Shown: piece by piece, positions 1 to 64,000 of the stretch | Layout: every line of letters starts with the position of its first letter | Position numbering within the stretch: the stretch's first letter is position 1 | NCBI RefSeq assembly: GCF_004403515.1 | Contig: NZ_SOHH01000056.1 | Coordinates: 65,653 to 129,652, forward strand | Length of the DNA stretch: 64,000 nucleotides | Source: Cryobacterium fucosi | GTDB taxonomy: Bacteria; Actinomycetota; Actinomycetes; Actinomycetales; Microbacteriaceae | Direction: 5' to 3' | Notes under the pieces: model-generated | Told to the model about the DNA's origin: nothing | The model's database searches: none | Seen by the model: the letters and a program-made list of their open reading frames with translations, nothing else | Position numbers and translations under genes: made by a program

Positions 1-277
1 CGCGCGAACCCGCGAGCAGCGCGCCGGCGACCAGCGCCGCCATGGTGGACGGGTTCGCGTTCGCGAACGCCTTGGCGCACGCCAACACGACCTCCGCTGG
101 AGTAGCGCTCTCTGCAAGGGCGTCCAACGCCTCGACGACAGCGGCTGCTCCCAAGGAGACTGTGATGCCAAGGTCGCCGTCTCCGAGTGCCTGGTCAAGA
201 TCTCCGAGTTCCTCCGAGTGGGTGGTGAACTCGCGGAGGCACTTACGAATCGCAATGCTTAGTTCGTTTCCATTCAT
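1..277 (-). CDS. dhaL: DhaL-type dihydroxyacetone kinase subunit (3' end cut by window edge)
   Basis: About 92 N-terminal residues are visible. They begin MNGNELSIAIRKC and contain DQALGDGDLG at about residues 28-37. This is the aspartate cluster that binds Mg-ATP in the DAK2/DhaL family, and it is followed by a small-residue helix (MAALVAGALLAG). Full DhaL proteins are about 200 residues, so more than half lies outside. The ATG is 7 bp after the dhaK stop, so the two are co-transcribed, as is usual. DhaL normally transfers phosphate to the ketose held covalently by DhaK. Whether the phosphoryl donor is ATP or a PTS component (DhaM) cannot be seen here. Confidence 0.85.
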   Translation of the reverse strand, partial: MNGNELSIAIRKCLREFTTHSEELGDLDQALGDGDLGITVSLGAAAVVEALDALAESATPAEVVLACAKAFANANPSTMAALVAGALLAGSR

Positions 278-284
278 TACTGGC

Positions 285-1286
285 TCACGCTTCCTTGAAG
301 AACGGGGATTCGGCAGGCGCGTTGATGAGGGCAAGCCGCTCGTCATTCAGCGCAAGTATCGAGATGGATGCTCCGGCCATTTCAAGGCTCGTCGCGTACT
401 CCCCGACATAGTTCTTGTCGATCGTTATTCCCTTCTCGGCGAGTAGTTGGTGCACTCGCCGGAAGAGGAGGTAGAGCTCCTCGAGCGGAGTCGCCCCCAT
501 GCCGTTGACGAGCACAGCAACGCGGTCACCCGATCCGATACCGAGATCGGCTAGAAGGCGTTCGGTGAGACGTTCCGCAATCCGGTCCGCCGTCTCCAGG
601 GCGCCGCGATGGAATCCTGGCTCACCGTGGATGCCGATCCCCACCTCCATTTCACCGTCACCGAGTTCGAAGCTCGGCTTGCCGGTTGTGGGCAGGATCG
701 TCGGCGAAAGGCCGATTCCCATGGTGGCGGTGTTGTCAATGATGTCCTCCGCCACGGCGGCGACCTGCTCGAGCGAATCGCCGCGCTCTGCAGCAGCTCC
801 GGCCGCCTTGAAGGCAAACATGATCCCGGCAACACCGCGGCGGTCTGCGGAGCGTTCCTTGGGCTGACTCGCCACATCGTCTCGGCCGACAGCGGTCATG
901 GTGGGAATTCCCTCAAGCTCGGCCATGTCGGCCGCGAGATCGAAGTTGAAGACGTCGCCACCGTAGTTGCCGTATAGGTAGAGAACGCCGGCGCCTCCGC
1001 TCACGGCTTTGGTCGCTTCCAGCACCTGACCAGACGAAGGGGACGAAAAGACGTTGCCAATGGCCACGCCGTCGCACAGTCCTCGCCCAACATATCCCTT
1101 GAACAACGGGAGGTGCCCGGATCCGCCGCCCGTGACAATGCCGACCTTGCCCACGACAGGAGCATCGGCTCGTACCAACACTCGCCGATCATCCGCGGCG
1201 GTTTTAAGGAGGTCGGGATGAGCCAACAGGATCCCCTCGACGAACTCGTCCACGAACATGGTTGGCTCGTTAATGATCTTTTTCAT
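285..1286 (-). CDS. dhaK: Dihydroxyacetone kinase subunit DhaK
   Basis: This 333-residue protein has the normal length for DhaK. It carries the GGGSGHLP substrate-site loop at residues 53-60, and the GIHGEPG motif with His220 in the position that forms the covalent hemiaminal with dihydroxyacetone in characterised DhaK proteins. It is the fifth gene of an operon running from the binding protein through two permeases, and lies 21 bp after the second permease gene. Because a sugar ABC importer feeds it, the true substrate may be dihydroxyacetone or another small ketose such as erythrulose. Related kinases acting on tetruloses are known, and the sequence alone does not separate the options. Confidence 0.9.
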   Translation of the reverse strand: MKKIINEPTMFVDEFVEGILLAHPDLLKTAADDRRVLVRADAPVVGKVGIVTGGGSGHLPLFKGYVGRGLCDGVAIGNVFSSPSSGQVLEATKAVSGGAGVLYLYGNYGGDVFNFDLAADMAELEGIPTMTAVGRDDVASQPKERSADRRGVAGIMFAFKAAGAAAERGDSLEQVAAVAEDIIDNTATMGIGLSPTILPTTGKPSFELGDGEMEVGIGIHGEPGFHRGALETADRIAERLTERLLADLGIGSGDRVAVLVNGMGATPLEELYLLFRRVHQLLAEKGITIDKNYVGEYATSLEMAGASISILALNDERLALINAPAESPFFKEA

Positions 1287-1307
1287 GTTTCTTGGTCCTT
1301 TTCCAGA

Positions 1308-2444
1308 TCAGGGTCGGAGGAGGGCGGCCTCGGTAGGCGAGGCCTCGGAGGGGAGCTGCGGGTCGAGCTTCTTCGGTCGTTTCGTTCGCGATGACGACAC
1401 CGAGTCGAAAATCATCACTGTGATCAAGATCACACCTTGCGCGATGGCGTACTCATACGACGAGAGCCGAATTGCGGTGAACCCGCTCGAGACAACCTGC
1501 AGCGTGAGAGTCGCGAGCACGACGCCGAAAACCGACGCAAAGCCCCCGGTGGGGTTCGTGCCTCCAAGCACTGCGATGACAATCACCAGGAGAACATACG
1601 ACGAGCCGTAGTCAGCGGATGCAGTGGGGTTTCGTGCCAGAAACAGCACGCCCGCGAGACCGGCCAGCAGCCCGCCAACGGTGTACGTCTTCAGGAGCAC
1701 CGCACGTCGCGGAATCGCCGAGTACTGCGCCGCCACCGGGTTAGCGCCCTCCAGCTGGATCATTCGGCCCAACGCCGTGCGATTTACGAGGATGGCGACC
1801 AGGACGGCAACGACCAGGAAGATGATGAAGAGCAGAGGAACGTTGGCAACGGCCGCCTGGCCGATTGCGCCAAGCATCGCCGGTGCGCCGTAGAGGGTCG
1901 ATCCCCCCGTCCACACGATCGCGATCCCGTTGTAGATCTGCATTGTGGCGAGGGTCGCCAAGATCGGCGTGATCCCCACCACGCTCACAAGGAAACCATT
2001 GAACGCGCCACCAAGCATGCCCACCGCTATTCCGGCGAGCACGATGACGACTCCAAGGTTGTTTGCGAGATCCGGATCGGTTGTCGCTATCGCGGTGTGC
2101 AAAGTCGAGATGGTAATTGCGGAGAAATTGGCGATCGCCACGAGTGACAGGTCGATTCCTCCGGTGAGCATGACGACCATCATCGCGATTGCGATGATGC
2201 CGATCTCGGGCGCAGCGACAGCAATGTTCTGGAGGTTGATCGGGCTCAGAAAAACCCTTGGGTTGAGGATTGCGAACAGGGTAACTGCAAGAAGCAATGC
2301 GACAACCATGCGGCCTGCACCACGATTGGCACCCGGTCGGCGTACGAACTGTCTCGTCCAACTTCCGAGCTGATGGTTGAACTGTCGCAGCGAATTCGCG
2401 TTCGTTTGGGACACCTCGTTACGCACCTTCGTATCGGGGCTCAT
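1308..2444 (-). CDS. Ribose-type sugar ABC transporter permease (second permease)
   Basis: This is a hydrophobic protein of about 378 residues. It carries the permease signature VVMLTGGIDLSLVAIANFS of the RbsC/LsrC-like BPD_transp_2 family, with several membrane helices and a charged N-terminal tail. A longer reading frame starts at 2582, but the ATG at 2444 (MSPDTKVRNEV) is preferred because it overlaps the stop of the upstream permease gene as ATGA, a typical translational-coupling arrangement. It should form the heterodimeric membrane channel with the preceding permease and work with the double ATPase and lipoprotein upstream. Confidence 0.9.
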   Translation of the reverse strand: MSPDTKVRNEVSQTNANSLRQFNHQLGSWTRQFVRRPGANRGAGRMVVALLLAVTLFAILNPRVFLSPINLQNIAVAAPEIGIIAIAMMVVMLTGGIDLSLVAIANFSAITISTLHTAIATTDPDLANNLGVVIVLAGIAVGMLGGAFNGFLVSVVGITPILATLATMQIYNGIAIVWTGGSTLYGAPAMLGAIGQAAVANVPLLFIIFLVVAVLVAILVNRTALGRMIQLEGANPVAAQYSAIPRRAVLLKTYTVGGLLAGLAGVLFLARNPTASADYGSSYVLLVIVIAVLGGTNPTGGFASVFGVVLATLTLQVVSSGFTAIRLSSYEYAIAQGVILITVMIFDSVSSSRTKRPKKLDPQLPSEASPTEAALLRP

Positions 2445-3487
2445 GATCCCACCTTCTGTTCGTGCTGCTGCGCACTGTCGAGGTCCTCGATCACACGCAT
2501 CCGCCGGGAGTCCCTGCGGGCGGCAATGGCCTGAATACCGACACCGAGAACGAGCAATACGCCGACCGCGGTACGCAGCCACGCGCTCGGCACTCCCACC
2601 AGCAAGAGGCTGTTCTTGATCACCTGCACGAGAAGCACGCCAAGCACGGTGCCGACCACGGAACCGCGACCGCCGAAGATTGACGCACCGCCCAGCACCA
2701 CTGCGGCGATGATGTCCAGTTCGCCGCCGACAAGATCGCGTGGATTCGCGCTCCGGCTAAGGACGATGTGGATGACTCCCGCGATTGCAGCAAGGGCTCC
2801 CACCAACATGTAGACCGACACCTGAGTGCGCTTGACTTGGAAACCGGCTCGCCTCGCAGCCTCTAAATCGCCGCCCATTGCATAGAGTGAGCGGCCGAAC
2901 ATGGTGCGCTTCAAGACCCACGCAACAAGCAGGCACAGCAGCAGGACCGGCACAACCAACAGGTGCAAATATGCCCGACCCGAACTCGTCGTGACGTCGA
3001 GCAGGTTGCTGGTGGCTAGGGCAGCCATCGATCCCGGCAGTTCGGCGTAGTAGCTGGCTCCCACATAGGTGTACATCGCTCCGAAGAACACACCTTGGGT
3101 GCCGAGCGTCACAATTAGCGTGGGCAGGCTGAACTGAGCGATGACGATGCCGTTGACAAAACCCAGGGATGCGCCAACCCCAATCGCGATCGCGAAGATA
3201 CCTGGCAGCCCCGGATCAAAGCCGGCATTGAGGCAGAACGACACCGTTGCGTAGCCTGCAAAAATCGCGATGGCGGCAAACGAGACGTCGATCCCGCCCG
3301 TGATAACCACGATCAGGACACCAAGAGCAAAGATCACCGGAACAATCGCGCTCCGCAAGATGGAGAAACCAGTATTGAGGGTGAAGAAGGTTGGGTTGGC
3401 GATTGACATCGCCACGATCAGCCCAAGCAACACGAGGGCGAGCACGCCCTCGTTGTTTGAGCCTCGCAGTCTGCGCAGGGCAGCCAT
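2441..3487 (-). CDS. Ribose-type sugar ABC transporter permease (first permease)
   Basis: This is a 348-residue membrane protein starting MAALRRLRGSNNEG. It contains VLIVVITGGIDVSFAAIA, the conserved permease segment that contacts the ATPase in this family. The reading frame could open at 3586, but the ATG at 3487 overlaps the ATPase stop codon (TGATG) and gives a normal family length. The downstream permease overlaps it by four bases, so the ABC genes form one translationally coupled unit. Paired non-identical permeases are common in Lsr/Rbs-like importers. Confidence 0.9.
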   Translation of the reverse strand: MAALRRLRGSNNEGVLALVLLGLIVAMSIANPTFFTLNTGFSILRSAIVPVIFALGVLIVVITGGIDVSFAAIAIFAGYATVSFCLNAGFDPGLPGIFAIAIGVGASLGFVNGIVIAQFSLPTLIVTLGTQGVFFGAMYTYVGASYYAELPGSMAALATSNLLDVTTSSGRAYLHLLVVPVLLLCLLVAWVLKRTMFGRSLYAMGGDLEAARRAGFQVKRTQVSVYMLVGALAAIAGVIHIVLSRSANPRDLVGGELDIIAAVVLGGASIFGGRGSVVGTVLGVLLVQVIKNSLLLVGVPSAWLRTAVGVLLVLGVGIQAIAARRDSRRMRVIEDLDSAQQHEQKVGS

Positions 3488-5001
3488 CAGGCCGACATCC
3501 TCTCTTGAATCGTGTCCACTGTGATCTGATCTCCCTCGAGGGTGTGGGTTAGACGTCCCTGCTTGATGACGAGCACGCGGTGGCACGCGGCAACCAGCTC
3601 TGGCGCGTCATCCGAAATAACGATCACCGACATTCCCTTGGCCGCTTCCACACGGAGTAATTCGAGAATCTCTTCCTTTGAGCCAATATCCACGCCCACT
3701 GTCGGGCCATTGAGCATGAGAACGGTCGGCGCGGTCGCCAGCCACTTCGCAAGAACCACCCGCTGAGCGTTTCCGCCCGAGAGTGTACGAACGGGAGCCT
3801 GCGCGTTCGGCGCATTGATCTTCAGGCCCACGAAGTACTGCTTGATTGTGGTGGCGATTCCCGCGCGACTCAGCGTCCCCCACCGAGTTCGGTGCGATTC
3901 GAGTGAGGCCGCAACGATGTTGTCGGCGATGGATTTTTCAAGGAAAAGACCCTGTGACAGGCGGTCCTCAGGAACGTATCCAATGCGGGCTGTGACCGCG
4001 TCCTGGATCGTGCGAATGGGCACAAGTTTGCCACCGACGCGGATCTCCCCCTCGTCAGCGGGGGTGACGCCAAAGAGCGACTCAGCGATCTCCGTGCGGC
4101 CGGAACCCAGGAGGCCCGTCACCCCGAGGATCTCGCCGCGGTGCAGTCCGAATGAAACGTCTCGATATGCGCCCGCGAGGGAGAGTTTGGAAACTTCGAG
4201 AGCCAGCGGCGCCGTCAGATCAAGATCGCTCACCACTCGCGATTCATCGACTTCGCGGCCCGTCATGTGGCGCGAAATCGAGCGCTGATCAAACTCGGAC
4301 GTCGGCCCGCTCACGACCTGCCGGCCGGATCGCATGATGGTGAGGCGCTGGGAGACGGCGAGCACCTCTTCGAGCTTGTGTGACACGAACAACAAGGCGA
4401 CGCCACGGGCGCGAAGGCGCTCCACGAGGGCGAAAAGCCGGCTCACTTCGGTGTGCGTGAGGGCGGTCGTTGGCTCATCCATGATGATGGCACGCGCATC
4501 GTTGACGAGCGCACGGCAGATCGCCGTGAGCTGCTTGTCGGCAACTGACAGGTCGCCGACCTCACGATCGAGATCGAGATCGAGTTCCAATTCCTGCAGA
4601 ATCGCCTTGGCTTTCGGAAGGACGGAGCCGGGCGAGTAGAGACGTCGCCCGCTCGCCACCTCCGCAGTCAGCACGATGTTCTCAGCCACGGTCAAGTTGG
4701 GAAAGAGTGAGAAGTCCTGATAGATGACCTGGATGCCGCCCTGGATGGCAGCGTGGGCATTGATCTGAGCGTGCGAGACACCGTCAATGACGATCTCTCC
4801 AGAGTCGGGGCGCTCCGCCCCCGAAATGATCTTGATGAGAGTCGACTTGCCGCAGCCGTTCTCACCCGCGAGGCAGTGAACTTCTCCGGGTATCAGGTCG
4901 ATGGAAACGTTCACAAGAGCGGGGACTCCGCCGAAACTCTTCGAGATTCCTCGTGCCGAGACGAAAGGTGTTGGCGGCTGGGAGGTGGTCATGGAAGTCA
5001 T
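3487..5001 (-). CDS. Sugar ABC transporter double ATPase (RbsA/LsrA/MglA type)
   Basis: At 504 residues this is the usual length of carbohydrate importer ATPases with two fused nucleotide-binding domains. Domain 1 has Walker A GENGCGKST at about residues 46-54 and Walker B followed by DEPTTALT. Domain 2 has a degenerate P-loop (GLLGSGRTE), a good signature (LSGGNAQRV) and LNGPTVGVD where DEPTxGVD is canonical. So only the first site looks fully competent, which is common in this family. The ATG at 5001 has GGAAAGG upstream; a second ATG at 4992 is possible. A hairpin separates it from the binding-protein gene. Confidence 0.92.
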   Translation of the reverse strand: MTSMTTSQPPTPFVSARGISKSFGGVPALVNVSIDLIPGEVHCLAGENGCGKSTLIKIISGAERPDSGEIVIDGVSHAQINAHAAIQGGIQVIYQDFSLFPNLTVAENIVLTAEVASGRRLYSPGSVLPKAKAILQELELDLDLDREVGDLSVADKQLTAICRALVNDARAIIMDEPTTALTHTEVSRLFALVERLRARGVALLFVSHKLEEVLAVSQRLTIMRSGRQVVSGPTSEFDQRSISRHMTGREVDESRVVSDLDLTAPLALEVSKLSLAGAYRDVSFGLHRGEILGVTGLLGSGRTEIAESLFGVTPADEGEIRVGGKLVPIRTIQDAVTARIGYVPEDRLSQGLFLEKSIADNIVAASLESHRTRWGTLSRAGIATTIKQYFVGLKINAPNAQAPVRTLSGGNAQRVVLAKWLATAPTVLMLNGPTVGVDIGSKEEILELLRVEAAKGMSVIVISDDAPELVAACHRVLVIKQGRLTHTLEGDQITVDTIQERMSA

Positions 5002-5025
5002 CGGATTACCTTTCCAACTCGAGCA

Positions 5026-5058
5026 TCGGGGCGCGCATCCGGTGGATGCGCGCCCCGA
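5026..5058 (-). terminator. Intercistronic stem-loop between binding-protein and ATPase genes
   Basis: Bases 5027-5040 and 5044-5057 are perfect reverse complements (14 bp, GC-rich), with one more T-A pair outside and a three-base loop. There is no T-run, so it is more likely an attenuator or an mRNA-stabilising element than a full terminator. Such hairpins after binding-protein genes typically let the lipoprotein be made in excess over the membrane components. Confidence 0.75.
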
Positions 5059-5073
5059 GCCGAACTCGGTTGA

Positions 5074-6108
5074 CTAGAAGTCGTACTCGGCGGCCGTCTT
5101 AGCGTCAGCAGCTACCGAGGCAGCTCCAACGAAGACGTTGTCGTATCCCTCCAGCTTCTTGAGCGAGTTGTAGCCATCAACGCCGAGGTCAGTTCCTTCC
5201 TCGATAGTGCCACCTTCAGCCAGAATCAGCGCGATAGCGAGCTGCGCCTCACCGGCGAGAGCCGGGTCCCAGAAGAAGATCTTGTCGATGGAGCCATCGG
5301 CAAGGTACTGGTTCGCGACTGAGGGGATAGAGGTACCCATCACGCAGACCTGGTCCTCAAGGCCGGCTTCCTGCACGGCACGGGCGATGCCGGGAACGTC
5401 GTTTCCTGCGGAGCCTTGGAACCCAGCGATGTTTGGGTACTTCGCCAGCACTTCCTTGGCGCGCTCATATGCGGTGCCCTGATCATCCGTGCTCTCGATC
5501 GGAGTCTCAACGCGCGTCATGTCGGGGAAATTCTTGGTCTGGTTCTCGTAAGCCGCGCCGACCCACTCCATGTGCGTCTTTGCCGTGAGTCCGCCAACGA
5601 ACTGCACGTACTGACCGGTTCCACCCATGCACTGCGCCAGGTTGTCCATGATCTCAGAGCCGTACGACGCGTTGTCGAATGCCTCGATGTCGATGTCGAC
5701 ATTTTCGATGCCGGTCGCCTCGTGCGAGACAACGATGATTCCCTGATCGCGCGCCTGCTTGAGCACCGAAGCGAGAGCCTCGGGCGAGTTGGGTACAACG
5801 GTGATTGCTGTGGGCTGCTGCGCAATGAGGTCCTGAACGATCTGAACCTGCTTTTCAGGGCTGACGTCGTCTGCGCCCTCCTGGCGAGCGTCAATACCCG
5901 TCCGGTCAGCGAACGACTTGACACCGACGGCCATGCGCTGGAACCACGGAATGGTCTGGGCCTTAACGACCGTCACCATGACCATGTCCTTGGCCGACTT
6001 CGTGCTGTTTGGCTCACTTCCGACGCTGCCTATTGATGTACAGCCGGTGAGGGCGAGAGATGCGCCCGCGAGAAGTGCCGTGCCCCGTAGGGTGTGCTTG
6101 CGATTCAT
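5074..6108 (-). CDS. Sugar-binding lipoprotein of the ABC importer
   Basis: This 344-residue periplasmic-binding-protein-fold protein belongs to the ribose/autoinducer-2 type (Peripla_BP_4). The N-terminus MNRKHTLRG is followed by a hydrophobic stretch and the lipobox LTGC, with Cys23 as the lipidation site, so it should be anchored outside the membrane. Motifs such as IVQDLIAQQPTAITVVPNSP match the hinge region of this family. An upstream extension to 6246 was rejected because the ATG at 6108 has AAAGGAG at good spacing and gives a clean signal peptide. It is the first gene of the minus-strand operon and is divergent from the DeoR regulator gene. The ligand is unknown; the adjacent DhaK/DhaL suggests a small ketose or polyol. 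Confidence 0.92.
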   Translation of the reverse strand: MNRKHTLRGTALLAGASLALTGCTSIGSVGSEPNSTKSAKDMVMVTVVKAQTIPWFQRMAVGVKSFADRTGIDARQEGADDVSPEKQVQIVQDLIAQQPTAITVVPNSPEALASVLKQARDQGIIVVSHEATGIENVDIDIEAFDNASYGSEIMDNLAQCMGGTGQYVQFVGGLTAKTHMEWVGAAYENQTKNFPDMTRVETPIESTDDQGTAYERAKEVLAKYPNIAGFQGSAGNDVPGIARAVQEAGLEDQVCVMGTSIPSVANQYLADGSIDKIFFWDPALAGEAQLAIALILAEGGTIEEGTDLGVDGYNSLKKLEGYDNVFVGAASVAADAKTAAEYDF

Positions 6109-6476
6109 TCCGTTTACTCCTTTGTGAACGATTCGATTCGTGGCAAGGCCACGATTGCTGCAGCACACCTTGGGATGCGCGCTCTTGGATGAAATTATCT
6201 GCAATACGCACAGCATGTCAAGCGATATTGCGCAGATGTTGCGCATTTGTGAGCATGCAGCTGGCGCTGTTGCCGATGAGCGACACGGAGCCGGAGCGTT
6301 CTAACGTGCTCCAGTTCCTCGAACAAGAGCCACAGCGCGGCGATAAGGGCGATTCAACCCTAGATATCCTGATCGCCCGAAGGTTATGTGATGCGCACTT
6401 TCGCGCATAAACCATTGCAATCGGACTAATGTCGACGCTAGCCTCCAATAAGTAGAGGTATATAGGAGGTAGGCGC
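6109..6476. promoter_or_regulatory. Divergent promoter region between the importer operon and the DeoR gene
   Basis: This 368-bp gap with no gene must hold both promoters. It contains two TTGCGCA copies at 6228-6234 and 6239-6245, exactly 11 bp apart, and a palindrome ATGCGC-N6-GCGCAT at 6391-6408. Similar GCGCA cores at both ends fit operators for the adjacent DeoR-type repressor. Assigning them to that protein is inference. Confidence 0.6.
6391..6408. promoter_or_regulatory. Candidate DeoR operator, inverted repeat ATGCGC-N6-GCGCAT
   Basis: This perfect 6-bp inverted repeat with a 6-bp spacer lies about 70 bp before the DeoR-type start codon. The GCGCA core recurs in the direct repeats at 6228-6245 near the importer promoter. 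Confidence 0.5.
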
Positions 6477-7223
6477 GTGTCGCGACAGGCAGAGATCGTT
6501 GAAGTTCTCAAGGACGATGGGTTTCAGTCGGTCAACAGTCTCGCCGCGCGCTTCGCGGTGACGGCATCGACGATTCGGCGCGACCTTGAACGACTCGAAG
6601 TGATGGAGCTCGTCCAGCGCACTCATGGAGGCGCGATCCCGGTCAAACAATCGGAAACTCCGCACCAATTCAAAGAGGAGTGGCACCTCGCGGAGAAGTC
6701 CGCCATCGGCAAAGCGATGGCCGAACGCGTTCTTGAGGGTCAGACGGTATTGCTCGATGGAGGCACTACGACCCTCGAGGTTGCTCGCCACCTAACGAAA
6801 CGCCGCCTTACCGTGGTCACCAACGACCTTCGCATCGCGATGGAGATCGCTCAGCGACGCTCGGCGCACCTTGTTTTCATTGGTGGAGAGTTACTCCCCG
6901 ACGTCTACACGACGTGGGGGCCTGCCGCCGTTCTTCAACTCGAAAATTTGCGAGTTGACGTTGCAATTTTCGGTGCAGATACCGTCTGCGAAGACGGAAT
7001 CTTTCACACGAGCAGCTACGAAGTTGAACTCAAGAGGTTGATGCGTTCCATCGCGAAAGAAGCCTTCTTTGTCGCGGACAGCTCCAAATTCGGCCGCGAG
7101 GCGCTCTTCAAGGTTCTCGAGGTAGACGATTTCACTGCCGGAATCACCGATGACCTTCTGGACCCGCTCCGCGCTTCACAATTTCCCATTCCGATCATCC
7201 AGGTGGGAACACGCACGTCTTGA
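6477..7223 (+). CDS. DeoR-family sugar-responsive transcriptional regulator
   Basis: This 248-residue protein has the normal DeoR/GlpR length. It has an N-terminal winged helix containing TASTIRRDLERLEVMELVQR followed by THGGAIP, then a C-terminal DeoRC sugar-phosphate-sensing domain with LLDGGTTTLEVARHL and FIGGELLPD. The start is GTG at 6477, supported by GGAGGT eight bases upstream. It is divergent from the ABC/dha operon and probably represses it until a phosphorylated ketose, the likely DhaK product, accumulates. The effector is inferred. Confidence 0.92.
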   Translation: MSRQAEIVEVLKDDGFQSVNSLAARFAVTASTIRRDLERLEVMELVQRTHGGAIPVKQSETPHQFKEEWHLAEKSAIGKAMAERVLEGQTVLLDGGTTTLEVARHLTKRRLTVVTNDLRIAMEIAQRRSAHLVFIGGELLPDVYTTWGPAAVLQLENLRVDVAIFGADTVCEDGIFHTSSYEVELKRLMRSIAKEAFFVADSSKFGREALFKVLEVDDFTAGITDDLLDPLRASQFPIPIIQVGTRTS

Positions 7224-7637
7224 AAACGAAACGGGACTGCTGTCGGTTTGATTGACTCCACATGCCGGCGATACAGTTCGCGGGAAGCTACCCGATATCT
7301 GGGTTTATATCCGAAGGTTCTTCATCGGTCGACAATCTGGTTTGACCCGAAGTCGCAGCCCACGCCGATCCCGCTCGCGACGTAGCGGATGGTCAGCGAG
7401 TACGCACCCTCCGTCGCAGCGGAGTGCTCCAGCGCTACGTCGGCCGGCCGCTGCGAGTAGGTTGCGGTTCACCCCGTTGGCCATCCCGTCCGGGCTGGAC
7501 GACGAGCGCAGTCGCAGGTGTTGGGCGACTCGCGGGGTGACGATGCCCGCGTCGTCCCCGGTGACGATGGGTTTTAGCGCGTTTGGATTCGGTGTCTGGG
7601 TATCGGCGGCGTCAGGCTGACGATGTCCGGATAGACG
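7224..7637. other. Non-coding stretch, no confident gene
   Basis: Short open frames occur on both strands, but none has a ribosome-binding site or a recognisable family. On the minus strand, fragments such as EGAYSLTIRYVASG hint at an old degraded gene that I could not identify. Confidence 0.4.
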
Positions 7638-7679
7638 AATGGCCCGGCGTGGGATCTTGACGGATCACGCCGGGCCGTT
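7638..7679. terminator. Long imperfect hairpin
   Basis: Bases 7638-7651 pair with 7666-7679 (14 positions, one G-T wobble) around a 14-base loop. There is no clear T-run on either side. It sits between the DeoR gene and the DUF6431 remnant and could be a terminator or the end of a lost mobile element. Confidence 0.5.
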
Positions 7680-7700
7680 CCAGCGCGTAAGGCCGCACTG

Positions 7701-7998
7701 ATGCTCACGGCAAGTGATGATCCTGTTTCTGTCGAGTTGGACCTGCTGGTCGGGCGTGTGGCGTGCCCGGGGTGCGGTGGCCGGTTGCGGCCCTGGGGGT
7801 GGGGCCCGGCTCCGTGTCATCCTGGAGGGCTGGGACGCGGACTGGGTCGGCGTGCGGTGTCGACCCAGGCGTGCTCGGTGTGTTGGGTGCGGGGCGACGC
7901 ATGTGCTGCTTGAGGTGCGGTTGGCCGCACGGAGGGCGGACTCGGCGGCGGTGATCGAGTCGATGATCCTGCACCACCCAATCACCGGCGCAACATGA
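7701..7998 (+). pseudogene. DUF6431-type protein remnant (frameshifted, truncated)
   Basis: The ATG at 7701 starts MLTASDDPVSVELDLLVG followed by VACPGCGGRLRPWGWGP, the N-terminal zinc-ribbon opening of actinobacterial DUF6431 proteins, which are often linked to transposase-like genes. Around position 7800 the match moves to another frame, which continues as CVGCGATHVLLEVRLAARR, the second Cys pair and following segment. One frameshift is therefore needed, and the rest of the gene is absent. I judge it a dead fragment. Confidence 0.6.
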
Positions 7999-8399
7999 TC
8001 CACCGGGCCGCGAGGGCCAGGTCGGCCGCATCGAAATACACGGCCTCAAGCTCCTGCTCCACCGGGTCCTGGACCTGTGAGATGGCCGGAAGCGACTGGA
8101 GCGGCGGAAGCGGTGCCGCCTCATCGACATCGAATTTCGCTCGATCTCCCTGTTGGCCGTGCGCGTCATGACCGCATGGTAAAGCCGTTCGCCCATTGAT
8201 TGTCGGCTCCGGCTTCCGTATCGGGACATCATCATCAGAGAGGTGCAGTGCGCAAACGATCCGGGCTAGTCAACGCGCGGGATTGTCCAGCGCGCGTATT
8301 CCGGCTACGGTGCGAGCGGCAGGGCCGGGCACACTCTCGGCACGCTGCGCCACAGCGTGGTTGCACGGTCGATTGTCGGTGTCGCAAGAGGAATCAGGT
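7999..8399. other. Non-coding stretch before the pyruvate-kinase-like gene
   Basis: This interval of about 400 bp holds only short frames with stops. A frame containing GRIEIHGLKLLLHRVLDL, then a stop, may be another gene remnant, but I do not recognise it. The upstream signals for the next gene must lie at its right end. Confidence 0.4.
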
Positions 8400-10280
8400 A
8401 TGGGGCCATTCGAGAAAGCCGAAATCCTGGCCCTCCTGACGGACGTGCGGCTGTTGCGTCTGGACATTGTCGAGGCTGCGGCAGAGCAGGCGGCGATGAT
8501 CGATGCCGTCCGGCCGCGGCACCGGTACAGCGCGACCAACCTGGTTCATTATCTGGAGCTGCGCACGCACGACGTGCGGGACCTGCAGGCCCGCCTGTCG
8601 CGGTTCGGCCTGTCCTCGCTGGGGAGGACAGAATCCCACGTGCTCGCCAGTATCGACACGCTCCTGCACACCCTGACCCTGCTGGCCGGGTACAACCTCA
8701 CGGCAACATCGGCAACATCGTTGCCTTCGCCCCCATCGGACATCCCCGACGGCGCGGAGCTCCTCCGGCGCAACGCAGAACGCCTCCTCGGGCCACAACC
8801 CGAAGGCCGCAGCACCCGCATCATGGTGACGCTTCCCAGTGAAACCGCGACCGATTCGACCCTCGTCCGGGACCTGCTCGTCCGCGGCATGAGTGTCGCA
8901 CGGATCAACTGCGCCCACGACGACCCCGAAATCTGGCGCGGAATGATCGCCAACATCCGGGCCGCAGAATCAGCCACCGGAAAACGCTGCCTGATCTCGA
9001 TGGACCTCGCCGGCCCCAAACTGCGAACCGGCCCCATCCAGCCTGGTCCGCAGGTCCTGCGCGTCAAACCCGTTCGAAACGACATCGGGGTGGTGCTGGC
9101 ACCCGGATTCGCTTGGCTGGGCATGCCCGAAAATCCGAGTGGCACCCCCACCACGGCACCCCCAACCATCCCCTTGACCGAGAACGGATGGGCCGGCCAG
9201 CGCCAAGCCGGCGAGAAGATCCGGCTCACGGACGCTCGCGGCGCCCGGCGCATCCTTACCGTCATTGAGGTATCCGGGAACATGTGTCTGGTCTCGACCC
9301 GCCAGACCGTCTACTTCGTTCCAGGAACGGTCCTTTCCGTCGACCCCGGACCCACACCGGGGACCGACGCCCGGGTTGGCACGCTTCCGGCTGTCGAACG
9401 GGCGCTGCTGGTGCGACGCGGGGACCGGCTCGTCCTCACCGACGATCTAACGCCTGCCGAGGGCTCCTCCGTTGGGGTGCACCGAATCGGCTGCACCCTT
9501 GCCGAGGCACTCACCGATGCCCGGCCCAGCGAACGGGTGCTTTTGGATGACGGCAAAATCGGCGGTGTCATCACCGACGTCACGGCCGAAGGCGTCACCA
9601 TCGACATCCGATACGCCGGGGCCAACGGCGCAAAACTCCGAGCGGAGAAAGGGATCAACTTCCCTGACACCGCGCTGTCCATCTCCGCCGTCACGGCCGA
9701 GGACATCCTCGACCTCGAGTTCATCAGGCCCCACGCGGACATCGTGAACATGTCCTTCGTCCGGAGTGCATCCGACGTGCAGGAGCTAATCCAGCACCTC
9801 GACCCGATCGACCACCACACCCTCGACATCGTGCTCAAAATCGAAACTGTCACCGGGTTCGAATCCCTGCCCGAGATCCTCCTCACCGCAATGAGATGGG
9901 ATGCCGTGGGAGTCATGATCGCCCGCGGCGACCTCGGCGTCGAAACCGGCTTCGAACGCCTGGCCGAAGTCCAGGAGGAAATCCTCTGGCTCTGCGAGGC
10001 CGGCCATGTGCCGGTGATCTGGGCAACGCAAGTCCTCGACTCACTCGCCCGCGCTGGCCTGCCGTCCCGGGCAGAGGTCACCGATGCGGCCATGGCCGAA
10101 CGCGCCGAATGCGTCATGCTCAACAAAGGCCCCTTCATCCCAGAGGCAGTCACCATGCTTGCCGACATCCTCACCCGCATGCAGGGACACACGAACAAGA
10201 AGCGGAGCCTTCTCCGTCGGCTCCGAGCCTGGGACCGCGACAACAACGCAACGGGGCAGCCCGCCGAACCGCGTAGTTGA
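8400..10280 (+). CDS. Pyruvate-kinase-family protein with unusual N-terminal extension
   Basis: This protein of about 626 residues starts at the ATG at 8400 after GAGGAATCAGGT; an in-frame opening at 8196 lacks support. After an N-terminal region of about 140 residues (helical, possibly coiled-coil), pyruvate kinase motifs appear: TLPSETATDSTLVRDLLVRG, DLAGPKLRTG, NMSFVRSASDVQELI, VLKIETVTGFESLPEI with the catalytic Lys and metal-binding Glu, ARGDLGVE with the metal-binding Asp, and PVIWATQVLDSLARAGLPSR. An extra segment of about 80 residues follows DLAGPKLRTG. The C-terminal allosteric domain of classical enzymes is missing. It is either an unregulated pyruvate kinase or a relative with a different phosphoryl substrate. 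Confidence 0.85.
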   Translation: MGPFEKAEILALLTDVRLLRLDIVEAAAEQAAMIDAVRPRHRYSATNLVHYLELRTHDVRDLQARLSRFGLSSLGRTESHVLASIDTLLHTLTLLAGYNLTATSATSLPSPPSDIPDGAELLRRNAERLLGPQPEGRSTRIMVTLPSETATDSTLVRDLLVRGMSVARINCAHDDPEIWRGMIANIRAAESATGKRCLISMDLAGPKLRTGPIQPGPQVLRVKPVRNDIGVVLAPGFAWLGMPENPSGTPTTAPPTIPLTENGWAGQRQAGEKIRLTDARGARRILTVIEVSGNMCLVSTRQTVYFVPGTVLSVDPGPTPGTDARVGTLPAVERALLVRRGDRLVLTDDLTPAEGSSVGVHRIGCTLAEALTDARPSERVLLDDGKIGGVITDVTAEGVTIDIRYAGANGAKLRAEKGINFPDTALSISAVTAEDILDLEFIRPHADIVNMSFVRSASDVQELIQHLDPIDHHTLDIVLKIETVTGFESLPEILLTAMRWDAVGVMIARGDLGVETGFERLAEVQEEILWLCEAGHVPVIWATQVLDSLARAGLPSRAEVTDAAMAERAECVMLNKGPFIPEAVTMLADILTRMQGHTNKKRSLLRRLRAWDRDNNATGQPAEPRS

Positions 10281-10379
10281 CTTTCAACCACCGGATTGAT
10301 GACGCACGTCCTCGAAGGCCTCATCACCGCCTCACCGCAGTCGACGGTGCGGTAAGACGGTGTCGCACCAACGGTCAAC

Positions 10380-12164
10380 TCAGACCATCAGGCCGGTACC
10401 GGGTCCTCCGGAGTCACTCGGCGCAGTTGCGTCAGAGGTGCAGGTCGGTGGCAGATCGTGCGGGGTCACAGGGCGCGAAATGAGATAGCCCTGCACCGCG
10501 TCACAACCCAGATCGCGCAACAGCTGAAGTTGGCATGGGCGTTCGACGCCTTCGGCCGTGACCGTGAGTCCGAGGGCGTGCGCGGTGTCGATGACCCCGC
10601 CCACGAGCAGGGCATCGGCGGGCGAGGAATCGATGTTGTCGATGAAGGTTTTGTCGATCTTGACCGTCGTCAGCGGCAGGCTGCGGAGCAGGGCGAGGGA
10701 AGAGAAGCCGGTGCCGTAGTCGTCCAGGGCGATGCTGATCCCCGCATCCCGGAGCTGTTGAAGTTGTCCGATCGCCCGGGGCAGGTCGGTGATCGCGGCG
10801 CCCTCGGTGATCTCGACTTGGATCAGCTCAGGTGCGACGCCATGCCGGACAAGGGCCTCCAGAAGTTCGGGAACGATGGTGCGGGCGGCAAGTTGGAGGG
10901 GAGACACGTTGACCGCGACACGGCGCGGGGTTCCCGCAACCACCCAGAGTCTGGCCTGGGCGCAGACCTCGTTGATGATTCTCTGTCCGATCCGGTGGAT
11001 GTCACCGGACAGCTCCATGATCGGAATGAACTCCGCAGGCGACACCGAACCCAGCACTGGGTCGGTCCAGCGCAGCAGCGCCTCCACGGCTGAGCAGTCG
11101 CCGCTGGCCAGGTCCAACTGCGGCTGATAGTGCAGGCTGAATGCGTGAGTCTCGAACGCCTCCGGCAGTCGTCGCCGGATGAGCGCATTCCGCACGATCG
11201 GCGCGGCCTCGCCGTGCCCATCGAGACGGGCGACCTGGCGTTTGCCGGCCTGCTTGGCCTTGAGCATTGCCCCGTCCGCGTGGCGCAGCAGCGCATCAAG
11301 CCGGCTCAGCTCCTGTTCCGCCGCGACATCACCTGCCATCGCAATCCCGACAGACGCAGACACGTGCAGCAGATGCCCGTCGCAGACGAACGGAACCGTC
11401 GCGCCGAGCACGACCCGGTCGGCGATGGCGCGAAGCTGCCCTTCATCCACGTCGACCAGCAACACCGCGAACTCGTCGCCGCCCAGACGGGCGAGGACAT
11501 CCGTCGGGCGGACGATGTGGCGCAGCCGTTCGGCAAAGCCGACCAGAATCTCGTCCCCGGTCTGGTGACCGAACGTGTCGTTGATGGCTTTGAACCCGTC
11601 GAGGTCGATGTAGAGCACCGCGAGGCGGGTCATGTCGCCGGCATCCTCGATTGATGCGACACCACGCTCCTCCAATTGCCGACGGTTGGGCAGCCCGGTC
11701 AGCGAATCGTGCAGCGCTGCGTAACGGAAATCCGCCGACAACCGTTCGAAGATCTGGGACACCGACACGACCCGTGGACCATCGTCGGTCAGCACGAGTA
11801 CGTCACGATAGCGGTTGTCCTCGGGCAACTCCAGGACGCGCTGCGCCGCGGTGGCCAAGGTCATCGCACCGGGCAGGAAGAAGGAGTTCTCCGACACCAT
11901 CTGCCTGGCCATGGACCGGGCATGCAGGACGCGCCCGTAGCCCAGCCGCCCGGTCAAAGTGAACTCCACCTGTTCCCGGGACAACAGGAAGTACCCGCCG
12001 CCGTCCTGCACGACGAGTGAACGAAGCTGACGGTCCGCACGAAACACCCGGTCAATCTCGGTCACCGGCGTTGCTGCGGAGATTATCTGGACGCTCGTTG
12101 CCAGGTCCGCCAGACACACGACCCGATTGTCGCGGCCGGGATCAGTGCCAAGAATGGTGCTCAT
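10380..12164 (-). CDS. CBS-GGDEF-EAL cyclic-di-GMP enzyme
   Basis: This is a 594-residue protein. Residues 1-145 look like a CBS-type sensor pair. A GGDEF domain follows from about 150, with the intact catalytic motif LGGDEF at 227-232 and an RPTD inhibitory site (219-222) exactly five residues before it, as in product-inhibited diguanylate cyclases. An EAL domain follows, with EALLRW at 361-366, NVSPLQL, EITEGAAI and DDYGTGFSSL, so the metal-binding residues of a c-di-GMP phosphodiesterase appear present. There is no membrane segment, so it should be cytosolic. It is transcribed toward the pyruvate-kinase-like gene; net activity cannot be predicted. Confidence 0.92.
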   Translation of the reverse strand: MSTILGTDPGRDNRVVCLADLATSVQIISAATPVTEIDRVFRADRQLRSLVVQDGGGYFLLSREQVEFTLTGRLGYGRVLHARSMARQMVSENSFFLPGAMTLATAAQRVLELPEDNRYRDVLVLTDDGPRVVSVSQIFERLSADFRYAALHDSLTGLPNRRQLEERGVASIEDAGDMTRLAVLYIDLDGFKAINDTFGHQTGDEILVGFAERLRHIVRPTDVLARLGGDEFAVLLVDVDEGQLRAIADRVVLGATVPFVCDGHLLHVSASVGIAMAGDVAAEQELSRLDALLRHADGAMLKAKQAGKRQVARLDGHGEAAPIVRNALIRRRLPEAFETHAFSLHYQPQLDLASGDCSAVEALLRWTDPVLGSVSPAEFIPIMELSGDIHRIGQRIINEVCAQARLWVVAGTPRRVAVNVSPLQLAARTIVPELLEALVRHGVAPELIQVEITEGAAITDLPRAIGQLQQLRDAGISIALDDYGTGFSSLALLRSLPLTTVKIDKTFIDNIDSSPADALLVGGVIDTAHALGLTVTAEGVERPCQLQLLRDLGCDAVQGYLISRPVTPHDLPPTCTSDATAPSDSGGPGTGLMV

Positions 12165-12255
12165 GCCTCATCGATACCCGAGTCAGGCCTGTGGCCCAAC
12201 TCCCCCCGCCGGAGTTTGCCGACTGTTCAGCCGCCCGACCACCGGCCACCCCTGT

Positions 12256-12418
12256 GTCACGTCCCGCAGTGATGGAATACATCGACTCCTGGTACAACCG
12301 GCGCCGACCCCACTCCGACGACGGAGGGTTGCAACCTGCCGGGGCCCTCGCCGTTCAGCAGCATGCCTATCGGAATTCCCGGTTCGCGAAAGAGCCCGTC
12401 AAACCGAATGTGCAATAA
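12256..12418 (+). pseudogene. IS3-type transposase C-terminal fragment
   Basis: The frame reads SRPAVMEYIDSWYNRRRPHS then LQPAGALAVQQ, the final catalytic-Glu-side segment of IS3-family transposases (rve_3). Nothing upstream in any frame continues it, so only about 50 residues of a former insertion sequence remain. It ends at the TAA at 12416-12418, just before the ArsR gene. Confidence 0.7.
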
Positions 12419-12425
12419 TCTGCGT

Positions 12426-12791
12426 ATGGATGCAGATACTCAAGGTTGTGGCCGGGAGCCGGACAGCCAATTCGTCGAGCTGGCCGTTGAGGTCTTCGGC
12501 ATGCTGGCCGATGCCACCAGGGTGCGGATCATTCTTGCCTTGCGCGGCGGTGAGCTGTCCGTGAATCAACTGGCAGAAGCCGTCGACAAGTCGCCGGCGG
12601 CCGTCTCTCAACATTTGGCCAAGCTGCGTCTGGCGCGCATGGTAACCACGCGCCATGAAGGAACCCGCGTGTACTACCGCTTGGAAAACGAGCACGCGAG
12701 TCAACTCGTGTCGGATGCGATATTCCAGGCGGAGCACTCCCTCGGGGGCACGCCACGCCATCACCACACCCGCAAAGAGGCCAGCGCATGA
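12426..12791 (+). CDS. ArsR/SmtB-family metal-responsive repressor
   Basis: This 121-residue winged-helix protein contains MLADATRVRIILALRGG, LSVNQLAEAVDKSPAAVSQH, LAKLRLARMVTTRHEGTRVY and a C-terminal helix SDAIFQAEHSLGG followed by a PRHHHTRKEA tail. The Asp/His pattern and His-rich tail resemble nickel/cobalt or zinc sensors of the NmtR/KmtR type. The ATG at 12426 was chosen because it follows the transposase remnant and gives a standard length; the ribosome-binding site is weak. It overlaps a His-rich truncated gene (ATGA), so it probably once controlled a metal exporter. Confidence 0.85.
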   Translation: MDADTQGCGREPDSQFVELAVEVFGMLADATRVRIILALRGGELSVNQLAEAVDKSPAAVSQHLAKLRLARMVTTRHEGTRVYYRLENEHASQLVSDAIFQAEHSLGGTPRHHHTRKEASA

Positions 12792-12868
12792 GCGCACCAC
12801 ACGAGCACTCCCCCGCAGAAAGTCTTCCCGGCGACGCCCACCCGCGTCACCGAGAGCATCGTGAATAG
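12788..12868 (+). pseudogene. His-rich 26-residue stub, likely N-terminus of a lost metal exporter
   Basis: The ATG overlaps the ArsR stop (ATGA) and reads MSAPHEHSPAESLPGD followed by AHPRHREHRE and a stop. Metal exporters of the cation diffusion facilitator family often begin with such a His-rich leader and sit directly after an ArsR gene. No membrane segment follows in any frame before the convergent dehalogenase gene. It may still be a metal-binding peptide. Confidence 0.5.
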
Positions 12869-12912
12869 CGTTTCCTTAATCTCCGAACCGCTCAGCCGTC
12901 TCGTACTCGGTG

Positions 12913-13593
12913 TCAGACGTCGCTACTCAGAATGGACGCGAGTTCCTCCAGGGTGGAGACGGTGATGTCCGGGGCGGTGAAATATCCCGGGTAGGTGGCG
13001 TCCGCGCGGTTGATCCACGCTGTGCGCAGTCCGGCGCGAGCGGCACCGTGGATATCCCAAGGATGCACGGCGGTCAGCAGCATCCGACCCGGTGCCACAC
13101 CGCACGCGTCCGCGGCGTATTCGTACGCTGCTCGTAGCGGTTTCCAGCCGGCCGCATCCTCGACGGAGAGGAGCATGTCAAATTCCTCCCGAATGCCAGC
13201 GGCGAGAAACAGTGCCTCCGCCACATGGCTGGATCCATTGCTGAGCGTCACCAGCCGGAACCCGGAAGCTGAGAGAGTGCGGACCGCGCCGGCGACATCC
13301 GGGTGAAGGGCGAGGCCGGCGAATCCGTGCATGATGTGATCGACGGCATCTTCCACGCTGCGGTTCAAGGGGAGCCCAGCGAGGTTTTCGTGAAGTGATT
13401 CAGTGGCGATCATCGCGAATTTCTCGCTGGTTCCGGTCGCGGTGAGGGCGAAGCCGTCCCGAAGCAACCCCGCGAACCAGGCTCTGGCCAGTAGCCCAGG
13501 CGCCCCGACATCAACGAACCGATCGGCCATGGGAGACATGTCGGAGAGGGTTTCATTGACGTCGAAGACGATCACTGCCAAATTTTCAGACAC
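12913..13593 (-). CDS. Type II haloacid dehalogenase (HAD superfamily)
   Basis: This 226-residue protein has motif I FDVNETLSD with the nucleophilic Asp, motif II VTLSNGS, a Lys in KPLRAAYEYAA, and a motif-IV-type VHPWDIHGAARAGLRTAW. This is the pattern of L-2-haloacid dehalogenases, which hydrolyse 2-haloacids such as 2-chloropropionate. In actinobacteria such genes are often annotated this way without proof of substrate. It is transcribed toward the ArsR region and follows the next gene after a 33-bp gap, possibly in one transcript. Confidence 0.88.
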   Translation of the reverse strand: MSENLAVIVFDVNETLSDMSPMADRFVDVGAPGLLARAWFAGLLRDGFALTATGTSEKFAMIATESLHENLAGLPLNRSVEDAVDHIMHGFAGLALHPDVAGAVRTLSASGFRLVTLSNGSSHVAEALFLAAGIREEFDMLLSVEDAAGWKPLRAAYEYAADACGVAPGRMLLTAVHPWDIHGAARAGLRTAWINRADATYPGYFTAPDITVSTLEELASILSSDV

Positions 13594-13626
13594 GACAAGT
13601 TCCTTCGCCTGGGGATTCGTCGGAGT

Positions 13627-14343
13627 TCAGTTCCCCGAGAGGCCATCTGAGGATGCTTCTGCCGCAACCCGGGCTGCGAACTCGTCCATGCCCCTGGCGA
13701 TGTTTTCTTGCCGCCACTCGTCATCTTCGGGGTCGTCCGGGGCGTCATACGGCCACGACATGTACACGTTGGGGTCGATGATGAGGTACGCGGACAGAGA
13801 GCCGCTCGGGATCGCTTCATAGTCGCGCACCTGCTCGTCCGACTGGTCCATGCCCATCCACGCGATGCCCGTGTTCTCTGGCAGGACAACCCAGCCCTGA
13901 CCGCGGAACACCTCGGCGAGTTCCGGGGGGATGCTGGCGTGCACCTGAGCGAAACCGCGGGTGGTGAGGGCCGGCGCGAGAGTATTGAGAAGCGCCCGGC
14001 ACACCTCCGCGGACCCGCCGGTGATCAGCAGTTCGAAGACGGCGGTGCCGTGGTCGCTGACTATGGCATCGTCAATGTCTTCGTCGGTGGAGTCTTCGTC
14101 GAGCTGATTCTCGTCAACGTAGCTGTCGGGTTCGGTGACGACAGCGCCGACAAGCCGGCCGTCATCGGTTTCGGCGACCAGGGCGAGAGCCATGGACTCA
14201 ATCTGGAGTTCGATGGTGTCATCGAAATAGATCTCAGGCGTGTCATCGATTTCGGCCTGCGGATGTTCAGTGAACAACGTGACAAACGCTGTCCGATGCC
14301 CTTTGCCAAGACGTCGGACTCGGAAGCTCGGTTGCTCGCTCAT
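13627..14343 (-). CDS. Acidic protein of unknown function, possibly GNAT-fold
   Basis: This is a 238-residue, strongly acidic protein. The start at 14343 (MSEQPSFRVRRLGKGHR) has GAGAGG upstream; a frame opening at 14397 is ignored. It has an Asp/Glu-rich insert at about 105-125 (ENQLDEDSTDEDIDDAIV) and a segment ALAPALTTRGFAQVHASIPP that could belong to an acetyltransferase-like fold, with TDDGRLVGAVVTEPD resembling the GNAT beta strands. I see no convincing acetyl-CoA motif. The function is unknown. Confidence 0.75.
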   Translation of the reverse strand: MSEQPSFRVRRLGKGHRTAFVTLFTEHPQAEIDDTPEIYFDDTIELQIESMALALVAETDDGRLVGAVVTEPDSYVDENQLDEDSTDEDIDDAIVSDHGTAVFELLITGGSAEVCRALLNTLAPALTTRGFAQVHASIPPELAEVFRGQGWVVLPENTGIAWMGMDQSDEQVRDYEAIPSGSLSAYLIIDPNVYMSWPYDAPDDPEDDEWRQENIARGMDEFAARVAAEASSDGLSGN

Positions 14344-14574
14344 GTTTGAGCCTCTCGACGATGTTCTGCGGGATGTAACGCTCCGGTGCCGGAGCACTCG
14401 AAGCTATCATCCCCGCATGACACTGGCCCGCCGCTCCACATCACCGCGCTCGTCAAAACGCTCATCGTCGGCGCAGCCGCCGCCCTCTCCGCTATGAAGA
14501 GGGCGCGGCCAATTCAACGCCCTCCATCTTGGCGTCGTGTCGCGCCCCGCTCGATAGTCGGGCGTCCGTTCGCG

Positions 14575-14913
14575 CTAGGTTCGCTGGGCGAGGCGTTCAA
14601 GTTGCTCTGTGTGCAGGTCGCTCACCCATTCCCAGCCGGGCTTGACCGACGGACCAATCCGCGGGTCGCTGGGATCCTGGCCGTCACGCAAGGCGTGCAG
14701 GTATGCCCGATCTTGGTCGATCCGTGCCTGCGCCTGGTCGGCGGTGCCGTTCAGGTCGAGCATCGGAATCAGAACATCAGAAAGCATGTCGCCGGCGACG
14801 AGGACGTTGCGTTCCTCGATTACCAGCGCCGCATGCCCCGGGGCATGCGCCTGATGCTCGATGAGTCGGATCCCCGGGCCGTCCCACGGAATCTGCCCCG
14901 TCTCGGCGATAGT
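14575..14913 (-). pseudogene. Truncated metallo-beta-lactamase-fold hydrolase (C-terminal part)
   Basis: In one minus-strand frame the sequence reads IPWDGPGIRLIEHQAHAPGH, AALVIEERNVLVAGDMLSDV and LIPMLDLNGTADQAQARIDQ down to a TAG at 14575. APGHAALV and VAGDMLS are the fourth and fifth metal-site segments of this fold. Upstream of about 14913 the frame hits three stops in AT-rich DNA that belongs to the hipBA promoter region, and the HxHxDH part is gone. The gene was cut when the toxin-antitoxin segment arrived or by a deletion. Confidence 0.7.
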
Positions 14914-14974
14914 TGTATTATTCTATTACTAAACACTTCCTAGCCGTAATATAACCAGAATTCGGAGGTTAGAC

Positions 14975-15304
14975 ATGGCTCGTTCCGCGCATTCTCATTC
15001 TCCCTGGACTGTGGAAGCCATCCGCGTACTCGGACGCCAAATCACCGCGGGGCGCCGGATGCTGAATTGGACGCAGAGCGATCTTGCGGAACGAGCAGGC
15101 GTCTCGGTCAGCACTCTGCTCGCGATTGAGAAGGGATCGACCGGCGCGGCCATCGGCACGGTTTTCGAGATCGCGGCGTTGGTAGGGATTCCGCTCGTGG
15201 GAGCGATGGATCCCGTCGGACGAGAGATCATAGAAAACCGCCTAGCGCTTCTTCCGACGCGCGTCGGCAACTCCCGTGAGGACGACGACGATGGCAACTT
15301 CTGA
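14975..15304 (+). CDS. hipB: HipB-type antitoxin (Xre family)
   Basis: This 109-residue protein has a Cro/C1 helix-turn-helix, LNWTQSDLAERAGVSVSTLL, followed by AIEKGSTGAAIGTVFEIAAL. GGAGGT lies six bases before the ATG. It overlaps hipA by 14 bases, the usual hipBA layout. HipB binds and neutralises HipA and represses the operon. The AT-rich stretch 14905-14960 upstream differs in composition from its surroundings and probably holds the promoter and operators. Confidence 0.88.
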   Translation: MARSAHSHSPWTVEAIRVLGRQITAGRRMLNWTQSDLAERAGVSVSTLLAIEKGSTGAAIGTVFEIAALVGIPLVGAMDPVGREIIENRLALLPTRVGNSREDDDDGNF

Positions 15305-16532
15305 CTTCGCCTTTGTGTGGGCGTGGCTTCCTAACGCCACCGAGCCGGTAGTCGCAGGTCGACTGCGGAAGGATGGGACGACTCACTCGTTTCGTTATGG
15401 CGACTCCTATCTTGCCCGGACCGATAAGGTAGCGCTCTACCTGCCGGAGCTACCATTGGTCCCCCTCACACAAAGACCCGATCCGACCTGTGAAGCACCG
15501 GGCTGCATATTGGACGCTGCACCGGACTATTGGGGTCGGCGTGTGATCCTCGCGAAGCACTTCGGCAGACTGGACGCTGACAGCGACACGGACGATCTCG
15601 ATCTGCTCAACTACCTGCTCGAATCGGGCTCCGACAGGATCGGTGCACTCGACTTCCAGGAGTCGGCAACAACCTACGTTCCGCGGCAATTTGAGCACCA
15701 AGCGACGTTGACCGACCTGCTAGCTGCAGCCGACCGAATCCAAGCAGGCGAGACGCTCTCCCCCGTGCTGGAAGCGGCCATGATGCGCGGCACCTCCATT
15801 GGCGGCGCCCGACCGAAAGCATTGATCGAAGATGGTCCACGGAAACTCATCGCCAAGTTTTCGAGCACGACCGACACCTATCCCGTGGTCAAAGCCGAAG
15901 GCATCGCCATGCACCTGGCGTTGAAAGCAGGTTTGGACGTCGCACCTGCCGCCGTGGTGAGGGTCGGCAATCGCGATGTACTGCTCGTCGAGCGATTCGA
16001 TCGCGGCGAGGGCGGGACGCGGAAAATGATGGTCTCAGCTCTGACGATGCTGGGGCTCGCACCCATGAACGGTCGCTACGCGACATATCCGGAGCTCGCC
16101 GACCTGATCCGCGCGCGCTTCACGAACCCGAACGCAACGCTGCGTGAACTATTCGGCCGGATCGTTTTCAACGTCATCGTGGGCAATATCGACGACCACG
16201 CCCGCAATCACGCTGCGTTTTGGGACGGTTCCATGCTCGCGCTCACGCCGGCATACGACATCTGTCCGCAGCCGCGATCGGTGGGCGAAGTCGAACAGGC
16301 GCTAGCCATCGGCCGGACGGGCGACCGACGGTCTCGGCTGCAGGTTTGTGAGAACTCTGCGGATGTCTACCATCTGACCGGCGTCGAGGCCCGGGACATC
16401 ATCGACCATCTCGTCTCTGTCGTAGAAGACGGATGGGAGCACGCAGCGGACCTCGTAGAGCTCGACGTGGCGGACCGGCTGCGCCTCAAAGGCGGTGCGA
16501 TCCTTAACCAGTCCATCTTCTACCGTGACTGA
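15291..16532 (+). CDS. hipA: HipA-type serine/threonine kinase toxin
   Basis: This is a 413-residue kinase. The ATG at 15291 (MATSDFAFVW) is preferred over 15276 as it follows a GAGGAC site and overlaps hipB. The N-subdomain is followed by TSIGGARPKALIED, which holds the autophosphorylated-loop Ser, the conserved Lys strand KLIAKFS, NVIVGNIDDHARNHAAF with the catalytic Asp, and PAYDICPQ with the metal-binding Asp. All key residues look intact. HipA kinases phosphorylate aminoacyl-tRNA synthetases such as GltX and cause growth arrest; the exact target here is unknown. Confidence 0.9.
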   Translation: MATSDFAFVWAWLPNATEPVVAGRLRKDGTTHSFRYGDSYLARTDKVALYLPELPLVPLTQRPDPTCEAPGCILDAAPDYWGRRVILAKHFGRLDADSDTDDLDLLNYLLESGSDRIGALDFQESATTYVPRQFEHQATLTDLLAAADRIQAGETLSPVLEAAMMRGTSIGGARPKALIEDGPRKLIAKFSSTTDTYPVVKAEGIAMHLALKAGLDVAPAAVVRVGNRDVLLVERFDRGEGGTRKMMVSALTMLGLAPMNGRYATYPELADLIRARFTNPNATLRELFGRIVFNVIVGNIDDHARNHAAFWDGSMLALTPAYDICPQPRSVGEVEQALAIGRTGDRRSRLQVCENSADVYHLTGVEARDIIDHLVSVVEDGWEHAADLVELDVADRLRLKGGAILNQSIFYRD

Positions 16533-16627
16533 ATGGCCCAACTCGACGATCTGCTGCTTTAGTGACTTTGTCCCGGTTTGCGCGTCCGAGCACGTTTCCG
16601 AGACAAAGCGGCATCGACAATGGCGCG

Positions 16628-17038
16628 TCAATTCCGCTGCTCATCGTTGCTTCGGAGCTTTTCGATGAGAATGATGTTGTGGCCCCACGGCAATGTTGCA
16701 ACGGGCTGTTGCAACATTTCGGGCCATACCTCCGCGAAACGCTTCATATAGCGCAGGTTGCGGGGCGAGAACCCGCGCAGAGTCGGATACTTTTCGCGCA
16801 GGTCCGCAGCGAGCCGGGTGACGACCTTCGCGCCCCAGCCGGCCAGCTTTTCACGCGCGACCAACTGATTCCCGATGTTCCAGTAGGCCTCGACAACTTC
16901 GCGGTTCGCACCAGAGATTGCGCGCCTCTGGCCACGCGACACCTCGTGCGTGACCGAGGCCAACAGGCTGGGATACCAGTCGGGCATCGTCGATCGTGCG
17001 GGGACCTTCGGGAACTCAGCAGGATCATCCTCGATCAT
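16628..17038 (-). pseudogene. Truncated DUF1016/YhcG-type gene
   Basis: The start MIEDDPAEFPKV with GAAAGG upstream leads into ISGANREVVEAYWNIGNQLV, LRGFSPRNLRYMKRFAEVWP and LPWGHNIILIEKL, the N-terminal domain of DUF1016 (YhcG) proteins. These normally run to about 350 residues with a C-terminal PD-(D/E)xK nuclease domain. Here the frame stops after 136 residues and the nuclease half is absent. It is convergent to hipA. The N-terminal domain might still be expressed. Confidence 0.7.
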
Positions 17039-17240
17039 GCAATCAGCCTTTCGTTTGTGTGATTCACGCTGGGTTCAATGTGCCAAGTGTCAGGGCACTG
17101 ACCAAACGGATGCTCGGATCCAGCTCGATACAACCATCGCCGATGTAGCTCAGGCGGAAACCGTCGATCAGGTAGTCGTGGATCTCGGAGTGATCAGTTC
17201 CGATCCCACCTCCACGCCCGGTCAGGCCTTGCCCGGTCCG
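17039..17240. other. Non-coding gap between gene remnants
   Basis: No gene is seen here. A minus-strand frame (GFRLSYIGDGCIELDPSIRL) is open but lacks a start signal and any family I know. Confidence 0.3.
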
Positions 17241-17270
17241 GCCTGGCCTGGCCTGGCCTGGCCTGGCCTG
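17241..17270 (+). repeat. Tandem GCCTG pentanucleotide, six copies
   Basis: There are six perfect copies of GCCTG directly before the WD40-like remnant. Because the unit is five bases, copy-number change shifts the frame, the hallmark of slippage-prone sequence. It sits at the truncated edge of the remnant. Confidence 0.9.
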
Positions 17271-17283
17271 GCAATACAGTGCG

Positions 17284-17944
17284 GTGAAGTTGTCACCGGA
17301 CGGCTCGCGCATCTACGCCAGCGGGTTCGGACCGACCGTCGTACTTGACACGGCATCTGGCGAGGAGCTCCATCGGATCCCCGGCACCGGGATTCTCACC
17401 GTCAGTCCGGATGGCCGCCGGATCGCCGTCCGCGATGGCTCGCGCGCGGTGCGCATCGTTGACTCCTCCGGGCAAGCAGCACCCATCACCGTCTCGCTGT
17501 CGTCCTTTCCAACGGTGGCCGATTTCAGCCCAGACGGCCCTCAGCTCGCCATCGCCGCCGGCAACGACGTCGTAGTGGCGAGCACCCACGACCGGCGAGA
17601 TCGCGGAGACGCTCCGGGATCATTACGGAGCGGTCACCGCGGTCGAGTTCCGACCGACCGGCGAGCTCGTGACCGCCGGAGCAGACGGCGCGATCATGAC
17701 GTCGGACTTCGGGGACTGGTCGGCGGCCTTTCGCACCGACCTGCACCTACGGGACCATGCACCCACCGAGCTCGATGAACGCACCGTCGCGCTCGAACAG
17801 TCCGACGGGCGTTGGCAGGTCGTCGCCGCCGAGCCTGCGGTGTGGGAGGAACGCGCGTGCGAGATCGCCGGACGAGTACTCACCCAGCAGGAGTGGGCGG
17901 AGTTCTTGGGATCTCGTTCCTACGCCCTGGCATGCGCGGAATGA
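17284..17944 (+). pseudogene. WD40-repeat protein remnant (5'-truncated, one frameshift)
   Basis: Repeats of the beta-propeller type are seen: KLSPDGSRIYASG, LTVSPDGRRIAVRDG and VADFSPDGPQLAIAAGND. The frame is lost near 17585 and continues in another frame as TGEIAETLRDHYGAVTAVEF, TAGADGAIMTSD and a C-terminal tail QQEWAEFLGSRSYA, the motif that ends many actinobacterial WD40-containing NTPase or caspase-like proteins. The effector or NTPase part expected at the 5' side is missing. Confidence 0.65.
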
Positions 17945-17981
17945 GCGCGGCTGTAGCTTCGAGTCGAACCTCCCCCACCCT

Positions 17982-18761
17982 TCATCGAGGATCCGTGACG
18001 TGCCGGCGGATAAGCGCAACGAGAGTCGTCCCGGGCACGCCCGCGCCGCGAATCTCGTTACTTCCCCGGGTGGCCTCTGTGAGCCTGTGGAGGATGCGAG
18101 CGGCGTCAGAGCGGGAACCAGACAGGGTCGCTTCGCTGAGCGTCCATCCGCCGATGGTGTTCGCGTCGTGCTGGTTGACGATGAGGAAGAGGTTGTATAG
18201 GTCGGTGATGTCTTTCGCTTCCAGACGTGAACGTGTCGCGTACGCCTTCAGGATGATCGCAGTCTCCACACACGGAACTGGAACGGTGAATTGCCGTGTC
18301 GATCCGTCGCGGAAGGTCACGCGGACGTCGACGAGGATCCGGTGACCGCTGAGCGCGAGCCGAAGGCCCGGTACGGCGTCGAACGCGCGGCCGCCGTGCT
18401 CGACTCGTCCGAAGGTACTGCCAGTGGCTGGCACGAGCAGGTCCACCGCGACCTCTCCACCTGCTCCTCGCTCGTAGTGGTTGCCACTCACCGCCTCGTA
18501 CCCCGCCGCGATGAGTTTGTCATGCACGGTCCCGGATGCCGCGATGGCGGTCGTCATCGCGGCATCCGCGTCACCGGTGCGCCGGGCGAGCGACCCGGTC
18601 GCCGGGAAGGCGGTCAGGAGGAGGGACGCCATCTGCCCGCCGACGACGAGGATGTCGTCGAGCTCGCCGGCTATCGCGGCCAGGTCTTCTAGCGCTTGGA
18701 ATGCCGCGTCGTCAGCGTCGGAGGTGGACACGGTCTCCGCAGCTACCTGGGTCGTTGTCAA
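17982..18761 (-). CDS. AbiEii-family nucleotidyltransferase toxin
   Basis: This protein of about 259 residues carries ILVVGGQMASLLLTAFPATG and RTGDADAAM, the G-[GS]-x...D-x-D core of DNA polymerase beta-like nucleotidyltransferases of the AbiEii/AbiGii group. ALSGHRILVDVRV and KAYATRSRLEAKDITDLYNL match later conserved parts. The likely start is TTG at 18761, which overlaps the antitoxin stop as TTGA; the longer frame to 18905 runs inside the antitoxin gene. Proteins of this family modify tRNA or other RNA to arrest growth and form type IV toxin-antitoxin or abortive-infection systems. Confidence 0.82.
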   Translation of the reverse strand: MTTTQVAAETVSTSDADDAAFQALEDLAAIAGELDDILVVGGQMASLLLTAFPATGSLARRTGDADAAMTTAIAASGTVHDKLIAAGYEAVSGNHYERGAGGEVAVDLLVPATGSTFGRVEHGGRAFDAVPGLRLALSGHRILVDVRVTFRDGSTRQFTVPVPCVETAIILKAYATRSRLEAKDITDLYNLFLIVNQHDANTIGGWTLSEATLSGSRSDAARILHRLTEATRGSNEIRGAGVPGTTLVALIRRHVTDPR

Positions 18762-19744
18762 CCCAGGGTCCTCTGGAGTGCTCGAATGATCAGCCGTTCG
18801 ATCGCTTCGCCCGCGTCCGGGCCACCGGTTCGCCGGACGTCCCACGCGGCCAACACTGGATCCACGGTGCGTGGATGCTCGGACCAGGCGGCGGCAGTCG
18901 CCCAAATCGTCGGATCGGCGGGGATGACGACTTCGAGGCTGGCTTCATCTCGCTCGGCCTCGGCGAACTTGGCGCGGGCCAGCCGCAGCCCCTTCTTCGC
19001 ATAGACGAGAGCCTTCTTGGGGACCCGCCATGGCGCGATCGCGTCGGCGGCCGCATCCCCCGAGAGCAGCACGTCCGGAGCGGTGGCCTGGGCGTCCTCT
19101 GCCTGCTTGATGATCGGGTCGAGGCTGTACCAGGACTCGGTGATGCCACCGGGGCCCGGGTAGGTCTCCAGGAAGCGGTCCCAGAGCTTCTCCGGCTCGA
19201 CGGCGCGCCAACGGCCGTTGACCTTCTCGACGGTGCCCGTCCAGTCTTTGAGAGCCTTGGAGACCGCCGCTTGTGACGTGCCTATCTGCGCCGCAAGCTC
19301 CACCTGCGTGCGCCGCTCATCGGAAAACAGAAGCGCCCGCATCAGCGCATGACGCCCCCACGATGGTCGACCCCTCGGCCGGCCCACGTCCTCGATGTCG
19401 TCGACGAGGTCGATGAAACGCGTCTTCCTGCCCCAGATCAGAATGCTGTCGTTGACGCCGGCGACAGCGAGGTCTGGCGTGTCCTCGGCGAGCTTACGAA
19501 TCGACGTCGGCACGCTCGGCATCACGATCAGCAGTCGTCTGTTCGTGCTCTCATTCCGCACCCCGCGCTGGCGAGCCCGATAGAGCATCCTCATCACGTC
19601 GGACGGTGAGGGGTTGCGGGCGTACACCTTCAACTCGACGGGGACGTCGTCGACGACGAGGTCGCTCGCACTGTCGATGGCCACATTCAGGCCGGATGAC
19701 GTGAGCAGGTCGATGCCAGCGTCCGCTGTCAAGTGTGGTGCCAT
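18758..19744 (-). CDS. AbiEi-like antitoxin/regulator of the AbiE-type pair
   Basis: This is a 328-residue protein. The middle part RTQVELAAQIGTSQAAVSKA is a helix-turn-helix, preceded by an N-terminal domain with VPVELKVYARNPSPSDVMRM that has some resemblance to a nuclease-like ELK strand. The C-terminal part AWSEHPRTVDPVLAAWDVRR recurs in proteins paired with AbiEii toxins. It overlaps the toxin gene by four bases. AbiEi antitoxins do not bind the toxin directly; they repress the promoter. The N-terminal domain differs from the short classical AbiEi proteins, so the label is by context plus HTH. Confidence 0.72.
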   Translation of the reverse strand: MAPHLTADAGIDLLTSSGLNVAIDSASDLVVDDVPVELKVYARNPSPSDVMRMLYRARQRGVRNESTNRRLLIVMPSVPTSIRKLAEDTPDLAVAGVNDSILIWGRKTRFIDLVDDIEDVGRPRGRPSWGRHALMRALLFSDERRTQVELAAQIGTSQAAVSKALKDWTGTVEKVNGRWRAVEPEKLWDRFLETYPGPGGITESWYSLDPIIKQAEDAQATAPDVLLSGDAAADAIAPWRVPKKALVYAKKGLRLARAKFAEAERDEASLEVVIPADPTIWATAAAWSEHPRTVDPVLAAWDVRRTGGPDAGEAIERLIIRALQRTLG

Positions 19745-19976
19745 GCCCCAATTCTATAACTTAATGCAGCAATTTCTACCTTTAGTTATGACGCGTGCGG
19801 ATTCGTTCCGGACGGCCGCTGGTCAGGAACCTAATGGCATCACCTGGTGCCAAGGTTTTACCTCGAGCGGTGGGCAGTGGATGATCGCATCCGTGTCACA
19901 GACATGGTCAACGATCGCCGCACCTTCGGGCTGTCCCCGAGCAAGGCCGCGCGCGTGCGGCCCTAATGTGTCTAAC

Positions 19977-20891
19977 GTGAGCGGTGACGCGGCATTGCCG
20001 CCAAAGAGGATGCGGCTTCGGTATGCGGGGCGATGCCGACTGTGCGCGTTTGAAATCCCGGCTGGGACGATGGCGGTGTACGAGCGGGAGACGAAGACCG
20101 TGGCCTGCCTGGAGTGCCCTCCAGAGCCGCCCCCCGCCGCTCCGGAGATCGCCAGTTCAATGGACGCCCTGCCTCCGGAGGCCTCCATGGTCCTAGGTCC
20201 GGAACCACAACCAGAGTCATTCGAGGTCTTCACGGGCACCGCCGGTGCCTCGGCCAAACGAGAATACGAACGACGCAAGGTTAGGCGCGAGACAAGGATT
20301 CGTGACGACCACCCCTACCTGGGGAAGCTCATACTCGCGGTGAGCGATGATCCGCAGAGCACTCGGGCGTGGGCCACCGGGGCACGAGGAGAGGAAATTC
20401 TGGGCCAGCGCCTCGACAAACTCAGGCTCAGTGGGCGTGGCATTCACGTTCTCCACGACCGCCGTATCCCCCGCACGAGAGCCAATATCGACCACATCGC
20501 TGTCTGCCCCACGGGAGTCTTCGTCATTGACGCCAAGAAATATCAAGGTCGTCCCAGTTTGCGAGTCGAAGGAGGCCTACTCCGTCCCCGCACGAAGAAA
20601 CTGATGGTCGGATCGCGCGACTGTACAAAGCTGGTCGACGGCGCGCGCAAGCAAGTCGACCTCGTCAGATCTGCACTCGAAGACGCAGACCTCGGGGGGA
20701 TTCCCGTGCGCGGGGTGCTCTGCTTCGTGGAAGCCGACTGGCCACTGATCGGTGGCGCCTTCATGATTGATGGCGTTCACGTCTCATGGCCCAAGAAGGC
20801 GGTCGAGAACCTACTAAAGCCCGGGCCAGTGAATGATCAGACCGCGCAACACATTCATCGCACGCTCGCGTCATCGTTCCCGACCGCCTAA
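19977..20891 (+). CDS. Zinc-ribbon plus NERD (nuclease-related) domain protein
   Basis: Residues MRLRYAGRCRLCAFEIPAGT and VACLEC give a CxxC...CxxC ribbon, followed by a linker rich in Pro and Glu. A NERD domain then reads ATGARGEEILGQRLDKL, HDRRIPRTRANIDHIAVCP and FVIDAKKYQGRPSLRVEGG. The Asp, Asp and Lys of a PD-(D/E)xK-like site are visible. The start is uncertain: the open frame extends to 19614 but overlaps the AbiEi-like promoter, and GTG at 19968 or 19977 or ATG at 20010 are all possible without a strong ribosome-binding site. NERD proteins are thought to process DNA; no specific role is known. Confidence 0.75.
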   Translation: MSGDAALPPKRMRLRYAGRCRLCAFEIPAGTMAVYERETKTVACLECPPEPPPAAPEIASSMDALPPEASMVLGPEPQPESFEVFTGTAGASAKREYERRKVRRETRIRDDHPYLGKLILAVSDDPQSTRAWATGARGEEILGQRLDKLRLSGRGIHVLHDRRIPRTRANIDHIAVCPTGVFVIDAKKYQGRPSLRVEGGLLRPRTKKLMVGSRDCTKLVDGARKQVDLVRSALEDADLGGIPVRGVLCFVEADWPLIGGAFMIDGVHVSWPKKAVENLLKPGPVNDQTAQHIHRTLASSFPTA

Positions 20892-20986
20892 GCGTTCGTC
20901 GTACGCCAACGCGTTTGCAGTTCGAAGACATGCCTTCGCCACTTCTAAGGCCAAATGAAAAGCGGGTCAGAAACGCCAGGTGAGTT

Positions 20987-21538
20987 CTAGGCCTTGGCGA
21001 CGCTCACGATCACCGGCGTCGCGTTTGCGAAGAGGTCGAGCACGGGGCAGTGGGCGTCGACCGCCACCCGCAGCTCCTGGTAGCGGGCGTCTGTCTCCGG
21101 GCCGGTGATGGTGACGTCGAGGCGCACCGCGGTGAAGCCGGCGCGAACAGACTCCTCGATACCGAACAGGCGGCGGGCGTCGAGGTCGCCCTCGGCCTTC
21201 ACGTCGATCTCGTCCACCCGGATGCCGAGGGCTTGCGCGTAGAGGCGGTAGACGACGATTTGGCAGGAGATGAGTGCTCCGAGTGCGAACTCCACGGGGC
21301 TGGCGGCGATGTCGTCTCCGGCGAGCGCGGCGGGCTCATCCACCCGGAAGCTGTGCTTGCCTGCGGTGATTGTCGACGCAACCGAGCCCTCGCCCGTGCC
21401 GCGTACGCGGTAGGTCAGCTGTCCGTTGGCCACATCGGCGGCGATTCGTTCCCCCCAGGCGGTTCCGGCCTCGATGAGCCGCGTGGCGCGCTCGTCGGCG
21501 GTGGCGGAGGTTACGGGGGATGCGTCGAGGAGAGTCAT
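20987..21538 (-). CDS. OsmC-family protein
   Basis: This is a 183-residue protein. The two redox Cys of the OsmC/Ohr fold are in ALISCQIVVYRLYAQALGI and AHCPVLDLFANATPV. The family reduces organic or fatty-acid peroxides using thiols. It is longer at the N-terminus than Ohr, matching the general OsmC-like group. It stands alone; the plus-strand NERD gene converges on it. Confidence 0.88.
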   Translation of the reverse strand: MTLLDASPVTSATADERATRLIEAGTAWGERIAADVANGQLTYRVRGTGEGSVASTITAGKHSFRVDEPAALAGDDIAASPVEFALGALISCQIVVYRLYAQALGIRVDEIDVKAEGDLDARRLFGIEESVRAGFTAVRLDVTITGPETDARYQELRVAVDAHCPVLDLFANATPVIVSVAKA

Positions 21539-21863
21539 GCGCCGACAGTACTGCGGATGCCGCGGCTCGCGACGAGCACCGCGTCACAGCGGGACTCACG
21601 GTGTAACGCTGCGCCTTCTTGCACACCCCTCGCAGGTGAGGAACAGTTCGGCGGGCCCCGGCACGCGGTGCAGCGCTTCCACGGGCGGCGCCATTTCCGG
21701 GGTGCGCTCGGCCTCCCACTTTCGAACGGTCAGCACCCCATTGCGGCGCAGTGCTCACAACCCAGCGACCTGGGCCCGTTCTCGACTCGCGCGGAGAACG
21801 GGCCTTCGTCTTTGCCGGATCACAAGCTCAGGGCACAAAGGGCGAGACACCTGCTTCATGCAG
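21539..21863. other. Intergenic stretch with hairpin
   Basis: This 325-bp gap has no supported gene. It contains the terminator-like hairpin at 21773-21804 and nothing else that I recognise. Confidence 0.4.
21773..21804 (+). terminator. Terminator-like hairpin
   Basis: Bases 21773-21783 pair perfectly with 21794-21804 (11 bp, loop of 10), followed on the plus strand by TTCGTCTTT. No plus-strand gene ends here, so it may mark the end of a lost gene or act as a barrier to antisense transcription. Confidence 0.55.
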
Positions 21864-22325
21864 TTACGGCATCCACTCGATCAGCGGCGCATCGGCAGGC
21901 ACGTAAAGCGGATGCCGGGGGTGCCCATCCTTTGTGACGCCCAACGCGTGAAGTCGCGGCAGCAGCGCCAGCGCCCGGGTCACGCGGGCCGGGTCGGCGT
22001 TCGTGCCCCACCCCGCGACGACGGTGCCGGTGACGTCGGCAAGCACGCGATCGTTATCCGGTCCCACAGGGTCGGTCGCGGCCATCATCACTTTCGGGTC
22101 CTTGGTGCGGAACGCGTACAGGTTGAGGATCAACATGCCGCCGTACCCCTCGCGCTTCGCGAAACCGACGCACCGCCGCAGTGTCGGATCGAGTCGCACC
22201 GCGTCGGCGGTGCTCGGGTTGAGCAGCACGAACGTAATCATCGGCAGCGCCGGGTCCCACACGCGGGTCAGCGCGTAGCGATACTCGCCACGAATGTCTG
22301 CGGTGGCGGAAATGGATTCAAGCAT
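21864..22325 (-). CDS. DUF1643 family protein
   Basis: This 153-residue protein contains MITFVLLNPSTADAVRLDPT, RRCVGFAKREGYGGMLILNL and YAFRTKDPKVM, the hallmark of DUF1643. The family is widespread on mobile elements and in phage genomes, and its biochemical role is unknown. The ATG at 22325 follows a GAGGA site. It stands alone on the minus strand. Confidence 0.85.
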   Translation of the reverse strand: MLESISATADIRGEYRYALTRVWDPALPMITFVLLNPSTADAVRLDPTLRRCVGFAKREGYGGMLILNLYAFRTKDPKVMMAATDPVGPDNDRVLADVTGTVVAGWGTNADPARVTRALALLPRLHALGVTKDGHPRHPLYVPADAPLIEWMP

Positions 22326-22508
22326 CGGTCCTCCTCCGGCCAGATCATATTGTCATGTGGCGACATCGGGTCAGGCGCTGAGCCGATCCTGCACGAAGCC
22401 CGGTGCTCGTAAGCCGTTCCGCATCAGATGCCCATTTTGCAGGGCGCGTGCGCAAGTTGGTGCTCCGGCTGGCTGCCCTGCGTCCGCGGGGCTGCTGGAA
22501 GTTCTACG

Positions 22509-22997
22509 CTACTTGCCCGCGAAGAAGGCTGAGTCCGTTGGCCACAAGTCTCCGCCCATTGTCGCTTGGGCTTTGATGAGGTCCTCAGGATGTTCGCTAC
22601 CGACAACCCACATGGCCCCGACGAGGAAGAGACCAGGCTCGATACTCTTGCTGTTGAGTTTAAGTAGAGCGTCGACGTCTGCCTGAGCGGCAAAAGTACT
22701 GATGCCATTCTCCGTGTCTGTGCAACGTCCGGATGCGATTGTTCCGAGCATGACGTTGTCTGTGACAGACCATTCACAAGGCAATCCTAATGCAATGTAT
22801 TCCTGGTGCAGTCGCTCCAGGGACACCGGTGCCGGCGGGGCCGACGTGGGCACCGTTGTAGTCGGCATAACCGACGTTGACCGAGGCTCCGAGTGGGTGC
22901 CAATGGGCGCTCCGCCCACAGCGTCAGCGCATCCGGTTAACGTCAACGCCGTGGCTACGGCCAAGATCATGGTTGCAAAAGAAGCGATGTTTTTCAT
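22509..22997 (-). CDS. Putative lipoprotein of unknown function
   Basis: This 162-residue protein has a signal peptide ending in the lipobox LTGC (Cys23), then a Thr/Ser/Pro-rich spacer (PTTTVPTSAPPAP) typical of surface-tethered actinobacterial proteins, and a small globular domain with two Cys (LGLPCEWSV, ASGRCTD) that may form a disulfide. There are no enzymatic motifs. It lies upstream of the broken integrase gene's end and may belong to the same inserted segment. Confidence 0.75.
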   Translation of the reverse strand: MKNIASFATMILAVATALTLTGCADAVGGAPIGTHSEPRSTSVMPTTTVPTSAPPAPVSLERLHQEYIALGLPCEWSVTDNVMLGTIASGRCTDTENGISTFAAQADVDALLKLNSKSIEPGLFLVGAMWVVGSEHPEDLIKAQATMGGDLWPTDSAFFAGK

Positions 22998-23259
22998 TGT
23001 TTACTCCCCCACTCCTAACATAGGTGCGGCCGGCCACATCTTGCACCCCTTTGGCAACCGACGTGCCCCCGGCCGGGCCTCACTTCCATGGCCATCCATT
23101 TCACCGCGTGAGTGTCCCACGCAGCGTTCCTCTACTGCCTCGGGCACGGCACGCATCAAGGATCCGAGTGTCGTCGGGCGGTGAGCGCCTGCCTCGATCT
23201 CCTTGCGCCCCGCATCGGAAGGGACAAAGCGGATGGACTCGACGCCCGCCAGGGTTCGC

Positions 23260-24447
23260 TCAGTCCTCGTCTCTTGCGAACGCCCGGTCGAGAAGCGCAG
23301 CGGTCGCAGGATTCACCGGCTCGCTCCGTTGGATGTAGTGCTGCACCGTGATCTTCGTGTCCGTGTGGCCGAGCAATTCTGCGGCGAGTTCGATGTTGGC
23401 GTTCGCGTTGACCGCAGTCGCGACCGTACGGCGGAACATGTGCGGCGTCACACCGTCGATTCCCGCTCCCCCGAGCACGTGACGCAATTGACGACGCACG
23501 TTCGCGGTGGTCAGAGGGGTACCGTCCCGGGACTGGAACAGCAGTGAGTCCAGGTCCATACTCCCGGCACTTGCGAGCCGTCGGCGGACCGCGTCGGCGG
23601 TGAACGTGGGCAGTGCCACAACGCGGCGCGACTTGGCGGTCTTGGGGTGGTCCCGCCGGAAGATCTGCTCGCCGTTCCGGCTGACGATCGTGCCGGCCAG
23701 GCGGATGGACGGTACGGCGCTAGTGATGTCGACGTCCCGGCGCCGGATGGCCAGCACCTCGCCGATCCGAGCTCAGGTGCCGAGCATCACCTCGATGATC
23801 GCACTGAGCTGGCCGTCGGGCTTGGGGCCGGAGATGTGATTGACGGCGCTCTCCCACCGGGCGATCGCCGCGCGGATCACGTTCACCTCCGGGGCCGTGA
23901 GCGCATCGGGGAGATGCGGCTCGCGGTACAGGCGCGACACGTGGTCCATCGGATTGCTCGGGAGAATCTCATGCCGCACTGCCAACTCAAGCGCTAGCCG
24001 CAGAACGACACGACCTTGCTTGGCCCGGCTGTGGGAGAGCTTCGCGAGCTGCTTGATGAAATGATCGCAACGAGCGACGCCAATCTATCGCAGCGTGAGA
24101 CTGCGGAACACCGGAAGCACGAGCGTGCGCATGTTGCGCTCGTACAGATTCCGGGTCGTCCGCGAGATTCGATTTTCCAGGTCGATGTCCTCGAGCCAGT
24201 ACGTCGCCAAGTCTCCGAACGAGCTGTCCGGCGTTAGCGACGTGTTCGTGGGCTGCTGCAGGTATCTCGTCGTGAGCTTGCTCTTCAGCGATCGCTCGAC
24301 AGCCCGAGCGATGTCTCCGGTGGCCTGTACCTGGCGTGTCTGACCATCCCAGTCGCGGTAGCGGGTTCGAGCCTCGAATCGGCCGGATGGCGTCACCCGG
24401 ATGGTGATGTCGCCGAAGGTGCTGATCGTCAACCGTGGCCGCGACAT
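23260..24447 (-). pseudogene. int: Tyrosine integrase gene inactivated by two in-frame stops
   Basis: A single frame of 396 codons encodes a full phage-type integrase. The N-terminal AP2-like DNA-binding part is ITIRVTPSGRFEARTRYRDW. The core-binding domain includes LATYWLEDIDLENRISRTTR and RCDHFIKQLAK. The catalytic domain has ARIGEVLAIRRRD (Arg), HMFRRT (His-x-x-Arg), LLGHTD and an active-site Tyr in QHYIQ. The frame is broken by TAG at 24085-24087 (context TLR-stop-IGVARCDHF) and TGA at 23773-23775 (MLGT-stop-ARIGEV). No indels are needed, so both are point mutations, and mobility by this enzyme should be lost. Confidence 0.88.
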
Positions 24448-24453
24448 TTCAGC

Positions 24454-24717
24454 TCACCGCCGATCGGTGCGCCGGGGCGGGCTGGAAGGCTCCCGCTGCT
24501 CGGCAATCCAGGCCCGCACGTCGGAGATGGCGAACTTGAGGTGTTTGCCGAACCGGTAGGCCGTTGGGCCTTTGCCGTGCACACGCCAGTCGTAGACCGT
24601 GGAGATCGGTATGCCCAGGTAGGACGCCAACTCGGCGATGTCCATCAGGGGTTCCAGTCCCCACGCGTCGGTGGAGGGAGTCGAGGAGGAGGCTGGGTAT
24701 TCGTCGTGGATGCTCAT
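24454..24717 (-). CDS. xis: Excisionase-like HTH protein
   Basis: This 87-residue protein has LMDIAELASYLGIPISTVYD, WRVHGKGPTAYRFGKHLKFA and ISDVRAWIAEQ, a winged-helix excisionase of the MerR-like HTH_17 type. It ends seven bases before the integrase frame, the standard xis-int order of actinobacterial integrative elements. It would bend DNA at the attachment site to favour excision. Confidence 0.82.
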   Translation of the reverse strand: MSIHDEYPASSSTPSTDAWGLEPLMDIAELASYLGIPISTVYDWRVHGKGPTAYRFGKHLKFAISDVRAWIAEQREPSSPPRRTDRR

Positions 24718-24863
24718 ACCCAGGAGGTGCGCACCGCAATCCCGGACGATCGGAGTGGACCGAAAACGACGTCGGCGCCTCGGATAGGAGGGCCGTCTCA
24801 GCGGCTCCAGGAAGGAGTAAAAGATGGGTTTGTGATGGGGTAGTCAAATCTCTAACCAACAAA

Positions 24864-24891
24864 GTCCCGGAAACCCTTGAGTCTCCGGGAC
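24864..24891 (-). terminator. Terminator of the tRNA-Pro gene
   Basis: On the minus strand, seven bases after the tRNA 3' end, GTCCCGG (24885-24891 in plus coordinates) pairs with CCGGGAC (24864-24870) around a 14-base loop and is followed by TTTGTTGG. It fits an original Rho-independent terminator of the tRNA. Confidence 0.7.
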
Positions 24892-24897
24892 ATTCGG

Positions 24898-24939
24898 TCG
24901 GGCTGACAGGATTTGAACCTGCGACCCCTTGACCCCCAG
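24898..24939 (-). other. 3' half of tRNA-Pro(GGG): attachment-site core
   Basis: Read on the minus strand, the 42 bases run from the anticodon loop CTGGGGG (anticodon GGG) through TCAAG, the variable loop, the T arm GCAGGTTCAAATCCTGT and the 3' acceptor strand CAGCCCG plus discriminator A. The sequence upstream of the loop does not pair with the TCAAG stem, so the 5' half is absent. A tRNA 3' fragment of this kind is the footprint left at the distal end of an element integrated by a tyrosine recombinase. The intact copy should lie at the other end. Confidence 0.85.
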
Positions 24940-25278
24940 GCGTCCAAACGGCTTGGTTCGAGCTGGATTCCGCATGATTCTGCGGGTCAGATCATGCGAG
25001 GAACGTCAAGAGATGCTTGGTTTGCATGATTTTGGTCCCCTTTTGGTCCCCTCTGCTAAGCGAGGAGGATCGTGGCATTCCGTCTTGTACGTTCGGAAGG
25101 CGCAACCACCTCATACCAGGTGCCAACCAAATCGAATGAGGACGGCGAGGCTAGGCGCTACTCGCCATCAGTCCGGCATCTCTCGCAAAACGGTTCTAAT
25201 GCTCCTTCAACGGCGAGGCGGTGCAGCGCACCCACATATTCCGTTTCAGTCGAAATAGCCTGCACGTCAGGTGATAAC
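24940..25278. other. Attachment-site flank without genes
   Basis: This non-coding stretch between the tRNA fragment and the Gabija-like helicase stop holds the 11-bp tandem repeat at 25030-25051. I see no gene in it. Confidence 0.4.
25030..25051 (+). repeat. Tandem 11-bp repeat TTTTGGTCCCC, two copies
   Basis: Two perfect, directly abutting copies lie about 90 bp from the tRNA core. Repeats of about 10-11 bp on either side of a core are typical arm-type integrase binding sites. That role is inferred from position. Confidence 0.55.
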
Positions 25279-27090
25279 TCAGAGCCGCGTAATAAGACGA
25301 GAAGTGTAGGGATACGTGGCGAGCCCTTTGAGGACGCTGGTCTGGTATTTCGGATACCACTGATTACCTCGTCCAGTTTCCGAGATGAGGTAGAGGTGCT
25401 TGCGCGCTCTGGAGCCGATAACGAACATCAGTTTGTTCGCGACATCAGTCTTCTCAGACGCGGGTTCGCCGAAGTGCGGCACGATACCTTCGAGTAGCCC
25501 GAACGCGATGACGGAGTCAAACTCGGCACCCTTGATTCCGTGGATGGTCGAGACCACGATGCCGTTTCGTGGGCGGAACACCTTTCTGAAGGTTTCGAGA
25601 TCGTCAACGTCGACGCCTTCGTCTTTCTGAATGCGCGCCAGTCGACTCTGCATTCGGTCGAAGAAACTCTCGCGCTGGAATGCGAGCTCGGAATCGACTC
25701 TTGGCACGAAGCCGAATGCGGCACAGAAGGCATCAAAGTACTCGGTAAGGAACCGTGTTCCACTCGTCCCTGGCACTTCGATTCCATTGGTCGCTTTTAG
25801 GAAGTCCCTCGCGCTCAGGTCGTCCCTAACATAACCAGCCGTAGCGAGTTCCTCGATGACCTCTCGCGCCCATCGGATGCGGCGGCGAAACATGTCGGGG
25901 GCCGAATGAGTGAGTGCGATCCGAGCGACCTTGTACCAGAAGTTATCAAGGTTCTGGCCGAATGGTGACAGTCCAGGCCCATTGAACTCATACTCGGGAA
26001 GCGCTTGTACGAGTGATCTGGTGATCGAGGCCAAATGAAGCCACCAGGGAGCAACAATACAGATTTGCTCAGACGGGACACCAAGAACTTCAACATTGTG
26101 TCTAATTAGCTCGGCGACACCTTGAACGAGTTCCGTCTTATCAAGGCTTATGTCGTGGACGAGATGCCCGCTCCAGTCTCGCCATTCCCCCGCAGCTTCT
26201 ATCTCCATCGGAGCGACTGCGAAGTTGCTGAAGTATTCGACGATTTGTTGCGACGAACGATAGTTACTCCGAAGCGCGAGTTCATTCACCGGGCGACCCG
26301 TCAGTGCGGCGAGTTCTCCGGCGGTCTTGGCAACACCGCCGAGCGAACCGAAAATCGCTTGGTTGGGGTCCCCCACGACGAAGAGCCGCGATTTCGAGCT
26401 TGGTTCTCGGATGATCTTCGAGACAATCGAGTACTGGATGTCTCTCGTATCTTGATACTCATCGATCGCCACAATCCGGAAGAGCTGGCCCAACCGCTTC
26501 GCAATCGGCAGGTGATTAGTGATGAGGTCGTGGGCGAACTTGAGCATCATCTCGAAGTCGATCTGCTTCTGTTCGAGTAACCGCTCGTGGTACTCCGCGA
26601 TCGTCGACCGCAGAGGATCGATGTTTTCCTCTGGAGTGCTCTTGTCGAGAGAAAAGCCAAGTTCGGTTGCATAGTATTTGCAGTCAAACTGGCCCTTGAG
26701 CGGCGGATTTCGCTTGGCAATCTCATCGAGCAGTTCTTCGCTCTCAAAGGTGTCAATCACACTGAACCCGTCTTTAAGAGCTTCGTGGTAGAGCGAATAT
26801 GGTCGGAGTATCCAGGTGAGGCAGAAGCTATGGATTGTGCCAACCCAGAGTTGGGTGGTGTCGATCCCCATAGCCTCAATGCGGTCTCGGATCTCTTCGG
26901 CAGCGACGTGCGTGTATGTGAGTGCCACGACGAATTCGCGATGCGATGAAACCTGCGATAGCTCTGATGCGATCTTGTGAGTCAGGGTCCGGGTCTTTCC
27001 GCTGCCTGGGCACGCGATGATCAGAACATCGCCGTCTGCTTCTAGCGCTGCGCGCTGCTCAGGGTTGAGGTCTTGCAAACCTGACGTCAT
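25279..27090 (-). CDS. gajB: Gabija-like UvrD-family helicase (GajB-like)
   Basis: This 603-residue superfamily 1 helicase has Walker A ACPGSGKTRT at about 26-35, VALTYTHVAAEEIRDRIE (motif Ia), VAIDEYQDTRDIQY (motif II), VVGDPNQAIFGSLGG (motif III), LRSNYRSSQQIV (motif IV), VVSTIHGIKGAEFDSVIAFG (motif V) and a final motif VI region FVIGSRARKHLYL. Its start overlaps the stop of the OLD nuclease gene by four bases. An OLD nuclease with a UvrD-like helicase is the composition of the Gabija anti-phage system, where GajB senses DNA ends and licenses cleavage by GajA. Confidence 0.85.
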   Translation of the reverse strand: MTSGLQDLNPEQRAALEADGDVLIIACPGSGKTRTLTHKIASELSQVSSHREFVVALTYTHVAAEEIRDRIEAMGIDTTQLWVGTIHSFCLTWILRPYSLYHEALKDGFSVIDTFESEELLDEIAKRNPPLKGQFDCKYYATELGFSLDKSTPEENIDPLRSTIAEYHERLLEQKQIDFEMMLKFAHDLITNHLPIAKRLGQLFRIVAIDEYQDTRDIQYSIVSKIIREPSSKSRLFVVGDPNQAIFGSLGGVAKTAGELAALTGRPVNELALRSNYRSSQQIVEYFSNFAVAPMEIEAAGEWRDWSGHLVHDISLDKTELVQGVAELIRHNVEVLGVPSEQICIVAPWWLHLASITRSLVQALPEYEFNGPGLSPFGQNLDNFWYKVARIALTHSAPDMFRRRIRWAREVIEELATAGYVRDDLSARDFLKATNGIEVPGTSGTRFLTEYFDAFCAAFGFVPRVDSELAFQRESFFDRMQSRLARIQKDEGVDVDDLETFRKVFRPRNGIVVSTIHGIKGAEFDSVIAFGLLEGIVPHFGEPASEKTDVANKLMFVIGSRARKHLYLISETGRGNQWYPKYQTSVLKGLATYPYTSRLITRL

Positions 27091-29270
27091 TTTCCGAAGG
27101 CTCGTGCCAAGCCGATAAGACGGAAGTCAGCATAAGTATCTCGTTCGATATTCACTAGAGCAGATTCGATATCAATATCCCCAGACTTGAGCTCATCGAG
27201 AATCATCTGCGCTGCGGCGACCTCATCCGAGGTGGTGCTCCTTGAGCCCTTCCATTGATCGATTCGGTGCTCGATGATGCGCACCCAGGTCTCTGGCGGG
27301 AGCTCTGCAGCCGCGAAACCGAGCGCGTCAAGTACGTAGCCGGGTAGCACAGGGCCGCCATCCAGGTCGGCAGTGTCAAGCCATCTGCCGAGGAGGAGTG
27401 CGAACCAGCCCTTCTTCGCCTTAGTAGCGAGTTGAAGCGCCGCTTTGCCGTACGACGCGATATCCGAGTCTGCCAGTGCTGTTTTGAGTACCTTACGTTC
27501 CCCGCTCTTCTTATAAACCTCGTCCACAGTAGCGCTGAGAATTTCCCGGTTGATCCCCGACGTTTCGGCGAAGTCCACTTCGAAAGTGTGCGGCGCATAC
27601 GCGACATCGAGGTAATCGTTGTCAGCCGCAAAATCATCGAGACGGATCTTTCGTGCGGCCCCAGCCTTGGCTGAAGCCAAAGCTCTGCGCTTCCGTTTTG
27701 CGACTACTTCTGTATCACCATCATCCGGATCGGCGTCGAAGAAGACTTGATCATGGTCGGTCAAGATTGCGCACCGCTTGCGCAGACGATCCTCATGGAA
27801 GAGGTTCCCGAGGTTCTCAAAGCCAGTGCTGCGCACGTTGATGAGGCTGACACCGATTTCGTCCAAGCTGATGCCGTAGATCTTCTTGACGAGATTTGGG
27901 ATCAGGATCTCCTCGGCATCACCCTCGACCAGCAACACGCTTCTTGCGAAGAGCAGGTTGGAACGCACGGCATCCAAGAAGCGTTCGGCGGAATGGACGT
28001 CTGCGGGGTCGAGGCCGGTCGCTGGTTGGAGGGCGACCCATGATTCGCCCTCGCGCGAGAGCACGTTCACGCGTTCAATCTCGCTCACTTCTGAGATGTG
28101 CGTCGAGTGAGTCGAGTAGATGATTTGCGTGTTCTCGTACGCGACGTTGTGGAACAGGGTCTTCTGAACGTGAGTGTGGATGTGTGCTTCGGGCTCTTCG
28201 ATAAGCAGAAAGTTGGCGATTGCCTGTCTCGCGGTTCGATACTCGAACTCGAGAAGTTTCAGCGTTAAGAAGACAAGATTGGCACCGCCGAGGCTCATCT
28301 CGTGCAGGCGTCTCGGTTCCGAGTCGCCGTGCTCGCCGACATAGAGCTTGAGTGACTGGAAAAGGTCAGAGGCCTCGAGCGGAAGCTCCGATTGGATCCG
28401 CATTGATGTTGGTGAGTAAGTCTCTCCGACAGTCTCCTTGAAAGTTTTCTGGATGCCACGAGTGATCTCCTGAACATCATCCCGGCTCTCGATATCTTTG
28501 TTTAGCTCGCGAACCTTTCTGAGGATGTCATCGAAATCACCTTCGGGGATCTCTTCACTCTTGGATGCGAGGAGCGTCCGAAGCGGGTTCTTCCTGGGGT
28601 CGTTGAAGTCGGCGACAACGTTCCGAAGTGCCGGAACAAAGGAGAGCGAGAACTCCCGCCACAACGACATATCTCGCTGGATCTTGATCCCGACCTCATC
28701 CGCAAATGTAGGCGCAGTGCCGTTGTTGTCGGATGGGAAGATCACCGCATCAAAGTCACCAACGATGCGCGTGTACTCTTCACGGTCTGTGAGGTCGACA
28801 CTCATCTTGCCGAGGAAAACACGTTCGTAGTCGTCGAGGGTAATCGTGGCGCGAAGCTCTGCCAGTCCAGCACGATCCCCATCTTGCAGTGCGGCGAGGC
28901 CGTCGCGGACTTCAGCCTTGGGCCTGAATACCAGTGAGTAGGTCGCCCGTTCGGTGTCCCCCGAGGACTCTTCGGCAGCGTGCTGTAGTAGCAGCGACTG
29001 GACAGCCTCGTCATCGCTGACGTTATCGAACTCCATCATGATGACGATCCAGTGCCCGCGCCAGTCGGTAAGACCACGGTGAAAGTCGCTCTCTTCGAGG
29101 TCGTGCCTTCGTGTGGCGAACGTGTCGTCAAGCAGGAGGCGCATGGCACGGAAAAGGTTCGACTTTCCTGATCCGTTCTCTCCGATGATGGTGTTGACGC
29201 CGGGTTGGAGGTGAACGTTAGTGCGTTCGAAATTGCGGTAGTTGACGAGAGACACTTTTGAGATATGCAT
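27087..29270 (-). CDS. gajA: Gabija-like OLD-family ATPase/TOPRIM nuclease (GajA-like)
   Basis: This is a 727-residue protein. The N-terminal ABC-type ATPase has IIGENGSGKSNLFRAM (Walker A, about 28-43), a signature region EMSLGGANLVFLTLKLL, Walker B FLLIEEPEAHIH and an H-loop YSTHSTHIS. A TOPRIM domain follows, with SVLLVEGDAEEILIPNL (the conserved Glu) and AILTDHDQVFF (the Asp-x-Asp-like acidic pair). The C-terminal region is longer than in the founding GajA of about 580 residues. It precedes the helicase gene in one operon. GajA is a sequence-specific nicking nuclease inhibited by nucleotides in healthy cells; the specificity here is unknown. Confidence 0.85.
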   Translation of the reverse strand: MHISKVSLVNYRNFERTNVHLQPGVNTIIGENGSGKSNLFRAMRLLLDDTFATRRHDLEESDFHRGLTDWRGHWIVIMMEFDNVSDDEAVQSLLLQHAAEESSGDTERATYSLVFRPKAEVRDGLAALQDGDRAGLAELRATITLDDYERVFLGKMSVDLTDREEYTRIVGDFDAVIFPSDNNGTAPTFADEVGIKIQRDMSLWREFSLSFVPALRNVVADFNDPRKNPLRTLLASKSEEIPEGDFDDILRKVRELNKDIESRDDVQEITRGIQKTFKETVGETYSPTSMRIQSELPLEASDLFQSLKLYVGEHGDSEPRRLHEMSLGGANLVFLTLKLLEFEYRTARQAIANFLLIEEPEAHIHTHVQKTLFHNVAYENTQIIYSTHSTHISEVSEIERVNVLSREGESWVALQPATGLDPADVHSAERFLDAVRSNLLFARSVLLVEGDAEEILIPNLVKKIYGISLDEIGVSLINVRSTGFENLGNLFHEDRLRKRCAILTDHDQVFFDADPDDGDTEVVAKRKRRALASAKAGAARKIRLDDFAADNDYLDVAYAPHTFEVDFAETSGINREILSATVDEVYKKSGERKVLKTALADSDIASYGKAALQLATKAKKGWFALLLGRWLDTADLDGGPVLPGYVLDALGFAAAELPPETWVRIIEHRIDQWKGSRSTTSDEVAAAQMILDELKSGDIDIESALVNIERDTYADFRLIGLARAFGK

Positions 29271-29490
29271 TGAGTTATCGGTGTCCTCTTGTCATTTGGC
29301 TTTCACAGCATGCGCGCTTGTGATCCTCGTTGATTTCATTTTCCTTCATCGATCCGGATGCCTGGTAGCGCGACTTTGTGCGCCGAGCGGTGCCCCAAGG
29401 AGACAGATCGCTTCAGCTCGAACGATACATTCAAGGATGCCAGCTATCGCGTCAAGCCGCGGCGCTGCGAAAGAGCTTGAGCGGTCAGGC

Positions 29491-32028
29491 TCAGGTTGCC
29501 GCGATCGCAGTTGCGATCGGGACGTGGAGCTGTGTGGCGATCGGAGCGTAGAGGTCGACACCCTGCTCCTTCGTTTGTAGCGAGAGCAGGAGAGAATATC
29601 GGACAGGAGTGTCCCGTCGATCAACTCGGTGGTTGTTCTTCCACCAGCCACCGACCGGGTAAACAGCAACGTTGTTGCAGTGAGCAAGTTCGGCACCGGT
29701 ACCGTGCCACTCGTCCTGGTGCAGAGAACCAAGGTGGCGAGCTTGAGCGCCCAAAAACCAGCGTTCGGATTCGTTCTGTCCGGGAGCAGATCCTTCTTCG
29801 GAGTTCTGAGCTTCCCGGTTAACCCGTGCCACAAACTCAGTTTGGTTCTCAGTCCGACCTTGTAGGTCAAATTGCAGCCTGTGCGACGGATACGTGTATT
29901 TGTTTCGCCACCCGCGGCGAGAGGCCGAAGGCTCGACAAAATACGACAGCGTGACGCGGAGACGAACTTCTGCTTCGCCAAGGTCCTGCAGGATGTCCGT
30001 AGGCCAAGGGAGCGAATGCAGCCGGAACTGACGCATCGCATAGCTTGAGCCTTCAAACGGAACGAACTCATCCTGAGTAACCAGCGTGACAGCACGCCGA
30101 GACGAGTTGAGCACTGTCTCTTCGGTAGGTACGCCCCAGCCGAACTGGCGTAGGAGATGATGACGTGAACCCTTCCGGTGATCAACATCAAGATCTCGCT
30201 TCATCGACTCAGTCCACTCTGCTGAGTGCGTAAGCATGCCTCGGATCGTCTCGGGCCAATATGCGGGATACCGATCCATCGCAAGTGCCGCTAGCCGAGC
30301 GGCCTGGGCGGTTGCGGCACTGGTGGCATTTGCCGAGGTTAGTGCCACGTCACTCGTGTGCCCCGTCGAACGGAGCGAAAGCGAAGAGTGTCGCTCGTGG
30401 TAACCACCTGCACCGTCTGAGAGAACGTTTCCGCCCTCCATGCAAATGTCCGGCTTTATTGGCCACCGGTTCCTGTCAAAGAACGTAGAAGTGCGGCTGT
30501 GCGGCGAGAGATCTCCTGCTCCCGCAATCGCAGCCCAACCTGCATATTGCGGGTGTGTCGGCAATTCGACAAGGTCGGTGTATGCGCCGACGGTGAGAGC
30601 GTTCCACGCCTGCGCGGGATCCTCAATCGGAGATGTCGCAGAGTAGGTCCGGTGGTCATCGATATATGGCGGAGCAACGTTGCCTGCCGCGACGAGGATT
30701 AGACGCGCCTGGTCGAAGTCGGGCTCTGAGAGCAGTTGGATCTGATCACCATCGCGAGTGCTATCAGTGCCAACGGCGAGGGCATCGACGCTAGCGGACC
30801 AGAGAGTGGGCTCACCAGGGCGATCTGGAGCGGTGCTCAGCGTCAAGCAGTACACTCGTCGTCGCTGACTAACAACCTCCGGTAACGCTGCAGCTTGCAC
30901 GGTTGCGCTAGCGAGATCAAGCGGCTGTTGCTGATGCTCGCTCTTGGTCGGCCACATGCGGACCGACTCAAGTCGGTGACGAAGACGAACCTCGTTACTC
31001 GCGACGAGCAGCGGTTCGAGATCGCCGAACAATGCCAATCCAGCCATCGAAGTGCCGTGACCACGCTCGTGCACATCGCTGGCTGTCGCTTCCGAGCCAA
31101 AAATCGTGTGATGGTCAGCAATCGAGAGCGAGTCTCGGAGAAGGGCATGCGTACGCATCACACCGGTGTCGAGGTGGCACACGGCGGGCGCGTCTTCACT
31201 CGCAGGCACGATGCGCCCAGCGAGGTCCGTGACGTAATCGAGCTGTTCATCGGCAGAAAGATCCTCGACCGTGTCGATGAACTCGGGTTTACGAATTTCC
31301 ATGATCGGAACCGACGTGAACGGCAAGATCTCCAGCTGTTTCCAGCTGGCCTCAACCCACACAATGACGCGATCCCGCAACCTCAATGAACGAGAGAGGG
31401 AACGCATCCGGTAGGTCTGAACGAATCCATCGAGCGTGGCGAGGTGCTCACTGTCACTATCAAGCCACAGCTCCCACCAATGAGTGCCGCTACGAGCCGG
31501 TTCCCCTTCAGAGGTCCAAAGGTCCGACAACACCGCGCGACGAATCCGAGAAATGTTGGCGATGAGATCCTGGTTCTTCGGGTTTCCTTTGATCGTCTCT
31601 ACATCAAGGAAGTCCTGGAACAGCTTGAGAAACTCCTGCCGATAGGCATCGGAGACCCACACCGTTGCCAACTCCGGCTCGCTATCTCTACCTCCCCGCA
31701 CCGAGAGCAGGAGCCATTTCGGTTTCCGAGCACGACCGCTCGTGTATGCGTTGAGAGAATCGATCTTGAGGGGGAAGGTCGCGCCTTCCCCTTCAAGCAC
31801 GATCACCGTCCCAGTTGCGCGAAGCTCATCGTCAGTAGGTATCCGCTCATCTAAATCCGCGTCGAAACTGGTGAATGCATCCTCGGCGGAGTTCTTTAGC
31901 CCCGCCCCGTGTTCGCCACGAGAGACGACGCGTCGCTTAGCACGCGGAGATATCTTGCGGTGGAAGTCTGCTGCCTCGGCGTATCCGTGAACGTAGAGGT
32001 GGTCGAGATCTCGTCCGACCTCAGCCAA
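29491..32028 (-). CDS. ietS: IetS-like subtilisin-type serine protease
   Basis: This 845-residue S8-family protease has the catalytic triad as Asp287 in VCHLDTGV, His324 in RGHGTSMAG and Ser570 in NATSAATAQAARLAA, plus the oxyanion Asn450 in LVAAGN. There is no signal peptide, so it acts inside the cell. The N-terminal 280 residues and C-terminal 250 residues carry no family I recognise. It overlaps the AAA ATPase gene by eight bases. An AAA ATPase followed by an intracellular subtilase matches the IetAS anti-phage pair; its protease target is unknown. Confidence 0.82.
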   Translation of the reverse strand: MAEVGRDLDHLYVHGYAEAADFHRKISPRAKRRVVSRGEHGAGLKNSAEDAFTSFDADLDERIPTDDELRATGTVIVLEGEGATFPLKIDSLNAYTSGRARKPKWLLLSVRGGRDSEPELATVWVSDAYRQEFLKLFQDFLDVETIKGNPKNQDLIANISRIRRAVLSDLWTSEGEPARSGTHWWELWLDSDSEHLATLDGFVQTYRMRSLSRSLRLRDRVIVWVEASWKQLEILPFTSVPIMEIRKPEFIDTVEDLSADEQLDYVTDLAGRIVPASEDAPAVCHLDTGVMRTHALLRDSLSIADHHTIFGSEATASDVHERGHGTSMAGLALFGDLEPLLVASNEVRLRHRLESVRMWPTKSEHQQQPLDLASATVQAAALPEVVSQRRRVYCLTLSTAPDRPGEPTLWSASVDALAVGTDSTRDGDQIQLLSEPDFDQARLILVAAGNVAPPYIDDHRTYSATSPIEDPAQAWNALTVGAYTDLVELPTHPQYAGWAAIAGAGDLSPHSRTSTFFDRNRWPIKPDICMEGGNVLSDGAGGYHERHSSLSLRSTGHTSDVALTSANATSAATAQAARLAALAMDRYPAYWPETIRGMLTHSAEWTESMKRDLDVDHRKGSRHHLLRQFGWGVPTEETVLNSSRRAVTLVTQDEFVPFEGSSYAMRQFRLHSLPWPTDILQDLGEAEVRLRVTLSYFVEPSASRRGWRNKYTYPSHRLQFDLQGRTENQTEFVARVNREAQNSEEGSAPGQNESERWFLGAQARHLGSLHQDEWHGTGAELAHCNNVAVYPVGGWWKNNHRVDRRDTPVRYSLLLSLQTKEQGVDLYAPIATQLHVPIATAIAAT

Positions 32029-32989
32029 GGCTCGCCGTTCGACGCGCGGTCAAGGCCACGATCAGATCTTCACGCCCCACAGCGCGCTCGCCACGCATCA
32101 GGACAGTCTTCGCTGCTGTCTCAGCTGCTTTGACCAGTTCAGCATGGCTGAGACCGGACGTGTAATCTCCCAGCTTCGCCAGGCTGGTTCCGCTAGCAAG
32201 CGTGCCGAGTCGAGCCTTGATGACCGCTGCGGCTTGACGTGCGTCGGGCAGCGCATAGGTAAGAACTGCGTCGAACCGGCGGAAGAGTGCTTTGTCAAGG
32301 ATCGCACGGTGGTTGGTCGCGGCGAGGACGAGAGATTCGGGGCTTGCTTCTTCGAGGAAGACGAGAAACGAGTTCAGGATACGGCGAGCTTCGCCGACGT
32401 CGTTTCCGGACCGATCGCCGCCGAGTGCGTCGAACTCGTCAAAGAGGTAAACCGCGCGGCGCTGTGCTACGGCATCGAAGACCAGCCGGAGTTTACTGGC
32501 GGTCTCACCCATGAATTTGCTCAACAGGCTATCGAGCCGGATCGTGAACATCGGCAATGACAGTTCAGTCGCGAGCACGGCCGCCGTCATGGTCTTTCCC
32601 GTTCCGGGCGGACCTTCGAGTAGCAACCGGTGCGCAGGAGTGAACCCATGATCAAGAAGGTTCTTCCTCTGCCGTTGCTCAGCCAGGACCTGCTTGATCT
32701 GAGCAACGAGATCAGGGGCAGCAACCAGTTCACGCAAGTGGACGTCGGGATGCGTCGCTTCGACTAGCTCGGCAATTTCGCCGCGCGGCTGCGCAAGAGT
32801 CGTGACATTACCAAGCGGCGCACGCTCGCGAGAAGCATCAACGGCCTTTTTGATGTCGTTGGCCAGCACGTGGTGGCCCGCCTTGGCTTCTCGCGCGGCG
32901 ATCTGAAGAGCCACAGAGTAGAAACTTGCTTCGTCACCAGACGCATGGCTGCGCACCATCGCGGTGATGTGCTGTCCGAGTCCTGCCAT
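32021..32989 (-). CDS. ietA: IetA-like AAA+ ATPase
   Basis: This is a 322-residue AAA+ ATPase: Walker A EGPPGTGKTMTA (126-133), the pore-loop-like segment SLLSKFMGETASKLR, Walker B VYLFDEFDALGGDR, sensor 1 VLAATNH and an arginine-finger-like RRFDAVLTYALP. AGGAGGT lies just before the ATG. It is closest in style to the FtsH/spastin-like ATPases used in IetAS, where it partners with the protease encoded next. It probably delivers substrates to the protease or controls its activity. Confidence 0.85.
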   Translation of the reverse strand: MAGLGQHITAMVRSHASGDEASFYSVALQIAAREAKAGHHVLANDIKKAVDASRERAPLGNVTTLAQPRGEIAELVEATHPDVHLRELVAAPDLVAQIKQVLAEQRQRKNLLDHGFTPAHRLLLEGPPGTGKTMTAAVLATELSLPMFTIRLDSLLSKFMGETASKLRLVFDAVAQRRAVYLFDEFDALGGDRSGNDVGEARRILNSFLVFLEEASPESLVLAATNHRAILDKALFRRFDAVLTYALPDARQAAAVIKARLGTLASGTSLAKLGDYTSGLSHAELVKAAETAAKTVLMRGERAVGREDLIVALTARRTASLG

Positions 32990-33099
32990 GGTGCACCTCC
33001 TCCCCCACTATTGCGTATCGTCGATTGCTCTCATGGTATCGGTTCCCGATTCCTGTGACTGGAGGCGCACGAGCAACGCTCCGAGCCCATGCGGGCGCG

Positions 33100-33843
33100 C
33101 TACGCGAAACGGAAGTCCCGGTAGGAGCTCCTCACGTTGAACCTGTGGCCGTCCTTGCGTCGTTGCAGGAAGCCAGCGACCGTGTCGACGTCGTTGGGTC
33201 GCATCTTCAACGCCCGGCATTTGGCGCGGACCTGGTCAACTGTGACCGACACCCAGCGCTCTGGGCAGTTCATCATGTCGGCCTTGAGTTTGTCTTCCTC
33301 GTTCCACTTCAGACCGGAGTCGTACCCGGCGGCCCAATCGGCAATGTGTTCGAGGATCTCCTCGACGCCGTTCGGCAGTGTCGCGACCGCCGCCTCAGAA
33401 TCGGATTGGGTTGATGGCTGCTCCGTGCGGCCGTTGAGGAGCCCTACTGGTCGCACGTCTTCGATCCACGTCGCGGTTTCGGCCTCGCCCCATTCGATGA
33501 CGACAAGTGCGTCGGCATCGACACCCCAGAGGTCGTTTAGGTGCTGGCGATCTGGCCAGGCGTAGATGACGCGACGGTGAGCGAGCGACCCCGGGGAAAA
33601 TGCTCGCCATGTGAGGTGGATGGTGTCTGCGCGCGCGACGAGGCGTTTGAGGCTCGCCCCCTCGAACTGCTTCTGCGGCGTTACAACAACAATCTGCCCG
33701 CCGCTCTGCGCCAGAAGCCAGGCGATAGCGCGCGCGTTCTGTGATTCGCGTGAGTCTTGTTCGCTCAGCTGCGAGACCGCAACGGGGAAGCGGTACTGAT
33801 CGGATGACATAGGTTCTTCCTGTTCGCTCGTGTGCTCGGACAC
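33100..33843 (-). CDS. Unknown protein upstream of the IetAS-like pair
   Basis: This 247-residue protein starts at GTG 33843 with GGAGGT seven bases upstream; an internal ATG at 33810 is an alternative. It contains NARAIAWLLAQSGGQIVVVT, a segment DTIHLTWRAFSPGSLAHRRV, and ADALVVIEWGEAETATWIED, which resembles a Rossmann-like alternation of strands and helices. The C-terminal third (RPNDVDTVAGFLQRRKDGHR) looks alpha-helical. I recognise no family. It is codirectional with ietA at a 110-bp distance and may be a partner or a separate gene. Confidence 0.65.
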   Translation of the reverse strand: MSEHTSEQEEPMSSDQYRFPVAVSQLSEQDSRESQNARAIAWLLAQSGGQIVVVTPQKQFEGASLKRLVARADTIHLTWRAFSPGSLAHRRVIYAWPDRQHLNDLWGVDADALVVIEWGEAETATWIEDVRPVGLLNGRTEQPSTQSDSEAAVATLPNGVEEILEHIADWAAGYDSGLKWNEEDKLKADMMNCPERWVSVTVDQVRAKCRALKMRPNDVDTVAGFLQRRKDGHRFNVRSSYRDFRFA

Positions 33844-34035
33844 TACCGGTGACCTCCGACAACCCGACCCGGGATTTGCGTCTGAGCGGCCAAGGTGTTC
33901 TCGGAACGATATAGATTCGTCGGCTGTTGGGAGCGCTAAATGACCAGACCGACACGCACGAGATTTCAGCCCGACCGTACGCGTCGATCGTCGCCCAAGC
34001 GATCGAAGCCGTCGCGTGCAAATGTGGCCCTTGCG

Positions 34036-34383
34036 CTATGCCGAAGCAGACGAGCGCTGGGGACGAGAAGCATGCGCATCCCGGCTTTCCGCGGCCCGCG
34101 TTCGTACGAGCAAGCCAACGCTCACCGGCCCGATCCACACAAACTTGAGCGCGTTCCAGACGCAGACGAGGGCGATGAGGTAGAGCCACCCGGGACCCCC
34201 GTTGTCGATGAGCGCGGTGCACAAGCTCGCTACATAGAGGTACGGCAGAGCAAGCAGCATCGCAGGGAAGCCCCACCTGAGGCCACGACGGGTGCGGATG
34301 GCGTTCAGCAGGATGTTCGTCGGCATGTACCGGCGCATGAATTGCCGGATGTGGATGCTGGCGATCCAGATGAGTCGAAGCAT
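34036..34383 (-). CDS. Small three-helix membrane protein
   Basis: This 115-residue protein starts MLRLIWIASIHIRQFMRRYM, with GAGAGGA upstream. The hydrophobic segments are GFPAMLLALPYLYVASLCTA and WLYLIALVCVWNALKFVWIG, then PVSVGLLVRTR. Similar proteins are common in actinobacterial accessory regions and are often mislabelled sulfate permease. The role is unknown. The longer frame to 34545 is rejected as it has no ribosome-binding site. Confidence 0.7.
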   Translation of the reverse strand: MLRLIWIASIHIRQFMRRYMPTNILLNAIRTRRGLRWGFPAMLLALPYLYVASLCTALIDNGGPGWLYLIALVCVWNALKFVWIGPVSVGLLVRTRAAESRDAHASRPQRSSASA

Positions 34384-34512
34384 GGCGACAGTCCTCTCGT
34401 GGTCCGGCGACGAAGAACCTTGATGGACTGCCCGGAAGCCGTCGTGCCATCGCGTGGGCGATGGCGAACTTTGAATGTAGTCGCCTTGCCCACAAGGGTA
34501 CGCCTGACGCAC

Positions 34513-34548
34513 GACAAGCGGAAGGTCAATACCGCGCACCTTCACCGT
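34513..34548 (+). repeat. Imperfect direct repeat, copy 1
   Basis: This copy matches 35991-36026 at 32 of 36 positions. On the minus strand both copies read as TV(K/E)VRGIDL(P/S)LV, and two of the four differences are synonymous, so this may be a duplicated remnant of a coding sequence. The AlbA_2 gene lies between the copies. Confidence 0.75.
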
Positions 34549-34613
34549 CGTGCCAATCGCTCACTTTCAGGTCTGCGTGATCCCACGTCGGCGGTCATCC
34601 CTATCCTTGGGGC

Positions 34614-35855
34614 ATGAGCTTCACTCCGCTGCACCGCGCGCTCGGTCTGCCGCCGAGCATACTTACCGACGAGATCCTTAACGCCGCGGTTGCGTCCGGG
34701 GCGGTCGAAACTGACGATCTGGACTGGAAGTCGGAGCTTCCCCCGATCAAGAACCTCTCGCAGACCGATGTCCCCAAGGACATCGCTGCAATGGCAAACA
34801 GCGGCGGCGGAATGATCGTCTATGGGGTCAAGGAGAATCAGAAGGTAGCAACTGGCCGTGCGGACACTGGCGAGTTCAGCGAAGGGCATGAGCGTGCCTA
34901 TCGAAGTGTGGCCGTCACGGCGATCGTCCCGCCCGTGTTTGGTATAGAAATCTATCGGCTCGGCATCAATACCCGAGCCGTTGCCGTGAGCGTTCCGGCA
35001 AGCGTGGATGGCCCACACCTCATCTACAAGAACGACTACTTCGGCGCACCCATCCGCAACGACGCGGACACCGCATGGATGAAAGAGCGGCAGATCGAGG
35101 CCATGTATCGTGCGCGGTTCAACGAGCGGCGACGTGCCACGGATGCTCTCGACGGCCTCTACAGAGAGTCCGTTGAGGAACACGACACCTCTACAAGAGC
35201 ATGGCTAATCGCCGCCGCGCATCCGCGCATTCCAGTGCTCGCCCGCCCGGACCGCGACGAGGTGCGGAAGATCTTCGAACGCGCGCGGGAAATCACGCTT
35301 ACTTACTCGAACCGCAGCGGCATCCACCCGGTCGAGAACATCGACTATCTCAACCCACGCCCAGGGCTACGCCGCTGGACTGCTGTCAACACCGCGACCG
35401 GCAGTCAGCAATGGCAGGAAGCCTGGGCGAGTGTGCACCATGACGGCTCCGTGACTTTGGCGTCCGCAGTCGGCGGACACCGGAAGAGCGCTGACGGCTA
35501 CTTTGACGGATGGCAGGTCGAGGGCCGCGGCATCGAAGGGGCAGTAGCCGACTTCATGGCCTTGATCCGGGCAACAGCGGATGCGCTCCATACTGACGAA
35601 TACGAAGTGAGAGTCGGTGTCGAATGGGCTGGAGACGAACCGCTGTCCATACTCACAGTCGATGGCTCGAACTTCACCTACGACGGAGCCTCCACGCCGT
35701 TGCGGCGATTCACCCCCGTCTCCTCGACAATCACTGCGACAGGATCCGATGACTCCTTCCAACGGCAAGTTCATGACTTGGCCGAAGACTGCGTGAATCA
35801 AGGCGGGATCACCTACTTGCATATGATTTCCGAGCCGCCCGAGGCAGATGGCTAG
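34614..35855 (+). CDS. AlbA_2 (Schlafen-type) DNA-binding domain protein
   Basis: This 413-residue protein has DDLDWKSELPPI and IAAMANSGGGMIVYGVKEN, the E-x-K and following Gly-rich segments of the AlbA_2/Schlafen domain, then RAVAVSVPASVDGPHLIYKN and FGAPIRNDADTAWMKERQIE, the C-terminal part of that domain. The remaining 250 residues have no motif I know. AlbA_2 proteins include putative ATP-dependent regulators and defence factors, and the Schlafen fold can carry tRNA/RNA nuclease activity. It sits alone between direct repeats. Confidence 0.78.
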   Translation: MSFTPLHRALGLPPSILTDEILNAAVASGAVETDDLDWKSELPPIKNLSQTDVPKDIAAMANSGGGMIVYGVKENQKVATGRADTGEFSEGHERAYRSVAVTAIVPPVFGIEIYRLGINTRAVAVSVPASVDGPHLIYKNDYFGAPIRNDADTAWMKERQIEAMYRARFNERRRATDALDGLYRESVEEHDTSTRAWLIAAAHPRIPVLARPDRDEVRKIFERAREITLTYSNRSGIHPVENIDYLNPRPGLRRWTAVNTATGSQQWQEAWASVHHDGSVTLASAVGGHRKSADGYFDGWQVEGRGIEGAVADFMALIRATADALHTDEYEVRVGVEWAGDEPLSILTVDGSNFTYDGASTPLRRFTPVSSTITATGSDDSFQRQVHDLAEDCVNQGGITYLHMISEPPEADG

Positions 35856-35990
35856 ACCCCAAAGGTAGACATCAAGATGGTTCGTATCGAGGATTTGTTC
35901 GTGACGGAGTGCGGCCCATCGGACGTTCTGTGACGACGAGGGCCGCCGAGTAGGGTCGGGCGGGCATGGGTCGAGGTCGCTCAGGATCGC

Positions 35991-36026
35991 GACAAGCGAA
36001 AGGTCGATACCGCGCACCTCCACGGT
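35991..36026 (+). repeat. Imperfect direct repeat, copy 2
   Basis: This is the partner of 34513-34548, ending 27 bp before the dprA start. The two copies bracket the AlbA_2 gene, giving a segment of about 1.5 kb that looks like a cassette or the product of a duplication. Confidence 0.75.
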
Positions 36027-36380
36027 GAACTCTCACCGCGAAGGAGCCTCCCGATGTCTGCATTCTCTGAACTCGGCCGTGACGATCGCATCGCTCGCAT
36101 GGCCCTCTCGATCGTTGCAGCGCCGGATGACCCCGCGACCGGTCAGCTCCTGCGACGTGTTGGCGCTGCCGAGACTCTGCGTCTTACTGATTCGGACGGC
36201 CCTGTCCCCGGTATGGACCGTATTGAGACTGGCATCTGGCGAGATCGCATCCGTTCGAAGAGCTCCCCCGACCAAGTGACCGCTCAGGTTGCACAGCTCG
36301 AACGCAGCCACTTCGAGGTGCTGATTCCTGGCGACGCCGTTTGGCCGACAGCAGTCGACGACCTCGGGGATCGCGCGCCT

Positions 36381-37382
36381 AGTGCGTAGACGGTTAGCTC
36401 AGGTATCTTTGAAAAATGGCTAAACCGTCCTTTCCGCGGACAATCTTGGAGTTTCAGGCGCGATTTGCCGATGAGCAAACGTGTTTGGACTACTTGTTCG
36501 AGTGCCGCTGGCCAGAGGGATACGTGTGCCCGCGTTGTCAGGGGCGAGTCCCGTGGCAGGTCGCTGGTCGCGGGGTCTGGGAATGCGCTGCGTGCCGCTA
36601 TCAGGTGTCGGTGACGGCGGGAACGGTGCTGCACAAAACGCATACGGCGCTGCACGTGTGGTTCTGGGCGGCCTATCTGATGACGACGGCCACGCCAGGA
36701 ATTTCGGCCATGCAGATCCAACGCCAACTCGGTCTGTCCCGCTACCAAACGGCGTGGACCATCCTCCACAAGCTGCGACGGGCCATGGTCAATCCCGACC
36801 GCTCGTTGCTGACCGGCGAGGTCGAAGTCGATGAGTGCCAAGTCGGCGGCCGAGAGACCGGCCGGCGCGGCGGGAGAAGCCTCATCGCCAAGGCTGCGCT
36901 GGTCGCGGTGGCGGTGGAGGTGCGCGGGAATGGCTCGGGGCGAGTCAGGATGGCCGTGATCCCCAACGCCTCCGGCGATACCTTGTGCGGCTTCGTGGCC
37001 GACAACGTCGCCCCCGGCGCCACCGTGCATACCGACGGCTGGATGGGTTACACCGGATTGACGAAGAACGGATATGACCACCGAAAACGATCCCAACGCG
37101 CTGCTAAGAAGATCGGCGATACCGACCCCGTCCTTCCACGCGTTCACCGAGCAATAAGCAACTTCAAGACCTGGCTACGCGGCACCCACCGCTCGGTAAG
37201 CAACGAACATCTGGACGTGTACATGAACGAATTCACGTTCCGCTACAACCGGCGAAACACACCCATGGCAGCCTTCCAAACATTGCTCGGATTGGGCGCG
37301 CAACAAGCGCCGACCACCTACCGCCAAATCGCTGACCAAGGTCCGAAAGCTCAACGCGACCTGAGCTAACCGTCTACGCACT
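36381..37382 (+). mobile_element. Complete IS1595-family insertion sequence (1002 bp)
   Basis: The terminal 24 bases (36381-36404 and 37359-37382) are perfect inverted repeats beginning AGTGCGTAGACGG. Directly outside, GCGCGCCT at 36373-36380 is repeated at 37383-37390, an 8-bp target duplication as expected for IS1595. Perfect ends and duplication indicate a recent, possibly still active, insertion. Confidence 0.95.
36416..37369 (+). CDS. IS1595-family transposase
   Basis: This is a 317-residue transposase. The N-terminal zinc ribbon is GYVCPRCQGRVPWQ plus WECAACRYQVS. The DDE/N-type catalytic core has VEVDECQVGGRE (first Asp), TVHTDGWMGYTGL (second Asp) and HRAISNFKTWLRGTHRSVSN with the third acidic/Asn-His region, ending EFTFRYNRRNTPMAAFQTLL, all typical of ISXO2-like IS1595 enzymes. 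It reads in the same direction as the interrupted dprA and appears intact. Confidence 0.93.
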   Translation: MAKPSFPRTILEFQARFADEQTCLDYLFECRWPEGYVCPRCQGRVPWQVAGRGVWECAACRYQVSVTAGTVLHKTHTALHVWFWAAYLMTTATPGISAMQIQRQLGLSRYQTAWTILHKLRRAMVNPDRSLLTGEVEVDECQVGGRETGRRGGRSLIAKAALVAVAVEVRGNGSGRVRMAVIPNASGDTLCGFVADNVAPGATVHTDGWMGYTGLTKNGYDHRKRSQRAAKKIGDTDPVLPRVHRAISNFKTWLRGTHRSVSNEHLDVYMNEFTFRYNRRNTPMAAFQTLLGLGAQQAPTTYRQIADQGPKAQRDLS

Positions 37383-38107
37383 GCGCGCCTTATGCTCTGT
37401 GGACCCGCGGGAGGACAGAGCTTCTGAGCGGCGCCCTGTCGGACCGCGTCACGCTGACGGGCGCCCGGGCTGCCACTGCGTACGGTGAGCATGTCGCCGC
37501 TGAACTTGCGAGTGATCTCGCGTCGGCTGGACGCGTCATCGTCGCAGGTGGCGCCTACGGCATCGAGGGATCAGCGCACCGGGCAGCATTGGCATGCGGC
37601 GGCGGCACGATTGCCGTGCTCGCCAGCGGACTCGACCGCCTCTACCCGGCCGGTCACTCCTCTTTGTTGGACCGCATCGGCACCCACGGCCTCTTGGTAT
37701 CCGAACAGCCGCCCGGCACCGCGCCAACTCGCCAACGTTTCCTCCTTCGCGCACGTATCGTTGCCGCTCTCTCGGCTGCGAGCGTGATCGTGGAGGCCGG
37801 TGCTCGATCCGGTTCCCTGCGGGTGGCTGACGAAGCGCTCCAGCTTGGCCGCGCTATCGGCGCGGTACCTGGGCCCATCACGTCTGCCGCGAGCGCAGGT
37901 CCGCATCTGCTGCTTCAAGATCAGCGCGCTTATGTGATCACCGATGCCACGGACGTCATCCGACTGCTGGACGATGAACCGACTTCACGCCCCAGCACTC
38001 GTGTACTGCAAGTAGCTCCTGACCGTCCACTGATGCGCAGTGTCGAATCGCACGGTCATTCGCTGTAGGCCCGCGAATCTCGATGCAGCCGACCCTGCTG
38101 CGCGCCG

Positions 38108-41100
38108 TCAAAGCGTGAGCCCGCGGGGGTCACGCGTGGGCGCCGGGGTCGGTGCGTCAGGCTGCTGCCCCTCGCGAGCGAGCGAACGTAGCGCCGCTTC
38201 GGCTCTTGCACGGTCGATCTTCTGCGCCACGGACTCTGGCGGCAAACCGAGCACTGACGAGTCCGTGATGCCGTAGCGGTCCCGATACGCCGCGATCACT
38301 CGTGCAGAGCTCCGCCAGGCTGCGACCTGTCTGGAACCGGTGGGAACCTCCTCCAGCTCAGCGATCCACGGTGCGCCAGTTGCAAGCGCGGTGTCGAGCA
38401 CCGCGTCACCACGTTGCTCGATCAGGTCGCGTCGTTCGTCGAGTGCCCAGCGCATGTCGTCGCTCATAGGCCCGGATGCTTCGGGGATTAGCCCGACGAT
38501 GAGTTGCGGCGATCTACGCGCCCTCCCCGATCCGGCGGGACGAGCGGATGCTGCGGCGACACGGTGATGGAGGACGGCGGCGATATCGTCGGCATCCTTG
38601 AAGCCGCGGGCTCGAACCAGTCGCGGCAGCAGGGCATCGACGTCATGATGGTTCGCCTCGGCGCGTCGTAGCTCCGCGGTCAGTGGTCCGAACGATTCGG
38701 ATTCGATCGCCTCCACCGCCTCGGCTTCGGTGAGGCCCGATGAACTGATGAGCGCCGCCCAGCGATCGCGCTGCGCGGCTGCGGCAATGGTCTCGTATTC
38801 AGCCGCGAGCTGGGCAATCGATCCCCAGGACTCCTGCTCGGAGACGATCGTTTCGTGGGCGGAGAGTTCTGCTCCGACATGGTGAAGCACGCCGTAGAGA
38901 ACACTACGACCGGTCGCCTCGTCGTTGTCGCCAGGGTGCGGCACTTCGTGAGTGGCGTCAAGCTTGTCTACGGCGACATACGCGACGTTCGCGTCCCTCC
39001 CCCGGGTCATCGCAACGTAGAGGTTTTCGCGCGTCATTCCAGAGTCGACGAGGACATGTGCGGTGTCAGTAGTGATGCCTTGAGCGCGGTACGACGTGAC
39101 CGCGTACCCGAGATCGAGGTGCTCTGTGACGTAGTCGGCCGGTAACAGAACGGTGGTACCCCAAGTTCGTCCTGCGCGCTGCACCAGCATCGAGCCATCG
39201 GTCCGGACGTCCGCGACGGTCCATCGGTCGCCGTTGCGGACCCAACCTCGCCTCGTCCTCAGCCTCCGGTCGTTGCGGCGAGTGATGACGCTGTCTCCGA
39301 TCGCAGCCCGCGTGCCGTCGTGGAGTTCGACTTCGCGAGGACCCACGACTGTTCCGTCGAGAATGAGGTCAGTACGCGCCCGGTTGTTCAGTGCGGTGAC
39401 GGACTCGTTCGAATCCGCCACGAGCACGGTCGCCTTCCCTGCGAGCACGTCAACGCGCCAGCCGTCATAGGCCGCGTCGAGTATCTCCTCTGTACCGCCG
39501 TCGCGCACCCGACTATGGGCGTCGTACGTGTCGATGACGTCCGTGTGGCCGTGGCGCAGGCCAAGAGAGGCGATCTTCTCCCACTCGTGGGTGAAGCGGT
39601 GAACGTCGACGAGCTCGGGGACATCACCGCGGGTATGAACGAGTAGCCCGAACGCACCACCTGCGTCAACAGATTGGAGTTGCGCATAATCACCGACGAG
39701 CAACACTTTCGCGCCTGCGTCGGCGGCGAGTCCAGCGATGCGGTCCAGTGAGAGAGTGCCAGCGAGGGATGCTTCATCGAGGATCACGAGCTGTCCCACG
39801 CGGAATGTCTCCCCGGTTGTCAGGTGGTTCTGCCACCACTTCGCGGTGTTCTCTGTCGTGATCCCGAGATCATCGCCCAGTACCTGTGCGGCACCGGCGG
39901 ACGGCGCCAGGCCCACCACACTGCCTGTGCCGTGCTCGGCTTCCCATGCGCGTCGCAGCGCGTGCATCGCTGTTGTTTTGCCCGCCCCGGCAGGGCCGAC
40001 GAGGACGTCGACGACAAGGCCTGAGACAGCGATACGCGTCAGCGCTGCGGCTTGATCCTCCCCCAGCATCCGGCCCGCACGATCTGGCTTCCGCGTGATC
40101 TGCTCAATCGTGGCCAACGCCACCGACGGGCCCGTATTCGTGTTGGCGAGTTTGAGGAGTCGGTCTTCCGCCGCAAGGAGATCGCCCGACGAGAACACGG
40201 TCGAGTGCTTCGGCCTGAACACTGACGACTCATCGCCGCGCCGAAAGACCGCGGGGCTGGAGGCCAGCTCCGGCGGCGTGAGGCGAAGCGAGACTGACTC
40301 AGCGGCGTCAACGACCATGCCAACGACGGCTTCTCGATCTTCTGCAGTGGCGAACCGATAGCACATTGTCTGGCGTGCGGCTTCCGCAGTGAGGTTCCAT
40401 CGCCGCCACGTCGAACGCTTCTCCCCCACCGCCGCGACGACGCTCTGCCCGATAGATCGAATCACATCCAGCGGAAGATCATCGGCACGCAGCAGCAATG
40501 GTGCAGCGTGCCGAGCGATGGTGAGGGCCCATTCCGTCGCGTCGGCTCCAAGGATGCGCCCTGCGCGTCGCCGCCACTCCGTCGTGAGGTCGGTCAGGGA
40601 ATGAACTTGCTTCTCCGGCCTCGTCGACAGAGTCGCTCGGGCGCGCAGTTTCATGATCGTTGCCGGAGAGGGACGATGCCCATGCTCAGCGAGGTAATCC
40701 GCGATCAGCCGATCGGTCTCAACGTTGATATGACGAGCGCGCGTCGAGAATTCTGCCACCAGCTCCTCCGGTACCGCGCTGATCGCCCAGGCAGGATTGC
40801 GGTCGCGGCCCATCTCGCGCGGCTCCCACCCCACACCGAGCATCCGCGTCAGGTGGTCCGCGAAGATCGCCTCGTGTAACTCCGAGAGCGCAACGACCGC
40901 AGCATGCATGGGGCGCCCATCCAGGCTTCGCCACTTGTCATCGAGGACGGTTTGAACCTTATTGCTGATGACGACGTGAGTGTGCAGGTGTGGGTCGCCA
41001 GCACGCGAGTCGTAGTGGTCGTAGGCCGTTGCGATGATCCCGCGTACGTCGACCTGTGCGACAGCGCCATCGCCAGCGGTTGCACCGGTGCGGGTGGCTG

Positions 41101-41656
41101 CAACCTCACGTTCCATGAATGCAACCATCTCCGCAACCGCGGCATGATGTGCGTCAGCAATTAGGGATTGCGTCCCCGCGTCGGCTACTGCCCACAGGAC
41201 CGATGCAGACTTTGGAATCGAGAAGGTGAAATCGTAGCCCGCGACTGCGCGGCGCGTACCTCGCTGGGCTTCTTCAGCTTCGATTGCCGCGATCGCGCTG
41301 CCTCGCTCGGCCGGGCCAAGGGCGGGATCGAGTGCGGCTGCGCGTTCCTCGATGCGTTCGACGACCGTCGTGTAGACGGGGTAAGCGCGGCCAAGAGGTT
41401 CGCCGGTGATCGGGTCCCGGCCCATACCCACGAGTAGTTGGAGTTGGGCTTCGCTGACCTGGTCGCCCGCGGTGAGCTGTCCTCCCCCGAGACCCGGCAG
41501 GCCGCTGCCAGCCCATCGTCCCGGTGGAGTGCCGTCGGCGTCGTAGTACCTCGTCAGTGGAGTCGAGAGCGATCGCTCGCCGTCTCCAGCGGCGACGGTC
41601 TTCAGGAGGTACTTGTAGCCGTCGCCAGCCGACATCACACGCATCGAGACCGTCAC
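38108..41656 (-). CDS. MobF-family relaxase-helicase (TraA/TrwC type)
   Basis: This is a protein of about 1182 residues. The start is taken as GTG at 41656 (MTVSMRVMSAGDGYKYLL), eight bases after GGGAGGT, rather than the ATG at 41680. The N-terminal relaxase domain has the HUH motif GDPHLHTHVVISN and FTFSIPKSASVLWAVAD. A superfamily 1 helicase follows, with Walker A VGPAGAGKTTAMHALRRAWE, QLVILDEASLAGTLSLD, VLLVGDYAQLQSVDAGGAFG and LGYAVTSYRAQGITTDTAHV, YVAMTRGRDANVAYV. It nicks oriT and unwinds the transferred strand in conjugation. Its gene lies downstream of the split dprA and is transcribed toward it. Confidence 0.93.
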   Translation of the reverse strand: MTVSMRVMSAGDGYKYLLKTVAAGDGERSLSTPLTRYYDADGTPPGRWAGSGLPGLGGGQLTAGDQVSEAQLQLLVGMGRDPITGEPLGRAYPVYTTVVERIEERAAALDPALGPAERGSAIAAIEAEEAQRGTRRAVAGYDFTFSIPKSASVLWAVADAGTQSLIADAHHAAVAEMVAFMEREVAATRTGATAGDGAVAQVDVRGIIATAYDHYDSRAGDPHLHTHVVISNKVQTVLDDKWRSLDGRPMHAAVVALSELHEAIFADHLTRMLGVGWEPREMGRDRNPAWAISAVPEELVAEFSTRARHINVETDRLIADYLAEHGHRPSPATIMKLRARATLSTRPEKQVHSLTDLTTEWRRRAGRILGADATEWALTIARHAAPLLLRADDLPLDVIRSIGQSVVAAVGEKRSTWRRWNLTAEAARQTMCYRFATAEDREAVVGMVVDAAESVSLRLTPPELASSPAVFRRGDESSVFRPKHSTVFSSGDLLAAEDRLLKLANTNTGPSVALATIEQITRKPDRAGRMLGEDQAAALTRIAVSGLVVDVLVGPAGAGKTTAMHALRRAWEAEHGTGSVVGLAPSAGAAQVLGDDLGITTENTAKWWQNHLTTGETFRVGQLVILDEASLAGTLSLDRIAGLAADAGAKVLLVGDYAQLQSVDAGGAFGLLVHTRGDVPELVDVHRFTHEWEKIASLGLRHGHTDVIDTYDAHSRVRDGGTEEILDAAYDGWRVDVLAGKATVLVADSNESVTALNNRARTDLILDGTVVGPREVELHDGTRAAIGDSVITRRNDRRLRTRRGWVRNGDRWTVADVRTDGSMLVQRAGRTWGTTVLLPADYVTEHLDLGYAVTSYRAQGITTDTAHVLVDSGMTRENLYVAMTRGRDANVAYVAVDKLDATHEVPHPGDNDEATGRSVLYGVLHHVGAELSAHETIVSEQESWGSIAQLAAEYETIAAAAQRDRWAALISSSGLTEAEAVEAIESESFGPLTAELRRAEANHHDVDALLPRLVRARGFKDADDIAAVLHHRVAAASARPAGSGRARRSPQLIVGLIPEASGPMSDDMRWALDERRDLIEQRGDAVLDTALATGAPWIAELEEVPTGSRQVAAWRSSARVIAAYRDRYGITDSSVLGLPPESVAQKIDRARAEAALRSLAREGQQPDAPTPAPTRDPRGLTL

Positions 41657-41827
41657 AGCCGCCCACCTCCCCTCGCTCATCGAGGAGGTGAGCGACCGCC
41701 GCCGGAGGCAAGGACCTCGATCTGCAAGAGGCGTGGTAGCTCAAGGGTCTAGGAGTTGTGGGAGTGCCAACGAGTGGATGTCGGAGCAACCTGAGAGGAT
41801 GGAGGTTGCATCGACTTCAGGAGACAG

Positions 41828-44800
41828 ATGGGCATCAAGGACTCTGCGCGAAAGACTCTATGGTCTCGCGCGCATGACCAATGCGCCCTCCCCAGCTGCC
41901 TGCAAGCGCTTACCTTGGATACGCCTACCGAGGACGGCTCTTCGACCGTGAAGGTCATCGGAGAGGAAGCACATATTCGGGCGCGTAGCGCGGGTGGACC
42001 GCGCTACGACCGGGAATATGTCGATGTCGATGGGTACGACAACCTTGTATTGATGTGCCCAACCCATCACACAATGATCGACACGATGGGCGGCGCTGGA
42101 TACACCGTTGAAGCGCTTATTGAGATTAAGAAGAGGCACGAGAAAAACCAATCTCGCAGAGCGGAACTCGAAAGAACGCTTCGCGCATACCTGGGCGATC
42201 GATTCGCAGCTGAGGGCTCCGTACAGTTCCAACAGGTTGATCTCCGAGGGCCGTCCGTGGACGCCATGTTCGTCGATGTACCTGTTGGCAGTCGGCGCGA
42301 TGGGTCCGAGTTAGCGAAATTGCTCGGGGAGATAGCGGCATCTGCGCCGGGTGACACTGAAACTCTTGAACGAGACTCAGGTCTTGTCGTGACCGGTGCA
42401 GCGCAAGCCTTGTTACATCCCGATTGGAAAGGTCACGCGGTCCTTGTAGGAGGTCCAGGTCAAGGAAAGTCCACCGTTTTGCAGTACGTGTGCCAGTTCC
42501 ATCGGGCGAGAAAGCTAGGAGAAGACGGCTACACGGCCGGTCCAACCGAACTCGTTCGTATGAGAGCCACCTCTCGGTTCCCATTACGGGTTGAACTGCG
42601 CAGGTATGCAGAATGGGCGACTCAGTCGCCATCGCCGTTAGCTCCGAAGAAGAAGCGGAAGAACCAGGAGTCGACCAACCTCGCCGATAACTGGAGGAGC
42701 CTCGAAGAGTATGTGATCGAAGACATCCGTCGGCACATCGGAGCTAACGAGTTCTCGGCTCGTGATTTAGCGCTTTTGCTCGCCACTGAGCCAGTGCTTC
42801 TCGCGCTCGACGGGCTAGATGAAGTTGCAAGCCTCCCTACACGAGAGCGGGTAGTTAGTGAGATCACACAGATGCGGGGTCGTCTGAAGGCGGATGCCGC
42901 GGATCTCATGATCCTCGTTGCAACACGCCCTGGAACCTCGTTGCAGCCGCTGACGGCATCAAATGCATTCCCGGTTCTTCATCTGCAACGCCTTACTCAA
43001 GGACTCAGGCTTCAATATCTACAGAAATGGTGCGAGGTATCACGGCTGACCCCGGAGGAGACCACCAAGCTGCAGAAGACATTCATGGACAGTCAGCATG
43101 TAGCTCACGTCAACGAACTCGCGTCTTACCCGATGCAACTGGCCATCCTGCTCCACCTCCTCTACCGTCGCCAGCTATTACCACAACAAAGGACGGATCT
43201 TTATGCGGAGTACTTGAAGACCTTCCTTGACCGAGAACAAGGCGAAGACAAGGAACCGCTGCTAGCTGATCAGCGCAGAGTTGTGGAAGAAACACACGCA
43301 TACCTCGGCTGGTACTTGCAGACCAAAGCCGAAGAAGGTCAGAGCGCCGGATCTATCAAGCGCGACGAACTCCGAGCGTTACTTCAGGCCTACCTTGCAG
43401 GACGTCCGCGCGCGCAAGAGCTCGCTGACGAGCTCTACTCCGCAATCACAGATCGCGTGTTGTGCATGGTAGAGCGGGAGGACGCTTTCGAATTTGAAGT
43501 ACAGTCTCTTCGCGAGTACTTCGCCGCACTACACATCTTTGAAAACCTGACCCCTAAAGGAAACGGAAACTCGCGAGACGACGGGCTCAATGCTCTGCTG
43601 GAGCGCCCATACTGGGCGAATGTATGCCGGTTCTTCATCGGAAATCTTGCACGCGGCGAAGTCCGAGGATTAAGCGGGAATTTCCGTCATGTAGAGAAAC
43701 GCGTAGAACCGCATCCTTTGATTCGTTCAATGGCGGTCACGCTCCTCAACGATCGCATCTACGACAGGCTTACGACCGTCGAGATAGGCGAAATCGTCGA
43801 CTTCGCGCTTGGCGGGCCAGGAATCGTATTTGCGGAAGACGGCGTGCTGGATCCGGCCGGGACCCCGCTTCGCCTTGGTGAAGACGCGGGACGGGCGCAA
43901 GCCGTGGCCCATCTCCAAAGCCGCGTATTGGAGGCGCCGCCCGGATCTGTTCGTTCATTAGCTGAGCAAAGTCTCCATGCGCACGGAGTAGCCGAGGACG
44001 ACCTCTCGGGCTGGTGGTGGGAACATTTCAAGCCAACCGACGAGTGGTTACAGACAGCTTCTCATCTGGGCGTCCTTTCGGGGCTCTCAGCTGATCGGAT
44101 TGGCAGGCTTCGCGACGTTATGGACGCCTCGGCAGACCTATCGGAATGGTCTGCTGAGCTACTGCTAAACGGTGGCTACGACGACAACGACGATCCGATC
44201 GCGCATTCGGTAGTTCGTAGCCTGAACCAGGGCTACGCCGAGACAGCAGAGCGACTCAGCCTGGGAACCGACGCCGCGGTGCTCGTCTCCTGCGCGGCGG
44301 ACGTCCTCGCTGGGCCGTTTGTGACTACTCAGATACCCGCGGTCAGGACGTCTAGGCTGTCCGAGCTTGCTGTTCGAGTTCTAGAAGGCACCCGTGCACT
44401 TCGAACCGATCATTCTCGCGTTGAAACGGACAACGACTGGCTCGAATACCTTACTGCGATCGCGAATATCTGGGGCGACGGATGGGTGCTCCGGCGGGCT
44501 GTCTCGATGACCCCCGACGCCGTGGACCTCGCGTTGATAGCGCTGCGTACCCAGAACGATGCTCTGACTCGCGCCGGGCACGTCGAGGCCGACTATCGCA
44601 CCCATAAGGCCGATGCTGATTGGTGGCAGGAGAAGCTCAAGAAGAAGACCGACCAGACATCGCTTGCGCTGATGATCATCGCGCTACTCACCACAGCACG
44701 CAGCAACGTCATCATGGTGCTCGCGTCGAACCTGGAGTCAGCACTTGCCAACGTCGGTCCAAAGATGTTCCGCGCGATTGAGCGCGCACTCCACCGTGAT

Positions 44801-45253
44801 GCCGCCGCTCGCCGGGTACGGCCTCTCGACTTAAGCGAAGCACTCCGCCTGCAACATGTCTCGCTCTCAGGCAGGGCACTTTGGCTGGCATGGATCATTG
44901 GGTCTGATTCAACACGCGAGCGCATACCAGCCCGCCTCGAGCCTGAGATCCGCGACGTGTTTCTGGCCGGAACTTACGACGGACGAGCGGTCGTGAACGC
45001 GGCGAGGTCGACTCGAAAGCTCAAACTAGAAACATTCTTCGGTGCTCGCTTCTCGATGCCCGTTGGAGGTTGGGCAGATCCGGCACACCTCGTCACCATG
45101 CCAATCAAGACCGCTCAGTCAATCCTCGAAAGCCCCGGCGAGTGGCCTGCCGACCTCGTGCAAATCGCAGTGGACAAACTCGGGTCACGTGCCGCCGCTC
45201 GTGCCCGTCCACTCGCGGAGGTTGCGACAAGCAATCGCTGGTTCGAAAGATAG
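41828..45253 (+). CDS. HNH nuclease - NACHT (STAND) NTPase fusion, candidate anti-phage NLR
   Basis: This is a 1141-residue protein; GGAG lies before the ATG. Residues 1-100 are an HNH domain: Cys19 and Cys24 (CALPSC), His49 in GEEAHIRARSAGG, Asn72 and CPTHH at 77-81. A NACHT module follows, with Walker A VGGPGQGKSTVLQYV (about 207-221), Walker B LLALDGLDEVASLPTRER, and VATRPGT, LHLQRLTQGLRLQY and MQLAILLHLLYRR. The C-terminal half is long and helical, suiting a sensor domain. In bacterial NACHT defence proteins the N-terminal effector is activated when the C-terminus recognises a phage product; an HNH effector would cut DNA. It is divergent from the relaxase gene. Confidence 0.85.
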   Translation: MGIKDSARKTLWSRAHDQCALPSCLQALTLDTPTEDGSSTVKVIGEEAHIRARSAGGPRYDREYVDVDGYDNLVLMCPTHHTMIDTMGGAGYTVEALIEIKKRHEKNQSRRAELERTLRAYLGDRFAAEGSVQFQQVDLRGPSVDAMFVDVPVGSRRDGSELAKLLGEIAASAPGDTETLERDSGLVVTGAAQALLHPDWKGHAVLVGGPGQGKSTVLQYVCQFHRARKLGEDGYTAGPTELVRMRATSRFPLRVELRRYAEWATQSPSPLAPKKKRKNQESTNLADNWRSLEEYVIEDIRRHIGANEFSARDLALLLATEPVLLALDGLDEVASLPTRERVVSEITQMRGRLKADAADLMILVATRPGTSLQPLTASNAFPVLHLQRLTQGLRLQYLQKWCEVSRLTPEETTKLQKTFMDSQHVAHVNELASYPMQLAILLHLLYRRQLLPQQRTDLYAEYLKTFLDREQGEDKEPLLADQRRVVEETHAYLGWYLQTKAEEGQSAGSIKRDELRALLQAYLAGRPRAQELADELYSAITDRVLCMVEREDAFEFEVQSLREYFAALHIFENLTPKGNGNSRDDGLNALLERPYWANVCRFFIGNLARGEVRGLSGNFRHVEKRVEPHPLIRSMAVTLLNDRIYDRLTTVEIGEIVDFALGGPGIVFAEDGVLDPAGTPLRLGEDAGRAQAVAHLQSRVLEAPPGSVRSLAEQSLHAHGVAEDDLSGWWWEHFKPTDEWLQTASHLGVLSGLSADRIGRLRDVMDASADLSEWSAELLLNGGYDDNDDPIAHSVVRSLNQGYAETAERLSLGTDAAVLVSCAADVLAGPFVTTQIPAVRTSRLSELAVRVLEGTRALRTDHSRVETDNDWLEYLTAIANIWGDGWVLRRAVSMTPDAVDLALIALRTQNDALTRAGHVEADYRTHKADADWWQEKLKKKTDQTSLALMIIALLTTARSNVIMVLASNLESALANVGPKMFRAIERALHRDAAARRVRPLDLSEALRLQHVSLSGRALWLAWIIGSDSTRERIPARLEPEIRDVFLAGTYDGRAVVNAARSTRKLKLETFFGARFSMPVGGWADPAHLVTMPIKTAQSILESPGEWPADLVQIAVDKLGSRAAARARPLAEVATSNRWFER

Positions 45254-45422
45254 TCAATGAGATTGCACCGTAGCTCTTCGCTTGCGAACTTCGCCGTCAT
45301 GGACACGACGGCCTCCGACACAGACAGCGGCGCGCTGCCAGTGCACCCGCCGGAATGGTCCGTAGAGTCCTCGCAAGGGTTAAAGAGGAAGAACTCGACC
45401 TGTGCCTCTGAGCCGACACGCC

Positions 45423-46514
45423 TCAGTCGTCGAGCCCAAAGGCCGCACTGACCTGCTCGATCGTGAACTGCTGACGCAACTTGGCCGCTGTGTTCTGATT
45501 CGCAAACATTCCAGCCTTCCAGAACCCTTGTTCGCTCGGCACCGTATGGGTCCAATCGATAGGAACAGCCCATTCGGCCACGAGGTCATCGCTGCCGCCC
45601 TCATGCCGGTAATCACCTTCAAGGGGCAACTCCTTCAGTGGGATCTCCACGCCATCCTTGTTCACGACGGCCTCATCAAAGCGTCGCGCTTCGCCCGTCA
45701 CTGTTCCCACGCCCACGTAACCCACCTTCGGGATACAGGCAAAGACGCGGGCACCCGGGGTCAGGTTCTTGAGTGTCTGCGAGAACCACTTGCCGCCACC
45801 GCCAGATACGAAGCCGTATTTCCTGCCGTCTGACCACTGACGCCCACCGGGATGCTCTCCAAAGGAGACGTACCAGTCGGAGCCGTTCCACGGTTCGCGG
45901 GTTTTTGCCTTCCGAGACGAGGAAGCAGTCGACGCCGTCGTCTGCCCATCGTGTTCGACGAGCCAGGTGCGGGCCAGGTAAGAAGCTCCGTTGTCAGTGA
46001 AGTGGCGAAAGAAAACAACATTGATCGGCACGCCGAAGTCCTCGTTGAGGAAGCGCACAATTCGTTCGGTCGCGGGATCAACACTTGCTGCGACGATCGT
46101 GAACACCTGAGAAGCGTTTACCTCCTCGGGTAGCGTCTCGTTGAAGCACTCCGTGAATGCTTCCTCAAGCGCAACCTTCGGCCTGTAGGTCTCAAAGATC
46201 GTCTGGATGTCAGCCCGTCCGAGCGTGGATGCCCACGACCCGTAGTCGAGTGCCTGTGCGGTGACGTCGCGTGGAGTCTTGTCTCGCTTGAGTTCAATGA
46301 CATGCACGGCCGCGGTCTCGTCGAGAGCGAGCAGGTCGATGAAGCCGCCGTGGGCGGTGGAAACTTGCCTGCCGATGATGAGCAGAGTCTCGCCGAGCAT
46401 GGTCGGATCGGACTCGATGTAGGTTTCGAGCTGCGACTCCAGACCGATCGCGGTCGGCACGATGCGGCTCAGCTTGTCACCGTCAGCTCGCCAAAGGCCC
46501 ATCTCTACTGCCAT
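45423..46514 (-). CDS. NucS/DUF91-like PD-(D/E)xK nuclease-type protein
   Basis: This is a 363-residue protein. The N-terminal part has LETYIESDPTMLGETLLIIG, then GGFIDLLALDETAAVHVIEL followed by KRDKTPRDVTAQALDYGSWA. The Asp in FIDLLA, the Glu-x-Lys in VIELKRD and the Gln in AQALDYGSW are the layout of endonucleases of the NucS/DUF91 type. The C-terminal part has GSDWYVSFGEHPGGRQWSDG, GARVFACIPKVGYVGVGTV and a tail FTIEQVSAAFGLDD, suggesting an EVE/PUA-like module. It overlaps the GIY-YIG gene by 10 bases and ends a five-gene operon. Confidence 0.78.
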   Translation of the reverse strand: MAVEMGLWRADGDKLSRIVPTAIGLESQLETYIESDPTMLGETLLIIGRQVSTAHGGFIDLLALDETAAVHVIELKRDKTPRDVTAQALDYGSWASTLGRADIQTIFETYRPKVALEEAFTECFNETLPEEVNASQVFTIVAASVDPATERIVRFLNEDFGVPINVVFFRHFTDNGASYLARTWLVEHDGQTTASTASSSRKAKTREPWNGSDWYVSFGEHPGGRQWSDGRKYGFVSGGGGKWFSQTLKNLTPGARVFACIPKVGYVGVGTVTGEARRFDEAVVNKDGVEIPLKELPLEGDYRHEGGSDDLVAEWAVPIDWTHTVPSEQGFWKAGMFANQNTAAKLRQQFTIEQVSAAFGLDD

Positions 46515-47728
46515 GTCACTTCTCCTCGGCCAAGCCCGACGAGCCGCTGGGTCTGGGCGTCGTAGACGTAGTCCACGATCTCACCAGACACGATCAGCTC
46601 GACGGCCTGGTCGATCACAAAACGTGGGACAACGAACCACTCTGAGGGGTCGTAGTCGCGGCCCTTTCGGTCGATTTGCGTGAGATCGAGACGAACCTCC
46701 GCGAAGACGCGGTGAAGGAGGTTCTCGAACTTCACAACGTTGAGGTTGTACGTCTGGTAGGTCGCCACCACCTCGACTGGTGCCATCAAGTACGTTGGTG
46801 ACTTCTCCGCATTCTGGATCCGCTTATCAACAGCGCCACGGGAGAATCCAATCTTGTGCAGGTGCTCCATGCCAGAGATCTTCGGGTCGTCACTGAGCGA
46901 GCGGAGTACGTAGATGTAACCGCTCGCGACATCGTCACCGTCAAGCACCTCGTCATCGTTCAGCCCAGTCTGGACGATCGCCTGACCGTCCTGCTCGAAG
47001 AGACGGATCGACAGGGACTGACGGTACATAGCCGACTCGGTGCCGTTCTCAAAGATCACGCGCAGACGCTGCTTCTGCTCGGCCTTGCCTCCAACGACCA
47101 TCTCACGAGTCTCACCGACTTCGGCAACGAACAGCATGACTCCATTGAGGACGAAGAATCGTCCCTCAGTCACCGTGCGGAGGCCCTTAAATGGTGCGAG
47201 CCGCATCGTCTTCTCGGCAAGCTCCGTGTGCTTATCTTTGAAGAGATGCTCGAACTGGTCAAAGTCCTGAGCCTTCTTCCGCTTCGCGACCGAATCGATC
47301 TCGCTCGGTGCTTTGCGGATAGGCAGATCCGAAACATCGAGCAGCCCAGACTCATCGGCCAGCAGGTCGAGGTCATCCCCTTCCAAGAGATCATCGAGCG
47401 AGACAGGAGCCTCGGGCGCCTCCAGCAGACCGAATTCGTCGTCCAGCGGCTTCAGCGCGGCAATCTTGTCGTCGTTTGCGAGGATCCCGTCGAGACGGGC
47501 GCCAAGCTTGCGTTCCGCAATCGTGCGGGTCTGCGGATCCGGGACACGACCGTGCGAGCGGCGGAACTCTACGATCTCCAAGAACGCGCGCTCCAGCCGG
47601 TCCGCCGAGGTGACCTTCTTTGCCTTTTCAGGGGCATCGAGGAGACCGTCAACATCGGAATCGAGGATCGCGTCAATGTTTGTGGGGAACGCGAAGTCGA
47701 CCGGCCCGATGCTCATCCCGTCACTCAT
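46505..47728 (-). CDS. T5orf172-type GIY-YIG nuclease family protein
   Basis: This is a 407-residue protein. The first 180 residues are acidic and probably disordered (SLDDLLEGDDLDLLADESGL). The C-terminal domain SGYIYVLRSLSDDPK, HLHKIGFSRGAVDKRIQNAE, VEVVATYQTYNLNVVKFENL, HRVFAEVRLDL matches T5orf172/MUG113 GIY-YIG nucleases, with YIYVL and KIGFS in place of GIY and YIG, the Arg in KRIQNAE and Glu in KFENLLH. It overlaps the helicase gene by four bases. It is the candidate cleaving subunit of the methyltransferase-helicase system. Confidence 0.82.
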   Translation of the reverse strand: MSDGMSIGPVDFAFPTNIDAILDSDVDGLLDAPEKAKKVTSADRLERAFLEIVEFRRSHGRVPDPQTRTIAERKLGARLDGILANDDKIAALKPLDDEFGLLEAPEAPVSLDDLLEGDDLDLLADESGLLDVSDLPIRKAPSEIDSVAKRKKAQDFDQFEHLFKDKHTELAEKTMRLAPFKGLRTVTEGRFFVLNGVMLFVAEVGETREMVVGGKAEQKQRLRVIFENGTESAMYRQSLSIRLFEQDGQAIVQTGLNDDEVLDGDDVASGYIYVLRSLSDDPKISGMEHLHKIGFSRGAVDKRIQNAEKSPTYLMAPVEVVATYQTYNLNVVKFENLLHRVFAEVRLDLTQIDRKGRDYDPSEWFVVPRFVIDQAVELIVSGEIVDYVYDAQTQRLVGLGRGEVTWQ

Positions 47729-49710
47729 TCTTCATCCACCATTTCAGTAGCTCGTTGCGCGGCGGCGCGCTCCTGCTTTTTACGCTGAAGGAACAACAGG
47801 ACTTCGGCGTACCGCTTCTCCGTCGGATCCTCAGAACGCACGTTTGGGCGACCGTTGAGTTTCGCCCACTGCTGAATCTTTGGCCAGGCCGCTAATGCTT
47901 CTTCCTCGGTGATCTCCACCCGGGTCGCGGTGATGGAGTCCTGGATGATCCGCAGCACGGATGGCGTGACCGACTTCGACAACACTTCGAAGGCGCGCTG
48001 GAACGGGTTGACTGAGTCGATGAGGTTGATATTGATGTCGTCGATGTTGACAAACTTCTCGGCCATTTTGATGAACCGTTTGTCGCCGACTTCGCGAACT
48101 TCGCTGTTCTTTATCACCGAGTCCACGACAACCTGCTGACGTAGCTCCTCAACCTGCGACTCATCCAGCTCTGGATACCGCTCACGGATGATCTTCGGGA
48201 TCAACACCTTGTTCGTCGTCTCGGGATCTACCGAGCCCGCTGCGGCTTTCGCGAACGTGTCGTCTTGCAGGATCGTTGCCTTCAGGTCGTTGAGGTCAGT
48301 CTCGATGATCTGCTTGACCCGCTCAGTGGAGGGTTCTTTGAAGCCCTTGATCTTGATGACACCTGGCGCTTGTGCGTCGTCGTCGCCGGTGCGCTTGGTT
48401 TTGAACGTGAAGTTCTGTGCCAGCACCTGCTCCATCAGCAGCGAAGCCGTGATCGCCTTGAGCATGTTATTCACAGACACCTTCACTTCGCCCTGGGAGG
48501 CGTCAGGCTCAGCGATCAGATTCGTAAACTGCGCATGCTCCTTGCCCGCGCTGTCCCGGGTGACACGACCGATGATCTGGATCACCTCAGTCAACGACGC
48601 CCGGTACCCAACCGTGAGCGCGTGCTCGGCAAACGGCCAGTCAAACCCCTCCTTCGCCATACCGAGCGCGAGGATCACGTCCACCGCATCACGGTCCTTG
48701 GATGCGACCGTAGAGAGGTAGTGCAGGGTGTCGGCACGCTTCTTCTGATCCGTGTCATCCACCAGATCCGCGAGAAGAAGGATTTCACCGTTGTCGTTGC
48801 GGCGGATGCTGATGATCCCAGTGTCGGGGTGGGTGGACTCGACGTGACCAATCGAGTCGATGATGAACCCGACCTCTTCAATCTTGTCTTTGGTCGACTC
48901 GCCCGAGTTCACGTTCGGGATATGCACGATCGTCTTCTTATCAAGGTCGAACACCTCACCGATCGCGTCGGTGTAGCGACCCTGGTAGAAGTGGTGACCG
49001 ATGCCGAGCGAGTGCAGGTACTCGTACCCGTTGAGCTGGTCGTAATAGTTGAACGTGACCGGCGTGAAGCGCGCTTCGTCCTCAGCCGAGAGCACCGGCA
49101 CCGAGTCACCGCGGAAGTAGGAGCCGGTCATCGCGACAATGTGCACGTCGGAGCCATTCATAACTTCACGGAGCAGGGCACCGAGACGATTGGTTTCGGT
49201 GTCGGCGGAGACATGGTGGAACTCGTCAATCGCAAGCACCGTGCCGTCGAATGCTGCGGGAGCAAGCTTCTCGAATGCGAACCGCAATGTTGCGTGCGTA
49301 CACACCAGCGTTGTGGCAGAGGAGTCGTTCAGGAAGTCGATAAACGCACCGACCTTGCCCTGCGAGGAGCCCGGGTCGCAGAGATTGTGTTTGGGCTTGA
49401 CGTCCCAGTCGGTGAAGAACCCGAACTTCGTAAGGTTCGTTGAGGAGAACGATGCCCCGATCGAGCGTTCCGGGACGGCAACGATGACCTTTTTGCGGCC
49501 TTGGTTGTAGAGCTTGTCGAGGGCGACGAACATGAGCGCACGCGACTTGCCCGACGCAGGTGGTGCCTTCACGAGGAGGTGCTGGGCGTCGCGCTTCGCG
49601 AAGACGCGCTGCTGCATCTCGCGCATACCCATCGAGTCGATGTTGACCGACGCCTTCGTGCGGGCATAGGTCACATCAACGATGTTGACCGGTTTCTTGA
49701 TCGCGTTCAT
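47725..49710 (-). CDS. DEAD/DEAH-box superfamily 2 helicase
   Basis: This is a 661-residue protein. Walker A is VKAPPASGKSRALMFVALDK at about 47-66. Motif II is VLAIDEFHHVSAD, motif III is IVAMTGSY, and the second RecA domain contains VDVILALGMAKEGFDWPFAE and ASLTEVIQIIGRVTRDSAGK with the arginine finger of motif VI. The organisation is that of restriction-type translocases and helicases. It overlaps both neighbours by four bases, between the methyltransferase gene and the GIY-YIG gene, implying a stoichiometric complex or a coupled pathway. Confidence 0.88.
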   Translation of the reverse strand: MNAIKKPVNIVDVTYARTKASVNIDSMGMREMQQRVFAKRDAQHLLVKAPPASGKSRALMFVALDKLYNQGRKKVIVAVPERSIGASFSSTNLTKFGFFTDWDVKPKHNLCDPGSSQGKVGAFIDFLNDSSATTLVCTHATLRFAFEKLAPAAFDGTVLAIDEFHHVSADTETNRLGALLREVMNGSDVHIVAMTGSYFRGDSVPVLSAEDEARFTPVTFNYYDQLNGYEYLHSLGIGHHFYQGRYTDAIGEVFDLDKKTIVHIPNVNSGESTKDKIEEVGFIIDSIGHVESTHPDTGIISIRRNDNGEILLLADLVDDTDQKKRADTLHYLSTVASKDRDAVDVILALGMAKEGFDWPFAEHALTVGYRASLTEVIQIIGRVTRDSAGKEHAQFTNLIAEPDASQGEVKVSVNNMLKAITASLLMEQVLAQNFTFKTKRTGDDDAQAPGVIKIKGFKEPSTERVKQIIETDLNDLKATILQDDTFAKAAAGSVDPETTNKVLIPKIIRERYPELDESQVEELRQQVVVDSVIKNSEVREVGDKRFIKMAEKFVNIDDININLIDSVNPFQRAFEVLSKSVTPSVLRIIQDSITATRVEITEEEALAAWPKIQQWAKLNGRPNVRSEDPTEKRYAEVLLFLQRKKQERAAAQRATEMVDEE

Positions 49711-52421
49711 TTGCCTATGCCCCTGGTCTTCTTCGCCGGGGCCTTCGCAGCCTCCTCGGCGGTCATACGCTCGTACATAGCGAACAGATCTGAGAGACGC
49801 TGTTCATCGGTCTCATATCCGCGCTTGGAATAGATCGAGTCCACCAGCTCATCCACGGCCGCATGCGCGGCACGTAAATCGGCAGGCATGAGGTCGGGAT
49901 CGTACAGCGTGGCGAGGGTCTGCTCGCAGTGATAGTCGCGCACATCCAGTACTCGCAACGCCGCCATAGTGAGCTGTTCCTTCACCGCATCCGAAAGGGG
50001 CGGCACCGGGAAGTTGTTGTAGACGATCGTGTTCGAGTACTGGTAGTCCTCTCGCATCCGGCCACCGACCGCCCCGGTCCATGCGACATGGGCGCGAGAG
50101 GTCATAAGTGCAAGGACCCATGGCTCCGCATCGTAAATTCCAAAGGCGGACGCGTTGATGACGGTATCCGCATCGAGATAGCCAACCGGGATGTACTCCC
50201 GCCGCTCAGAAGAAACCTTCGGCATGATGATGGCCTCGGTGGGCTTGTATCTAACCTCGCCGAAGCGGTATGGAACCTTAGCCAAAATTTTGGTCGCTGC
50301 CTTTGCGCTGCCGGCACGCATGGAAGCAGTACGTTCGAACCGAGCGCTCAGCTCCGGGATGCTTTTCGCCAGCTGGTAGTCGCGATCAGATACCCAAACA
50401 CAGTACTTATCTTGAGCATTGATGAACTCAACAGAACCCAATATTCTTCGAACGAACGGTTCCGCCTCTGGATGCTTGGAGAGCAGGCGCCCGCGATCCT
50501 CCGGTTCAAGCATCAGATTTCCCCAGTCCGTCCCTTTGGACCCGAAGGTCATGGGCGGCAGCTCTGACAACGGCTTTGATCGAGGCAGCACGAAGACGTT
50601 GTCACCGTCCGAAAGGTAGCCGTTGATATTTCGCGCCTCTAGTTGGAGACCACCAGCGTAAATGTACTTGCCGGAGCTTTCTTTGTTTCGCAGGCAAACC
50701 ACCACGACAGTCACACCAGCATTCCGTTTGGCGTTGTTCTCCCACTTGAACGAGGTGTATACGTATCCAATCTCGATTCCGATTGCAAAGATCATCGGGA
50801 ACATGAGTCCGACTTGCTCGCCCTGAGCGATTGAGTTAGTGCTGACGAATGAGAGTTTTGCGCGAGTACCTTCGATATAGTCAGCACCCTTGACGAACCA
50901 GAGTGACACGTAATCCAGCTTTTTTGAGAACGGTCGCGCGCCAAACACAGGAAAGAAATCAGATTTCTGATCCTTGCTTTGTTCCTTTACCCCCGCGTAC
51001 GGTGGATTCCCAATCAGGTAGATCTCGCCGCCGTCGTTACGGCACACCACATTCCAGTCAACGCGGGTGGCGTTTCCTTGCTGGATCTGCCCGGTCTCCT
51101 TCAGCGGGATGAGCGGGATGGATACACCGAACTTGTCCTTGAACTCACTGTTCATCTGGTGCTTCGCGATCCACAGGGAGAGGATTGCGACCTCGACTGC
51201 GAAGTCGTCGATTTCGATGCCAAAAAAGTTCTCGATGTTGATTTTCGACTCAGCGTAAAGCACCTGATGTCTCTGATCGAGGTCGGCGAGTCGTTCCAGG
51301 ATCGCGTGCTCCACGCGGCGCAATTCCTTGTACGCGATGACGAGGAAGTTGCCTGATCCACACGCGGGATCGAATACCTTGATCGCGCTGATGCGAGTCA
51401 GCAGGGCTTCGAGCTTTTTGGCGGAGTCGAACGCGGTGTCGAACTGCGCCTTGAGTTCATCGAGGAAGAGCGGCTCGATGGTTTTGAGGATGTTCGGCAC
51501 CGACGTGTAGTGCTGACCTAGGTCACTGCGCTTACCCGGGGTAACTATCGCTTGGAACATAGATCCAAAGATGTCGGGGTTGATCTCGCGCCAGATCAGC
51601 GTCCCCGACTCGACCAGCAGTTCGCGAGCCTTCTTCGTGAATCTCGGCACGAACTGCTCGGACGACATCGTAAAAAGGCGCCCGTTGACGTACGGGAACG
51701 CAGCCAGGTGCTTGGGCTTGTCCTCGGCACGCTCTGTGTCGAGCGCCGTAAACAAATCAGTTAGGAATTCGGCGACATCCGACCCGTCGGTTTGCGTGTG
51801 GGAGCCGACGGCGTTGGTGAACTGGTTGTCGTCAAAGATTCCAGTGTCTTCGGCGAAGAAGCAGAAGAGCAGCCGGGTGAAAAAGATGTTGAGCGAGTGT
51901 CGCCCGTTCGGTGCTTCGAGTAGGCCGGGGTTTGCGCCAAGCAGCTCGTCGAAGAGCTTGCCCATCCGTTCAGCAGCTTTAACGTCGGCGTGGGCTTCGG
52001 CGACATACTGTGCCTTCTCCATGCCTGCCCAAGGCAGAAAGAACGTGAAGTGCTGGTCGATCTCCCGAATTGGGAAGCCGATGGTCTCACCGGTCTTCGT
52101 GTCCGTGGCGACCAGTTCTGTGTAGTCGGTGACGATCACAAACCGGGTGTTAAACCGCACCACCGCCGGTGAAGTCTTCAGCTCGTCGATCACCGCGAGC
52201 GGGTCGCCGGGTGTCTCCTTGAAATAGACGACGTTTTTCTGCGCCACCTCGGCCTCTGGATCAACGGCGACATTCAGCGAACCATGGCGCAGACGCGTGA
52301 CGTTGCCCTGCGGCTTCCCATACGCGAGCAGCAGATCGAAAATGAACTCGCGGCCGTAGGAGTCATGACCTCCAAGCGGTGCAACTCGATCCTCGACAGC
52401 TTTGAGGTTCAGCTTTACCAA
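49707..52421 (-). CDS. MmeI/YeeA-like N6-adenine DNA methyltransferase
   Basis: This is a protein of about 904 residues. The SAM-binding motif is KVFDPACGSGNFLVIAYKEL and the catalytic motif is YLIGNPPYAGVKEQSKDQ, the order and spacing of gamma-class N6-adenine methyltransferases. Later NTIVYNNFPVPPL and SNSIAQGEQV-like segments (here STNSIAQGEQVGLMFP) match the target-recognition part of MmeI/YeeA relatives. The start is uncertain. TTG at 52421 (VKLNLKAVEDR) after a GAAGG site is preferred; the frame opens at 52535 inside the upstream HTH gene. No nuclease domain is obvious at the N-terminus, so cleavage must come from a partner. Confidence 0.85.
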   Translation of the reverse strand: MVKLNLKAVEDRVAPLGGHDSYGREFIFDLLLAYGKPQGNVTRLRHGSLNVAVDPEAEVAQKNVVYFKETPGDPLAVIDELKTSPAVVRFNTRFVIVTDYTELVATDTKTGETIGFPIREIDQHFTFFLPWAGMEKAQYVAEAHADVKAAERMGKLFDELLGANPGLLEAPNGRHSLNIFFTRLLFCFFAEDTGIFDDNQFTNAVGSHTQTDGSDVAEFLTDLFTALDTERAEDKPKHLAAFPYVNGRLFTMSSEQFVPRFTKKARELLVESGTLIWREINPDIFGSMFQAIVTPGKRSDLGQHYTSVPNILKTIEPLFLDELKAQFDTAFDSAKKLEALLTRISAIKVFDPACGSGNFLVIAYKELRRVEHAILERLADLDQRHQVLYAESKINIENFFGIEIDDFAVEVAILSLWIAKHQMNSEFKDKFGVSIPLIPLKETGQIQQGNATRVDWNVVCRNDGGEIYLIGNPPYAGVKEQSKDQKSDFFPVFGARPFSKKLDYVSLWFVKGADYIEGTRAKLSFVSTNSIAQGEQVGLMFPMIFAIGIEIGYVYTSFKWENNAKRNAGVTVVVVCLRNKESSGKYIYAGGLQLEARNINGYLSDGDNVFVLPRSKPLSELPPMTFGSKGTDWGNLMLEPEDRGRLLSKHPEAEPFVRRILGSVEFINAQDKYCVWVSDRDYQLAKSIPELSARFERTASMRAGSAKAATKILAKVPYRFGEVRYKPTEAIIMPKVSSERREYIPVGYLDADTVINASAFGIYDAEPWVLALMTSRAHVAWTGAVGGRMREDYQYSNTIVYNNFPVPPLSDAVKEQLTMAALRVLDVRDYHCEQTLATLYDPDLMPADLRAAHAAVDELVDSIYSKRGYETDEQRLSDLFAMYERMTAEEAAKAPAKKTRGIGK

Positions 52422-52476
52422 GGGAGGCCTTCTTTCATGAGGTTCATCACACCAGGGACCACTGACATTGCTGAGA

Positions 52477-52668
52477 TCATTCACTCGCCTCCGGCGCTGC
52501 AGCCCCGCCTCGACGCACCCAGTCGTCAACTTCACTCGCCTGGAACTTCCAGAGCCGCCCGATCTTGTGGGCAGGCATGCCCTTCTCGGCGATCCAGGTG
52601 TAGACGGTGTCCTTGGTGACGCCGAGATGAACAGCGATGTCGTCAGCTGACAGCCACGGTTCGGTCAC
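52477..52668 (-). CDS. Small excisionase-like HTH protein heading the restriction operon
   Basis: This 63-residue protein has WLSADDIAVHLGVTKDTVYT, WIAEKGMPAHKIGRLWKFQA and SEVDDWVRRGG, an HTH_17 winged helix. It lies 55 bp before the methyltransferase start on the same strand. Such small HTH proteins regularly precede restriction or defence operons in mobile elements and probably act as controllers rather than as excisionase. Confidence 0.82.
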   Translation of the reverse strand: MTEPWLSADDIAVHLGVTKDTVYTWIAEKGMPAHKIGRLWKFQASEVDDWVRRGGAAAPEASE

Positions 52669-52784
52669 ATCAGTCCTCCATCTCGGCCCGTGCGGGTCGA
52701 CGTTCCCGATGATACCGGAGTTGTACCTTTTGAGCCGGGTTTATGCGGGCGTGATCCGGGGCCTCGCGCGATGAGACGCAGACC

Positions 52785-53936
52785 TCAGCGGCCGTCAGAG
52801 TTGACGTGTGCTGAAAGCCACTCGGTGACCGTCGATCGCCAGCGTTCGGGGTCGGAGTTCCATGACAGCGTGTGTCCAGCTGTGAAGACTTCGAGGTCAA
52901 CGAGGTCGGGGCGCAGGTCGTGAAGCACTTGCGATACCCGAATCGGAGCGGAGTCGTCTCGGGTCCCATGGATGATCAATGTGGGCACAGTGAGTTCTGC
53001 TGCGCGTTCGACCCAATCAAGATCCCGAAGCGGGATGGTCGTTGGCAGGCCCACCATGTGAGACAGCGGGCGGAGCGCGAGCCACGGGATAGCAAGGATT
53101 CCTGTTGCCGCGGGCAGCCCGCTACGAACGCAATTGGCTTTGATCACTGCGACCCAGTCGAGCACCGGAGACTCCAACACGACCCCCGCGACTATGCCGT
53201 GGTAGCGCGCACGGTCGACGAGTTGAAGCGCAATCGTGGCGCCCATCGACCACCCGAAAAGAACGATCCGTTGTGCTCCGTTTTGCATCGCGTAGTGCAC
53301 CGCAGCTTCGGCATCCTCGACTTCCGTGACCCCAAGCGACGACCGGCCAGATCCCGCCGTCGGCCCTCCTCCATCGTTCCGATAACTGATGACGAGCGAT
53401 GTGTAGCCCAGATCCGCAGCGATCTGCACACCACGCAGTGTTCCCGCTCGGGGACTCCCCAAGCCATGAATGTGGATCGCCCAAGTCGATCGGTCGCCCT
53501 TCCCCTCCACGAGCCAAGCTGGAGCGCCTCCCCCGACGGTGTCGATCGCGACATCTCGCGCGGAAAGGCCAGCGTGAGTTGGGTTCGCGAAGTAGATCCC
53601 GCTCCATGAGGCGCGATCGCCAGCCGATGGGGAAAAGCCGGGAGAAGAGCTTGTCATGGCCCGTGCGATCCGGGCCGGTCCTCGATCGAAGACTTCGGCA
53701 GAGAGCTGAGCCCAGCCGCCGTTCTCGAACCACAGGTTGTAGATACCATCCGTGATCGTCTGGGCCGTGCGATCCAGGACGATCAAGCGGCGATCGGCGT
53801 CGCGCTCCACGTCACGGACGACAAGGTCGAATTGCCTCGGGCCTGCCGATGCCGTCAACCGTCGAGCAATGACCCAACCGAGTCCCAACCCGGATGCAGT
53901 GAGGAATGCCGCTCCCACGGCCAGCGCGCGTTTCAT
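52785..53936 (-). CDS. Alpha/beta hydrolase, membrane-tethered
   Basis: This 383-residue protein has an N-terminal hydrophobic segment (MKRALAVGAAFLTASGLGLG) and then an alpha/beta hydrolase domain: WAIHIHGLGSPRAGTLRGVQ, VLFGWSMGATIALQLVDRA with the nucleophile Ser, LIIHGTRDDSAPI with the acidic residue and FTAGHTLSWNSDPERW with the catalytic His. It overlaps the membrane-protein gene by four bases and closes the Xre-peptidase module. The substrate is unknown; the anchored position suggests action at the outer face of the membrane. Confidence 0.85.
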   Translation of the reverse strand: MKRALAVGAAFLTASGLGLGWVIARRLTASAGPRQFDLVVRDVERDADRRLIVLDRTAQTITDGIYNLWFENGGWAQLSAEVFDRGPARIARAMTSSSPGFSPSAGDRASWSGIYFANPTHAGLSARDVAIDTVGGGAPAWLVEGKGDRSTWAIHIHGLGSPRAGTLRGVQIAADLGYTSLVISYRNDGGGPTAGSGRSSLGVTEVEDAEAAVHYAMQNGAQRIVLFGWSMGATIALQLVDRARYHGIVAGVVLESPVLDWVAVIKANCVRSGLPAATGILAIPWLALRPLSHMVGLPTTIPLRDLDWVERAAELTVPTLIIHGTRDDSAPIRVSQVLHDLRPDLVDLEVFTAGHTLSWNSDPERWRSTVTEWLSAHVNSDGR

Positions 53937-54955
53937 GCGTGCCCTCGTTCGGATCCTCGGCGAGTCGAAGAAGCGGCCGCTGCCTGCGCCCCACGTTTGT
54001 TGAGCCCCAGGAGGTGATCCTCAGCTCGCCCCAGCAGGGCTCGATCGTGACTGGTTACCTCAAACGAGACGCGCGGATCGATCATGGCATCTCGGATTTC
54101 GACGATCTCTCGATGCAGGCGCGTCTCCTGGTCTTCGATGCTGGCGACCGAGGCATCCGTCTGGCTCAATCCGAGCCGAACGAGCGTCGCCCGACGCCAC
54201 ATCGGCTCCAGCTGCGTCACCAGACCACGAGTTCTCACACCCCGCGCACGGTCGCGCCCATAGCGGACGGCTGGCTGCCCGGCCAAACCGGCACACAGGA
54301 AGATGAACGTCAGCAAGTAGAGAGGTCCGTATGCCACGGCGACGGCATCCATCAGATCGAGGTTGCCAATGACATGTGCGACATCCATGATCAAGACGAC
54401 CACGCACAGTGCGACTCCGAGAGTCGATCCGACAAGCAGCAAGCCTGCGGGAATGCGCTGAGCCCCATTGCTGTGGCGATACTGCCCTCCCGCGAGAATC
54501 ATCATCGCTGCGACCACGATTCCGCAGTAGGTGAAGTCAATTATCGAGTAGGCGGCCGCAGCTGGCTGCGCTCCGAGGTCGCTCATGAAGGTCGTTGTCG
54601 TCGCCCCTCGATCAATGAGCAGGAAAGTGATCGTGATCCCGAGGAGTGCGAGGAGGAGCACCGGAAGCCCCAGAGCGATACGCACCAGTCCGGGGCGATA
54701 CTCTCCGGCCTTCATGACCCCTCGTCCGAGAAAGAAGAGTCCGATCATCAACGCGCCGTCCGCGAGAAGTGTTGCGATGTTTGTCGCCCCAAGGACTGCA
54801 TCGACGGCGGTGTAGATCTCGTCCACGTTGAGGGTCATCGCGACGGAAATGGTGAGCGCGGCGTACGTGATGCTGCGCTCCGTGCGCCTGCGCCGCAGGA
54901 TGAGAAGGCTCGCCACGAGTACCCACATGAGTACCGCGGCGGGCGTCTGGATCAT
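53933..54955 (-). CDS. MAB_1171c-like (DUF6545) membrane protein
   Basis: This is a 340-residue protein starting MIQTPAAVLMWVLVASLLIL. Six or seven hydrophobic segments fill the first 230 residues (for example TLLADGALMIGLFFLGRGVM, IALGLPVLLLALLGITITFL and AYGPLYLLTFIFLCAGL). The cytosolic C-terminal part reads VTQLEPMWRRATLVRLGLSQ and RLHREIVEIRDAMIDPRVSF. This domain pair is typical of MAB_1171c proteins in actinobacteria, usually next to an ImmA/IrrE-like peptidase and an Xre regulator as here. The ATG at 54955 overlaps the peptidase stop (ATGA). The function is unknown. Confidence 0.8.
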   Translation of the reverse strand: MIQTPAAVLMWVLVASLLILRRRRTERSITYAALTISVAMTLNVDEIYTAVDAVLGATNIATLLADGALMIGLFFLGRGVMKAGEYRPGLVRIALGLPVLLLALLGITITFLLIDRGATTTTFMSDLGAQPAAAAYSIIDFTYCGIVVAAMMILAGGQYRHSNGAQRIPAGLLLVGSTLGVALCVVVLIMDVAHVIGNLDLMDAVAVAYGPLYLLTFIFLCAGLAGQPAVRYGRDRARGVRTRGLVTQLEPMWRRATLVRLGLSQTDASVASIEDQETRLHREIVEIRDAMIDPRVSFEVTSHDRALLGRAEDHLLGLNKRGAQAAAASSTRRGSERGHA

Positions 54956-55416
54956 CCGAAGATCTCCAAGTAGCGAGATTCCGCGAGAGCCGATCCGCGG
55001 ATCGAGGCGGCGAGTCGATCTGCCACGGACTCTGCAGCAATCTCGCGGTCGGAATCGAGATCCTGCCGCGCGAGTAAGCGTCCCCGCGTGTGCGCTGGGA
55101 TGTCGGGGAGCAAGACGTCCTCGACCGAGCACTCGTCGCCCTGGCCGTGGCCAAGGAGCATATGGGCAAACTCATGGAGGACGAACTGCTGACGATGCAG
55201 AACCGAGTCGCTGTGAGCGTGGAGGACGAGATCCTCAGACTCCGTGATCAGCCACACCGCACAGATGCCGTCGTGGTCGCCGAGATCCGCGAGTTCGACG
55301 ACGCGGAGCGTGCGCTGCCGACGATCCTGCACCGCTCGAACCAAGTCATCGAACGTAAAAACGTTACCCAGCGCGAGGCTCGCGACGGCCGTCGACACGG
55401 TCTGTTCGATATTCAC
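54952..55416 (-). CDS. ImmA/IrrE-type zinc metallopeptidase
   Basis: This protein of about 154 residues has the zinc motif LHEFAHMLLGHGQGDECSV (HExxH). GTG at 55416 (NIEQTVSTAVAS) after GGAGGAGGG is the likely start; ATG at 55443 gives nine more residues. ImmA/IrrE peptidases cleave partner Xre repressors to induce mobile-element transfer or stress genes. The Xre gene lies directly upstream on the same strand, so it is the obvious target. The C-terminal extension with EIAAESVADRLAASI is common in the actinobacterial form that accompanies MAB_1171c proteins. Confidence 0.83.
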   Translation of the reverse strand: MNIEQTVSTAVASLALGNVFTFDDLVRAVQDRRQRTLRVVELADLGDHDGICAVWLITESEDLVLHAHSDSVLHRQQFVLHEFAHMLLGHGQGDECSVEDVLLPDIPAHTRGRLLARQDLDSDREIAAESVADRLAASIRGSALAESRYLEIFG

Positions 55417-55483
55417 GGTGTGGTCGCCCTCCTCCGGGAGCATGTGTCGATGCCCGCTCCATGTAGAGCGGCACCGTTACTGC

Positions 55484-55906
55484 TCAGCTGTGTGTCATTT
55501 CCTCATCCAGGAACCTGCTGATCGCTTGGAGAGCCTTCGGGGAAATATCCCCCAGCGTGCGGGCCGCGTACGACTTCACTTTGGCCGCTCGCATCGAACG
55601 CACGAGATCCAGCTGCGCACTCACTTTGGCGGGAATAGCCACGCCGTCCTCCCCCGCGAGGAAGGCCGCATCCACGTCGAAGAATGCTGCCAACCCTTTG
55701 AAAACCGCGGGGTCTTGCACGTACCTGTGGCCGTTCACCATGTAGGTCCACCGCGACCTCGACAAACTAGTTCCACGCTGATCGAGGTAGGCCGCGATCT
55801 GCGAGTAGGTCGGTTCGGAGCCGGACTCGGCGATCGCGACGTCCAGCAGGAGCCGCAGTCGCTTCGCGAGATCCAGCGCCGCTGCTTTGTTCTCGTCTTC
55901 GGTCAT
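55484..55906 (-). CDS. Xre-family transcriptional regulator
   Basis: This 140-residue protein starts MTEDENKAAALDLAKRLRLL; the frame opens at 55987 but that part lies within the operator region. The helix-turn-helix is YSQIAAYLDQRGTSLSRSRW followed by TYMVNGHRY. DPAVFKGLAAFFDVDAAFLA is the usual following region of SinR-like actinobacterial regulators linked to ESX or spore-type genes. The C-terminal MRAAKVKSYAARTLGDISPK is helical. It sits beside a palindrome array and likely represses its own operon, relieved by cleavage by the adjacent peptidase. Confidence 0.85.
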   Translation of the reverse strand: MTEDENKAAALDLAKRLRLLLDVAIAESGSEPTYSQIAAYLDQRGTSLSRSRWTYMVNGHRYVQDPAVFKGLAAFFDVDAAFLAGEDGVAIPAKVSAQLDLVRSMRAAKVKSYAARTLGDISPKALQAISRFLDEEMTHS

Positions 55907-55973
55907 CTTCGTGTGATCACCCTTCCCTTCGGGTGAGGTAAGGCACCGTCGTTGGGTTGCCCCCAACGGGGTG

Positions 55974-56075
55974 TTGAGAATGCTCAATATAGCCGTTGGG
56001 CATGCTCAAATCAAGGGTTGCGCATGCTCAACGATGGTGTTAGAACGGAACTCTCAAGCATTTGAGCATGCTCAA
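55974..56075. promoter_or_regulatory. Array of four 14-bp palindromic operator sites, 22-bp phased
   Basis: The sites are 55974-55987 (TTGAGAATGCTCAA), 55996-56009 (TTGGGCATGCTCAA), 56018-56031 (TTGCGCATGCTCAA) and 56062-56075 (TTGAGCATGCTCAA). Start-to-start distances are 22, 22 and 44 bp, multiples of about two helical turns. The consensus is TTGnGnATGCTCAA. All lie between the Xre gene and the divergent ArdC operon. A separate 7-bp inverted repeat is at 55950-55968. Confidence 0.88.
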
Positions 56076-56331
56076 CGGAAACCTTCGAAGAGGGCAGCTC
56101 TGTCAAAAGGCGCCGCTGTCGCTGCGCTTCCAGCCAGGAAGGTGAACGGTATCCAACCCGAACTTGACCTCCGACTGCGTGGTCCATGTCATGCGCGCTG
56201 ACGGCCGGGTTCTGCTTGTTGAGATGGCCTCGTCCTGTCGTCCTGCTCGATCTGTTGGGCCTCCCCGCTCACCTCTACGGTGTATCGCCATGCACACCCG
56301 TGCCGTGGCACGCCGGGGAGGAGGGCCAACA

Positions 56332-57405
56332 ATGGCATCAACGGAGGACGGCCGAGCCTCGCAGGATGCGAAGCTCGACGCGCTGCACGAGAAATTGACG
56401 GACGCGGTCGAACAACTGGTGTCTGGTGAGGACTGGGCGCGGGCCTTGGCGTTCGCGGCCCGGTTTCGAGCGCGATCCTTCAACAACACGTTGCTGATCT
56501 GGATCCAACACGCCGCGGCTTTCGACGCCAAACTGGTGCCCTCGCCTATGCCGTCGTACGTCGCCGGGTACAAGCAGTGGCAGCAGCTGGGCCGTCAGGT
56601 GCAGAAGGGGCAGCCGGGGTACCAGATCCTCGCGCCGGTGACCGGCCGGTTCGCATCTGCGAACCCGTCTGATCCGGCGTCGTGGCGGCGACTGAACCGG
56701 TCCGAGAAGCCGAAGCCGGGCGAGGTTGCTCGGTCGAAGATGATCGGCGTGCGGCCCGCATACGTGTGGGATGCTTCCCAGACTGCGGGCGATCCGCTCC
56801 CCTCCCCTCCGGCGCCAACACTGCTCGAAGGTGAAGCTCCGGCCGGGCTCTGGGAAGGACTCGCCGCCCAGGTGTATGCCTCGGGGTTCGACCTGGTTCG
56901 TGTTCCAGACGAGGCATCCATCCATGGGGCGAACGGTATGACCGACTACGGCGCGAAGACAGTGTCGGTGAGGGAGAACATGGATCCCGCGGCCCAGGCA
57001 AAGACCCTCGCTCACGAACTTGGCCACGTGCTCATGCACGGACCTGATCAGCCCGAGGCCCGCCAGCATCGCGGGATCGGTGAAGTCGAAGCTGAGTCAG
57101 TGGCCCTGATGATTGGCGCCGCGCACGGGATGGATACCGCGGGCTACACGATCCCCTACGTTGCGACGTGGGCAGCGCAGGTCGACGGGAAAGAACCCGT
57201 CGAGGTCGTCAAAGCCACCGGCGAGCGCGTGCGAGCAGCGGCATTGCGAATACTCGAACAGCTCGACACCACTCAGATTGGCAACGGCACTCCCCTGGGC
57301 CTCGACCTTGACCCGGCGCAACGGGTGGCGCCAGAACGCCGAGCTGTGGCTATGTATGAAGTCGCCCATCCTGCATCGACCCTCGCTGCAACGAGGAGTC
57401 TCTGA
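56332..57405 (+). CDS. ArdC-like antirestriction / zinc peptidase protein
   Basis: This is a 357-residue protein. The N-terminal ssDNA-binding-like domain is ARFRARSFNNTLLIWIQHAA, YVAGYKQWQQLGRQVQKGQP and GYQILAP. The C-terminal metallopeptidase domain has AKTLAHELGHVLMHGPDQPE with HExGH and a third ligand region GIGEVEAESVALMIGAAHG. ArdC proteins are found on conjugative elements and protect incoming DNA against host restriction. The ATG at 56332 follows GGAGGAGG. It is the first gene of the plus-strand transfer operon. Confidence 0.85.
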   Translation: MASTEDGRASQDAKLDALHEKLTDAVEQLVSGEDWARALAFAARFRARSFNNTLLIWIQHAAAFDAKLVPSPMPSYVAGYKQWQQLGRQVQKGQPGYQILAPVTGRFASANPSDPASWRRLNRSEKPKPGEVARSKMIGVRPAYVWDASQTAGDPLPSPPAPTLLEGEAPAGLWEGLAAQVYASGFDLVRVPDEASIHGANGMTDYGAKTVSVRENMDPAAQAKTLAHELGHVLMHGPDQPEARQHRGIGEVEAESVALMIGAAHGMDTAGYTIPYVATWAAQVDGKEPVEVVKATGERVRAAALRILEQLDTTQIGNGTPLGLDLDPAQRVAPERRAVAMYEVAHPASTLAATRSL

Positions 57406-58334
57406 TGCCTGCCGAGCACGGTGCATTTGTTGATACGGCACTACGGGCGGACGCTCGATGGGCGCCCCGCGCGGCGGCCATGGCATACGCGGCAGCAGGC
57501 ATTCCGGTCTTTCCCGTCGCGTCGGATGGGAAAAGGCCACTCACCAAGCACGGCTTCCGCGATGCCAGCACACGCCTTCGGCAGGTCGAAGAATGGTGGT
57601 CTCTGATGCCCAGCTCAAACGTCGGAGTCCCGACTGGCGTCGCCTCCGGTGTCGTCGTCGTTGATATCGACGTGCACGGCCCCGTGACCGGATATCCCGC
57701 GTTCGAACGAGCACAACGTGCAGGGCTCGTCGACGGGTGGGAGGTCCTCGTGCGATCGCCTTCGGGCGGAATGCACGCGTACTTCCCGGCCGATTCCGCC
57801 GGGGGTCATCGGTCGTGGCAGGCTGCGCGCGCGGGGATCGATTTCCGGGGTGACGGCGGGTACATCATCGTGCCTCCGTCACGTCGCTCCATCCACGGGA
57901 ACCCTGCGGCCTACATCGTCGAGAAGGTGAACCCTGGAGCAACTGCGTTGTTGGATTCGGAACGCCTGAGGGACTTTCTTGATCCCAGACCCGTCATGCC
58001 GTCCGGCGCCTTCACCAGTGCCGCGGATCGGACGGTGGATGTCGGTCGACTCGCGGGCTGGGTCGCCCGACGCCCAAAGGGCGAACGGAACCACGGGTTG
58101 TTCTGGGCCGCCTGCAAGATGGCCGAACACGACATCGCAGGCACCGATGCGCTTGATGCGCTGACTGGTGCAGGTATTCACGCGGGGCTCTCGGAACGCG
58201 AGATCCTGACGACGGTGCGCTCTGCATATCGAACGGTTCATGGTGCTTCGATGAGCGCATCGGCCGAGAGCCCGACTACAGCGCCGTTCGATCGTCCCCC
58301 GCCCGCCGCCTCACAATCTCGGGTGCTGCGATGA
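57405..58334 (+). CDS. Bifunctional primase/polymerase (AEP, Prim-Pol)
   Basis: This is a 309-residue protein. The Prim-Pol domain has AYAAAGIPVFPVASDGKRPL, VPTGVASGVVVVDIDVHGPV with the catalytic Asp-x-Asp, RSPSGGMHAYFPAD with the His, and GIDFRGDGGYIIVPPSRRSI. A short C-terminal domain is RPKGERNHGLFWAACKMAEH plus ILTTVRSAYRTVHG, typical of actinobacterial element primases. It overlaps the ArdC stop (TGATG). It could prime replication of the excised or transferred circle. Confidence 0.87.
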   Translation: MPAEHGAFVDTALRADARWAPRAAAMAYAAAGIPVFPVASDGKRPLTKHGFRDASTRLRQVEEWWSLMPSSNVGVPTGVASGVVVVDIDVHGPVTGYPAFERAQRAGLVDGWEVLVRSPSGGMHAYFPADSAGGHRSWQAARAGIDFRGDGGYIIVPPSRRSIHGNPAAYIVEKVNPGATALLDSERLRDFLDPRPVMPSGAFTSAADRTVDVGRLAGWVARRPKGERNHGLFWAACKMAEHDIAGTDALDALTGAGIHAGLSEREILTTVRSAYRTVHGASMSASAESPTTAPFDRPPPAASQSRVLR

Positions 58335-58960
58335 GCGGCATAGATGGGCGGCGGTGGGCCGTCGTCACTGCGGTTGCGGGGACCGTATTCATCGCGGCAG
58401 GTGCCTTCTGGCTATCGTTCACTTCACTTGCCGACCTCGCTCGCCGTTCCGGTATCGGGTCCGGGCAAGCTTGGGCTTGGCCGCTGATTGTCGACGGGAT
58501 TATCGTCGTCGCAACGGTCGCCGTGGTCGCTCTCGCGGGGAGCCGCGCAGCCTGGTACCCCTGGGCGCTGCTCATTGGCGGAGCGGTCGTCTCGGTCGCT
58601 GCCAACGCCATTCATGCTGTGGTTGCCGCCGATGCCGACGTACCTAGCGTCTTGGCTGCGGCGGTTGCGGCGGTGCCGCCGGTCGTACTGCTGGCTATCA
58701 CCCATCTCACCGTCATCCTCACCCGGTCCGACCTCGCCTCCGAGACTCTGGCAACCGTCGTCGCGAACGGCGACCTCGACCTGGTGGAAGGCGTCGAATC
58801 CGACCCGGGCCGTCGGACACACGCGGCCAAGCTTCGTGATGAAGGTTGGTCGAACAAGAAAATTGCCCGCGAGCTGAGCGTGCACCCTTCGACGGTGGGC
58901 CGCTGGTTCGCAGCCGAGCACCTCAATAACGACACAACGAAAGTGGAGGACCACGCATGA
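58331..58960 (+). CDS. DUF2637 membrane protein with C-terminal HTH
   Basis: This is a 209-residue protein. Four hydrophobic segments (for example WAVVTAVAGTVFIAAGAFWL, IVDGIIVVATVAVVALAGS and VLAAAVAAVPPVVLLAITHL) form the DUF2637 domain (SpdB-like transfer proteins), followed by AKLRDEGWSNKKIARELSVH and PSTVGRWFA, a helix-turn-helix. It overlaps both neighbours by four bases. DUF2637 proteins occur in actinobacterial conjugative elements next to primase and TraB/relaxase genes and may support plasmid spread. Confidence 0.85.
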   Translation: MSGIDGRRWAVVTAVAGTVFIAAGAFWLSFTSLADLARRSGIGSGQAWAWPLIVDGIIVVATVAVVALAGSRAAWYPWALLIGGAVVSVAANAIHAVVAADADVPSVLAAAVAAVPPVVLLAITHLTVILTRSDLASETLATVVANGDLDLVEGVESDPGRRTHAAKLRDEGWSNKKIARELSVHPSTVGRWFAAEHLNNDTTKVEDHA

Positions 58961-59367
58961 AGGCTGAGGAGGGTGACGCTCGACGCTCCGATGCGCTGAG
59001 CGGTGACATCACCGGGGCAACTGGCACACCGGATGCGATCGAAGCGTCGGTTACCGACAGGTCGCGGCTCCACCGGGTAGTTGATCCGGCTGCCCGATAC
59101 GGGCGCGGGGTGGAGTGGGTGCGCCCCACCGACCTGCTCGTCCGCAGCGGCTCCCGAGTCGCTGGGGCGGGAATCGACTTGCAGGCGGAGCTTGCCCGAC
59201 GTGTCCGGCAAGCTACTTCTTCGAGCACCCGTGCGATGTCGGTGCGTGCGAAGAGGCTGCCGCCCGTGTCGGCGTTCGGACGCCAGAGCGGACGGCAGAG
59301 CGGACGGCAGAGCGGACGGCAGAGCGGACGGCACAGTTTGGATCGGGGCGCGGTCGGGATGTCCTGA
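58957..59367 (+). CDS. Small protein with GRQS tandem repeats
   Basis: This 136-residue protein starts MKAEEGDARRSDALSGDITG, overlapping the DUF2637 gene (ATGA), and then has VEWVRPTDLLVRSGSRVAGA. A similar segment recurs at the N-terminus of MobF-linked proteins in actinobacterial elements, but I cannot name it. The C-terminus carries four GRQS/GRQ repeats encoded by a 12-bp tandem repeat, giving a basic, probably disordered tail. The function is unknown. Confidence 0.65.
   Translation: MKAEEGDARRSDALSGDITGATGTPDAIEASVTDRSRLHRVVDPAARYGRGVEWVRPTDLLVRSGSRVAGAGIDLQAELARRVRQATSSSTRAMSVRAKRLPPVSAFGRQSGRQSGRQSGRQSGRHSLDRGAVGMS
59284..59331 (+). repeat. 12-bp tandem repeat CAGAGCGGACGG, four copies
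   Basis: Four perfect copies lie inside the preceding small gene. The unit is a multiple of three, so copy-number changes keep the frame (GRQS repeats). Confidence 0.9.
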
Positions 59368-59470
59368 CCCGGTTTGGACCTGTCAGCCGATGATGCGCAG
59401 CCCACGATCGACCATCAGCTCCTCAGCCGGGGAGTGGGCGCGCACCTGCCTGCCAGGAGGTGCCACCATC

Positions 59471-60325
59471 ATGACAACCACGACGAGGCGACCGGAAGCC
59501 GCCGAAGACTTCATGACTAGCGAGGGCCTGCGCTCGATCCTCAATCGACTCCACGCCGCAGGCACGCGTGCGTGGGAGTACGATCGCGTTGCCGCTGACC
59601 TCGTCGCATACGCGGCCGACAAGTACGCAGCCCTCGCACGCAAACACGGTCTCGACCCGTGGGAGGCGGCGAGCGCCGCATTCGAGGTAATGCGTTCCGG
59701 GTCCACGCGAACCGCGAACGATCCGTGGGCGGTAATCACGCACGCGGTCCGGATCACCTGCATTGCCGAAGAGCGGGGCCAAGGGTTGCTCTGCTCCACG
59801 CATCAGGCGCGTCGTCCACACGTATCTGTTTTTCACGATCCCGAGCGCATCTCTGATCGCGAGACTCCCCTCTCGGACTATCACCCCGCATTCCAAGTCA
59901 CCGACGAGCCCGACATCGATGCAGAGAAAATGGACGCTGACGAGACACGCTCAGAGGTCTCGGCGCTCGCAGCAGTCGACGACTGCGTCGCGTTGTTCAC
60001 CGGCCTCGGGTGGCCGCCCGACACCGCACGTACCTCGATCGAGCACGTTTGCGCTGCGCTCGCGAAGGCCGGATCCCGAGCATCCGCTTATGAGTTGCTT
60101 CGGCGCGACAAGCATGCGCGAGCGTTCCTCGATCTACCTGCCGACTCGTGGTCGACGCTACTCAGGACCTTGCTCGGGAACCCGCACCCGGCGCTCCAAG
60201 CGACCGCGGCAGGCCGCGGCGTGCTGCTACGGCTGGTGATCGGCGAGTCAGTGCAGTCGATTCTGCGCGACGACGATCTGATCCTTTCCATCGTCGTGAC
60301 CGCCCCGAGTGGATGCGGTGCGTGA
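59471..60325 (+). CDS. Unknown protein of the transfer operon
   Basis: This 284-residue protein starts MTTTTRRPEAAEDFMTSEGL, with GGAGG upstream. Much of it is alpha-helical: ILNRLHAAGTRAWEYDRVAA, DPWEAASAAFEVMRSGSTRT, ITHAVRITCIAEERGQGLL. Proteins of this type recur between DUF2637 and ParB genes in actinobacterial integrative elements and I know no function. The frame also runs open upstream to 59081 but the preferred start has a good site. The stop overlaps the ParB-like start (TGATG). Confidence 0.7.
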   Translation: MTTTTRRPEAAEDFMTSEGLRSILNRLHAAGTRAWEYDRVAADLVAYAADKYAALARKHGLDPWEAASAAFEVMRSGSTRTANDPWAVITHAVRITCIAEERGQGLLCSTHQARRPHVSVFHDPERISDRETPLSDYHPAFQVTDEPDIDAEKMDADETRSEVSALAAVDDCVALFTGLGWPPDTARTSIEHVCAALAKAGSRASAYELLRRDKHARAFLDLPADSWSTLLRTLLGNPHPALQATAAGRGVLLRLVIGESVQSILRDDDLILSIVVTAPSGCGA

Positions 60326-61341
60326 TGGGCGGTGAGCAAGGACACATCGAACTCGATCGTGCGGTCTCCTCCATCCAGATCGGAATTCGCCATCGCACCG
60401 ACCTCGGGGATATCGATACGCTCGTCGCTTCCATCGAGCGCGACGGCCTCTTGCAACCAATCACCGTCACTCCCGACGGCGTGCTCGTGTGCGGGGCCCG
60501 CCGGTTAGCCGCGATCAAGAACCTCGGCTGGATAACCGTCAAGGTGTGGGTGCGATCCGGCATCTCGGGGCAGCTCGCGCATCTCCTTGCCGAGCAGGAC
60601 GACAACGTGCTCCACAAGCCGCTCACCCAATTGGAGAATGCCACGCTCTACCGCGAGATCAAGAAAGTCATGACCGAAGACGCCGCCAGACGACAGGAAG
60701 CGACGCGGTTCAGCAGCGAGCACCAGCCAGGCAATGACGGTCACACAAATTTTGCGGTGCCGTCGTCGCGGCTTGGCGAAGCACGTAAGCAAGCAGCGAC
60801 GATGATCCCCGGCGGCGCATCCCACACAACGCTGGAGAAGATCACCTGGCTCCAGGAGATTGCCGCCGACGCCATTCAGCCAGAGTCGGTGCGGGTGCAA
60901 GCTGCCATCGAGCTGGAGCTGATCAAGGCGGGCGGCCCGGTGCATCCGTCATACGAACGGATGCGTGATCTGAGCATGGCGACTGATGTGAACCGGGTGG
61001 ATGCCATTGCGCTGCTTTCCGAAGAAGCGCTCGCGCGGGCCAAGGGCATGCAAAAGCGTTCAGCGAAACAGCATCGGCCCGCCGTGCACACTGAGGAAGT
61101 GCCGCCGGAGCGATGGCGTCCCAGCGCGTTCTCTCGCACGTGGCGGGAGTTCGCCGGATGGTGGGATCATTTCGACCCGGCCGAACTTGCGAAGCAACTC
61201 AGTGATGCCGAGATCCAGGAGTTCTTCACCGTCGTCGACGATGCCATCCGTTTTAGCGATCTGATTCGGGCGGTCCTAGAAGAGTCGACTGCCACTGGCA
61301 GCGAATCGAGCGACCAGGGTCCGAGGCTGCGACTGATCTGA
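60325..61341 (+). CDS. ParB-like protein
   Basis: This 338-residue protein has an N-terminal ParB/Sulfiredoxin-like domain: IQIGIRHRTDLGDIDTLVAS, IERDGLLQPITVTPDGVLVC, GARRLAAIKNLGW. LAEQDDNVLHKPLTQLENAT follows as in ParB box II regions. The C-terminal part is less conserved. The ATG at 60325 overlaps the previous stop. ParB proteins on conjugative elements handle partition or DNA processing; no parA is in the window. The palindromic array at 55974-56075 is a possible binding target, an alternative to the Xre protein. Confidence 0.82.
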   Translation: MGGEQGHIELDRAVSSIQIGIRHRTDLGDIDTLVASIERDGLLQPITVTPDGVLVCGARRLAAIKNLGWITVKVWVRSGISGQLAHLLAEQDDNVLHKPLTQLENATLYREIKKVMTEDAARRQEATRFSSEHQPGNDGHTNFAVPSSRLGEARKQAATMIPGGASHTTLEKITWLQEIAADAIQPESVRVQAAIELELIKAGGPVHPSYERMRDLSMATDVNRVDAIALLSEEALARAKGMQKRSAKQHRPAVHTEEVPPERWRPSAFSRTWREFAGWWDHFDPAELAKQLSDAEIQEFFTVVDDAIRFSDLIRAVLEESTATGSESSDQGPRLRLI

Positions 61342-61347
61342 TGCGCG

Positions 61348-62055
61348 GTGGCTGATGCGCACCTGGTGGGCATGAAGTCTTCGCTTGATCCCCGTGTTCA
61401 CCGCCGACTCATCGCGCTTATTGCTGCAGGTGCCCTCGTGCTCATCATGGCCGTGGTCGGGATTTACGGCCTCGTTGCTGGACACCAAGACTCTGCCACG
61501 CCGAAGCCGATCACGACCGGGACCACGACTGCGCCCTCGACGTCCGTACCCTCCCCCGTTTCGACACCGCAATTGTCCGCGATTCCGCATAGTCGCGATC
61601 CCGAGAAGTTTGCACAGAGCGTCGCCAATGCACTCTTCACTTGGGATACCGGCAGCGGGTTCATGCCGCTGGATTACACCGTCGTCATCCTCGATGTCGG
61701 CGACCCATCGGGTACCGAGCAGGCCGGGCTCGCCTCCGACGTCGCAACCTATCTCCCCACACGGGAAGCCTGGGTCGACCTACGCCGGTACGCCACAACA
61801 CAGTCCTTGACCATCGAGGCAATGTATGTCCCCGATGCCTGGGCTGGCGCGGTTGCGCAGGCGCGGCCGGGGCAGCTGCCGCCGGGTGCCGCGGCGTACA
61901 CGATCGAGGGCACTCGACACCGTGAAGGTATCTGGAATGGCCAACCCACCAGCACGGACTCTGCGGTGTCGTTCACCGCGTTCGTGGCATGCCCGCCCGA
62001 CGGAGACCCCTGCTACCTATTGCGACTCTCTCAGCTCGACAACCCGCTGAAGTAA
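61348..62055 (+). CDS. Membrane-anchored transfer protein of unknown family
   Basis: This is a 235-residue protein. One N-terminal membrane helix (IALIAAGALVLIMAVVGIYG) is followed by a Thr/Pro/Ser-rich linker and an external domain containing DPEKFAQSVANALFTWDTGS, DVGDPSGTEQAGLASDVATY and PTREAWVDLRRYATTQ. Such single-pass proteins near M23 hydrolases are often VirB8- or TcpC-like components of Gram-positive secretion channels. The start is GTG at 61348 or ATG at 61372; neither has a strong ribosome-binding site. Confidence 0.7.
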   Translation: MADAHLVGMKSSLDPRVHRRLIALIAAGALVLIMAVVGIYGLVAGHQDSATPKPITTGTTTAPSTSVPSPVSTPQLSAIPHSRDPEKFAQSVANALFTWDTGSGFMPLDYTVVILDVGDPSGTEQAGLASDVATYLPTREAWVDLRRYATTQSLTIEAMYVPDAWAGAVAQARPGQLPPGAAAYTIEGTRHREGIWNGQPTSTDSAVSFTAFVACPPDGDPCYLLRLSQLDNPLK

Positions 62056-62070
62056 CGGGGGTGAATAATC

Positions 62071-63291
62071 ATGTTGAAGAAGCTCGCAGGCCTCGCGCTC
62101 GCACTCACATGCCTCGCCCCGTCACTGGGCCTCATCACGGTCGGACTCGTGATGAACCCCGCCGGTATCGCGTACTGCATGACGCCCGGTGCGGGGATCT
62201 CGGTGAGTAACCTGCCGGACTCGCTCATCGTGACCACGGCGGCAGGTGAGACGTTCACGCTGAACAAGCGGCAGCTCACGCACGCCGTGACGATCATCAC
62301 TGAAGGATCAAAGATAGATGGCGTCACGCGTAACGCTCTCCAGATCTCGCTCATGGCGACATTAACCGAGTCGACACTGCGGCAGCTCGCCAATACCGGC
62401 ACATACCCGGAGTCCGCGAATTTCCCAAACGACGGCAATGGTGGAGATCACGACAGCCTCGGGCTCTTCCAGATGCGCCCGCAAGCAGGATGGGGCACGG
62501 TCGCCGAGCTGATGGACCCTAAGTATCAGGTCGTTGCATTCTTCGGAGGACCGACCGGACCGAACTACCCTTCACCGCGCGGGCTTCTCGACATTCCCGG
62601 ATGGCAGACCATGGGCAAGGGCGAAGCTGCCCAAGCCGTCGAGGTCAGCGGATTCCCTGACCGATACAACAACTACGCACCTGTGGCCGAGACGATTCTC
62701 GCAACACTCACCGGCGCCACTGGCTCTGGCTCTGGCTCTGGCGGAGCGCAGCCGGTCACGGTCACGGTCACGGCTGAGACTTCGCGAGTCGTGTTCCCGC
62801 TGCCAGAGGGCGTCTGGGTACAGTCAGATCATTTCGGGCCCAGGATCGATCCGATCAACGGCGAACGTCGCTTCCACTCCGGAATCGACCTCGCAGCGCC
62901 CGACGGCACGCCAATTCTTGCGGCTGCCGACGGTACGGTCACCGTAGCCGAGTACACCGACTCCGGAGGCGGAGTCATTGTCATCGAGCACCGCATTGAC
63001 GGGCAGACGGTCGCGACCGCTTACAGACATATGTGGCAGACAGGCATCCACGTCACGGTTGGCCAGAAGGTAACCGCTGGGCAGCACATTGGCGATGTTG
63101 GCTCATCCGGGCATTCAACCGGTCCCCACCTTCACTTCGAGGTCCGACCGGGCGGCACCAACTCTGACGCAATCGACCCGGCTGGATGGCTCAACGATCA
63201 CGATGCTGCCAACCTTCCCGAGCCCGCTGGCGGCATCGCCAGCGGGTGCAACCCGTCGAATGATGAGGCGATGACGGGAGCCGCGGGATGA
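62071..63291 (+). CDS. Cell-wall hydrolase with transglycosylase-like and M23 domains
   Basis: This 406-residue protein has a signal peptide or membrane anchor at 1-35. A lysozyme-like domain has LQISLMATLTESTLRQLANT and GNGGDHDSLGLFQMRPQAGW. A linker rich in Gly/Ser and in TVTVT repeats follows, then an M23 domain with RRFHSGIDLAAPDGTPILAA and GSSGHSTGPHLHFEVRPGG (His-x-His zinc ligands). It fits the peptidoglycan-degrading VirB1-like factor of conjugation systems that opens the wall for the transfer channel. Confidence 0.87.
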   Translation: MLKKLAGLALALTCLAPSLGLITVGLVMNPAGIAYCMTPGAGISVSNLPDSLIVTTAAGETFTLNKRQLTHAVTIITEGSKIDGVTRNALQISLMATLTESTLRQLANTGTYPESANFPNDGNGGDHDSLGLFQMRPQAGWGTVAELMDPKYQVVAFFGGPTGPNYPSPRGLLDIPGWQTMGKGEAAQAVEVSGFPDRYNNYAPVAETILATLTGATGSGSGSGGAQPVTVTVTAETSRVVFPLPEGVWVQSDHFGPRIDPINGERRFHSGIDLAAPDGTPILAAADGTVTVAEYTDSGGGVIVIEHRIDGQTVATAYRHMWQTGIHVTVGQKVTAGQHIGDVGSSGHSTGPHLHFEVRPGGTNSDAIDPAGWLNDHDAANLPEPAGGIASGCNPSNDEAMTGAAG

Positions 63292-63554
63292 ATGTGTTCC
63301 CCGACTTCGGCAGCCTGGGCGGCATAGGTGAGCTCAAGGCAGTCATCGGCGCGGCCTTAACTCTCGTGCTGATCGTGGCGGTGCTCATGATCATCGTCAG
63401 CGCAATCATCTGGGCCGTCGCCACCTCGACCGGCAACCACGCTGTCGCTTCGAAGGCCCGCGGCGGCCTTCTCGTCGCGCTCGGCGCGGCGGCTCTCGCC
63501 GGTGCAGGCGTTGCGTGGATGAACTGGCTCATCGATCTTGGCGGCCAGCTGTAG
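63288..63554 (+). CDS. DUF6112 small membrane protein
   Basis: This 88-residue protein has two hydrophobic helices, VIGAALTLVLIVAVLMIIVS and GGLLVALGAAALAGAGVAWM. It starts overlapping the M23 stop (ATGA). The VirB2/TraC-like size and two-helix pattern match DUF6112 proteins found between the wall hydrolase and the secretion ATPase in actinobacterial elements. It may form a pilin-like channel component. The last bases overlap the convergent gene. Confidence 0.82.
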   Translation: MNVFPDFGSLGGIGELKAVIGAALTLVLIVAVLMIIVSAIIWAVATSTGNHAVASKARGGLLVALGAAALAGAGVAWMNWLIDLGGQL

Positions 63555-64000
63555 CGGTGGAACCATCCTCCACGACAGCCTGATCAGCATCAGCTCGTTG
63601 CACCTCGCACTGATCGAGCAACCGCGCCAAGTAGCTGTAAGCAGCAAGACGCTCCATCGCCTCCTGCTCCGAAAGCTCGATCCTCGTGTGTGTCGTCACA
63701 TTCCGCACTGTCAGGTTGAGCCCCGTCGCGAGAGCGTTCAAGGCCTTGCCCAACGGTTCAAGACCACCGCGCATACTCTTCGTCGTCTTGTCATCACGAT
63801 CACCAGGCCACACAAGCTTTGCCGCGCCCGGCTTCGGATCGCCCGGGGAAAGCGTCTGTTGCCAAAACACCGTGTCATCCACGTTATTTCGTCCTAGCTT
63901 CTCTTTCCAGTGGACAGTGAGCCCCTCTGCCGCTTCCCTCACCGCGACACGAAACTGGTGGGTGGTCCACTGGGTAGCGGCGCCAGTCCAGACAACCGGG
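63529..64000 (-). CDS. Protein of unknown family (5' end beyond the window)
   Basis: An open frame runs from the window edge to a stop at 63529, at least 157 residues. It includes TGAATQWTTHQFRVAVREAA, LSPGDPKPGAAKLVWPGDRD and RNVTTHTRIELSEQEAMERL followed by AAYSYLARLLDQCEV. The last part is helical with a conserved-looking TTHTRIELSEQEAMERLAAY. I recognise no family. It converges on the DUF6112 gene, which it overlaps by 26 bases. The true start is not visible. Confidence 0.6.
   Translation of the reverse strand, partial: PVVWTGAATQWTTHQFRVAVREAAEGLTVHWKEKLGRNNVDDTVFWQQTLSPGDPKPGAAKLVWPGDRDDKTTKSMRGGLEPLGKALNALATGLNLTVRNVTTHTRIELSEQEAMERLAAYSYLARLLDQCEVQRADADQAVVEDGSTATAGRQDR

Follow-up and report, generated by a model that had tools for sequence, protein, structure and literature searches.

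The locus lies in Cryobacterium fucosi, in a window that comprises the whole 64,000-nucleotide stretch analyzed and forms part of contig C107; the genome (G000) amounts to 3.44 Mb, divided over 122 contigs. It consists of five open reading frames (ORFs), all on the minus strand in the ORF list of the window. The gene for the methyltransferase (MTase) overlaps the helicase gene by 4 bp, the helicase gene overlaps the GIY-YIG gene by 4 bp, and the latter overlaps the gene of the terminal nuclease, here called S11, by 10 bp. This layout agrees with the five-gene operon that a reading of the sequence alone (the sequence-only reading) had placed here. The features are as follows.

52477..52668, minus strand: HTH_17/excisionase-like DNA-binding protein, 63 aa (HTH_17, 53.7 bits)
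49707..52421, minus strand: MmeI-like adenine DNA methyltransferase of the DnmA/YeeA type, 904 aa from TTG (five MmeI Pfam domains)
50028..50605, minus strand: stretch of the MTase target recognition domain (TRD) that has no DNA alignment to L040, its flanks being alignable (DNA comparison)
47725..49710, minus strand: SF2 helicase of the YeeB type, 661 aa (DEAD, ResIII)
46505..47728, minus strand: T5orf172/MUG113 GIY-YIG-type protein of the YeeC type, 407 aa (domain at residues 270 to 379)
45423..46514, minus strand: S11, PDC-S11 nuclease with predicted NucS-type and EVE/YTH-like domains (PADLOC, structure models, Foldseek)

The listed MTase ORF begins at a GTG at position 52535. Nearly all homologous loci align to the MTase only from about the residue encoded by the TTG at 52421, which is preceded by an AGAAGG-like ribosome-binding site. 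With the start at this TTG, the gap between the HTH and MTase genes is 55 bp, the value given earlier from the sequence. The nearest relative found, Salinibacterium sp. G-O1 (L040), has an identical gene order, with protein identities of 93% for S11, 95% for the helicase, 87% for the GIY-YIG protein, 77% for the MTase, and 94% for the HTH protein. Searches of the 5 other sampled genomes of the genus revealed no S11 and no helicase, as expected for an acquired locus.

The HTH protein scores above the Pfam cutoff for HTH_17 and reaches 56.9 bits with TIGR01764. Its gene is an optional neighbor of the MTase-helicase-GIY-YIG trio, being found (tblastn, E ≤ 0.01) beside 2 of the 25 other trios whose MTase-upstream region is visible. 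Membership in the MADS (mad1-8) system is rejected, as the score is 73.1 bits with the MAD1-type model NF047737 (MADS1; cutoff, 80) and 23.5 bits with MAD2 (cutoff, 720).

The methyltransferase-helicase-GIY-YIG trio

The MTase contains five MmeI domains, all above their Pfam cutoffs, and its residues 90 to 901 match the MmeI structure 5hr4 (phmmer, E = 7e-181). The alignment begins past what we take to be the region of the ExK nuclease motif in MmeI; at this presumed spot, the 25 trio MTases with a visible N terminus carry a YFKET-like stretch and no ExK. The helicase matches DEAD (33.5 bits) and ResIII (23.5 bits) above the Pfam cutoffs and Helicase_C just below. The GIY-YIG protein matches both MUG113 (55 bits) and T5orf172 (51.8 bits) above the cutoffs, and its residues G270, Y273, R303, and E335 are among the columns that are invariant across 28 sequences.

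An MmeI-like MTase, an SF2 helicase, and a T5orf172 GIY-YIG protein are present in the window in the order of the conserved dnmA-yeeB-yeeC cluster, for which a Type I-like mode has been proposed (PMC9973331, PMC7261158). The trio is this published DnmA-YeeB-YeeC (“Type I-like”) system, and the resemblance to YeeA/YeeB/YeeC first noticed from the sequence is borne out by both the Pfam families and the gene order. In Bacillus subtilis, dnmA-yeeB-yeeC had no effect on three phages or on plasmid uptake (PMC9973331, PMC7261158); in Vibrio crassostreae, loss of the dnmA and yeeB homologues led to greater sensitivity to some phages, as cited in the same papers. The published passages on these systems name no fourth PD-(D/E)XK gene, whereas the window adds S11 and the HTH gene.

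At E ≤ 1e-10, 10 of the 299 genomes sampled from the family have a helicase homologue, and at E ≤ 1e-50, 7 of the 347 sampled from the order have one; these make 16 distinct genomes, as G000 is common to both samples. MTase and GIY-YIG homologues flank the helicase in all 16, the MTase of G505 being cut by the contig end. Genes other than S11 also occur at the end of trios: in L033, a gene with a weak PDC-S05/DrmC match lies directly behind the trio, and on a Paenarthrobacter plasmid, a 496-aa gene with a PDC-M36A match overlaps its end.

The S11 protein

Residues 1 to 361 of S11 match the PADLOC family PDC-S11 (PDLC04916) end to end (492 bits, E = 2.1e-148). In the PADLOC output, this family is a single-gene candidate, listed with no mechanism or partner. 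The match to the Pfam NucS_C domain (21.6 bits) is under the cutoff of 24. Residues D60, E74, K76, and Q87, located in the IDLLA and VIELKRD motifs and the Q that follows, are invariant in 39 aligned sequences, including the one from the window (38 of the 50 frames that a motif-based collection recovered from 80 S11 loci, plus the window). Together with the NucS fold match, this confirms the PD-(D/E)XK layout suggested earlier. The sole PDB sequence in a profile search with S11 (maximum E value, 1) is that of NucS (2vld, E = 3.7e-4), and only residues 24 to 92 of S11 align, with NucS residues 125 to 192. Identity with the mismatch enzyme NucS/EndoMS is rejected: the NCBIfam NucS model yields 31.9 bits against a cutoff of 216, and the N-terminal half of NucS is unmatched.

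The AlphaFold model of full-length S11 (pLDDT 83.5, pTM 0.49) has two domains, a nuclease at residues ~1 to 186 and a putative reader at ~206 to 363, joined by a disordered linker at 187 to 205. Its Foldseek matches include EndoMS/NucS (E = 4e-5) and 2eve (E = 2.1e-3). Modeled alone (pLDDT 88.6, pTM 0.86; tail alignment of 35 sequences plus the window), the tail finds VcaM4I as the best match (4.7e-4), followed by PH1033 (9.4e-4), 2eve (2.3e-3), THYN1 with 5mC DNA (4.5e-3), and DrmAB (4.8e-3). Next come numerous YTH domains that read m6A, with E values starting at 8.5e-3. The TM-scores are about 0.24 to 0.53, with rmsd of 4 to 8 Å, and 2 matches are under E = 0.001. The models suggest that S11 combines a PD-(D/E)XK nuclease of the NucS type with a reader of the PUA class that is EVE/YTH-like. 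The possible EVE/PUA tail of the sequence-only reading is thereby backed at modest scores; Pfam makes no call of an EVE domain in S11.

EVE-PD(D/E)XK proteins, as well as EVE proteins encoded beside Type I systems, have been predicted to restrict modified DNA (PMC7641849). These Type IV candidates combine a predicted reader and a PD-(D/E)XK domain, as S11 is predicted to do, and dual restriction has been predicted for those beside Type I; the main text of that paper contains 0 occurrences of NucS, DUF91, MmeI, or Type III. The EVE-HNH enzyme VcaM4I (PMC7897488) carries a reader and a nuclease on one chain, as predicted for S11, but its nuclease is of the HNH rather than the PD-(D/E)XK type and its domain order is opposite. 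Neither the trio nor the concept of an EVE nuclease is new to the literature. Searches of the open-licence PMC literature found no description of a NucS-EVE protein or of S11-type slots in restriction-modification (R-M) systems. They likewise yielded no description of this exact gene set, in line with the earlier statement that none was known.

Genomic distribution of S11

In a scan of genomes, 146 relatives of S11 were confirmed, and the analysis refers to the best 80 of them (L040 to L119; identity, 93 to 46%). Some loci are duplicates (L044 = L135, L108 = L025, L050 = L023, and L090 = L140). In high-GC loci, genes were called with codon scoring; S11 went uncalled in 2 of 85 and is found there by tblastn.

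The trio, or the part of it that the contig holds, lies directly upstream of S11 on the same strand in 13 of the best 80 loci, so that the four-gene order recurs more often than expected by chance. In all 13 fetched cases of adjacency, S11 occupies one and the same slot and strand, right after the GIY-YIG gene, and its short or negative spacing implies cotranslation. The remaining 67 loci have no trio, and 14 of the 16 trio loci of the two samples have no S11 in the slot. An obligate five-gene system is thus rejected, given those 67 loci and the rarity of the HTH gene beside trios; the dedicated five-gene system proposed from the sequence is not supported, on both these counts and on that of the empty slots. 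The same reading had held that nuclease homologues scattered independently of the other genes would speak against it, and this is partly the case, though S11 does recur in one fixed slot of the trio.

By tblastn, the fetched flanks of 22 of the best 80 loci contain a match to HsdM or HsdR of Type I systems, and a Type III Mod-Res pair precedes S11 in 1 (L043). In 44 loci, including 14 that form a Streptomyces-rich clade, the fetched flanks match no R-M protein of the search set. In 13 of the 22 Type I-flanked loci, listed by hand, S11 is part of a contiguous same-strand Type I operon. It lies between HsdS and HsdR in six of these (L104, L107, L114, L117, L118, and L119) and after HsdM/HsdS with at least one further gene before HsdR in four (L072, L100, L103, and L108), which makes ten operons with S11 between the HsdM/HsdS and HsdR genes. 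It follows HsdR in two (L059 and L097), and in L098 it is accompanied by HsdM and an Mrr gene, the contig stopping before any HsdR. Pfam searches identify HsdM, HsdS, HsdR, Mrr, and Type III Res in representative S11 loci. In L041, the genes facing S11 from the opposite strand are an Eco57I/ResIII pair. Other S11 loci adjoin candidate defense genes (L074, L087, and L090) or housekeeping genes (an Mfd-like one in L062 and a DnaX-like one in L077).

Relatives of S11 with <60% identity are encoded in 94 plasmid records. Among 10 plasmid neighborhoods, Type I genes adjoin S11 in two (Kocuria unnamed2 and Deinococcus pDrdI), BREX-like genes adjoin it in one (Halomontanus), and in one (Kocuria unnamed3) the gene of an N-6 methylase lies at a distance of 1.9 kb. 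The other six have no annotated R-M or BREX operon of this kind beside S11, some having another nuclease gene or a helicase gene. In viral contigs, 87 stretches match the S11 pattern, and 0 were confirmed.

At the genome level, with G000 left out, S11 and the helicase co-occur in 1 of 298 genomes of the family (helicase in 9, full-length S11 in 5; p = 0.14) and in 1 of 346 genomes of the order (helicase in 6, S11 in 7; p = 0.12). The co-occurrence is significant in neither sample, and both values are compatible with chance; taken together, the samples give 2 co-occurrences against 0.27 expected (P = 0.03). Both genomes concerned hold S11 close to the helicase locus: in G505 it is in the trio slot, and in G224 it lies 3.6 kb upstream of the MTase, outside the operon.

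Repeated recruitment and cassette exchange

The S11 tree comprises 89 rows (L023, L025, L135, and L140 were left out), 15 of which carry the label “trio” (the window, the 13 slot loci, and L026, whose S11 gene lies 3.6 kb upstream of the MTase). This label requires 8 changes, at least 6 of them forced by well-supported branches, compared to a mean of 14.1 in shuffles (0 of 500 as low); it is therefore clustered but has no single origin. The label “Type I operon” requires 8 changes, at least 7 of them forced. In the helicase tree of 28 rows, the presence of S11 in the slot requires 7 changes (at least 5 forced; bootstrap range, 6 to 7), and the shuffle mean is 9.6, with 40 of 500 as low. The trees need repeated gains or losses of S11. 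L057 and L116 have sister helicases and S11 proteins drawn from the two main S11 clades. The clearest evidence is that the same S11 cassette is found behind different systems. Between L059 and each of L060, L061, L065, and L066, a segment of 2.26 to 2.35 kb, which begins 13 to 17 bp ahead of S11 and takes in the gene that follows it, is 92 to 95% identical in DNA; upstream of it, L059 has HsdR of a Type I system and the other four have the GIY-YIG gene of a trio.

Proposed function and alternatives

Given its recurrence in a fixed slot of the trio and in analogous places of Type I and Type III operons, S11 is more aptly described as a portable accessory than as a fourth subunit. In the reading that we prefer, and whose probability we judge to be evenly balanced, the locus combines the trio as an R-M system with a portable Type IV-like accessory nuclease aimed at phages with modified bases. 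The MTase would mark host DNA with N6-methyladenine and serve as the recognition subunit, and the helicase and the GIY-YIG protein would restrict DNA that lacks this mark; for the trio, methylation and restriction are both predicted activities. In S11, the EVE/YTH-like domain would recognize a modified base and the PD-(D/E)XK domain of the NucS type would make the cut, so that S11 would close the escape of phages whose modified bases hide their DNA from the sequence-specific system. For S11 we infer cleavage, base reading, modification dependence, and contact with the trio. It would have been recruited repeatedly beside R-M systems whose MTases are of the adenine type (the trio, Type I, and Type III), none of which would depend on it. 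Against this reading stand the modest scores of the reader domain, the co-occurrence that is significant in neither genome sample, the 44 loci with no R-M protein of the search set, and the lack of phage protection by the B. subtilis trio in the published tests.

The combination of a PUA-type reader with a nuclease, found repeatedly next to R-M systems of the adenine type, is consistent with a Type IV-like partner, and recognition of modified DNA, raised from the sequence alone, stays plausible. A tested analogue is BREX with the Type IV enzyme BrxU, which give complementary protection (PMC8565348). There, too, a methylating defense system has a linked Type IV enzyme, as proposed for the trio and S11; BrxU is a GmrSD-family enzyme found with BREX, whereas S11 is NucS-EVE-like and found with the trio. 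S11 might further dock on the adenine-methylating complexes of the trio, Type I, and Type III systems, its reader telling the partner's mark from foreign modifications, to form a dual system that restricts unmodified as well as modified DNA, which we consider rather improbable.

S11 might instead be an independent solo defense gene that accumulates in defense islands and close to R-M operons, its place behind the trio reflecting expression hitchhiking with no functional link. The 67 loci without a trio and the 44 without any R-M protein searched for are in keeping with this, as are the position of S11 upstream of the trio in G224 and the other genes found directly behind trios. We regard it as a serious if unlikely possibility, as it has to account for the constant slot and strand in the 13 fetched cases, the ten Type I operons that hold S11 ahead of HsdR, and the spacing that implies cotranslation. 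The embedding in Type I operons also recalls PrrC, which sits in a Type IC locus and is activated when the Type IC system is inhibited (PMC12707154). A PrrC-like guard would be silent with an intact R-M system and set free to attack host or phage DNA once a phage anti-restriction protein disables that system. This is distinctly unlikely for S11, which also occurs without any detected R-M neighbor and has a domain resembling modified-base readers that would be superfluous for a guard.

NucS is the best relative of S11 by both sequence profile and fold, as would be expected of a mismatch or repair endonuclease like NucS/EndoMS. Such a role is very improbable, given that the NCBIfam score is far below the cutoff, that the nuclease domain alone matches, and that the second domain resembles modified-base readers. 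The 10-bp gene overlap and the fixed slot would also suit an integral nuclease subunit that the trio requires for cleavage, but most sampled trios have no S11 in the slot and the trio already has a GIY-YIG protein, so that this role, too, is very improbable.

The preferred reading, of S11 as a portable accessory to R-M systems, suggests that restriction operons are modular beyond target recognition, with bolt-on nucleases that recur at fixed places in R-M classes unrelated to one another. Should S11 prove modification dependent, it would provide a transferable coupling of the restriction of ordinary phages with that of modified-base phages, and the natural swap pair, with the same S11 cassette behind different upstream systems, makes such coupling testable.

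Divergence of the target recognition domain

The operon DNA of the window and L040 is 86% and 76% identical on the two sides of an unaligned stretch of 578 bp (50028 to 50605), which falls within the TRD of the MTase. At the protein level, the TRD is 47% identical and the four other MmeI domains are 84 to 93% identical. Such divergence confined to the TRD may reflect specificity switching in a working R-M system and suggests that the trio is a living one. It suggests also that the DnmA-type trios of actinobacteria still function in restriction and are more than orphan-methylase relics, a status that has been proposed for the B. subtilis trio. Five of seven further close MTase pairs behave likewise, with identities of 43 to 59% in the TRD and 77 to 89% from the N terminus to the MTase domain; the contrast is weaker in L057/L116 (74 versus 87%) and absent in L035/L036 (93 versus 95%).

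Genes surrounding S11 in the window

The region that carries the gene for S11, the predicted NucS-type nuclease with an EVE/YTH-like domain, also encodes the following proteins:

25279-27090, minus strand, GajB of a Gabija-like pair (718 bits)
27087-29270, minus strand, GajA of the same pair (893 bits)
34614-35855, plus strand, Schlafen AlbA_2-domain protein (413 aa)
38108-41680, minus strand, TrwC-type relaxase (295 bits)
41828-45253, plus strand, 1141-aa protein with an HNH-effector-like N terminus (PADLOC) and a NACHT match below the cut-off

The relaxase gene adjoins S11 in Salinibacterium sp. G-O1 (L040) as well, suggesting that the locus is probably part of a conjugative or mobilizable element. 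There, the two genes are 136 bp apart, whereas the respective interval in the window spans 3.7 kb and is occupied by the gene for the 1141-aa protein, which makes the latter look like an inserted defense gene. The Gabija-like pair (25279-29270, minus strand) is a predicted second defense system in the same region. The Schlafen AlbA_2-domain protein had no match at E ≤ 0.001 in the PADLOC search.

S11 in other loci

In the cassette found behind either a Type I HsdR gene or the methyltransferase-helicase-GIY-YIG trio, S11 travels with a companion:

L059, 7216-8073, with counterparts in L060, L061, L065, and L066, 283-286-aa gene

This gene has no match in Pfam (E ≤ 0.01) or PADLOC (E ≤ 0.001). 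In L065 (10001-11085) and L096 (10001-11085), the S11 copy that follows an otherwise full-length trio is broken across two frames, which indicates that S11 can be lost. Within the Type I operons of L098, L100, and L103, S11 is followed by an Mrr-type gene (with Mrr_N and Mrr_cat domains in L100), a predicted third nuclease per locus. The S11 proteins of L098 (3134-4225; contig titled Dehalococcoidia) and L100 (10001-11092; Dietzia) are identical, which points to either a misbinned contig or a very recent transfer.
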